This document shows, piece by piece, positions 1 through 34,161 of a stretch of DNA of 34,161 nucleotides. Below the pieces are notes generated by a model, which was not told the DNA's origin, did no database searches, and saw only the letters and a list, made by a program, of their open reading frames with translations. Source of the stretch: a virus; the IMG/VR virus record IMGVR_UViG_3300021356_000074, positions 1-34,161 of that record; one strand, given 5' to 3'. The position numbers and the translations under genes are program-made. Within the stretch, counting starts at the first letter, position 1. Each line of letters begins with the position of its first letter.

Positions 1-3000
1 CTGGCTGCGGTCCTGGCCCTGGATCTGGTTGTGGTCCTGGCCCTGGATCTGGCTGCGGTCCTGGTCCTGGTTGTGGTTGTGGTCCCGGTCCTGGTTGTGG
101 GCCTGGATCTGGAGTAGGAGCAGGTGGAACTTTTCCACCGCCACCAGTAGTTGAGCTACCTAAGTAAACTTTACTAATGAAAATATTACCGTCATCATCA
201 ATGCCAGATTCTATATCATCAGAACCACCACTTTGTGAATTAAAAGTTTTAACGAGTCTTAAAGAGTTTAAATCTTCGTTACTTAAAATTTTAGGATTAA
301 ATCCTTGAACAGCTTTTAAACCAGCTTCTTCTGGATCTATGCCAGAAGATTTTGGTGTCCATATATCGTTATCTTTATAAGCGTAAAGAGAAAGTTGAGA
401 CTTAACGTCATCTGGACCTAACTCTAATGTTTGAGTATTAGGAGAATCTGTAGGAATATCGATTTCTTTTCCTGCAGGAATTTTGTCAACATCCATAGTA
501 AGAACTTTTGGATCGTCAACTTGAGGTTCACGTACAATAAACTTAACAGCATCTTTTGCCTTATCAGCACCTGATCCTGATCCATAGTTTGTAAATTTAG
601 GTGAATTAACTATTGCTATACCTTCTTCAGAATTAGGATCAACTGGTTTAGCGTCTCCAATTGCTCTCTTTAAAGCATCAGCACCTTTGTTTCCTTGCAA
701 TCTTGTAAACTCAGTTACTAATGATTTACCATCAGTAGACTTTGTAGTCATCAAAGTTAAAGTTTCACTCTTACCACTTGTTTGATAAACAATATGTTGT
801 TCGCCATTTGATCCTTCAAAAACACCTTTGATAATATCTTTACCTGAACTGTTTGTTATTGAACCATCTGCAAGATCCTGTAAACAATCATCTAAATTAG
901 GCACACGATTATCACCTTGAATATTAATTAGGTTGTCATCTTGTGCTTGTAAATAGCTAGCATCGTCTCCTAATTCATTATCTTCAACATCTGTTGAAGA
1001 TGAATCTGCATCGCCAGGAACACCTTTCTCAATCCATTTCGTAAGATTTTCTGGCTTAGTATTGTTTATTATATTGTCAAATTCATTCTCACTGTCAGGA
1101 ATAATTTTTTTCAATACTTCTTCTTTTTCAGAATCTTCACCACTAATAAGAACTTTAGCTTGTCCATCGTCAATTTGTGGTTCAATACCTGTTACATCTT
1201 TCATTAAATTTTGTAATGCTTGTTGTTGCTTTTCAAAAGTATCATCAAAAGGACCTGAGTTTCCTGGGACTCCTTTTTCAAGCCACGCTTTAATATTTTC
1301 AGATTTTGTATTGTCTATAATATCTTGAAGCTTATCATTTTGTAAGTTTTTGATGCCTACATTTTCAAGACTTTTGCCAAGAGCTTCTGGATCTCTTTCA
1401 TCGATTGCTTTAACAATTTCAGTTTTTTGATCATCTTCTAAGTTTATATTATCGTCTTTTCCTAATTGATCAAATATTTTATTAAATTCTTTGTCAGAAA
1501 ATTCAACAAATTCATTATCTTCGACAGAAGCTTCTTTAAATCTTCCGTCAGGATCATTAAGTTCATCTTGATCTTCTTTAATTTCTTTATCTATAAATTT
1601 ATTTTTGGCCTCTTCTGATAAAGAGTCTAGTCCATTTGCTTCTTTATAAGTATCAAATACTTTAGCATAAAATTCTTTATATTTTTCTGTAAGTTCTTCA
1701 CCTCGCGCACTATCTGACTTTAGTTCAGCGTATTCTTCGATGAGTTCATTACGCATCTCAGAGGTAAGATCTACTTTATCCCAATCTAAACCATTGTCAT
1801 TACAAATTTCTTCACCAAGTAAATTAATTTCATCTCCAGAAATCTTATAATCTTCGACTTTAAGTGCAGAATCATAATAAAATTTTTCTTTAGACCCAGA
1901 ATCAGCTAGAGTTTTTCTTCCAACATCATTCAAAAGACTTTCAATATTTTTTTCATAGTAATCCTTAATTATTTGTTTGTGCTGAGGTAATTCACTATCG
2001 TCTTTAAAGTCTTCGCCAAATTTGTTATCAAGTTTTAATTTTTCAATTGCCAAATTAAAAGCTTTAACTTTAATTGATGATTGTGTTTCATACCAAGGAG
2101 TATTGTCTAGTTTTATGCCGTAAGCCGACAATTCATCATTGCTAAGAATATCTTTTAAATCAACTTCTTTGCTATATAATTCATTTAATTCGTCTGAAAC
2201 TTCTCTAGCAATAACCAGCTTGCCATCGACACTTGGTAGTGCAAAAGGTCCATCGTTTTCTATTGCCTCTGAAAATTTAAATTTATCAAATACTTCTTTG
2301 TTATCATCTTGAAATTTTGAAAGCCATTGGTCTAATTCTGCCCTATTATAATCTTCAATCCAGACACTTCTTAAAGACGATTTAATACTGCCAAACTTAT
2401 CTTCTAAGGGTGATGTTTTATCTGCAATTATTACCATATTAGGCTCGCTATTTAGTTCTGAAACGTCTATAGGCTCGTCATTGCTTTCTTCTAATAAGAG
2501 GCTTAAACCAGAAGCATAAATATATTTTTCGCTTAATGAATTATAGGAAGAGTTTTTATTTTCAAAAAGAAGATCAAATAGTTTGTTTTCATGTACAAAA
2601 GATTCGTTCTTGACAGTTCTGAGCTCTCTTTTTCTTGTTTCTTCATCTCTTGTTTGTTTATTATTAATAATTTTCAAGAATTGACCTGAAGGAATGTTTG
2701 CAACTTCTGCAACAGATTCAGCAAGTTTTTCAATCATAAACTCGTAATCTTTGTTCTTTTTAAACATTGTTACAAATGGAATCATGTTTCCGCGCCACAT
2801 ATTTTCCATTTTATTAACAGCAGTTTTCATGATGCCACCTTGCCACCATTTCATATACTGTTCTAGATTTTCAATAATTTTATCGTTAATTACTCCATTG
2901 TAATCCATTTTTTGATAAAGCATTGCATCGCATTCTTGAAAGAATTTATTGTAAAGTTCACTTGTTGAAACAGATACGTTTTGATCTGATGCCTCATTTA

Positions 3001-6000
3001 ACAAAAAGCCTAATCCTTTTTCATAGATAAACGTCTCGTTAGTTTCTTTTGAGTTTTTATTTATTTTATTAAAGACGTCTTCTAAAGGTGCACCAGGCTT
3101 TAAACAGATAGTATCTGTAAAGTCATCTAGTAAGGCATCATCTAAATGCCAGCCTAAACCTTTTTTCTTTGCCAAGTCTTGATTGGTTATTTTAACATTT
3201 TTAACAATACTTCTAATCGCTTCATATAAGTCTTTAGATCCTTTGTCCATGTTTTTCTTTAATTTAGAAACTTGAAGTCTAGAGTCAATAGCTTTTTTAT
3301 GATCAGCAAAATAAGGAGAGTCTTCACCTACAACTTTAATTCCAAGTTTAGCCAAGTCAGCTTTATATTGCATAAACACTTTACAAATACTTGATCCAAC
3401 TCTCATTCTTATTGCATTCATTATTATTGGAGTAATTGCTGCTTTAAAGTCTTTGTCTTTATAAGGATTAAAGTTTGAAACGTAAGACTTGTTTTTATAG
3501 ATTTCATAAACGTTTTTTGCTATAACTACTGTTGAAGAAGCAATTAAAAGAACAGATAAAGCTGGTCCTGCCATTGCTAAAAACCCGACAAGAGGTCCAA
3601 CAAAAGGAGTTGCTGCAGTAGCACCTGTCATTCCTAATCCTACAGTTGCTAATCTAGCAAAACCAGAAACTTGAAATACTTTATTCATTGCTCCTGTAAA
3701 TGATATTTCATTTAAAGCTTGTTCGCTTAAAAGATTTTGATTTTTAATTTTATAAACGTTTAAATCTTTCTTTGCAAATAAAGAGCTTTTAACTTCGTTT
3801 AATAATTGATTTGTTTGATTAAACTTATTATAATTTTTTGTCATGCTTTCATTAATAAAGCTTGAGTCAACAAGTCTTTCTAAACCTGCCATAACATTTG
3901 GCAATATTTCCTTAGAAAATTCTTTTACATAACTTTGTGCATTGCTTTTATTAGTTATACCTTTAGAAGTCTTATATTCACCTGTCATCTTTTTAGAATC
4001 AAAAATTCCTGATGACATGTAGCGTTTAACATCTGCAGCTGTCAGATTAGCATGAGTGCTGCTTAATGCTGAAAATATAGAATCCATATCGATGTCTGAA
4101 TCTTTTATTTTTCCGCCTTCAACGAATCCTTTCATAATAGCTTCTAGATTAATTACATTCGACATTTTGTCTTTTTCACTACTAGCAATTTCTGTAACTA
4201 AATCTAAAATAGGATCATCACTCATACTATTAAAGTTACCAATTTTATGCAAAGACTGTAATTCTTCTCTTCTTTTTGTTTGAAGTTGATCGATTAAAGC
4301 TTCTTTAGAGTCAATAACTTCATAACCAGTAATATCAGAAATTGTAAAGTGATCCTTATTATTGGTTAACTTTGAATATATTATAGCTTTAAATCTATGT
4401 GTATTATAGTGATCTGATATTTGTTCGTCTGTAACAACAGTTGCTCTACCTTGAGATATATCGTTTTTAAAAGAAGTTATAGCATCTCTTAAAACTTTAA
4501 CTGTGTTTTGTTTTATATTGAGAGTACTCTTGTCTTTTTCTAAGCTGTTTACAAATTTTTCAAGATCTTTAGTGTTTTCTATTAGATCTTCTAAACTTTC
4601 TGTATCAACATCACCTCTAAGTTTTTTACCTCTTTGGAAAATACCTGTGACATATGTTTTATCTTCCATCTTTTCAAACACAGTGTTTATTTCATCTTGC
4701 CCGACTGTCATGTTTTTAAACATTTCAATCTTTATTGATGTCATATCAACACCTAAAAGCTGTGTTAATTTACTTACACTTTCTCCAGTAATTGCTTGTA
4801 AAAGATAAAGCCTAAATGCTTCGCCAATTTTTTCTTCAAATTCTTTTCTTTTCTTAGCTTTTCTTCTTTGCCAAGCTGCTGCGCCTATTGCAGCAATTAA
4901 TGCCACAGTTAAAACTCCTGGTACACCAAAAGTAAGACCTCCTGCAACTTTTAACATAGAAGTTGCAGCTGTTATGAGCAAACTTCCTTTTGATGCCAAA
5001 GTAGCACCTGCTGTTGTAAAGCCTAGCCAAGTTAAACCAAGCCCTAAACCACCAGTTAGTAATCCTGCTGCTGCAGTAAATGCTGCACCTATATTTAAAA
5101 GAACGTAATAAAGGTAAGGAGAAGTACCTAAAGCTGCATTAATTCCTGCTAATGTTCCTCCACTCGTAGCAGCTGCTGCTGCATAAGCTACGTAAGGTGC
5201 CTTTATCCATGCCCATGTAACAGTTCCAGCTGCAGCTAGTTTAGAAGATATGTACGACCAAACAGAGCCTAAAGAGCCTGTGAGCCATTCATTTATTTTA
5301 AATGCAACTTCAGAAAACAAGTCTGACATTGACTCAATACCTGTTAGCCAGTCTTTTAAAGCCCCTACAGCGTTTACAATAGTTTCTGGTGAAGGTAACA
5401 AGTTTGCAATTGCTTCACCAATACCTAAATTAGCACCTCCTGCACTATTAATTAAGTATGTTGAATAACCAATTGCAAGTAATCCAGTCCCTATTGCTAT
5501 CTTACCAAGATTTCCAAAAATAGAGCCTAAAACAGTTTTTGTTCCACTCCAAACTGATGATGCTGCCCTACCTAACATTGACTGAGTCTTAATTGATCCT
5601 CCCGCTATTTCGTTGAAATATTGTTCAATAATAGGAGATATTTCATCTGAAGAAGATTTGTCAAGCTTTTTCCCGTATCTATTTTCAAGATCTTTGATAA
5701 ATTTGTCTTGAATTTTATTATAAGCAGAATTTTTAGGTAAAAAGTCTTTATAATAAAATTTTAATGCAGATGGATTAATTTTTCCATTCGGCATCCTAAC
5801 AATCTTGTCAGCAAGCTTTAATGCACTAGGATCTTTGACACCTGCTTCTTTTATTAAGAGTTTTTCGTTTGATACATCTGGATGCAATAAATTAAAATTA
5901 TTAATTGTAAAAGATTCGTTTGTTTTGCTTTTATTACCAAGAAGATCTTTTGCTAAAGAATCAGTAACGCCAAGTTGCGATAAAGCCTGAACAATTCTTG

Positions 6001-8026
6001 CAGCTGCAGAAAGTTCTTGGCTTTGCGGCTCTTTTTTGCTTTTACCAACCTCTTGCTGAACAATGCTTACTAAAGCATTTCCTTGTCCGTTGTCATCGTT
6101 TAATTTAAAGAATGTTAAAGTTTTTGCATAAAGTTCTGCTGACATTTGGCCAATAAAAATTTGAGCCTGCTGTATGGCCTCAGACTGATATAGCTCAATT
6201 AATGCTCTTTTACTTGTGTCTTTTAAATCATTTATATTTTTTACTTGTTTGCTTAAGAAACTAGCAATATCTTTTTTGAGAGATCCATCGCTTGCTATTT
6301 TAAGTAATTCTGCGGTTTTGCTTTTAATTGCTTCTATCATTTTACGAGCTTCAGCAAGAAATTTATCTTTTCCTTTGCTCATGTCTTCTAAAAGCATCTT
6401 TACACCAATTTGTATATCTTGACTTTGATCTTTTAAGTTTTTTAATTCTAAATTTACAAAGTCAGGAATATTCTTGATGAGCTCAGAAATTTTATTTACA
6501 GTATCATCTACTTGTTTTTTAAAATTATTTGGGTTTAAAATTCTTTCCGCGTCTTCTTTGAAAGCTGCTTTTATATGCTCAATAAGCGCTTGAGAAGTAA
6601 ATAGTTTTGATGGATCAATTTCTTCCTCTTTGTCTTCCTCTTCTCCTGCTTCTTCTTTACTTTCTTCGCCCTTCGCCTCTTCGCCTCTTTCTTCTTCTCC
6701 CTTGTCACTCTTTTCTTCTTCCTCTTCTCCTGCTTCTTCTTTTGACTCTTCTTCATCTTTTTCAGGAGACGTATTATTAAGATCTTCTTTTGAGACAACA
6801 AAAGTTGTTGCAAATTGACTATCTATTTCTTCAGGCCTTCCTTCAGAACTATCAGCCTGCTTTTCTTTCTTGAAAAATGAAGCTAACTTATTTTTAATTT
6901 TAGGATCTTTTATTTTGCCTGCAAAGCTTTTAATCTTGTTAAGAAAACCTTTCTTTTCTTCTTCAGTCTCAATTTCAGCAGGAAAACTACCATCATAGTC
7001 AAAACCACCTTTAGCAAACGCCTTAGCAGATGCAGCAACTTTTTTCTTTTGTTTTTCATCTAGTTCTAGAAGAATATTACTTTCAAGTTTTGTAATAAAT
7101 TCTACTACTTGTAAAGCATCTCTTTTTTGAAAGTTATTGAGTGAAGAATATTTAACGTCTAGATAATGTTCTACTAGCTCTTTTTTTTTATTTGAGCTTA
7201 GTTTTCTTAGACTTTTTTTTTCAAAAAGTAAATTAGATAATTTTTCTTTATAGAACTTGCCTTCCATAACTCCATCTTCAATATTTTTTTCTTCTTCGTC
7301 TGAAGGTTTGTCAGAAGGTTTTTCTGATTTTACAGACTTCATTGCTGCAGATTTGTTATTTCTTGCAATTTGCATTAATGGTTGAATTTTTTCTGATCTC
7401 AAAGCTTTTTGCAGCTCTTCTTCTTGATCTGCAGGTATAGAAATATGTCTAAGCATATCACCTACTCCTGCATGAAGCATTACTTCACCTTGATCAACTT
7501 TTCCTTGTAGTTTAAATAGTTCTGTATGTAGAGTAATTAAAGTCTGATCATCAGTTGTAAAGCCAGGTATAGGTAATAAAAATAATTGAGTCAATTCTTG
7601 GCCAGCAGAGTTTTTTCCTTCAACTTCTTCTCCACTTTTTGTTCTAACTGTAAATGGTATAAATCCCCATTTTTCACATTTATCAATATCAAATTGAGTA
7701 GCAGGTGCGTCTGTGTCTCCTTTTACGCTAAAGGTATTAACTACCATTCCTTGTAAAGTCTTTTTTTCTAAAGTTTTAATACCTGTAAAATTTATTGCAG
7801 TGTCATCTTTACTTAATTCTCCGTCTTCAATTCTTTGAAAGATTACATCTTCGCTTGGAAAAGCTTTATCTAAGATTGCACTTATTCTTTTTCCAACAAC
7901 GTTAAGTTGTTGATTATTCATTACAAGATTACTTTGCGATTCATCTTCTTCTTTAAGAATCTTTTTCTCAAAAACTTTGTGGATATTTTTTTCTTCAAAA
8001 AGGAGTTCACTTAATTTTGTGTTCAT
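1..8026 (-). CDS. Giant virion-type protein, C-terminal end outside window
   Basis: One minus-strand frame is open from the ATG at 8026 (AGG about 8 nt upstream) to the left edge, about 2,675 codons, with the stop outside the window. I do not recognise the family. In order it shows: an N-terminal helix with LLFEEK; a lysine/glutamate region with a second LLFEK segment near 7230; a very acidic Glu/Lys/Ser stretch at about 6610-6770 with an internal repeat; long helical regions; Ala/Gly-rich hydrophobic, membrane-like segments at about 4860-5240, 5460-5520 and 3540-3700; further LL-x-E segments near 3010 and 2500; an acidic C-terminal half with a duplicated LEKGVPG-type segment; and a Pro/Gly/Gln tail at the edge. 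Size, low complexity and hydrophobic segments suggest a structural or ejected internal virion protein. Tape measure, adhesin or packaged polyprotein are all possible. The reading frame is certain; the function is inference. Confidence 0.8.
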   Translation of the reverse strand, partial: MNTKLSELLFEEKNIHKVFEKKILKEEDESQSNLVMNNQQLNVVGKRISAILDKAFPSEDVIFQRIEDGELSKDDTAINFTGIKTLEKKTLQGMVVNTFSVKGDTDAPATQFDIDKCEKWGFIPFTVRTKSGEEVEGKNSAGQELTQLFLLPIPGFTTDDQTLITLHTELFKLQGKVDQGEVMLHAGVGDMLRHISIPADQEEELQKALRSEKIQPLMQIARNNKSAAMKSVKSEKPSDKPSDEEEKNIEDGVMEGKFYKEKLSNLLFEKKSLRKLSSNKKKELVEHYLDVKYSSLNNFQKRDALQVVEFITKLESNILLELDEKQKKKVAASAKAFAKGGFDYDGSFPAEIETEEEKKGFLNKIKSFAGKIKDPKIKNKLASFFKKEKQADSSEGRPEEIDSQFATTFVVSKEDLNNTSPEKDEEESKEEAGEEEEEKSDKGEEERGEEAKGEESKEEAGEEEDKEEEIDPSKLFTSQALIEHIKAAFKEDAERILNPNNFKKQVDDTVNKISELIKNIPDFVNLELKNLKDQSQDIQIGVKMLLEDMSKGKDKFLAEARKMIEAIKSKTAELLKIASDGSLKKDIASFLSKQVKNINDLKDTSKRALIELYQSEAIQQAQIFIGQMSAELYAKTLTFFKLNDDNGQGNALVSIVQQEVGKSKKEPQSQELSAAARIVQALSQLGVTDSLAKDLLGNKSKTNESFTINNFNLLHPDVSNEKLLIKEAGVKDPSALKLADKIVRMPNGKINPSALKFYYKDFLPKNSAYNKIQDKFIKDLENRYGKKLDKSSSDEISPIIEQYFNEIAGGSIKTQSMLGRAASSVWSGTKTVLGSIFGNLGKIAIGTGLLAIGYSTYLINSAGGANLGIGEAIANLLPSPETIVNAVGALKDWLTGIESMSDLFSEVAFKINEWLTGSLGSVWSYISSKLAAAGTVTWAWIKAPYVAYAAAAATSGGTLAGINAALGTSPYLYYVLLNIGAAFTAAAGLLTGGLGLGLTWLGFTTAGATLASKGSLLITAATSMLKVAGGLTFGVPGVLTVALIAAIGAAAWQRRKAKKRKEFEEKIGEAFRLYLLQAITGESVSKLTQLLGVDMTSIKIEMFKNMTVGQDEINTVFEKMEDKTYVTGIFQRGKKLRGDVDTESLEDLIENTKDLEKFVNSLEKDKSTLNIKQNTVKVLRDAITSFKNDISQGRATVVTDEQISDHYNTHRFKAIIYSKLTNNKDHFTISDITGYEVIDSKEALIDQLQTKRREELQSLHKIGNFNSMSDDPILDLVTEIASSEKDKMSNVINLEAIMKGFVEGGKIKDSDIDMDSIFSALSSTHANLTAADVKRYMSSGIFDSKKMTGEYKTSKGITNKSNAQSYVKEFSKEILPNVMAGLERLVDSSFINESMTKNYNKFNQTNQLLNEVKSSLFAKKDLNVYKIKNQNLLSEQALNEISFTGAMNKVFQVSGFARLATVGLGMTGATAATPFVGPLVGFLAMAGPALSVLLIASSTVVIAKNVYEIYKNKSYVSNFNPYKDKDFKAAITPIIMNAIRMRVGSSICKVFMQYKADLAKLGIKVVGEDSPYFADHKKAIDSRLQVSKLKKNMDKGSKDLYEAIRSIVKNVKITNQDLAKKKGLGWHLDDALLDDFTDTICLKPGAPLEDVFNKINKNSKETNETFIYEKGLGFLLNEASDQNVSVSTSELYNKFFQECDAMLYQKMDYNGVINDKIIENLEQYMKWWQGGIMKTAVNKMENMWRGNMIPFVTMFKKNKDYEFMIEKLAESVAEVANIPSGQFLKIINNKQTRDEETRKRELRTVKNESFVHENKLFDLLFENKNSSYNSLSEKYIYASGLSLLLEESNDEPIDVSELNSEPNMVIIADKTSPLEDKFGSIKSSLRSVWIEDYNRAELDQWLSKFQDDNKEVFDKFKFSEAIENDGPFALPSVDGKLVIAREVSDELNELYSKEVDLKDILSNDELSAYGIKLDNTPWYETQSSIKVKAFNLAIEKLKLDNKFGEDFKDDSELPQHKQIIKDYYEKNIESLLNDVGRKTLADSGSKEKFYYDSALKVEDYKISGDEINLLGEEICNDNGLDWDKVDLTSEMRNELIEEYAELKSDSARGEELTEKYKEFYAKVFDTYKEANGLDSLSEEAKNKFIDKEIKEDQDELNDPDGRFKEASVEDNEFVEFSDKEFNKIFDQLGKDDNINLEDDQKTEIVKAIDERDPEALGKSLENVGIKNLQNDKLQDIIDNTKSENIKAWLEKGVPGNSGPFDDTFEKQQQALQNLMKDVTGIEPQIDDGQAKVLISGEDSEKEEVLKKIIPDSENEFDNIINNTKPENLTKWIEKGVPGDADSSSTDVEDNELGDDASYLQAQDDNLINIQGDNRVPNLDDCLQDLADGSITNSSGKDIIKGVFEGSNGEQHIVYQTSGKSETLTLMTTKSTDGKSLVTEFTRLQGNKGADALKRAIGDAKPVDPNSEEGIAIVNSPKFTNYGSGSGADKAKDAVKFIVREPQVDDPKVLTMDVDKIPAGKEIDIPTDSPNTQTLELGPDDVKSQLSLYAYKDNDIWTPKSSGIDPEEAGLKAVQGFNPKILSNEDLNSLRLVKTFNSQSGGSDDIESGIDDDGNIFISKVYLGSSTTGGGGKVPPAPTPDPGPQPGPGPQPQPGPGPQPDPGPGPQPDPGPGPQP
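2..115 (-). repeat. 24-bp tandem repeat coding Pro-Gly/Gln/Asp tail
   Basis: On the plus strand a unit of about 24 bp (eight codons on the minus strand) repeats from 2 to about 109 and continues past the left edge. The encoded unit is of the type P-D/Q-P-G-P-G-P-Q, alternating proline with Gly, Gln or Asp. It follows a short Gly-rich hinge (GGGGK) and a PAPTP spacer. Such repeats form an extended, stiff, unfolded linker in surface or tail proteins. Units differ at third positions and at the D/Q choice, so the repeat is not freshly duplicated throughout. Confidence 0.85.
1010..1335 (-). repeat. Duplicated ~25-residue segment in giant protein
   Basis: Two copies of a segment with the pattern D/N-x-I-I-x-N-T-K-x-E-N-x-x-x-W-x-E-K-G-V-P-G lie 249 nt (83 codons) apart, ending near 1014 and 1263. 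The DNA copies have diverged at many third positions while the protein pattern is kept, so the repeat is under protein-level selection. It may be a small repeated domain or a surface motif. No named family was recognised. Confidence 0.7.
6634..6742 (-). repeat. Acidic repeat with identical 25-nt copies
   Basis: An identical 25-nt plus-strand stretch occurs at 6634-6658 and 6718-6742, 84 nt (28 codons) apart. It lies inside a Glu/Lys/Ser-rich part of the giant protein with repeated SKEEAGEEE-type units. The exact identity suggests a recent slippage or unequal-exchange event. The repeat also creates lysine-rich and serine-rich shadow frames that are not genes. Confidence 0.8.
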
Positions 8027-8100
8027 GCTTACTACCTAGTATATTTGTTTGTCTATTCGTAATAAGTATTATGTAGAATACAAAAATAATAAAACAAAAT

Positions 8101-8520
8101 TTAATTCAAATATGAATAAATTTTTACTCCCGACTTTTTTAATAGCAGTATTCCTTTTTCGTTTCTGTATTTTTCTTTGTATACTACTTTATTGATTCCG
8201 CTATTTATAATAGCCATTGCACAATTTTCACAAGGACTCAAAGTTAAGTACATTACTTTATCTTTTGGATTATTATAGTCAAGCTTTAGTAATGCATTAA
8301 TTTCAGCATGTAATAATCCACTACAGCCAGGTTCTTCAGATTGTGGCACGTTTGACATTCCTGCTGCATTACCATTATATCCTAAGGAAAGTACTTGTGT
8401 ATTATCTGACGTTACTATAAGTGCGCCTACTTTAAAAGTAGGATGATGACTACGTAGCGCAATTGTTTCTGCCATTGTCATCCATATTTTATCCCATGAA
8501 GGCCTATTTATATCTACCAT
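8101..8520 (-). CDS. Deoxycytidylate (dCMP) deaminase
   Basis: 139 aa, full length for the zinc-dependent cytidine/dCMP deaminase family. It should convert dCMP to dUMP, feeding thymidylate synthesis. The zinc site is visible as H71-A-E73 (Glu73 the proton shuttle) and P96-C97-x-x-C100. Upstream, the G-x-N-G segment near residues 48-51 and the C-terminal VVY strand fit the fold. The ATG at 8520 has GGAG eight bases upstream. The gene lies between the giant gene and a divergently transcribed HAD gene only 20 bp away, so its promoter must overlap the neighbour. It belongs functionally with the thymidine kinase, kinase-TS fusion and ThyX genes of the window. Other deaminases of the superfamily are possible, but length and motifs favour dCMP deaminase. 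Confidence 0.92.
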   Translation of the reverse strand: MVDINRPSWDKIWMTMAETIALRSHHPTFKVGALIVTSDNTQVLSLGYNGNAAGMSNVPQSEEPGCSGLLHAEINALLKLDYNNPKDKVMYLTLSPCENCAMAIINSGINKVVYKEKYRNEKGILLLKKSGVKIYSYLN

Positions 8521-8540
8521 TTTATAATCTCCGAGGCTTT
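8521..8540. promoter_or_regulatory. 20-bp divergent gap with ribosome sites on both strands
   Basis: The whole gap between the divergent dCMP deaminase and HAD starts is 20 bp. Its core CTCCGAGG reads as GAGG in front of the plus-strand ATG and as GGAG in front of the minus-strand ATG, so the two Shine-Dalgarno sites overlap on opposite strands. Any promoter for either gene must therefore sit inside the other gene or farther upstream. Confidence 0.7.
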
Positions 8541-9128
8541 ATGTATTATTTATTATTAGAAAATTATATTAAAGAATTGTTAAAAGAAAACAAAGAATAT
8601 ATTAAAAAAATTAACATATTTGATTTTGACGACACGTTATTTAAAACAACGAAGCAACCTGTTAACTGGACAAATAAAGATGGATTTTGGTATAACTCTG
8701 AAGAATCTGTGAATCCTTTATACTACAAAAAGAATATTGATACTTATTGGATAAATGATACGGTCAATAAAGTAAAAGAATCCATGTCAGACCCTGAATC
8801 TTTAACAGTTCTTTGTACAGCAAGAAGTAATCAGCCTGAAGTTATACATTCAACAAATAGTTTACTTAGAAAAAAAGGTCTCGTGTTTGATGATAATCGT
8901 CTTTACTACAAGACAAAAGATTATCAGACGTTAGGTAAAGAAGGTACACCTAAATACAAAGCAGACGTAGCTAAGTCTCTTTTAAACACGTATAGTTTTT
9001 GTAAAGAATTACATTTTTGGGAAGACAAGCAAGAAAATCTAGATGCTGTTCAACGAATGATTGATGATAATAACGCTATTAACCCTAACAGAAAAATATT
9101 ATTCGTTCCTCACGTTGTTCAAGTTTAA
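8541..9128 (+). CDS. HAD-superfamily phosphatase, Swiss-army-knife RNA-repair-like
   Basis: 195 aa from the ATG at 8541, preceded by GAGG; a longer open frame to 8463 would run into the divergent dCMP deaminase and lacks a ribosome site. After an amphipathic N-terminus containing Y-I-K-E (residues 9-12) comes HAD motif I, D28-F-D30-D-T, then the motif II-like LCTARS segment and a late HFWEDKQEN segment that fits the acidic motif III/IV. The spacing and the tryptophan/tyrosine-rich middle resemble the HAD domain of Swiss-army-knife RNA repair proteins (HAD_SAK_1), known in phages. The expected activity is a Mg-dependent phosphatase on a nucleic-acid or nucleotide phosphate; the substrate is unknown. 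The tail overlaps the converging gene by 30 nt. Its N-terminus resembles those of the other plus-strand genes, which may mean that it is packaged in the virion. Confidence 0.72.
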   Translation: MYYLLLENYIKELLKENKEYIKKINIFDFDDTLFKTTKQPVNWTNKDGFWYNSEESVNPLYYKKNIDTYWINDTVNKVKESMSDPESLTVLCTARSNQPEVIHSTNSLLRKKGLVFDDNRLYYKTKDYQTLGKEGTPKYKADVAKSLLNTYSFCKELHFWEDKQENLDAVQRMIDDNNAINPNRKILFVPHVVQV

Positions 9129-9971
9129 CTCTTTTTTCCAAGATAATATCTTTCTTTCTAGCTTTAAACTTTTATTTTCTTCACTAGCTTCTTCTAAAGT
9201 CATTCTGTTCCAAGGATAAAGATGACCTGAGTTTGATGAAGTTGGAATTGTTTTTAAACCTTTTACAGAATATAAGAATATATTACTGTCTTCAATTTCA
9301 ACATTTCTTTTAAATCTTAAAAAAGCAGGTGGTCTTCCTAATACAGCCATTTCTTCATCTTTGAATAAAAGTTCTTCACTACTCCAAGGAATTGCAAACT
9401 TAATTGCGTCTTCTTTATAGGGAGTAACATACGAGTTTTTCTTAAGTTCACTAAACCTTTTATTACTACCATGATAAAATATTCGTTTAGATAATTCAGG
9501 AATATAATACTGTGGTTTTACTTTAAAAGGTAATATTACTTGAATATCTTTTTCTTCCGCGTCATCTGCATACCAAAGTTTTAAGGCGTCTGCTAAGCCT
9601 TGAATTCCTTTTAAATGATACATTTTGCTGTTACAAGAAGAATATACAAATAAAGACTTTTTAATTTCTGAAGGTAGTAATTTAAAATAGTAAGTGTATT
9701 CTTCTCTTTCTAATATTTGATCAGGTCTTGAAGCATTTGTTGCATGATACATTGAAGCTCTTAGAAATGAAGTATTTTTTTCGTGGTAAGGAAATTGTAC
9801 TCTTATTTCTTTTTCTAATTCTTTTAAATATTCTCCTCTTTCAAAATTTTTGTATCTTTTAGGTCTCAATACTTTTTTAAACTTTTTGTCTGCACATACA
9901 AACCAGATGTCAGATGTTAAAAACTTTTCACCTAAATCTTTTATTTCTATAGGAACATTTATCTTTTTCAA
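9099..9971 (-). CDS. Unknown protein with YHGS segment, ADP-ribosyltransferase-like
   Basis: 290 aa. The start is the TTG at 9971, which overlaps the TGA stop of the thymidine kinase gene (TTGA), a typical coupled start; the next in-frame Met is residue 74. The first half is not recognised. The second half has R-I-F-Y-H-G-S (near residue 163), then a segment K-N-S-Y-V-T-P-Y-K-E-D-A-I-K-F-A. That order (YHGS, basic strand, T-P-x-x-x-x-A-x-x-F-A) recurs in small ADP-ribosyltransferase-fold or related enzymes, but I cannot see a convincing catalytic Glu, so the call is tentative. It is translated with the thymidine kinase and so probably expressed early. It may be a host-modifying protein or simply a nucleotide-binding protein. 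Confidence 0.45.
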   Translation of the reverse strand: MKKINVPIEIKDLGEKFLTSDIWFVCADKKFKKVLRPKRYKNFERGEYLKELEKEIRVQFPYHEKNTSFLRASMYHATNASRPDQILEREEYTYYFKLLPSEIKKSLFVYSSCNSKMYHLKGIQGLADALKLWYADDAEEKDIQVILPFKVKPQYYIPELSKRIFYHGSNKRFSELKKNSYVTPYKEDAIKFAIPWSSEELLFKDEEMAVLGRPPAFLRFKRNVEIEDSNIFLYSVKGLKTIPTSSNSGHLYPWNRMTLEEASEENKSLKLERKILSWKKELNLNNVRNE

Positions 9972-10540
9972 TTATTATTCTCTTTAAAAGTAGTATAGTG
10001 TTTCGCACATCTTGGCTCATACATCCCTTTTGAACCAACTCTTTCTTCTGCTGTTGCATTATTAATATCAAACATCGCTTCTGTAAAATACGCATCTTGA
10101 TCACAATCAGTACAAACTGCAGGGCATATTTCTATTTTTGTTGCCCAAGGCATCATATTTTTTATGTTTTCAAAAGGTATTTCGTTAGCGTCTAATTGAA
10201 TTGATGACACAATTATATTAATACCTTTACGGTATAAAGAAATTAAAACAGAATCAATATCCTGTATCATAAATGCCTCATCTACAGCCACGATAGTATT
10301 AGAATTAAGCATGTCTTCTGTAATATAACACAAAATTTCTTCAGCGTGATCAATACAAAAAGCAGGATATGATGCCCCCGTATGTGTGCTAATAGCTTCT
10401 TTAGTATAACGATTGTCTCTTTTGGCTTTAAAAGCTACTACTTTTCTACCTTTATATAAAGACCTATCAATATCAGACATTAGCTTTGTTGTTTTTGATC
10501 CAAACATAGGACCTGTATAAATTGTAAATTGTGGATTCAC
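9968..10540 (-). CDS. tdk: Thymidine kinase (TK1 type)
   Basis: 190 aa, normal for bacterial and phage type II thymidine kinases. It phosphorylates thymidine to dTMP with ATP (salvage). Seen directly: P-loop G10-P-M-F-G-S-K-T-T18; the Walker B/catalytic segment V-D-E88-A-F, where Glu88 is the expected general base; and a C-terminal zinc/lasso region with C143-x-x-C146 and C178-A-K-H181, with another Cys at 139. The second zinc pair is Cys plus His rather than Cys-Cys, a mild variation. The ATG at 10540 follows the kinase-TS fusion gene by 9 nt, with AGGAG just upstream. The two genes and the downstream YHGS gene form one minus-strand unit. Confidence 0.93.
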   Translation of the reverse strand: MNPQFTIYTGPMFGSKTTKLMSDIDRSLYKGRKVVAFKAKRDNRYTKEAISTHTGASYPAFCIDHAEEILCYITEDMLNSNTIVAVDEAFMIQDIDSVLISLYRKGINIIVSSIQLDANEIPFENIKNMMPWATKIEICPAVCTDCDQDAYFTEAMFDINNATAEERVGSKGMYEPRCAKHYTTFKENNN

Positions 10541-10549
10541 TTAAAACTC

Positions 10550-11440
10550 CTAAGGAACTATATGTGCTGATCTTATATTTACTGTTAAATTAATTTCACA
10601 ACTCTCTGGTAAAGACATTTCATCAGCAATTTTTACACTAAGTATCTTTAAAAATTCAAAGTCTGCCCATAAAGTTGTTGTAACATTAGATGATCTTAAT
10701 GTTACTGATACGTCTAAAGTGTTCTGCCTCCACAATGCATGAATCATTGATATACAACTATTATCTGTATAAATAAATCTTCTACTATCATGCTTTTGTG
10801 GTTTATTATATTGATTTAAGCCTGTAAATTCTTTAAAAATAGTATTAGTAATTTCATGTTCTATTCTTTCGTAATACTCTTTTTCTTGAGGAAAATTTAA
10901 AACTGAATAGTCTAAATTTCTTCTATTTACTTTTTCTTTACACTGTACATCAACAAGTTCATTTCTTCCGCTACTAAAAACTAAAGACTTTATTAATTCT
11001 TGGCCAGGCATATCGTTTAAAGAATCAATAAAATTAAGTGTTTTTCTAACGTTTTTTTCTAAGTCTTCTTCTTCTAAAACTAAAACATTTGGAAAAGAAC
11101 CAAAACCCATTTTAGCAATATTTCTAAAGTAATTACGTACTTCTAAAATAGATTCGTTATCTTGAAAATCATCGCCTCTAATCTTAAGTCTTTTCAAGAT
11201 GCATTTTTCAGAAGGTAAAAGAACTACGTATAAAGTGTCAAGTCTTTTAAGATCATCTAAAATCTTATCAAACCAAATAGAAGAATCTTCCCTGTTATAC
11301 AACTTTGAATAAACAAACATAGACATACAACTTCTGTCTTGTATGTTGTATTTAAAGTTTGTTTCTTTATGTAGCTTACTATATAAAGTAGTTTTACCAC
11401 TACAATCAGGACCTTCGATATTAATATTAAAAAATCTCAT
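10550..11440 (-). CDS. P-loop dNMP kinase fused to ThyA/dCMP-hydroxymethylase-like domain
   Basis: 296 aa with two parts. Residues 1-140 are a thymidylate/deoxynucleoside monophosphate kinase-like fold with P-loop G10-P-D-C-S-G-K-T-T18 and a later Arg-rich lid (near 84-90). Residues 145-296 match the core of the ThyA/pyrimidine hydroxymethylase family by eye: S-R220-R221 (phosphate-binding Arg pair), Cys229 as nucleophile, then R249-S-S-N exactly 20 residues on (E. coli ThyA C146 to R166 is also 20), then Asp260 11 residues after R249, where ThyA has Asn177, and a terminal S-A-H293-I-V like ThyA T-H207-L-Y. Asp at the Asn177 position is the change known to turn recognition from dUMP to dCMP (T4 dCMP hydroxymethylase has Asp there). 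The protein ends right after the His, lacking ThyA's C-terminal closing segment, and the loop before Cys is about 11 residues shorter. ATG with AAGG 6 nt upstream. Confidence 0.72.
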   Translation of the reverse strand: MRFFNINIEGPDCSGKTTLYSKLHKETNFKYNIQDRSCMSMFVYSKLYNREDSSIWFDKILDDLKRLDTLYVVLLPSEKCILKRLKIRGDDFQDNESILEVRNYFRNIAKMGFGSFPNVLVLEEEDLEKNVRKTLNFIDSLNDMPGQELIKSLVFSSGRNELVDVQCKEKVNRRNLDYSVLNFPQEKEYYERIEHEITNTIFKEFTGLNQYNKPQKHDSRRFIYTDNSCISMIHALWRQNTLDVSVTLRSSNVTTTLWADFEFLKILSVKIADEMSLPESCEINLTVNIRSAHIVP

Positions 11441-11460
11441 TTAAAACCTTTTTTAATTTT

Positions 11461-11489
11461 AGTATAATACTTAATATATAAATTTACAA
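11461..11489 (-). promoter_or_regulatory. Promoter-like motif before kinase-TS fusion
   Basis: On the minus strand TTGTAAA (11489-11483), a 16-nt spacer and TATACT (11466-11461) lie 20 nt before the start codon. The same arrangement, GTGTAAA-N16/17-TATAAT, precedes the replicase, both ThyX genes and a small gene at 24444. The same DNA contains a plus-strand TATAAT (11463-11468), so divergent promoters may overlap here. Confidence 0.55.
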
Positions 11490-11512
11490 AAATAAAATTT
11501 TAAGGATGACAC

Positions 11513-12142
11513 ATGAAGATCTCAGAAGCACAACTTAGAAAAATAATACAAGATGTAATAAAAGAAAGCTCTTTTGGTGGATCAAGAGCGTCAGGTTACA
11601 TAGCACAAGCTGCTGCTGTAAATATGGCCATAGCACTTTCAATAGTCGTAGCTAATGGTATAATAAATCATTACAATCAGTTACAAGAAATTACTAAAGC
11701 AACTCAATTATTTCAATCAACTAGCAAAGTTAGCAAAAATAATTTTATATTTGAACTTGAAGGTGACAATTTAAAATTAGAAAATACAGATACAGGAGAA
11801 GAAAGATTATTAGATCTAAGTAAGCTTACATTAGAAGGAAGAGAAGAATTAGCTCTTAAGATTTTAGAATCAATATACGGCAATATAAATAAAGCTGAAC
11901 GTGCTTTAAACAAATACACAATGCACAGTTTTGGTGGATCAGAAGCCAAATTAATAAGAAGTATATTAGGATTAGACGATTTATCTAAATATTCTTCTAG
12001 CTCAACGTCAATGCCTAATTCTTCTTATGATTCTTCTTCTAACATGAGTGTACCGTATACAACATCAGGCGATAATGTTGGTGAGTCTTTAAAAGAAAGA
12101 AAACTTCGTAGAATTATTAAAAATATTATAAGAAATGGTTAA
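11513..12142 (+). CDS. Unknown protein with capsid-targeting-like N-terminus and C-terminal copy
   Basis: 209 aa; ATG at 11513 with AAGGA six bases upstream. No family recognised. The first 18 residues form a basic amphipathic helix with L-R-K-I-I and V-I-K-E (residues 15-18), the pattern expected before an (I/L)-x-E cleavage. Residues about 25-50 are Ala/Ile/Val-rich and could form a membrane-associated helix. A middle charged region is followed by a Ser-rich linker (about 163-190). The last 16 residues (K-E-R-K-L-R-R-I-I-K...) repeat the N-terminal type of motif and closely resemble the start of the next gene. It is likely a small virion or internal head protein; this is inferred from the tag and from the neighbours. 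Confidence 0.7.
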   Translation: MKISEAQLRKIIQDVIKESSFGGSRASGYIAQAAAVNMAIALSIVVANGIINHYNQLQEITKATQLFQSTSKVSKNNFIFELEGDNLKLENTDTGEERLLDLSKLTLEGREELALKILESIYGNINKAERALNKYTMHSFGGSEAKLIRSILGLDDLSKYSSSSTSMPNSSYDSSSNMSVPYTTSGDNVGESLKERKLRRIIKNIIRNG

Positions 12143-12211
12143 GAGACAATTAGCATGAGAATTACAGAAAGACGTTTGAGACAACTCATCAGAAATGTTA
12201 TTAAAGAATCA
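12085..12211 (+). repeat. Duplicated basic-helix module across a gene junction
   Basis: The C-terminus of the 209-aa gene (about 12091-12139) and the N-terminus of the next gene (12155-12211) both encode E-R-x-L-R-x-x-I-x-N-x-I-type helices, about 70 bp apart. The DNA copies are diverged but co-linear. A third copy is at the 209-aa gene's own N-terminus (11513-11566). This suggests duplication or shuffling of the tag between neighbouring genes. Confidence 0.6.
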
Positions 12212-12505
12212 CAAATAAACGAAATGCATGATGATAATAATGCATATGCTTCGCTTGTTGGTGCACAAGCACATGCTGGATATTCACCTAAAGTTACATA
12301 TGATGAGCAAACACATCGAAGACTAATGGGCGAATTCTGGGATGCAGTAAGTGAAAAAGGAAGTATTTATGCAATGTATCCTGATCTTGAGAAAAACAAT
12401 CCAGAAGGATCTGCAGCTGATTATGAGCATGAAGCATGGCAAAATTGGTTGAGTGATACAAAAAGTAAACAATATTATGAAGTATATAAAGATTATACAT
12501 GTTAA
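12155..12505 (+). CDS. Small unknown protein with capsid-targeting-like N-terminus
   Basis: 116 aa; ATG 12 nt after the previous stop, so probably co-transcribed with it. The ribosome site is weak (AGAGA). Residues 1-18 are a basic amphipathic helix, E-R-R-L-R-Q-L-I ending V-I-K-E (15-18), nearly the same as the N-terminus of the preceding protein. The rest is acidic, rich in Tyr, Asp, Glu and Trp, with no recognised domain and no membrane segment. The gene ends exactly one base before the stop codon of the converging replicase gene. If the tag is cleaved after E18 as in T4 internal proteins, the mature product would be about 98 aa and acidic, like a small internal head protein. Confidence 0.7.
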   Translation: MRITERRLRQLIRNVIKESQINEMHDDNNAYASLVGAQAHAGYSPKVTYDEQTHRRLMGEFWDAVSEKGSIYAMYPDLEKNNPEGSAADYEHEAWQNWLSDTKSKQYYEVYKDYTC

Positions 12506-15500
12506 CTAATCAAAAGCATTAATCTTTTTAAGTTTAGCGAGGCTTGATGACATACCCCATCCAGCATCATTCTTTACATCAGCTAGCCACGTACTAAACT
12601 CAATATCACCTTCCATGTCACCCCAAACTCGTAACCATCCACTACGATTGTCTGAATCAACACATTTCCATCTCATAAACGCCTTGCCGTTCTTTGTCGT
12701 TTTCTTAATCACTTCAGTCACAGTAAACCAGCCAATTCCTCTTTCACCAGAAGGTATATCAAAAACACTACTGATTTGCTTCTCGTTTAACTTCTTTAGC
12801 AATTTAGGTGGAAATAGGAGATCATCACTTGCATCGTTACTGAGTTCAAAATAATTCTTTATTTTTTCACCACGAGACCAATCAGACACAACCCGGTATT
12901 TAGACATTAAATCTTCAACAATTGGGACGATTTCCTCATCATTTTTTTGTGCTCTTTTTATCGCAGTTTTTGTCATTCCAAACCTACCTTTCTTGAGTAA
13001 AGCATAGTTATCAAGAACCAAATCATGCATTTGCTTGTGATTATCTAACTCATTGTTCTGGAACTCCTGGAGAGATTTAAATGCTTCCATTTTTGTTAGC
13101 GAAGAAAAAGCTGTTTTATTTAGCTTCGAATGCTTCCATACTCCTTCTGCATCATAAAATAGATCTTCTAAATTTTTGTATGGCCTATTTGCAAATACTT
13201 CTTCAACTGCTTTGTCACCTACTCCTTTGAGAGATGTTAAAGGTGGAACAAATGCTTGTAAAGCTTGAGAAAATTCCCACTCAGTTCCAGAGTGATTAAT
13301 ATCAATAGCAGCAATTTCATAACCAAATGATTTAATTTCTGAAATTGCTTTAGACATACCTTTAGGATTACCATTCTCAGACTGAAGAATTGTTGCTAAC
13401 CACTCAGTTTCATAATGTGTATGTAACCAAGCTGCGTAATAAGAGTCAATAGCATATGCAACTGCATGAGATTTATTAAAACCGTAAACACTAAAGAATT
13501 CTATTTCTGCCCATAACTTAGACGATACAGATTCAGGAACGTCATTTAACTCTTTCGCACCTTTAATAAACTTATCACGTGCTATAGCCTTTTCAGAACC
13601 TTTTGAATGTAATGTATCTAATGACTTCTTAACCAATGTCTTGCGAAGCTTATCACTTTCACCAGGGTCAAAACCTGCTAGCTTTTGTGCCAATAACATA
13701 AACTGTTCTTGGAATGTTACAAATCCAAACGTTGGCCCTAAGATTTCCTTAATAATGGGATGATCATACTTAATTTGATCTGCGTTTTGCTTTGCTTTAA
13801 CATATTTCTTATGCACATTTGCCTTAAGCGGTCCAGGACGATAAATGGCTGTAAGCGCCGCCAACTCTTCAATATTTTCAGGTTGTGCTTCTAAAGAGAA
13901 CTGTCTAGCACCTTGATTAGTAAATTGGAAAACACCAGCAAAATGTCCGTCATGATAAACATGTTTCCAAACAGCAGGATCGTTTTGCTCATGAAATCTA
14001 CAATTAAGATGTTTATCGAAGAAATCTTTTGCTTCTAAGAACGTCGGATTAGGATTACCTTGTTTCTTAAGAATACGATAAATACAATTTTCTACATCTT
14101 TTAGAAGTGTTAATCCTAAAAAGTCAAACTTAAGAAAGCCGTTATCTTCTAGATTACGGAAGTTCATACCTTCTGTCCAAGGTGTTTGTAATTCACCGCG
14201 AACACCAACGATAGGCATAGACTGTGCAAGTTCATCAGCGTCAGCTATAATAACACCACCCGCATGTCTACCGATTGCTCTGTTTTGCATAAACAGTGAA
14301 GACACATGTTTTTCTACCTCAGGATATGTTTCCATGAACTCGCGGTATTCTGGTGAATGCTGCATACAATCTTCATGTTTAAGAACAAATACAGACTTTT
14401 CTTGATTTTCATCTCTAGCCTGTTGCATAACTTGTTCTTGCAAAGGACCTGTCATCTTGTTTACTTCATCAAACGGAACATCGTAAAACTTTGCAATATC
14501 CTTAACAAGAGACTTAAGCTTAAGGGTATTAAAATTAGAAACAGGAATAACAGCATCATCACCATATAGTTCTCTCGCAGCATTAATTAGTTCATCACGA
14601 TCGCCAGCATCTGTATCAATATCCGGCCAAGAAACACGATGGCGTCCTAAGAAGCGTGACCAAAGTAAGTTATAAGGAATAGGATCAAGTTGTGTAATAC
14701 CAAGTAAGTAGTTAACCAAAGAACCACCACCGCTACCACGAGCAGGTCCTAACAAAGTTTTCTGTTCAGCCTTTTTAAAGATCTCATACATTGTAATAAA
14801 GTATGCTTCGTGCCCAAGGTACTTAATATCTGATAATTCTTCTTTAGCACGATCAACATATTCTTGATTTGTATGTAAATCATGAGCCATTAAAGCATCT
14901 TTAACAAGCGAAGACAAATGCTGAAATGGTGTTTTATTTGGCACACTAATTGTTGGAAGTTTAGCACTTGTATCTACCCAAGTATCTTCGAAGTCATTCC
15001 ACACAATATCATGTGTTCTGTTAATAGCATCACGAACTAGTTCTTCATTTCCTTTGTAGAAATCGTATGTAGGGTATGCATCAAGGAATTCATCCCACAT
15101 TTGAGAAGCATTCTTAGGGTATAGCTCACATTTAAGATCTTCAAATTCTGGCAGAGTTAATCCGTCTTTTTTACCTAACCATCCGAGCTTTTTATATAGC
15201 TCACGTGCTTGCCACTTATCAGCTGTTGGGTAGTGAGAGTCTGCTGTACAGATTAGAGGAATACCCGTTAGCTTATGATGTTCAATAAGATAATCATTGA
15301 CTGTGTGTTGCTTTTCAAGCTTGTTAAATTGAAGTTCTAGCTTAAAGTTGTTTTCGCCTACGCAAGAAACAAATCTATCAGTAAGGTTTGATAGTTCTGC
15401 TTGAATTTGATCTCGACTATGTCCATGAACCTCTCCGCGAAGAATACGATTAGAGTAGATACCTCCAAGACAAGCTGTAGAAATATGTAAACCTTCACCA

Positions 15501-16081
15501 TGTTCTTGAAGCATTTGAAAGTCAATACGAGGATATCGATAGAATCCGTGCTTATACGACTTCTTGACCAAAGTAAATAGATTCTTAAGACCTTGCTGAT
15601 TACGAGCTGTAACTACAAGGTGATAACGACGTTTCCACTCGTCTTTAAGAACATCAATCTTTTTAGTTTCATCTTCATCCTCAACAACAAGACCTCCAGC
15701 CTCATCGTCAGCATCGATATCAATCTTTTCTTTTGCCTTCTTTTCAGCAGCAGCTGCAGTCTTGGCGTCAAGAATTGCTTGCTTATGTGCTGCATAATCT
15801 GCAGACCATTGTTGTAGTGATGGGACGAAATAGAATTCAACACCATAGATTTGTCTAAAGTTACGACCAGCCTTTTGCATTTTAACAGCATGAGAATGAG
15901 CATGTGCAAGACCATTACCGTTTCCGTGGTCTGTTAACGCCCAAGCGTCCATGCCTTGTGACTCAGATAAAACAAAGTCAATATGATCTGCAGGATAGCC
16001 TAATCCATCAAAAGTACTAAATGTGCTGTGAGCATGAAGCCCGACAAATCTATCTGGAGGAATAATATTGTTTATTGACAA
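12506..16081 (-). CDS. dnaE: DNA polymerase III alpha subunit (C-family replicase)
   Basis: 1191 aa, the usual length for DnaE. It is the likely phage replicase. The PHP domain comes first with H16-A-H18, T50-D-H52, E82 and T279-A-D281-S-H283, so the metal-binding residues are largely kept and proofreading by PHP is possible. The palm has G-P-A-R-G-S-G-G-G-S (445-454), P486-D-I-D489-T-D491 and K651-F-D653-F-L-G-L, matching the three catalytic Asp positions of C-family enzymes; R-H-A-G-G-V, Y-R-P-G-P-L and G-F-N-K-S-H also fit. A charged insertion sits at about residues 100-148 in the PHP domain. The start is TTG at 16081 with AAGG seven bases upstream; the PHP fold begins at residue 12, so an earlier start is not needed. 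A promoter-like GTGTAAA-N17-TATAAT lies upstream. Confidence 0.95.
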   Translation of the reverse strand: MSINNIIPPDRFVGLHAHSTFSTFDGLGYPADHIDFVLSESQGMDAWALTDHGNGNGLAHAHSHAVKMQKAGRNFRQIYGVEFYFVPSLQQWSADYAAHKQAILDAKTAAAAEKKAKEKIDIDADDEAGGLVVEDEDETKKIDVLKDEWKRRYHLVVTARNQQGLKNLFTLVKKSYKHGFYRYPRIDFQMLQEHGEGLHISTACLGGIYSNRILRGEVHGHSRDQIQAELSNLTDRFVSCVGENNFKLELQFNKLEKQHTVNDYLIEHHKLTGIPLICTADSHYPTADKWQARELYKKLGWLGKKDGLTLPEFEDLKCELYPKNASQMWDEFLDAYPTYDFYKGNEELVRDAINRTHDIVWNDFEDTWVDTSAKLPTISVPNKTPFQHLSSLVKDALMAHDLHTNQEYVDRAKEELSDIKYLGHEAYFITMYEIFKKAEQKTLLGPARGSGGGSLVNYLLGITQLDPIPYNLLWSRFLGRHRVSWPDIDTDAGDRDELINAARELYGDDAVIPVSNFNTLKLKSLVKDIAKFYDVPFDEVNKMTGPLQEQVMQQARDENQEKSVFVLKHEDCMQHSPEYREFMETYPEVEKHVSSLFMQNRAIGRHAGGVIIADADELAQSMPIVGVRGELQTPWTEGMNFRNLEDNGFLKFDFLGLTLLKDVENCIYRILKKQGNPNPTFLEAKDFFDKHLNCRFHEQNDPAVWKHVYHDGHFAGVFQFTNQGARQFSLEAQPENIEELAALTAIYRPGPLKANVHKKYVKAKQNADQIKYDHPIIKEILGPTFGFVTFQEQFMLLAQKLAGFDPGESDKLRKTLVKKSLDTLHSKGSEKAIARDKFIKGAKELNDVPESVSSKLWAEIEFFSVYGFNKSHAVAYAIDSYYAAWLHTHYETEWLATILQSENGNPKGMSKAISEIKSFGYEIAAIDINHSGTEWEFSQALQAFVPPLTSLKGVGDKAVEEVFANRPYKNLEDLFYDAEGVWKHSKLNKTAFSSLTKMEAFKSLQEFQNNELDNHKQMHDLVLDNYALLKKGRFGMTKTAIKRAQKNDEEIVPIVEDLMSKYRVVSDWSRGEKIKNYFELSNDASDDLLFPPKLLKKLNEKQISSVFDIPSGERGIGWFTVTEVIKKTTKNGKAFMRWKCVDSDNRSGWLRVWGDMEGDIEFSTWLADVKNDAGWGMSSSLAKLKKINAFD

Positions 16082-16106
16082 TTTATAACCTTTCTGTTTT
16101 TTATTT

Positions 16107-16136
16107 ATTATATTAAATTAATATTTATATTTACAC
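16107..16136 (-). promoter_or_regulatory. Promoter-like motif before replicase
   Basis: On the minus strand GTGTAAA (16136-16130), a 17-nt spacer and a perfect TATAAT (16112-16107) lie 25 nt before the TTG start. The predicted leader is about 19 nt and carries AAAGG. This is the clearest member of the GTGTAAA-N16/17-TATAAT series in the window. Confidence 0.65.
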
Positions 16137-16163
16137 ATAAAAGATATAATAAGGTTTAAAATG
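16137..16163 (+). promoter_or_regulatory. Shared 5-prime leader, copy 1
   Basis: ATAAAAGATA at 16137-16146 is followed by AAGGTTTAAA and the ATG at 16161. The next gene has the same two blocks with the same spacing. The AAGGTTT part is the ribosome site; ATAAAAGATA may be a -10-like or late-promoter element. The minus-strand kinase-TS and replicase genes have related AAGGTT-type leaders but not ATAAAAGATA. Confidence 0.5.
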
Positions 16164-18881
16164 AAATATAGCTTAAAAGAAAGCTTTCTTATTAAAGAAA
16201 ACAAAGGAATAGAGTTAGTAGGAAACAAACTATCTGTTTACCATTTAACAGGATCAGAAAAATTCAAAGAATATTCTTCTTACGTTACAGATCTAGAATA
16301 CTCAAAACCTACAAAACAACGTCGTGTTAAAGATCAAACTAGAAATATCATTAATAAGATTACTTATGATAAAGCAAGAAGACTTTCTAAACCTGACAAG
16401 AGTGAAATTGAATTTCAAGGAGTCATAGAATTATTAGCAGATCCGTATACACTAGGCACTGGTTTTACTCCAGGAAGAGGAGCTATGTATGGGCCTGGAT
16501 TATATACTTGTTATGATTTTAATCCGGCAATAGTAGGTTTATATGGTGATATATGCTTTAAATTTGAAGTTGATATAAGCAATTACATTATATTTTTTGA
16601 GGATCTTGCAAAAAAAATACACGGAGACAAATGGAAAATAGAGGATCAAGTAGAAAAGCTATTTGACAAAAAATTCTCATCATTAGCAGACAATGAATTG
16701 CTTTCAAAAACCAAAGAAGATATAATTCAGTTTTGTACTGAAATTACTCCTAAAATTGCAGGCACTAGTTACTTAAGTGATAATTTAACTTCAGGCTCAG
16801 CTTATAGTTTTATTAAACATATTCAAGGCAAATATACTAGTAAATACTTAACTTCAATTATTGATGGTATTATTTTTAGAGGTGAAAATGATGGTCCAGT
16901 CTGTGTTATCTACAATCCGCAGAGAAAAGCTAAAGTTGTAGAACTAGGTAGAGTTATTGGTAAAGAAGTAGAGTGGCATTCAAATGTTGCTAGCTTTTTT
17001 CCAAGTCAAAAATTAGCAATGGACATAGATTTTTCAGAATTAAATTCGATTGCTCAAGAAAGTGACGTTGATGAAGAATCTTTTAAACAAAGTCAACTTG
17101 ACAAAATAGAAGATCTTATGCCTACACTTTATTGGTGTAACGAGATAAACAAAGTTGCAAATTCTCCTGAGTTAACATACGAAACTGTACAGAAAGTTTA
17201 TGATTTAGTTGTTAATGATAATTTAAAAATTGAAAGTATGTTTATTAATCACATTTTATTTTCAAATATAAATTACAAAGTGCAAAATGCTATCGGAACT
17301 TCAATGAATCCAGGTGCTGCTTTAAAAGTAGACACAACTAATATAGAAAATATAACACTAGAGTGCTTAGACTTAATTGTAGACCTTTGTTTTAAACTAA
17401 ACTATTTTTCTGATAGTGATGTTAATTCATTGTTTCCAAAGTTTTTAGATGTATTAACTTCTCCAATAAACAATCAAAGAGTTACAAAAAAAGATTTTGA
17501 AAAGTTTGTTGATATTTACATAGAAAATTCAGATAAAATTAGTTATGACATGCTAGTTTTTGGAAATATAAAATATAGCAATGCCTCTTCTGCAAACAAG
17601 ATGTTATTTTCTAGAAAGTCGCTAGAAAAGTTAAATAGTCTTGATAATAGTCGTTTAGAAATAAATAGAGGTTTTCATGATATTTCTAACTTAGCAAGGT
17701 ACCGAAGTCGTTTAGATAATCTTTCTGGACAAGACATACTTAATATTTTAAAAAAAATGCTTTCTTATTATTTCCCGTCGAAGAACAAAGAATACAAGGA
17801 AGTTGTTTGTAGATTGCCTTGGGAAAGAGAATATTTTACTGAACTCCCTGAAATTCAACAATTCTTGTCAGAAGAATTAGATACAATGTCGTCAGCAGTA
17901 GTTGCTGGTTCTGCAAATAATTTATTTTTAGGCTTGTTTGCTTTGTTTAATCCAAAAATTATAAAGGTTGTAGATATAGAACTTTTAAATAAAGTACTTG
18001 ATGTAATGCTTGAAGATTATGAAAACTTAGGTTCCAAAGCTAAAGAAAATATTCGTACTAAATTAATAAACATTAGTGATCCAAGCATTAAAAGACAAAT
18101 TACAAATCAAAAATATTATCAGATTGTTGACCAAAGACTTGAAGATGCTAACAATTGGGAGCCGTTTATTGATGAGTTAAAATTATCAAATGATCCTGCT
18201 GAAACTCGTAGTATTTTTAGAAGTAATAAAAAAGTAAACAAAAGAGACAAAGACTTTGCAAAAGAGTTTATCTTAGGTATAATTGCTGGTGATATTCCTC
18301 CAGATATTGATAGACTTACCTCGTATTTACTTTATATTACTTCAAACGATGTAAAATTTGATTTTCAAACTCATCTCGATTTATTAAAAGCTTGTGAACC
18401 TTTTGTTGCTATTAAGCCTAACAATAAAAAGCACTTTATTGATTTAATTAGATTTGTTTTAAAATTTATAAAAGGTTCTGAAGAATATCTTGCTCTTATA
18501 GATCTGCTAAAAACAATGCCTGAAGCTTATATAAATGGTATTGAGTTAGGACGTGTATCGTATCAAGAAGGATCAAACATACTATATGAGGAGATTGCAA
18601 ATGATCCTAGTAGAATATCTAGATTCTTTAACGGAATGAGTCAAAAGCAAGTTCTTAAAATTGTTAAAAACTTACAGTCAAGTGTTTCATATGTAGTTAA
18701 TTATGCAAATGAAGCATATTTGCCTATTAGTGGTATTTTAAGAATACTTAACTATATTAAAGTAGAGTTTGGTAAAGGTTCTGTTCTTAAAACAATTATT
18801 GATATTGAGCAATCAATTCAACAAAATCAAGCAGCAAATGAATCTATTTTAAAGCACTATATTAATCTTGTGCTTTCTTGA
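16161..18881 (+). CDS. Large protein: capsid-targeting-like tag, ADP-ribosyltransferase-like domain, helical tail
   Basis: 906 aa. N-terminal helix with L-I-K-E at residues 10-13. Residues about 22-265 look like an ADP-ribosyltransferase fold of the phage polyvalent-protein type: V26-Y-H28-L-T (the H of an H-Y-E core), P104-G-R-G-A-M-Y-G-P-G-L-Y115-T (NAD-cleft Gly/Tyr segment), Y-G-D-I-C-F-K-F-E-V strand, and I-I-D-G-I-I-F-R (233-240) followed by G-P-V-C-V-I-Y-N-P (245-253), the usual closing strand. The catalytic Glu is not certain; E242 is a candidate. The remaining 640 residues are helical, Leu/Ile/Asn-rich and probably an alpha-solenoid. T4 Alt is the known parallel: a packaged ADP-ribosyltransferase with a cleaved N-terminal peptide. 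It shares leader and architecture with the next gene. The fold call is by eye; the activity is inference. Confidence 0.6.
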   Translation: MKYSLKESFLIKENKGIELVGNKLSVYHLTGSEKFKEYSSYVTDLEYSKPTKQRRVKDQTRNIINKITYDKARRLSKPDKSEIEFQGVIELLADPYTLGTGFTPGRGAMYGPGLYTCYDFNPAIVGLYGDICFKFEVDISNYIIFFEDLAKKIHGDKWKIEDQVEKLFDKKFSSLADNELLSKTKEDIIQFCTEITPKIAGTSYLSDNLTSGSAYSFIKHIQGKYTSKYLTSIIDGIIFRGENDGPVCVIYNPQRKAKVVELGRVIGKEVEWHSNVASFFPSQKLAMDIDFSELNSIAQESDVDEESFKQSQLDKIEDLMPTLYWCNEINKVANSPELTYETVQKVYDLVVNDNLKIESMFINHILFSNINYKVQNAIGTSMNPGAALKVDTTNIENITLECLDLIVDLCFKLNYFSDSDVNSLFPKFLDVLTSPINNQRVTKKDFEKFVDIYIENSDKISYDMLVFGNIKYSNASSANKMLFSRKSLEKLNSLDNSRLEINRGFHDISNLARYRSRLDNLSGQDILNILKKMLSYYFPSKNKEYKEVVCRLPWEREYFTELPEIQQFLSEELDTMSSAVVAGSANNLFLGLFALFNPKIIKVVDIELLNKVLDVMLEDYENLGSKAKENIRTKLINISDPSIKRQITNQKYYQIVDQRLEDANNWEPFIDELKLSNDPAETRSIFRSNKKVNKRDKDFAKEFILGIIAGDIPPDIDRLTSYLLYITSNDVKFDFQTHLDLLKACEPFVAIKPNNKKHFIDLIRFVLKFIKGSEEYLALIDLLKTMPEAYINGIELGRVSYQEGSNILYEEIANDPSRISRFFNGMSQKQVLKIVKNLQSSVSYVVNYANEAYLPISGILRILNYIKVEFGKGSVLKTIIDIEQSIQQNQAANESILKHYINLVLS

Positions 18882-18899
18882 TAATAATATAATTTTTTT

Positions 18900-18926
18900 A
18901 TAAAAGATACAAAAAGGTTTAAAATG
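18900..18926 (+). promoter_or_regulatory. Shared 5-prime leader, copy 2
   Basis: ATAAAAGATA at 18900-18909 is followed by AAGGTTTAAA and the ATG at 18924, with the same distances as the leader at 16137. The gap to the previous stop is 42 nt, too small for unrelated sequence to keep this pattern by chance with ease, although AT-richness raises the background. Confidence 0.5.
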
Positions 18927-21032
18927 AAAATTAATTTACTTAAAATTTATATTAAAGAAGCATTAGGAAGAGAATTGTTATATTCTCCTGATAGGCTGGC
19001 TAATGCAGGTAATAAGAGTAGTGAATTCGAAGTATTGCAGAGAGAGCTTACTAATGTTAAGCAAATTTTAAAGCTACCACGAGATGTTGGTCTAGGAAAC
19101 TCTGAAGAAGATCAAAAAAAATATATTGAATTTGTTATTAAAGATCTTGCTAGAAATGTCGGTCCTAATACTTTTATAAGATTTGAAGAGCAATGGGACA
19201 CTAATGTTATTCCGACACTTGCTGTAAGTCCTATAGTTAAATGGGAAACGCCGCATGGTATATATGGTTATCCTTTAAAAGAAAAAAATCTAGAAAGATT
19301 AATCCTTAAATCAAAGCCAACAAACGCTGCATTTGCAACTCAATTTGGATTTTTTCATGTATACAAAATTGATTCTGCTAAGTCGGTTACTACGTATATA
19401 CAAGACTTTGTAAACAAGGCAATTAATACAAAATATAATTCTAAAGAAAATGTTATTAAAGATATTGAAGAATGCATTCGATTATCTCCTAATTTATTAA
19501 AAGATAATATAAAAAAATTTGAAATAGCAGATGAAAAAATAATTAAATCATTTGAAGACGCAATAACTGCACCTGTCCCTGTATTAGATGTTTTTTTAAC
19601 AAAGATATTTTCCTTTATGGATTATCATATTCAGTTAAAAAGAACAACTCAGCCTATTATAGCAGAGTATAAATCTGAAATCGCAGAAGCAATTTTTGAT
19701 ATCTATACAAAACTAAATCCAAATAAATCATCTTCAAAATCACGTATTGAGTTTTATTACTTTGGGCTTGTTAAATTTGTAATAGGAGAAATTGCTGATA
19801 TAATATCAGAAAAAAATTCAACAAAACGGGGTCAATATTATTCCTTGCTTTTAAAAGCTGCAGGTATAGATGCAATTATCGATAAAGGTACACAAATTAT
19901 ACATCATAACGAACCTGATCAATCAGTTTCAACAGACTTTTCAGGAAGAAATATAAAAGTAATTGGAACTTATAAAAATGTTTTTACTAATCTTACACAA
20001 GGTGAAAGAGAAAGCTTGTATGAATTTCTTTTGGAATATATTTCAGATCCAAATGAAAATATTAAGTGGGACTGGAATCAAAAAGAATCTAAATCTGCAG
20101 AAAACGTTAACTTTGAGTCACTATCATTAAACGAGTATAAACATTTAAGAAAAAAAATATTAATAAATCCAGAGTTTAGTGATTATTTTAGTGCTTGTAT
20201 TGCGTATTCTTATGATGGATTAAAAATATTAAAATACGAAATAGATCATCCTGATTCGTTTTTTATAAATGAAGATGAAATCATAGTAGAATGCGCAATT
20301 GATGCTGTAGCTGAATTAAATGATCCTCCAGCGTGGGCACTTGTAAGTATTGTTAATTTAGTTGACAATAAAAAATATGCGTTAGATGTTTTTTGTTTAG
20401 ATAAAAATATGCCACGTGAATACGTTAAAGATAAATTTGATGAAGTTATAAAGAATAAAGAGGATATGTCTTATATTTCAAGACTGTTAAAAAATCCTAA
20501 AATAAATTCAGACGACATTCAGAAAATAATAGACTTACCAGATGATGCATTTAAAAATCAAGTTTTAAATTATGTCTGGACAAACAAAAATATAACAAAA
20601 GAACAATTAGAAACTATTTATAAACAATCTAAAGAAGAAAACTTATCAATATTAAGAAATGTTAATTATCCTATTTCTTCTTTAATGGATAAATTCTTTT
20701 TCTTAATAGATGAAGAAGAAATAGGTGAAGCTTTTGATCTGTTAAAGTATATTGTTAAAAACAACAATATAACAAAAAGTGAGCTACAAGAATTAGTTGA
20801 TTTTGTTGTTGAAAGATATGGAGATAAAGTTACTTTAAACTTTGAAAAAGGTAACAAATTAATTTACTTAACACTATGCAAGTATTTTGATCAAAAAATG
20901 GCAGATCAAATAGGTATTAACAAGCAACAGATTCTAGAACGAGCTAAAGATTTATATATTTATGATGATTGGGAAGATAAAGGTGGAGTTAAATTCTTAA
21001 AAGATAACTCTCAAATTAACAATCTTAAGTAA
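18924..21032 (+). CDS. Large protein, paralogue-like: tag, ADP-ribosyltransferase-like fold, helical repeats
   Basis: 702 aa. N-terminal helix with Y-I-K-E-A (residues 9-13), very close to the T4 internal-protein pattern with cleavage before Ala. Residues about 85-350 resemble a fold common in marine phage proteins: T109-P-H-G-I-Y-G-Y-P-L (109-118), then a long helical insert, then G314-I-D-A-I-I-D (314-320) and I-I-H-H-N-E-P-D-Q-S-V (325-335), ending R-N-I-K-V-I. The late block matches the closing strands of ADP-ribosyltransferase-like polyvalent domains, and the early block parallels the G-P-G-L-Y segment of the preceding gene. The C-terminal 300 residues have repeated helices (segments around N-P-K-I-N-S and W-T-N-K-N-I-T) like leucine-rich-variant or HEAT repeats. 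Whether it is enzymatically active is unknown. It overlaps the converging gene by 8 nt. Confidence 0.55.
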   Translation: MKINLLKIYIKEALGRELLYSPDRLANAGNKSSEFEVLQRELTNVKQILKLPRDVGLGNSEEDQKKYIEFVIKDLARNVGPNTFIRFEEQWDTNVIPTLAVSPIVKWETPHGIYGYPLKEKNLERLILKSKPTNAAFATQFGFFHVYKIDSAKSVTTYIQDFVNKAINTKYNSKENVIKDIEECIRLSPNLLKDNIKKFEIADEKIIKSFEDAITAPVPVLDVFLTKIFSFMDYHIQLKRTTQPIIAEYKSEIAEAIFDIYTKLNPNKSSSKSRIEFYYFGLVKFVIGEIADIISEKNSTKRGQYYSLLLKAAGIDAIIDKGTQIIHHNEPDQSVSTDFSGRNIKVIGTYKNVFTNLTQGERESLYEFLLEYISDPNENIKWDWNQKESKSAENVNFESLSLNEYKHLRKKILINPEFSDYFSACIAYSYDGLKILKYEIDHPDSFFINEDEIIVECAIDAVAELNDPPAWALVSIVNLVDNKKYALDVFCLDKNMPREYVKDKFDEVIKNKEDMSYISRLLKNPKINSDDIQKIIDLPDDAFKNQVLNYVWTNKNITKEQLETIYKQSKEENLSILRNVNYPISSLMDKFFFLIDEEEIGEAFDLLKYIVKNNNITKSELQELVDFVVERYGDKVTLNFEKGNKLIYLTLCKYFDQKMADQIGINKQQILERAKDLYIYDDWEDKGGVKFLKDNSQINNLK

Positions 21033-21261
21033 TTACTTTTTTAATCCAAAGGCCATCTTGATTTTCTAGATCAATTGTTTCTCTAGAAGTTCCATTTAAA
21101 TATATAACTAAACCTTTACAGAAATAATGATCTTGTATTAGTTCAACAACTAAACAGTTTTCTTTTATTGCGACGCCATGATAAAATATATCAATAATGT
21201 CACCTTCTTTTAAATGAGAAGAGTATCTAATTTCTTTTAAATCGTATTTATTCGTTGACAT
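21025..21261 (-). CDS. Small beta-rich (SH3-like?) protein
   Basis: 78 aa from the ATG at 21261, which overlaps the stop of the VWA gene by 14 nt. The open frame runs back to 21396, but that part is only the VWA gene read in another frame. The pattern is K-E-G-D-I-I-D-I-F-Y-H-G, then C-L-V-V-E-L-I, then short strands and a terminal K-K-V. This G-D-x-I ... hydrophobic strand ... turn ... strand order resembles small SH3-like barrels, and the proteins at 24229, 25332 and 25525 look similar. No function can be given. Confidence 0.55.
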   Translation of the reverse strand: MSTNKYDLKEIRYSSHLKEGDIIDIFYHGVAIKENCLVVELIQDHYFCKGLVIYLNGTSRETIDLENQDGLWIKKVIT

Positions 21262-22465
21262 ATAATTTTGTTTTTCCCCACCGAATAGTAATTTCAGCAT
21301 TGTTGTTAAGCATATTAGTGCATATATTAAAAGGTTCTTCATCGTAAAACTTAATGATTTTATAAAGGTTGTCATAAACATAATCAACACCTTCATCTAA
21401 AGGTTGTGTATCGTTAAAAACATTAACATCACCGTCAGCAATTATTGGACCAATTCTACACATGATTTCTTCTATAATTGCGTTAAATGCTGCAGCAACT
21501 TGATTTGCATTTACAACAAAAGAAAATTCGTTAGGTGATGTATTTAAAGTATTCCCGCTAATTGACTGTAAAGCGCTAGTATTAGCGTTATCTACTCCTA
21601 GCGTATATACTGTAATACATGGATTCGCTTCTGTAGAGTAAATGCAATTATTATCGTTTAAATTAAAAATATTATTTTGTACAAATGTCTGCGAAGGACC
21701 TGATCCTTCGTTTGGCGAACCGTCTGAAATCAGTAAGATATAGTATACTTCATAATTTGTTGATTGAATTTGTAATATTGCTTCTTGTAAAGGTGACACA
21801 AAATTTGTACCTCCTCCCGGGCTGTTATTGTTAACAATAGAAAGCACTGTTTGTTTATGCTGTGGACTTTTACCAATATCTGATTTAACTATCACATCGC
21901 TGTTATAAAGAATAACAGAATAACTTAAATTAAAATCTGAGTTGATAAATTGAGCAACTGTATTTTTTAATTGAACAATTCTATTTCCTCTCATAGACCC
22001 GCTATAATCTAACAACATAATTACAGCTGCATCAACAAGATCAACATCGTGAGTTTCTTCTGGAATAGTTATCTCTACAGACTTTGTAACTTGTCCTCTT
22101 CCTGGGTTATAAGTTGAAGATATACCAAACTTTCTTTCGCATATACCGTTTTCGTCGCATTCTAAGCCTAGATCTTCACAAGTAAAGCTAGGTTGTGAAG
22201 AGTTTAAGCTTTCTGCACATTCATTTAAGTATTCGGCAGAGCATAGAAAGTCCGGGTCATTATATTTTATTATACTTTGACCTGCACTTATACTACACGT
22301 GTCTAAAACTTGTTTTTCTTGTATAACATTTAAAGATGTTCTTCCAAATTGAATAACGCCAAAAGAAGCTAAAGCAAGAACAGCTGTTATTAATACTACA
22401 ACTAAAGCTGCGAAGCCTTTTTTATTTTTGTGCTGCCTTTTTATATATAAGGTGTCTTGTGCCAT
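21248..22465 (-). CDS. Membrane-anchored VWA-domain protein, TadG-like
   Basis: 405 aa. Residues 17-40 are a single hydrophobic helix after a basic start (KNKKGF), as in TadE/TadG pilus-type proteins. A Cys-rich spacer follows (C57, C75, C83, C96, C103, C109). The VWA domain starts near 145 with a complete metal-ion site: D153-Y-S155-G-S157, T220 in G-G-G-T, and D248 in I-S-D-G-S. C-terminal Cys are also present (about 272-380), suggesting disulfides outside the cytoplasm. A phage gene of this kind could bind an extracellular partner or be a virion surface or tail adhesion protein; a host-derived Tad-like gene is the other reading. The start overlaps the nuclease gene by 44 nt and lacks a good ribosome site, so the exact start is less sure. 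Confidence 0.8.
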   Translation of the reverse strand: MAQDTLYIKRQHKNKKGFAALVVVLITAVLALASFGVIQFGRTSLNVIQEKQVLDTCSISAGQSIIKYNDPDFLCSAEYLNECAESLNSSQPSFTCEDLGLECDENGICERKFGISSTYNPGRGQVTKSVEITIPEETHDVDLVDAAVIMLLDYSGSMRGNRIVQLKNTVAQFINSDFNLSYSVILYNSDVIVKSDIGKSPQHKQTVLSIVNNNSPGGGTNFVSPLQEAILQIQSTNYEVYYILLISDGSPNEGSGPSQTFVQNNIFNLNDNNCIYSTEANPCITVYTLGVDNANTSALQSISGNTLNTSPNEFSFVVNANQVAAAFNAIIEEIMCRIGPIIADGDVNVFNDTQPLDEGVDYVYDNLYKIIKFYDEEPFNICTNMLNNNAEITIRWGKTKLYVNE

Positions 22466-23192
22466 GATAATTTTTATTTTCTATATTGTCAATAGTCCAA
22501 TAATGATTGCTTTGTTTAATCTGAGTATAAAATTCGTGCATTAATAAAACATCAATATTAACTCCTTGCATTTTTAAAATATCAGCAGCTAAAAGATTAG
22601 AGTTAAATTTTCTATCTCTTCTTATCGCTTTTAATTCTACATATCTATCTTCATCAGGATGATAAAAGTCTGGTGTATATTGTTTATCTCTTCCGTCATA
22701 CTGAACTGTAAATGTTTTATGTTCGTATATATAAGGTTTATTTGTTGCTTCACACCATCTTGCATAGTCCGCTTCTAAAGATGACTTAAAGAAATAATTG
22801 TTAGGCAAATCGTATCTGAATCCCAGCCTTCCATTTGAAGGTATCTCATGAAGTCCACTACTTTGTGCTTTATTTTGACAATCTTTTCCACAATATTTTG
22901 TTTCCTTTCCTTTAGGTTTTTGATACTCGCTTCCACAATAATCGCATGTTAAGTCAATTCTTTCTAATTTAGTTGCTGAAATATAACAGCTTCTTGAACA
23001 AAACTTTTTTGATCTTTTAGCTTTAAATTCTTTCTCACAAGCTAAACACTTTTCTAAAGTATAAAGCTTTGAAGAATTATCTTTACAGGCTTTAGAACAA
23101 AACTTTGATGTTTTTGACCTTGACAATGGCTTTTGATATTCTAATTGACATCCGTTACATACTAAAGTTACTTGACTTGATTTTCTAGGCAT
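22422..23192 (-). CDS. Triple zinc-finger PD-(D/E)XK nuclease
   Basis: 256 aa; ATG at 23192 with AGGAG six bases upstream. Three tandem C-x2-C...C-x3-C zinc fingers occupy residues 12-36, 49-69 and 83-105 (C12, C15, C32, C36; C49, C52, C65, C69; C83, C86, C101, C105). They are followed by a nuclease core: S138-L-E140-A-D-Y, E157-H-K, Y-T-P174-D175-F-Y and V-E186-L-K188, giving the E...PD...ExK pattern of PD-(D/E)XK enzymes. The last part is basic. A freestanding homing-type endonuclease is the most natural role, as zinc-finger plus PD-(D/E)XK proteins of this layout are common free-standing genes in large phages; DNA repair or junction resolution is possible. Its 3-prime end overlaps the VWA gene by 44 nt, which would fit an inserted gene. 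Confidence 0.82.
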   Translation of the reverse strand: MPRKSSQVTLVCNGCQLEYQKPLSRSKTSKFCSKACKDNSSKLYTLEKCLACEKEFKAKRSKKFCSRSCYISATKLERIDLTCDYCGSEYQKPKGKETKYCGKDCQNKAQSSGLHEIPSNGRLGFRYDLPNNYFFKSSLEADYARWCEATNKPYIYEHKTFTVQYDGRDKQYTPDFYHPDEDRYVELKAIRRDRKFNSNLLAADILKMQGVNIDVLLMHEFYTQIKQSNHYWTIDNIENKNYHGTRHLIYKKAAQK

Positions 23193-23241
23193 ACTTACTC
23201 CTTTAAGAATAAATATGCTTTAGCCTTATAACCCTGAGCTT

Positions 23242-24228
23242 TTATTTAGGGAAAAAGTCTTTTAAGTTAACATTTTTGCTTTTAGCTTCTTCAAGATATT
23301 TTAAAGGATTATAATGTTTGTCAGCTTCTCGAATTGATTTCCAAGAATCTTTAATCCCACGACGTAATGTTCTTGATCTTGAAAACTTCATATGATCAAA
23401 GTACTTTTTACTAGTTAATCTATGATTTCCTAAATAGTCAGTTTCAGGATGCCATTTAATAACATTTTCTAATGTTGTGCCTGTTACTTCTTCAATTAAG
23501 CTAATAATTTCTAACGTAGTTAATGGATTTGCTGCTGTAATATTAAAATCTTCATTTCTAATGCTTGATTTAATTAATTTTACAACATTATAACAAAAGT
23601 CTTCTACGTGCATATAGTCTTTAATTTTTTCTGGATTAAGAAACATATCAATATTTTCAATTCCATTCTTTATTCCGTATAAGGATTTTGCAATTAGTGA
23701 ATTCATATCACCTTCACCTCCATAAGCAAATAAAGGTCTTGTAACAAGCCATTCTTTTGCATTATTTCTTACAATCATTTCACCTGCGTATTTTTGCACT
23801 GCATAGTTTGTTCTTGGAAATATGTCACTTTGTTCTGTAATATCTGTTTCTTGGTATTTATATGTATCATATATAACTGTTGTACCTGTATATACTACTA
23901 AAACATTATTTCTATTTGCAGCTTCTACAATATTTTGTGTGCCTAAAACATTTGTATTAATTGAATGTTCAGGATTTAAAGCAACAACATCTGTTCCAAC
24001 TACTGCAGCATTGTGCACTATTACATCTAAATTTAAATAGTCTATCAAAGAAGCCCAATCATCAATTGAATTTCTATAAACACAAACTTCACCGCTATTT
24101 GTATAATTAAATCTTCTTTTTGCCATATCACTATTGTCAAAAGAAACAAATTCATAACCTTGACGATTAATCTCTTTTGCTAAATTAATTGCAATAAAAC
24201 CTTTTTCACCTGTAATTCCAATTCTCAT
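23242..24228 (-). CDS. NAD-dependent sugar-nucleotide epimerase/dehydratase
   Basis: 328 aa, full length for extended short-chain dehydrogenases. The Rossmann start T6-G-E-K-G-F-I-A13 fits GxxGxxG with one change (Glu/Lys between), and H72-N-A-A-V and Y113-T-G-T-T follow the usual order. The catalytic Y142-x-x-x-K146 is clear, with T115/T117 in the Ser/Thr position. R-P-L-F-A-Y-G-G-E-G-D-M matches the substrate-loop motif. Probable activity is epimerisation or dehydration of a nucleotide sugar, as in surface-glycan pathways; in a phage it may alter host lipopolysaccharide or glycosylate virion parts or DNA. ATG with GAGG seven bases upstream, directly abutting the small gene upstream of it. 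Confidence 0.88.
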   Translation of the reverse strand: MRIGITGEKGFIAINLAKEINRQGYEFVSFDNSDMAKRRFNYTNSGEVCVYRNSIDDWASLIDYLNLDVIVHNAAVVGTDVVALNPEHSINTNVLGTQNIVEAANRNNVLVVYTGTTVIYDTYKYQETDITEQSDIFPRTNYAVQKYAGEMIVRNNAKEWLVTRPLFAYGGEGDMNSLIAKSLYGIKNGIENIDMFLNPEKIKDYMHVEDFCYNVVKLIKSSIRNEDFNITAANPLTTLEIISLIEEVTGTTLENVIKWHPETDYLGNHRLTSKKYFDHMKFSRSRTLRRGIKDSWKSIREADKHYNPLKYLEEAKSKNVNLKDFFPK

Positions 24229-24444
24229 TTATTTACCTCTTGTTGTTTTTAACACTCTAATGTCTTGTGTTTTAATTTTTATTATTTTGTTTCTTTCTAA
24301 AGATAGAACGTCGTATTCAAAAAATTTTCGCGGGCCATATCTAGTTTGATTTTTAAATAAAAATTTTCTTTTTAAAACAAGACAGTTCATATTGTAATTC
24401 ATAAACCACACTTTATGACTTAAAAAAACTAAGTCACCTATCAT
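24229..24444 (-). CDS. Small beta-rich (SH3-like?) protein
   Basis: 71 aa from ATG at 24444. A frame with a Met at 24480 exists, but 24444 is preferred: AAAGG sits four bases before it, its sequence begins I-G-D-L-V-F as in the related small proteins, and a promoter-like GTGTAAA-N16-TATAGT (24491-24463) would start transcription between the two Mets. The product is basic and strand-rich (I-G-D-L-V, C-L-V-L-K-R, Y-D-V-L-S). No named function. Its stop is adjacent to the epimerase start. Confidence 0.55.
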   Translation of the reverse strand: MIGDLVFLSHKVWFMNYNMNCLVLKRKFLFKNQTRYGPRKFFEYDVLSLERNKIIKIKTQDIRVLKTTRGK

Positions 24445-24462
24445 AAGACCTTTGTTATATGT

Positions 24463-24491
24463 ACTATAAGAATTTTTCATATAATTTACAC
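24463..24491 (-). promoter_or_regulatory. Promoter-like motif before small gene
   Basis: GTGTAAA (24491-24485), 16-nt spacer, TATAGT (24468-24463) on the minus strand. It follows the stop codon of the upstream gene at once and precedes the chosen ATG (24444) by 18 nt, leaving about a 12-nt leader with AAAGG. Confidence 0.5.
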
Positions 24492-24779
24492 TTAAATCAA
24501 ATCAATAAAAACATCAATATCAGTTGTATTTACAACTGCATTTTTTAATTCATTTTCACATGACAAAAATTGTAATATGAATTCATTTGGTTCATCTCCA
24601 TAAATAATAGGTTTTCTTTGATCGCCTTCAAGGATTTTAGTAATTATACAATTTTTATATTGTGACTCAAAATTAAAAAGCCTATAACAAATTTTAATAT
24701 TTGCTAGCTTATTAATATATTTTAAGTTTTTATTTTTAAAAAGAGAAAAGTCTCTCTCATATGTTTTAAATAATCTCAT
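24492..24779 (-). CDS. Unknown small protein
   Basis: 95 aa. The ATG overlaps the previous stop (ATGA, 24776-24779), indicating coupled translation. The protein is rich in Asn, Lys and Leu with alternating strands (I-K-I-C-Y-R-L, C-I-I-T-K-I-L, F-I-L-Q-F-L) and an acidic end D-I-D-V-F. The middle resembles the neighbouring small beta-rich proteins but without the initial G-D-x-I, so membership in that group is uncertain. No function can be given. Confidence 0.55.
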   Translation of the reverse strand: MRLFKTYERDFSLFKNKNLKYINKLANIKICYRLFNFESQYKNCIITKILEGDQRKPIIYGDEPNEFILQFLSCENELKNAVVNTTDIDVFIDLI

Positions 24780-25330
24780 ATATTATACCAATGTGGTTTA
24801 TTACTATATTTCCATTTAGCAAATCTAGATTTATCTTTTATATAATAATTTCTATAAGAAAGAACAGCATTGTTTAAAACTTTATAATCTTCGTGCATGC
24901 ATATAGCAAAGTCTTCTAATTTATCATTTTTTATATTAATAGGATTATTATTTTTAAACCAGTTAAGATATTGTGCTGTTTTATGTATTTTACCATATCT
25001 TTTAGAATATTCTTTACAGAGATAAAACAGAAGCTTGTAATGCCAATCATAGTTTTGTTTTGTTGAAGAAACCCAAATAGTGCATGGGTGATGAACATGA
25101 GTCATAGAATAAGGTGGGTGCAAAGAAGAATCAGTATTTTCTAAAAGCCACTGCTTTGCATCTCTTACTCTTTTAAAATCTTTTAAATCTTTTCCATTAG
25201 CTGCTAGTAAGTGTAGCCAATGAGCTGTTGATTTCATTTGAGCAGATTCTAATATCATTTTTACTACATGTTTATCACAATGATATTCAGCTGCTAGTTT
25301 AGGGTCTTCGTCGAGTATAAAAATATTCAT
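24776..25330 (-). CDS. Conserved phage protein of unknown function, CDKHVVKM type
   Basis: 184 aa; ATG at 25330 with AGG six bases upstream, one base after the preceding gene. The start M-N-I-F-I-L-D-E-D-P and the segment H17-C-D-K-H-V-V-K-M are typical of a family I have seen in many large phage genomes but whose function I do not know. Further conserved-looking blocks are H-P-C-T-I-W-V near residues 81-87 and Y-C/L-x-x-E-Y-x-x-R-Y-G-K-x-H-K-T near 108-117. The several His, Cys and Asp residues would suit a metal-dependent or nucleic-acid-processing enzyme, but that is a guess. It lies between the DNA glycosylase/small-gene group and the epimerase. Confidence 0.7.
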   Translation of the reverse strand: MNIFILDEDPKLAAEYHCDKHVVKMILESAQMKSTAHWLHLLAANGKDLKDFKRVRDAKQWLLENTDSSLHPPYSMTHVHHPCTIWVSSTKQNYDWHYKLLFYLCKEYSKRYGKIHKTAQYLNWFKNNNPINIKNDKLEDFAICMHEDYKVLNNAVLSYRNYYIKDKSRFAKWKYSNKPHWYNI

Positions 25331-25331
25331 A

Positions 25332-25532
25332 TTAACCTATTATTGTATAATCTAAAATATTAAAAGGCACAATATCTTTTTCATTATTGCTATTAACAAG
25401 ATAAATCATATAGGCAAAATTATTATCTTTTTCTATTTTATAAACCAAACCTATTTTAAATCCTTCATTTGAATAAAGAAAATTATATTTAATAATATTT
25501 CCTATTTTAATATCTAAATTAAAGTTAGTCAT
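25332..25532 (-). CDS. Small beta-rich (SH3-like?) protein
   Basis: 66 aa. The ATG at 25532 overlaps the stop of the next gene upstream by 8 nt. After an 8-residue lead it has K-I-G-N-I-I-K-Y, then G-L-V-Y-K-I-E, Y-M-I-Y-L-V, and a D-I-V-P-F-N-I-L-D turn-strand ending. That order closely parallels the neighbouring protein at 25525 (K-K-N-D-I-I-I-Y ... G-L-I-I ... F-L-I-L), so the two look like paralogues. A small SH3-like barrel is inferred; partner and role unknown. Confidence 0.6.
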   Translation of the reverse strand: MTNFNLDIKIGNIIKYNFLYSNEGFKIGLVYKIEKDNNFAYMIYLVNSNNEKDIVPFNILDYTIIG

Positions 25533-25740
25533 CTGTGTTTATTTTTCTATATGTTATCATATCTTGATTAATACGCGCAAGTTTATTGTTAGTTAAAATT
25601 AAAAATTCTTTTCTGCCTATCCAAAAATTAAAAAAAACGTGTATTATTAATCCAACTTTTTCATTCATCATATGTAAGCCATATAAATGTTGATATATTA
25701 TAATATCATTTTTTTTTATTTTACACTCTTCAGATTCCAA
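25525..25740 (-). CDS. Small beta-rich (SH3-like?) protein, TTG start
   Basis: 71 aa from TTG at 25740, overlapping the DNA glycosylase stop by 11 nt. The first strand K-K-N-D-I-I-I-Y and L-Y-G are shared with the neighbour at 25332, which supports the upstream start over the Met pair at 25671/25668. Yet a GTGTAAA-N17-TATAAT motif (25726-25697) lies inside the reading frame 25 nt before those Mets, so a shorter product is possible. Strands G-L-I-I-H-V-F-F and E-F-L-I-L follow. No function can be given. Confidence 0.5.
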   Translation of the reverse strand: MESEECKIKKNDIIIYQHLYGLHMMNEKVGLIIHVFFNFWIGRKEFLILTNNKLARINQDMITYRKINTDD

Positions 25741-26524
25741 TTGTTTGACGCTCTTTAACCCAATGTGTTGTTCTCTTATCTAAAGTTTCTTCTTTTATTA
25801 CATTATGACCATTGTAATCTTTGTCTCTTCCGTAAACAACAAATCCTTGAACTGCATTTCCTTGATTTCCATCAAAAGTATAATAGCTTTGAATTGAAGC
25901 ACCTTGCTCATCATATGACTTGTTTATAACAAACCTTATAGCTTTATCTAAAATATCCAGATTTTCGTCTGTTAAGTCTTTTATCATTGCATGTGGATTT
26001 ATACGTGAATACCATAAAGATTCTGCCTTGATATAATTTCCAACTCCAGAAATTATCTTTTGATTCATTAAAACTTCACAAATATTTTTATTATTCTTTT
26101 TTCTCATAAGAGAAACAAAGTTGTCGGGTGGATTAGAAAGCATGTCTGGACCAATAGACTTTAGTTTCTTTTCTAAATCAGATTGAGTCTTAATTTGAAA
26201 AGTGCCAAAATTTCTAATATCATTAAAATAAAGTGTATCATTTTCGTAAAAGTTAAACTCTATTCTTGAATGATCTGTTTTTATTTTAGACCAATTACCT
26301 GTCATTCCTAAAGTATTAAAAATAACTACATCATCTAAATTAATCCAAATAAATTTGCCTTTACAATTAAAGCTTTCAATTTCTTTACCATTCAATATTT
26401 CTATATTTTGTATTGGCTTTTTGGTATATCTTCCACTCAATACGTTGACAGACTTAATCATATAGTGTCTAAAGTTGTGATTTAAGTTATCAACAAATTG
26501 TTTTACTTCAGGTCCTTCTGGCAA
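25730..26524 (-). CDS. Fpg/Nei-family DNA glycosylase, zinc-free finger
   Basis: 264 aa. It should remove oxidised bases from DNA and cut the abasic site. Mature Pro2-Glu3 (P-E-G-P-E) is the catalytic pair, which fixes the start as the TTG at 26524 (AGGAG seven bases upstream). Lys57 in C-K-G-K-F sits at the conserved lysine. The helix-two-turn-helix reads I158-S-G-V-G-N-Y-I-K-A-E-S (158-169). At the C-terminus the beta-hairpin finger is kept in outline (V-Y-G-R...R251-T-T-H-W-V-x-E-R-Q) but all four zinc-binding Cys are missing, as in the 'zincless finger' of NEIL1 and mimivirus Nei-type enzymes. Arg251 matches the DNA-binding Arg. It starts 10 nt after the small gene before it. Confidence 0.9.
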   Translation of the reverse strand: MPEGPEVKQFVDNLNHNFRHYMIKSVNVLSGRYTKKPIQNIEILNGKEIESFNCKGKFIWINLDDVVIFNTLGMTGNWSKIKTDHSRIEFNFYENDTLYFNDIRNFGTFQIKTQSDLEKKLKSIGPDMLSNPPDNFVSLMRKKNNKNICEVLMNQKIISGVGNYIKAESLWYSRINPHAMIKDLTDENLDILDKAIRFVINKSYDEQGASIQSYYTFDGNQGNAVQGFVVYGRDKDYNGHNVIKEETLDKRTTHWVKERQTIGI

Positions 26525-26534
26525 TGGTATTCTC

Positions 26535-26744
26535 CTAAGGTTTTAAAGTTCTATTAACTTCTGGGACATCATTCTCTGTATTTGCTGTTGACTTTTCTTC
26601 AACATCATTTTTAGGAAGTGTTTTATCGTGAACAGAATCAGCAAGATCTTGTCTTCCAGCCCATTGTAATATTTGCATTAAAGGATGTGCAATTATATTA
26701 TGAAAAGCATAATTCTTAATAAATTTTTCATATTTTAAATTCAC
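26535..26744 (-). CDS. Conserved small phage protein, HNIIAHP type
   Basis: 69 aa from GTG at 26744, three bases after the preceding stop; an AAAGG lies 11 nt upstream, a little far. The segment F14-H-N-I-I-A-H-P-L-M-Q-I-L...D-S-V-H-D-K-T-L-P (about 14-44) is a pattern seen in many phage genomes with no known function to me. It has two or three His and an amphipathic helix; the C-terminal third is disordered (Asn, Glu, Thr, Pro). It precedes the DNA glycosylase by 10 nt and is likely co-translated. Confidence 0.65.
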   Translation of the reverse strand: MNLKYEKFIKNYAFHNIIAHPLMQILQWAGRQDLADSVHDKTLPKNDVEEKSTANTENDVPEVNRTLKP

Positions 26745-26747
26745 AGT

Positions 26748-27023
26748 CTAATAAACCTTTCTTATAAGAGAATCAATAAAATATATTTTATTTCCTTCTT
26801 CATCTAATCCTTGATAGACACCCATTGGGAATTTATCTGTTTTAAAGAACAAAGGAATAACATTTACAGGAATTTCTCTATCAGCATCCCATATTTCTAG
26901 TAAATATGATTTTGTAAAAATAAATCTACGCTGAACGTTTTTTCCTATTAGATCTTGATATTTTGCATTTTTATAATGTTTCGTATCTTTAAATGACCAG
27001 AATTTTCCAGTTTCTTTATTCAA
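26748..27023 (-). CDS. Unknown protein, start uncertain
   Basis: 91 aa if it begins at the TTG at 27023, which overlaps the stop of the deoxyribosyltransferase-like gene by 8 nt. An ATG at 27122 in the same frame would give 124 aa, but it would overlap that gene by 107 nt and its extra residues look like a shadow of it. The chosen form has aromatic and basic residues early (K-F-W-S-F-K), Q-R-R-F, a strand Y-L-L-E-I-W and a glycine-rich turn G-V-Y-Q-G-L-D-E-E-G-N-K-I-Y. Beta-rich, no family recognised. Confidence 0.5.
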   Translation of the reverse strand: MNKETGKFWSFKDTKHYKNAKYQDLIGKNVQRRFIFTKSYLLEIWDADREIPVNVIPLFFKTDKFPMGVYQGLDEEGNKIYFIDSLIRKVY

Positions 27024-27465
27024 TTGCGTCTGAATATGGTTCGATTGGTAGTTCGCCTGTTTCGATTGTTCTATCAAGATAATTCTCCAATTCTTCGAAT
27101 GAAGTGCAAACCTTAATTCCACTTCTTGCTAACATTAAATTAAACTTAGCACCTTCTGGTAAACCTGCACAAAAATAAACAATAGGTCGCTTATGTGCAA
27201 AAGCATAACCTGCTTCCCAAATTGTACCAATATCTTTGTCACGAGTATTAACTAACAAGAAGTCTGATGTTTCGATATGATGTAAATTACCACTAAACGT
27301 TTCATCTTGCACTTCTTTTGGAGCATTTGGTGGACAAATAAATATTCTACGTGGTGAAGCTAATTCAAAATGATCTGCACGATCATCAAAAATCTTTTCT
27401 AGTTGTGTAAGTTCTGCATCTTGTGTAGGGTTAAACCATCCGCTAGCTAAATAAATCTTTTTCAT
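27016..27465 (-). CDS. Nucleoside 2-deoxyribosyltransferase-like protein
   Basis: 149 aa, the normal length of the family. These enzymes exchange bases between deoxynucleosides or hydrolyse the glycosidic bond. Visible features: strand start K-K-I-Y-L-A-S-G-W-F (3-11), H-H-I-E-T-S-D68 and F-L-L-V-N-T, and the catalytic region D79-I-G-T-I-W-E84-A-G-Y-A, where Glu84 matches the nucleophile position (G-T-x-x-E-x-G-Y-A). The upstream ATG at 27465 has AAGGA. Phages may use such a protein to recycle nucleosides, or the fold may act as a hydrolase on 5-prime monophosphates (Rcl/BlsM type). Downstream of ThyX1, with which it fits a thymidylate-supply role. Two 13-bp repeats lie just before it. Confidence 0.82.
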   Translation of the reverse strand: MKKIYLASGWFNPTQDAELTQLEKIFDDRADHFELASPRRIFICPPNAPKEVQDETFSGNLHHIETSDFLLVNTRDKDIGTIWEAGYAFAHKRPIVYFCAGLPEGAKFNLMLARSGIKVCTSFEELENYLDRTIETGELPIEPYSDAIE

Positions 27466-27477
27466 TAAAATGTTCCT

Positions 27478-27510
27478 TTTGTAAATGTTTTACTAAGTTT
27501 GTAAATGTTT
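27478..27510. repeat. Two 13-bp direct repeats, 20-bp period
   Basis: TTTGTAAATGTTT occurs at 27478-27490 and 27498-27510, exactly 20 bp apart, i.e. two helical turns. They lie just upstream of the deoxyribosyltransferase-like start (minus strand). The spacing is what a dimeric DNA-binding protein would use, so an operator is possible. AT-rich sequence makes chance repeats more common, so this is tentative. Confidence 0.45.
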
Positions 27511-27523
27511 TTCAATAAATCTG

Positions 27524-27538
27524 ACTGTGTATAACAGT
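27524..27538. promoter_or_regulatory. Short palindrome downstream of ThyX1
   Basis: ACTGT-GTATA-ACAGT, with perfect 5-bp arms, lies just past the stop of the ThyX1 gene and before the direct repeats. It could be an operator half-site pair or a weak RNA hairpin; there is no following T-run to call it a terminator. Confidence 0.35.
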
Positions 27539-27544
27539 TTTATA

Positions 27545-28516
27545 CTAAAACTCTTCATTTAAAGATTGACGAATTGCATTTACTGCTGCAACGTCGCTAT
27601 TCCACATACGGGTAAAGATCTTCTCTTCACCTGACTTGTTTCCATTTAGTTCTTCACGACGACATGAATAAATCGAATCTTTTTCGTTAAATTCGAATAA
27701 ATCATTCTTTGGTTCTGGATGATAAAGATTAGTACCACGTGACGTATAACTACCATCAGGCAATTGAACACGGAAAGTACGAACATAATGCATATCAGGC
27801 TTGTTAAAGTCTAAACATGTTGAAACCTCAGGAATAGCTTCACAGACAATCTTCGCAATACGTGTTGCAATAATATTATCAACTTCAGGCTGAATTTGTA
27901 CATCTTGTCGTTGTCTAATAAAACCAATGAGATCTTTAAGATTAAATCGTGCTACGTAGAAAGTTTCTAGAGCCTTAGGAAGGATTACACGTGCATCCAT
28001 AAGTGATACAACACGTGAATCAACCATGTCAGAATAAAGTTGTTTTGCTGCTGCAGAAACTTCTATAAATCGTTGATGAAAATCTGAATTCTCAACAGAC
28101 TCTGGGACAAGAATATTATCATTTCGAAGATCTCTATCTCCTGTGCATTGTGCTGCAAAAGATCCTGCACGATGTCGAATAAGATGCGTTACTGTTTGTG
28201 TATCAATACCACTAATCTTAAAAGTAAAGCCTAAACATTCCATAGGTGTTGGAAGTGCTCTAAAATTAAGAACATCTTGTAAGTTAATTGAAGCCTCTTC
28301 AGGTGTAGCGTTTTCAAATGCTGTTTCGGAAGGAGTATCAGCCCATGTTGCTTTTGTCATGTGCCAAGCAATTTTTTGTGCTTGTTCTCTTGTTGCACCA
28401 TCAATTAATTCAATATTTAATGATTCAAGGTTGTTAATGTAATTAGTTACAGGAACTTGATCAAATTTAAGTTCCATAGGAAGTTGTACTTGTTCTAAAT
28501 TATTATTAATTGGCAA
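27545..28516 (-). CDS. Divergent ThyX-family protein (ThyX1)
   Basis: 323 aa, longer than typical ThyX (about 220-250). TTG start at 28516 with AGGAG seven bases upstream; the next Met is residue 14. ThyX enzymes methylate dUMP using FAD and methylene-tetrahydrofolate. The signature is present but altered: R114-H-R116-A-G-S119-F-A-A-Q-C124-T-G-D-R. Position 124 is Cys where the second protein at 30749 has Ser93 (R-H-R-T-W-S-Y-N-E-I-S-R-R). A later N-L-K-D-L-I-G-F-I and Q-P-E-V block matches the C-terminal flavin/dUMP region. An alternative substrate or a modified pyrimidine product is possible. Preceded by GTGTAAA-N16-TATAAT. Confidence 0.75.
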   Translation of the reverse strand: MPINNNLEQVQLPMELKFDQVPVTNYINNLESLNIELIDGATREQAQKIAWHMTKATWADTPSETAFENATPEEASINLQDVLNFRALPTPMECLGFTFKISGIDTQTVTHLIRHRAGSFAAQCTGDRDLRNDNILVPESVENSDFHQRFIEVSAAAKQLYSDMVDSRVVSLMDARVILPKALETFYVARFNLKDLIGFIRQRQDVQIQPEVDNIIATRIAKIVCEAIPEVSTCLDFNKPDMHYVRTFRVQLPDGSYTSRGTNLYHPEPKNDLFEFNEKDSIYSCRREELNGNKSGEEKIFTRMWNSDVAAVNAIRQSLNEEF

Positions 28517-28550
28517 ATTTATTCTCCTAATTTTTATTGATTATATGCCT

Positions 28551-28579
28551 ATTATAATTTTTTATTTTTAATTTTACAC
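28551..28579 (-). promoter_or_regulatory. Promoter-like motif before ThyX1
   Basis: GTGTAAA (28579-28573), 16-nt spacer, perfect TATAAT (28556-28551) on the minus strand, 34 nt before the TTG start. The upstream gene ends at 28583, so the motif lies in a true intergenic gap. Confidence 0.65.
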
Positions 28580-28582
28580 TTA

Positions 28583-29074
28583 TTATATTGATTTTTTGGC
28601 CAATATCTTAAGCGCTTCTAAATGTTTTTCATCTTTAAAATTATCTTTAAAAACGTTGATTATTATATTAACATCAATAGGTTCAATTAACAAATCAGTT
28701 TCAACAACAAGTTCAAATAATGCTAACAATATAGATGCCATTCCAATTTGTGAAGAGCTTGCTGTACTGCTAAAAAGATCTCTTTTATTAATATCATTTC
28801 TAAAGCTTTCAACGTCTTGTTGAACTGATGACCATGTTTTTGGCGTTCTTGACATGTCTCTTAAAATATTTGCAGCTTCTTCACTATAAAATGATTTCGG
28901 TTTTGGTTTTTCAAGTTTTCTTAAAGCTTCTTCTTTTGATTTTTCTAAGTCATCTTCTATATTTTCGCTATTAAAATAAAATTTGTCAACGCTATCGTTA
29001 TTTAATAAATCTTGACTTGCTTGCTCTAAAATAGAGTTTAAGAATATTTTTGTAATTTGTCTTTCATTCTTCAT
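28583..29074 (-). CDS. Unknown helical protein
   Basis: 163 aa; ATG at 29074 with AAGGA eight bases upstream, overlapping the previous gene by 11 nt. Largely helical and charged. The N-terminal helix ends S-I-L-E-Q-A (residues 14-19), so it may carry an (I/L)-x-E-type tag. The middle is a coiled-coil-like K/E region with a K-P-K-P-K turn, and residues about 108-124 are hydrophobic (I-G-M-A-S-I-L-L-A-L-F). No family recognised. It precedes ThyX1, separated by a promoter-like motif. Confidence 0.6.
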   Translation of the reverse strand: MKNERQITKIFLNSILEQASQDLLNNDSVDKFYFNSENIEDDLEKSKEEALRKLEKPKPKSFYSEEAANILRDMSRTPKTWSSVQQDVESFRNDINKRDLFSSTASSSQIGMASILLALFELVVETDLLIEPIDVNIIINVFKDNFKDEKHLEALKILAKKSI

Positions 29075-29732
29075 TTTCTTTTCCTTGTAAAATATTGTGT
29101 AAGCGCTTTGTATAGTAAAAAGAATTGTTGTCTAACATATTTTTTTTCATTAAACAACTTGTTGCTTCGTTAAAAGAAATGTTTTTTAATTTAGAATATG
29201 CATAAATAAATTCATAGTAGCTATCAATTTCAACAGTTATACTTTTACTTTCAAACAAACTGTTATAGATAAATATTTTATTAATAGCATATTGAGATTC
29301 AAAAACTAAAGATGTAATAACATACTCTTTTAATTTTGACAAATCAGAAAGTCCGTTGATTGATGCTTCTAAATTCATTTCTACAATACCTTCATCTTCG
29401 TTACTTCTACAATAATAATATGAACAATATTTAGAATTAACATTAAATTCGTCTGAAAGCTTTAGTAAGATATTAATTTCAATAGAAAAGTCTTTACATA
29501 AATTTAGCAAGTGATTATTTTTTAGTACAATTTTTTTGCTACAGTAAGTGACGTAATTTGAAGTAATTGTAATATACAATATTCCGGGATCAAAGATGAT
29601 TGTAATATTTGAGTTTTCAAGGATGCCAATGTAAAAAAAAAGTGTTGTCTCTATTGAGTCCCATATATGGTTAATATGATTAAATGATCTAAAATTTTTT
29701 GTTGTATATAAACTTAGATCATTATGATACAT
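29064..29732 (-). CDS. Unknown protein
   Basis: 222 aa; ATG at 29732 with AGGA ten bases upstream. It is Asn/Ile/Ser/Tyr-rich with alternating beta strands in the first half (T-I-I-F-D-P-G-I-L-Y-I-T-I-T) and helices at the end. Three Cys lie close together (C117, C122 region). No motif points to a function, and no transmembrane segment stands out. The last bases overlap the next gene's start, so it is likely part of the same transcript as the dUTPase-like gene. Confidence 0.6.
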   Translation of the reverse strand: MYHNDLSLYTTKNFRSFNHINHIWDSIETTLFFYIGILENSNITIIFDPGILYITITSNYVTYCSKKIVLKNNHLLNLCKDFSIEINILLKLSDEFNVNSKYCSYYYCRSNEDEGIVEMNLEASINGLSDLSKLKEYVITSLVFESQYAINKIFIYNSLFESKSITVEIDSYYEFIYAYSKLKNISFNEATSCLMKKNMLDNNSFYYTKRLHNILQGKENEE

Positions 29733-29736
29733 GATT

Positions 29737-30111
29737 TTAATATCCTTTAATTAGTCTATTTCTAATTATCTTGTCCTTTCTATTAAAAGCATCGTAAAAT
29801 TCATTGACATCTACACCAATTAAAATCATTAAGCTAAAAAAATAGTTAAATGCGTCTACTATTTCTTCTAAAAATTCTTCGCGATCAATTTCAGGAATTT
29901 CTGTTTCTCTATGAGACTTCCAGTTTTTAAGATGTTGTAAAGCTTCAAACATTTCTTCAACACCTTTAAGAGCAGTTTCTCTGCAAACAACTTGAGATTT
30001 TTTGTTTGATAAATCAACAGGATATTCCGGGTATGATTCTGGAAATTTTTTAGAAATAAGCTGCATAAAGCTTTCTCTTTTTTCAAAAACTTCTTCAAGT
30101 TTATCAATCAT
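29737..30111 (-). CDS. All-alpha dUTPase/MazG-like nucleotide pyrophosphatase
   Basis: 124 aa. The Mg-binding pattern is visible as E52-E53-x-x-E56 (G-V-E-E-M-F-E) and E83-x-x-D86 (E-E-I-V-D-A-F), followed by a long hydrophobic helix F-F-S-L-M-I-L-I-G and F-x-R-K-D-K-I-I-R-N-R. This is the core of the all-alpha NTP pyrophosphatases; the D-A-F-N-Y-F helix and final K-x-x-x-N-R segment look nearer to dimeric dUTPases than to MazG proper, but the family is not certain. Hydrolysis of dUTP to dUMP would prevent uracil incorporation and feed ThyX, fitting the neighbours. ATG at 30111 has only a weak ribosome site. Confidence 0.75.
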   Translation of the reverse strand: MIDKLEEVFEKRESFMQLISKKFPESYPEYPVDLSNKKSQVVCRETALKGVEEMFEALQHLKNWKSHRETEIPEIDREEFLEEIVDAFNYFFSLMILIGVDVNEFYDAFNRKDKIIRNRLIKGY

Positions 30112-30113
30112 GT

Positions 30114-30320
30114 TTATTCTTGATCCTTTGCTTTTTCAAGCATTTCGTTAATAGACTTATTATGATTATTAGAATATTCATCATCTAAAACCAAAAAATC
30201 ATCTTCACCTTCTTTTAAATCAATCATTCGAAGATGATCAATAATATCTGTTCCTGTCAATAAAGCAACTTGCAAAATTTTAGCGATATGAGCAATTGTT
30301 GTGTCATGTAGTTTTTTCAT
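30114..30320 (-). CDS. Small conserved phage protein of unknown function
   Basis: 68 aa; ATG at 30320 with AAAGGA eight bases upstream, and the stop is two bases before the dUTPase-like gene. The first part is basic-helical (H-D-T-T-I-A-H-I-A-K-I-L-Q) and the second is acidic (E-G-E-D-D-F). I recall similar small proteins beginning K-K-L/I-H-D-T-T-I-A-H-I-A-K in other large phages, without a known role. Small DNA-binding or regulatory roles are possible, but nothing in the sequence proves it. Confidence 0.65.
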   Translation of the reverse strand: MKKLHDTTIAHIAKILQVALLTGTDIIDHLRMIDLKEGEDDFLVLDDEYSNNHNKSINEMLEKAKDQE

Positions 30321-30329
30321 TTTTTTCCT

Positions 30330-30698
30330 TTATATAATAAGTGGTCTTTTTTGAAGTCTTAGATTAATACTTTGAGTATCATGTTCAATTACCTTGATCA
30401 TTGATACACCATTGACTTTTTTAAGAGAAGTTACAGCTTCAAGAAAAGTATCAGAAGCATCTATAAATGCCGGAATATAAGACACATTTAGTTCAATGAT
30501 TCTTTCTCCTTCAGAAGAAACTATATCTGAAACTGGTCTTGTTTGTCTAACTGTAACAATACCTGCTAATGCTCTCATATCTGTCATAATATCTAATACT
30601 GTTGGATCGTCTCTGTCTTCTATTTTAATTCTACATCTTACTAAAGTATTAAGTAAGTCAGAATGTGCTTCTAATAATCTATTTAATTTTTTATTCAT
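30330..30698 (-). CDS. Unknown protein, conserved-looking
   Basis: 122 aa from the ATG at 30698. A GTG four codons earlier is in frame, but the ATG has GAGG six bases upstream and is preferred. The protein has an N-terminal helix (L-N-R-L-L-E-A-H), a T-L-V-R-C-R-I-K strand, M-R-A-L-A-G-I-V-T-V-R-Q and repeated strand/helix units. The layout resembles small alpha-beta domains that dimerise. No function is known to me. The ribosome site lies inside the right arm of a predicted hairpin. Confidence 0.65.
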   Translation of the reverse strand: MNKKLNRLLEAHSDLLNTLVRCRIKIEDRDDPTVLDIMTDMRALAGIVTVRQTRPVSDIVSSEGERIIELNVSYIPAFIDASDTFLEAVTSLKKVNGVSMIKVIEHDTQSINLRLQKRPLII

Positions 30699-30705
30699 GT
30701 TTAAC

Positions 30706-30735
30706 CTCACATTTTATAAAATAATTATATGTGAG
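30706..30735 (-). promoter_or_regulatory. Hairpin overlapping the ribosome site
   Basis: On the plus strand CTCACAT (30706-30712) and ATGTGAG (30729-30735) are perfect 7-bp inverted repeats with a 16-nt loop. In the minus-strand message one arm contains the GAGG that serves the ATG at 30698, so the folded RNA would hide the ribosome site. The loop also contains a TATAAT-like TATAATTA. It may be a translational switch or a protein-binding operator; both are untested. Confidence 0.5.
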
Positions 30736-30748
30736 ATTATCTTGTTAT

Positions 30749-31453
30749 TTAATTTTTATAGGCTTTAATTGTTTCTGGCCATAAGTCTTTAATAATTTCA
30801 AGCATTGATTCTGCCAATCTTTGAATTTCCCATTGCGCACCTTCATGTGTGCGTAAATCAATAAACTTAAGAATATTATTTAAATTAGCAGTTGCATAGT
30901 ATTCTGTATAAAGATTTTGTGGTAAAACACCTCTTGCTTGTTCTCTACAAACACCACCTGCTAATAAGTCATCAAACAATTTAAGAGAAAAATTATGATG
31001 ATCTGCAATAGCATCTGAAGCTGTCTTTGTAAGAACTTGTGAGCTATAGTTAGTTTTATATGTAATTAAAGGATTAATTGTATCTTCTACATTAGAAGCT
31101 TGTCTATTACTTTTATGCTGAGTTCTAAAATTGGCAGGTTCATAAAAATTAATATCTGCGTCTGTATATCTTCTTGAAATTTCGTTATATGACCATGTTC
31201 TATGTCTATGATGTTGAGATCTTACAAATAAAGGTACCTTAATTCTAAATGTTGCAATATTATGTTCAAGAGTAGAAGTATGCTTGTGTTTAATTAAATA
31301 GTTAATTAGCTTTTTATCTTTATCATCAAGCTTATCTTTTTGAACACCAAAAGACACTCTAGCAGAATTAACTACTGTAATGTCTTCGCCCATATGTTGA
31401 ACTAACTCTATTTTTCCAATATTGTCATCATATAAATAATGTGTAGTATTCAT
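30749..31453 (-). CDS. thyX: Flavin-dependent thymidylate synthase (ThyX2)
   Basis: 234 aa, typical length. It methylates dUMP to dTMP using FAD, NADPH and methylene-tetrahydrofolate. The signature R83-H-R85-T-W-S88-Y-N-E-I-S93-R94-R-Y is intact, with Ser93 at the active-site position; H-T-S-T-L-E-H (58-64) is also standard, as is the C-terminal R-T-H-E-G-A-Q-W-E-I (dUMP/FAD binding). ATG at 31453 with AAGGA five bases upstream. It is the canonical counterpart of the divergent ThyX1 at 27545. A promoter-like GTGTAAA-N16-TATTAT lies 25 nt before the start. Confidence 0.96.
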   Translation of the reverse strand: MNTTHYLYDDNIGKIELVQHMGEDITVVNSARVSFGVQKDKLDDKDKKLINYLIKHKHTSTLEHNIATFRIKVPLFVRSQHHRHRTWSYNEISRRYTDADINFYEPANFRTQHKSNRQASNVEDTINPLITYKTNYSSQVLTKTASDAIADHHNFSLKLFDDLLAGGVCREQARGVLPQNLYTEYYATANLNNILKFIDLRTHEGAQWEIQRLAESMLEIIKDLWPETIKAYKN

Positions 31454-31478
31454 ATTATTCCTTGTTTTGTTTTAATTT

Positions 31479-31507
31479 ATAATATGAATATTTTATTAAA
31501 TTTACAC
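31479..31507 (-). promoter_or_regulatory. Promoter-like motif before ThyX2
   Basis: GTGTAAA (31507-31501), 16-nt spacer, TATTAT (31484-31479) on the minus strand, 25 nt before the ATG. The intergenic gap to the endolysin stop (31525) holds nothing else. Confidence 0.55.
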
Positions 31508-31524
31508 AAATATTAAAAACAAAA

Positions 31525-32325
31525 TTAAATTAAATCATTTTCTGAATCTAATCCGCAATAAAGCTTTTCTGCCCAAGGAATAACATCCCACTTTTTAGCT
31601 GAAATATTGTGGTGTCCTACAATACTATATTGTGAAGCTTCTTTTACAGACATTACATCTAAGCTTTCACATACAGGTTTTTCAGCGAGATTAGTTGCTT
31701 CTCTTAAAGACTGTAAAAATTGTCGGCAAAGATCAGCAAATTCATCTCCAATCATTACAAGTTTACGACCTTTAACTCTGCTATCAGGTATTTTACAAAC
31801 TTGCAACTCAGCATCTGGGTACCAGTTTTTAGTTTTTTCCCAATATTTCTCATCTGGGTGCATACAGATATCGACTCCAATAGAGTGCTTATTAAACTTA
31901 CCAGCATGATATGCTGCTAATCCTGTATCCAAACATTGGAGAATTTCATATTCACCTGTTTTATGATTTCTACCAATTAAAAAGTGTGAAGATACATGGC
32001 GTCCTCTTGCCATATTAAATACATTATAGCAATGTCTACTATTAAGACCGCCCCAGTGAACACAAATAGATGTAGGATCTGCTTTTCTTTTATACCAGTT
32101 TTTTGTTCCATCGTCGAGCTCATATAAAGGTGCAGACCAATCAACCTCTAAAGGCGAATCAATAGGAACAACTTTACCCATATGCATCATAATAGGCATG
32201 CCATAATAATTTCTTACAGCTGCATGTGTGCCCGGTCCATAAATGCCATCAGCTTTTACTCCAACTTCTTGTTGAAGTGATATTACATAGTCTCTATTTT
32301 TATTTAATGTACTAAATTGTTCCAT
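31525..32325 (-). CDS. N-acetylmuramoyl-L-alanine amidase endolysin
   Basis: 266 aa. It should cut the amide bond between muramic acid and the stem peptide of host peptidoglycan at lysis or entry. Residues about 16-42 are a peptidoglycan-binding_1 repeat (L-Q-Q-E-V-G-V-K-A-D-G-I-Y-G-P-G-T). The Amidase_2 domain runs from about 85: I-C-V-H90 (zinc His), H147-S-I-G-V-D (substrate side), G237-H238-H-N and K-K-W-D247, giving two His and one Asp for zinc. ATG at 32325 with AAGGAAAGG upstream, six bases after the previous gene's stop. There is no signal peptide and no clear holin next to it, so lysis export is not explained here. Confidence 0.92.
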   Translation of the reverse strand: MEQFSTLNKNRDYVISLQQEVGVKADGIYGPGTHAAVRNYYGMPIMMHMGKVVPIDSPLEVDWSAPLYELDDGTKNWYKRKADPTSICVHWGGLNSRHCYNVFNMARGRHVSSHFLIGRNHKTGEYEILQCLDTGLAAYHAGKFNKHSIGVDICMHPDEKYWEKTKNWYPDAELQVCKIPDSRVKGRKLVMIGDEFADLCRQFLQSLREATNLAEKPVCESLDVMSVKEASQYSIVGHHNISAKKWDVIPWAEKLYCGLDSENDLI

Positions 32326-32331
32326 AGTTTA

Positions 32332-33237
32332 TTACCTTTCCTTCATTAATTCAAATCCAAATGTTGTATAAAATCTGTCTTCTATTTGCAAAATCATGTC
32401 GTCATACATAGCTAATTTGTCTTCGTTTCCTTCGTTATTTCTTAGTTCTTTTACTTTTTCTATTTGCTCGTTGACCAAGTCAGTAATTGTTTCTTCGAAC
32501 TCATCTTGAGAAATTGATAATTGGCTTGGGTCTGGTAAGTTTTCAGAAAGTTGATCGATAGTCTGAAGTGTGCCGTGTACTGCTTCAAGTCTATCACTAT
32601 AACTTTTAATTTTATTTGAATCTAAATTATAGTGATCACATGAAGACAGTACATCCGCAAGTGACATTGCTTGATGATACTCACTGTCAGTAAACTTAAA
32701 AGCATTATTATCTAGAAAAGTTTCATATTGATCAACTATGTAATCAAAGTCTTCTTTACTCATTTCGTTAAAGTCTGATACAAAATAGTCTTTATATGTA
32801 CCTTTCATGTAATTAAAAAACATTTCTTCTAGTTCCGCATTAGAAGCTTGTTGATTTTCAGAATCGTCGAATACTTGTGTATTTATTTCACCATTTCTAT
32901 ATTTTTCGTATAATTGTTCAATAGACATTTCTTCTAGACTTTTTTCTAGACTTTCTTCAACGTCGCCTAAGTTATGCTTGTCAATAAATTTTTTTACTTC
33001 AGGATTCCTTGACGCTTCTCTTTCTACTTGATCTACTATTTGAATAGCTTGTTGTTGCGGATTATTTGATAATTCATTATTATCTTTCATTTTTTTTCCA
33101 AGAAGAATTAAGAGACCTAATATTCCTGCCTGTAAAGTTCCTTCAAGTCTAGTTTTAGGCAAAAAGTCTGACATACCTTCTTCAAGTTTTTGCTGATAGA
33201 TGGTTTCTAAAATATATTGTTCAAGTAATATTGACAT
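32332..33237 (-). CDS. Unknown acidic protein, possible structural or scaffold role
   Basis: 301 aa; ATG at 33237 with AGGA nine bases upstream. The N-terminus M-S-I-L-L-E-Q-Y-I-L-E (with I-L-E at 9-11) resembles the tag-like starts of the plus-strand genes. A hydrophobic segment lies at about 35-47 (L-Q-A-G-I-L-G-L-L-I-L-L), after which the chain is very acidic and helical, with many Glu/Asp/Gln and probable coiled coil in the last 100 residues. It lies between a ClpP-like protease and the endolysin. A scaffold-like or internal virion protein is inferred; a membrane lysis protein is also possible because of the hydrophobic segment. Confidence 0.6.
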   Translation of the reverse strand: MSILLEQYILETIYQQKLEEGMSDFLPKTRLEGTLQAGILGLLILLGKKMKDNNELSNNPQQQAIQIVDQVEREASRNPEVKKFIDKHNLGDVEESLEKSLEEMSIEQLYEKYRNGEINTQVFDDSENQQASNAELEEMFFNYMKGTYKDYFVSDFNEMSKEDFDYIVDQYETFLDNNAFKFTDSEYHQAMSLADVLSSCDHYNLDSNKIKSYSDRLEAVHGTLQTIDQLSENLPDPSQLSISQDEFEETITDLVNEQIEKVKELRNNEGNEDKLAMYDDMILQIEDRFYTTFGFELMKER

Positions 33238-33272
33238 AAATTGTATCCTGTTTTTAGTTATACATTTATATA

Positions 33273-33878
33273 TTACTCAAGATCAAAACTAACAGTGACT
33301 GTGCCTTTAAGTCTAGGTATTCTTAGCTGTTGTACTATGTTATGCTCTTTAGCCTCATCTGCCTCCAAGAACCAGTCTGCATGACCTTTATCGTGAATAA
33401 GGTTCAAAAAATAGTCATCAGGTTTGCCGCAGTTTCTTGCCATCATCGTATATAGTTTTTTATTTAATCTTTCAGACTCTCTAGCATCTGCTTTTAATTC
33501 TTCAACTTTACCAAATGCTGAAGATGAAACATCATGAATCATAAGTATTGCATCTCTATCCATAAACCTTAAACCTTCTTCTCCAAAAGAAGAAAGAATA
33601 GCACCACATGACATTGCTTTACCTTTTACTATTGTTGCTACTGGAATCTTTGAAGACTTAATTGTTCCGATCATAGAAAGCAAAGAATAAGCTTGACCAC
33701 CATACGAATCTATAATAACAGGAATAACCTTTTGTCCTGTGTTTTGCGCTGAGCTTATTAAGATTGCAAATTCATTTGCTGATTCTTCTGTGAATTCATT
33801 AACTGTAATAACTACTGGATCTTGTCTTAACTCTATTTCTTTAACTAGCGGTGAAATATCTGTAATAAAATTGATCAT
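33273..33878 (-). CDS. ClpP-like serine protease
   Basis: 201 aa, close to ClpP length. Visible: the substrate-groove strand I54-I-D-S-Y-G-G-Q-A (55-63), nucleophile region G86-K-A-M-S90-C-G-A, catalytic His115 in M-I-H-D-V, and an Asp near 168/174 in H-A-D-W-F-L-E-A-D-E-A, all in the ClpP order. It could degrade host proteins, but in phages ClpP-like enzymes often serve as prohead maturation proteases; its neighbour at 32332 looks like a possible scaffold/internal protein, which would suit that. ATG with AAGGA upstream, 9 nt after thioredoxin. Whether this enzyme is the one that cuts the (I/L)-x-E tags is unknown. Confidence 0.85.
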   Translation of the reverse strand: MINFITDISPLVKEIELRQDPVVITVNEFTEESANEFAILISSAQNTGQKVIPVIIDSYGGQAYSLLSMIGTIKSSKIPVATIVKGKAMSCGAILSSFGEEGLRFMDRDAILMIHDVSSSAFGKVEELKADARESERLNKKLYTMMARNCGKPDDYFLNLIHDKGHADWFLEADEAKEHNIVQQLRIPRLKGTVTVSFDLE

Positions 33879-33887
33879 TTTTTTTCC

Positions 33888-34130
33888 TTAAAGATTCCTT
33901 AATTTTTCTATTGTTGTTGTTCCTACTTTTCTTGATACTTCTTGATTGTCAACTAATTTAACAAAAGTAGGCACGTTCATAACTTGATATTCTGTAGCTA
34001 ATTCCATATCAGCTGCAATATCAATTACTCTAATGTTAAGCTCGCTTATTAAATCTTCGCTTAAAGCACTTTTCATCATTTTGCATGGACCACACCATGA
34101 TGCACTAAAAAATAAAATTTCTGTATTCAT
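33888..34130 (-). CDS. Thioredoxin-like protein
   Basis: 80 aa, short for thioredoxin (about 105) but complete from ATG (AAAGGA upstream) to stop. The active site S-W-C13-G-P-C16-K is perfect, followed by M-K, D-I-A-A-D, and the cis-proline segment V-M-N-V-P-T-F (52-58). The last helix is shortened, as in small phage glutaredoxin/thioredoxin proteins. It can supply electrons to ribonucleotide reductase or reduce disulfides. Near the window edge a minus-strand TATAAT at 34158-34153 lies 22 nt before the start; its -35 would fall outside the window. Confidence 0.92.
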   Translation of the reverse strand: MNTEILFFSASWCGPCKMMKSALSEDLISELNIRVIDIAADMELATEYQVMNVPTFVKLVDNQEVSRKVGTTTIEKLRNL

Positions 34131-34152
34131 ATTTTTCCTTTGTTTGTTTTTT

Positions 34153-34158
34153 ATTATA
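34153..34158 (-). promoter_or_regulatory. Partial promoter-like -10 before thioredoxin
   Basis: A perfect TATAAT on the minus strand, 22 nt upstream of the thioredoxin ATG, in the same place as the -10 boxes before PolIII-alpha, ThyX1 and ThyX2. The matching GTGTAAA would be expected just beyond the right edge, so it cannot be checked here. Confidence 0.35.
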
Positions 34159-34161
34159 TTT

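Follow-up and report, generated by a model that had tools for sequence, protein, structure and literature searches.

The internal proteins of phage T4 carry a capsid-targeting sequence (CTS) of 10–19 residues that gp21 cuts after L/I-x-E, and T4 Alt is cut at its C-terminus as well (PMC9026906, PMC3012670, PMC12373910). IPI–III have only this leader in common, each of them inhibiting distinct type IV restriction enzymes (PMC12373910). In phage P1, the first 30 residues of DarB suffice as an N-terminal packaging signal (PMC9024508), and the ejection proteins of SPN3US/phiKZ reportedly have propeptides that the prohead protease takes off (PMC5694885, PMC7411985).

The DNA analyzed here (the window) is the complete 34,161-nt IMG/VR record IMGVR_UViG_3300021356_000074, in which 31 genes were called. 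Together with its relatives, it resembles the T4 IPI–IPIII/Alt system in its short N-terminal leaders, L/I-x-E site, S77 protease with a gp23-type head, and bodies that share the leader only, and a possible ADP-ribosyltransferase among the cargo would recall Alt itself. In contrast to T4, the consensus is longer (KITxxxLRxIIxxxIxE), up to 36 genes per genome bear the major, class-1 form of the tag as compared with three internal proteins plus Alt, the tag is common to a conserved head-module protein, C-terminal copies are probable, and the cargo genes are scattered or lie in tail operons. The class-1 tag cannot be aligned with the T4 leader MKTYQEFIAE, and 0 of 67 called genes are tagged in a 50-kb T4 stretch with internal-protein and head genes; we therefore describe the tag as one that would work like a CTS and do not place it in the T4 leader family. 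DarB is comparable in that a signal at its N-terminus directs the protein to the head for delivery; the head and protease of P1, however, are discussed in relation to HK97 and not as S77/T4-type. SPN3US/phiKZ likewise mature many different head-packed proteins with a gp21-like protease, but that protease is reported to have diverged and to have a different cleavage motif. New here are the scale, the distinct tag, the mirror tags that probably lie at C-termini, and the tag copies inside a giant protein.

The initial annotation had pointed to an I-K-E near the start of all five plus-strand genes, to unrelated sequence in the remainder of these genes, and to similar starts on minus-strand genes at 33237, 29074, and 8026. 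Translation places the glutamate at residues 12, 18, 18, 13, and 12 and reproduces the minus-strand starts, and BLASTP of the five proteins among themselves confirms that their bodies are unrelated. The observation is correct and was understated. In the window, 5/5 plus-strand genes have I-K-E in their first 20 residues, as compared with 0/26 of the remaining called genes, and its presence at 5/31 N-termini has p = 7e-6 against a background of 0.87% of internal 20-residue windows. In eight large relatives, the tripeptide has a fourfold higher frequency within the first 20 residues than at internal positions (70/2058 vs 214/24528, p = 2e-18). The bare [IL]-x-E motif is only mildly enriched (29–36% of N-termini vs 18–23% internally), and the argument must therefore rest on the whole tag and not on the tripeptide.

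Relatives were recruited via the DnaE-type polymerase encoded at 12506–16081, which yielded 79 related loci on contigs of up to 284 kb. Many genes in these dnaE-related loci open with the class-1 pattern M[KR][IL][TS]xxxL[RK]x[IL][IV]xxx[IL]xE, also written M[KR][IL][TS]xxxL[RK]x[IL]I..(I/L)xE. A position-specific matrix built from 27 such tags, all at loci adjoining dnaE, was run with a score cut-off of 10 on the eight large contigs (133–284 kb); because genes were called by a simple script, the resulting counts of N-terminal matches (4/279, 5/256, 1/98, 13/295, 36/251, 8/268, 25/359, and 24/252) are approximate. Internal positions predict 0.02–0.36 matches per relative, so that the pooled value of 116/2058 genes compares with ~1 expected, and the structured motif is ~100-fold enriched at N-termini. 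Three of the contigs (G005, G007, and G010) gave no seeds, and their 1, 13 (vs 0.2 expected), and 25 (vs 0.36 expected) matches are therefore independent of the training set. None of 621 genes on randomly drawn viral contigs bears a class-1 tag. In IMG/VR, the start of the tag, written as a degenerate DNA pattern, has at least 120 matches, which indicates that the tag is common. The class-1 profile detects no tags in the 50-kb head half of Rhodothermus phage RM378, tblastn of the 20-aa tag consensus against cultured phages gave no match with a query too short to inform, and the tag peptide strings tried had no match in the literature searched.

The first plus-strand tag, MYYLLLENYIKE (8541–8576; E12), belongs to a second class (class 2, LLLENYIK type) and opens a 195-aa HAD phosphatase-like protein (gene 8541–9128; Pfam HAD_SAK_1, E = 1e-14), the catalytic DFDDT motif of which comes after the tag. 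Homologues of this protein retain LL(E/K)[NSY]Y(I/V)(K/Y) and have lost the glutamate of I-K-E (YIKT, YIKS, YIKY, YVYN), and the real site may therefore be L-L-E7 or a later L-K-E; I-K-E is thus not the conserved part everywhere. Tags of the LLLENYIK type are also found on unrelated proteins in the relatives G001/G002. The class-1 tag MKISEAQLRKIIQDVIKE (11513–11566; E18; score 39.7; one of the 27 seeds) opens a 209-aa orphan protein (gene 11513–12142) that is tagged at both ends, with a probable C-terminal mirror tag, ESLKERKLRRIIKNIIRNG (12083–12139, plus strand; class-1 score 23.7), placing L-K-E ahead of the helix and lying one residue from the C-terminus. The class-1 tag of the adjacent 116-aa orphan protein (gene 12155–12505), MRITERRLRQLIRNVIKE (12155–12208; E18; score 47.0; also a seed), gives tag-only BLASTP matches to unrelated proteins.

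The two remaining plus-strand tags are MKYSLKESFLIKE (16161–16199; E13) on a 906-aa protein (gene 16161–18881) and MKINLLKIYIKE↓A (18924–18959; E12; the arrow marks the putative cut) on a 702-aa protein (gene 18924–21032), and in homologues of both, I-K-E or an equivalent (IKE, IQE, VNE) is kept. The 16161 tag persists in two full-length homologues with 65–66% identity, and in relatives the N-terminal domain is preceded by FLIKE, NIIKE, DWILNE, or KLINE; no relatives of the protein were found in cultured phages. In motif alignments, this domain keeps GxGxxYGxGLYTxY and DGhhFRGxxDG-type motifs, and low-confidence models (pLDDT 54 and 63) place PARP, MbcT, the anti-CRISPR 6kyf, and other ART-type chains at Z 2–4, values that are not significant alone. 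Foldseek returned nothing significant for an ART fold (E > 1), and there was no PDB sequence match. By motif and weak fold ranks, the domain possibly resembles an ADP-ribosyltransferase. The 18924 protein reads YIKE↓A, as against YIQE↓A or LLTEWKQNFVNE↓A in its relatives, and homologues end their tags in IKE↓S or IQE↓A or carry a different tag ending in FVNE↓A on the homologous body; no deeper family was found in viral contigs.

Minus-strand tags open genes 32332–33237 and 2–8026. The latter encodes a giant protein of at least 2675 aa that extends beyond the window and contains three KL(S/F)xLLFE(E/K/N)K copies: KLSELLFEEK at its N-terminus (7988–8017, minus strand), KLSNLLFEKK at residues 262–271 (7214–7243, minus strand), and KLFDLLFENK at residues 1815–1824 (2555–2584, minus strand). 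Its homologues begin MNIKLADLLFEED and MSLKLKDALFET. Gene 32332–33237 (301 aa) starts with the class-2 tag MSILLEQYILETIYQQKLE (33181–33237, minus strand), and a similar-sized gene at the matching position of G001 (64539–65402) has the similar tag MSEVLIENYIKEFFYFED. A weak, possible tag, MKNERQITKIFLNSILEQA (29018–29074, minus strand), on a 163-aa protein (gene 28583–29074) has a class-1 score of 7.0, under the cut-off. A strand-specific regulon, as originally proposed, is not borne out: both strands bear tags, in the relatives as well as in the window, and a search for a common late promoter found none. In neither do T4-late-like sites (TATAAATA) show enrichment ahead of the tagged genes, and among the tagged genes of the window, an upstream block is shared by 16161 and 18924 only.

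One tag is combined with many bodies. Following removal of the first 25 residues, the 116 class-1-tagged proteins of the eight relatives fall into 111 body families, 109 of them singletons, and for 101 of the 116, the body is without a homologue in any of the seven other genomes. Pfam recognizes five families in 111 tagged proteins vs 70 in 111 length-matched untagged proteins, the latter including RNR, ThyX, RecA, and helicase, and PHROGs adds one deoxyribonucleotidase and a few unknowns on the tagged side. The tagged proteins are almost all lineage-specific and without known enzyme domains, and the tag, which would speak against a packaging role if it were equally common on cytoplasmic enzymes, is absent from core enzymes in this comparison. 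Unrelated proteins match by BLASTP through the tag only (E = 1e-5 to 1e-4). Conversely, homologous bodies bear different tags that still end in (I/L/V)-x-E, and hybrids such as MKVTRKQLSLIIENYLKE↓A bridge the class-1 and LLLENYIK classes.

A hydrophobic-x-E ending within residues 9–24 is present in 115 of the 116 class-1 tags vs a mean of 71 after shuffling, a count that is partly circular because the training tags of the matrix already ended in glutamate. The position of the site varies, with the glutamate mostly at residues 13–15, 18–19, or 21–23, and the P1′ residue is unrestricted (E 33, A 28, S 24, N 13). The capsid protein of the clade has a conserved (V/L)L(R/K)E↓(S/T/A/Q) where T4 gp23 has FLTE↓A, and the protease of the clade starts with RLITEW where T4 gp21 has QLLIETW.

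The S77 (gp21-type) prohead protease is encoded in 15/17 large relatives, and a gp23-type capsid protein, whose closest named relatives are from T4-superfamily phages such as RM378 and cyanophages, is also found in 15/17. Among contigs of at least 130 kb chosen by tag alone, 15/16 contain S77; the value of 7/21 for tag-bearing contigs of 40–125 kb is uninformative, as these are fragments, and random contigs (2/10) are too short for a size-matched S77 control. S77 had no match in G003, G004, and G033, which are possibly incomplete contigs. No head gene, neither S77 nor gp23, was recognized in the 34 kb of the window, and the head type of this phage therefore rests on its relatives. The ClpP-like gene at 33273–33878 matches PHROG “head maturation protease” families and was considered as the prohead protease; it was rejected, since G001 has a ClpP-like gene at the matching position (65460–66065) and a separate S77.

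Only four of the 439 proteins conserved in at least five other genomes carry the tag, and they all belong to one head-module family, encoded directly downstream of S77 and near the gp23-type capsid gene. The conserved protein begins MAKVSRSMLKSIVKECLVELLAEG, or MKLTRAKLKDLIKECIVEVLAEG in G009. No relatives of this tagged core protein were found in cultured phages; an ORF at the matching place after the protease in the cultured Microcystis phage Mel-JY01, the closest isolate encountered, has IVQEVVREVIAE↓N, and the capsid site of this phage reads LISE↓A. At two loci (L215 and L237), ~7–8 consecutive tagged genes lie between tail-tube and baseplate-type genes, a late-gene context.

Helices resembling the tag also occur at C-termini, where (L/I/V)-x-E precedes the helix. 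Such matches are found at 18/2864 C-termini vs 31/20381 internal windows (p = 8e-7), and the site accompanies 16/40 of the C-terminal helices vs 12/96 of the internal ones (p = 8e-4). On this sequence evidence, the C-terminal helices are probably mirror tags.

Taken together, these data make it likely that the shared starts are cleavable prohead-targeting peptides working like the CTS of T4 internal proteins, a reading well supported because of the scale of the tag, the modularity of the bodies, the S77/gp23 link, the L-x-E site, and the swapped tags. The T4-type targeting tag of the initial annotation is accordingly retained as a probably cleaved N-terminal tag, given S77 and gp23 in the clade, the head-module protein that shares the tag, the near-universal (I/L)-x-E, and the core enzymes that lack it. 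Docking, cutting, packaging, injection, and cargo functions are predictions from sequence. At the N-terminus of each cargo protein is an amphipathic helix of ~12–22 residues with (I/L)-x-E at its end. This helix would dock in the prohead core, probably by mimicking the N-terminus of the conserved core protein beside the protease (MAKVSRSMLKSIVKECLVE...), which it resembles. The S77 protease, the gp21 homologue present with the site in relatives, would cut after the glutamate during head maturation and free the mature protein inside the head, and the freed proteins would be ejected with the DNA and act early on the host. Candidate effectors are the possible Alt-like ADP-ribosyltransferase 16161 and the HAD phosphatase 8541, which may be of a nucleic-acid-repair type.

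Coincidence, in a genome whose AT-richness makes Ile, Lys, and Glu common, would fit the mild enrichment of bare [IL]-x-E, but is refuted by the ~100-fold enrichment of the structured motif and by the tag-only matches between unrelated proteins, and we give it almost no weight. The tags are short, basic, amphipathic helices, as would suit membrane association, and in G007/G010 the helix continues beyond the first I-x-E (IIKEEKAKLLAE); they might thus remain uncut and direct proteins to another destination, such as the membrane of the host or a compartment for phage replication, with (I/L)-x-E merely part of the helix. This is unlikely, as the sole broadly conserved tagged protein adjoins the prohead protease, S77 accompanies the tag in all but one of the large contigs picked by it, and in the C-terminal copies, L-x-E lies across the helix from its usual place, so that cutting there would still free the cargo.

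Proteins targeted to the prohead core could, instead of injected effectors, be scaffolds or core fillers, destroyed or expelled ahead of DNA packaging in the way of T4 gp22, gp67, and gp68, which are cut into pieces (PMC9958956), and the conserved tagged head-module protein may be of this kind. For the tagged proteins at large, we regard this as slightly less probable still than targeting elsewhere: essential scaffolds should be conserved, whereas the lineage-specific diversity is extreme, with most bodies lacking a homologue in the other relatives analyzed, and some bodies are enzyme-like (HAD phosphatase, deoxyribonucleotidase, possible ADP-ribosyltransferase).

Within the preferred reading of cleavable prohead targeting, we tentatively raise a broader proposal, to which we give a little under an even chance: that widespread uncultured large T4-like phages load dozens of fast-changing effectors per virion by a two-ended tag code, comprising an N-terminal helix followed by the cut site, a C-terminal mirror helix preceded by it, and further copies inside a giant polyprotein. 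In large environmental phages, the majority of genes are without a known role. Should the tag be a packaging signal, it would place the products of many orphan genes inside the head, make their delivery with the DNA likely, and mark them as candidate anti-defence or host-takeover proteins. Protein delivery in other phages could also exploit the tags as loading handles and, if the two-ended code is true, the injected arsenal of a phage could be read directly off its genome.

Probable mirror images of the N-terminal tag are found at protein C-termini, where the putative cut site comes first and the helix follows, giving ends of the form [LIV]xE-(A/S)xxLRxIIRxxIR. One is encoded at 12083–12139 on the plus strand of the window; others lie in loci and contigs of related viruses (L037, 5924–7042; G008, 10672–12225; G014, 161602–162465; and L020, L022, L060, and L072). 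T4 Alt, too, undergoes C-terminal processing (PMC9026906, PMC3012670, PMC12373910).

The minus-strand gene at 2–8026 encodes a giant protein of at least 2675 residues with hydrophobic stretches and three copies of KL(S/F)xLLFE(E/K/N)K, at N-terminal or internal positions. It could be an internal polyprotein cleaved by the prohead protease. The two largest plus-strand genes, 16161 and 18924, share a near-identical block, (T/C)ATAAAAGATANAANAAGGTTTAAA, immediately 5′ of the ATG (16136–16160 and 18899–18923, both plus strand). Residues encoded by 16161–17069 (plus strand) form a possible PARP-like ADP-ribosyltransferase domain, relatives of which (L319–L322) carry several differing tags.

In terms of other genes, an intein-like insertion appears to interrupt DnaE in several relatives (G001, 46232–51081; L003, L015, L028, L029, and L078), as their matches span ~4.7–5.0 kb rather than 3.6 kb; compared with these loci, the window copy lacks the insertion. 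Two closely spaced minus-strand genes, 27545–28516 and 30749–31453, look ThyX-like (flavin-dependent thymidylate synthase) by eye. The minus-strand gene at 21248–22465 encodes a VWA-domain protein (Pfam VWA) with an N-terminal TadG-like membrane segment, an unusual gene for a phage.

Runs of ~7–8 small tagged genes sit as insertions between tail-tube and baseplate-type genes in L215 (3063–6143) and L237 (1930–5199). In G001, two adjacent, unrelated minus-strand genes (203734–205361) open with the identical 14-residue tag MILENYIKEVLLFE, which suggests that tags spread via recombination or duplication.
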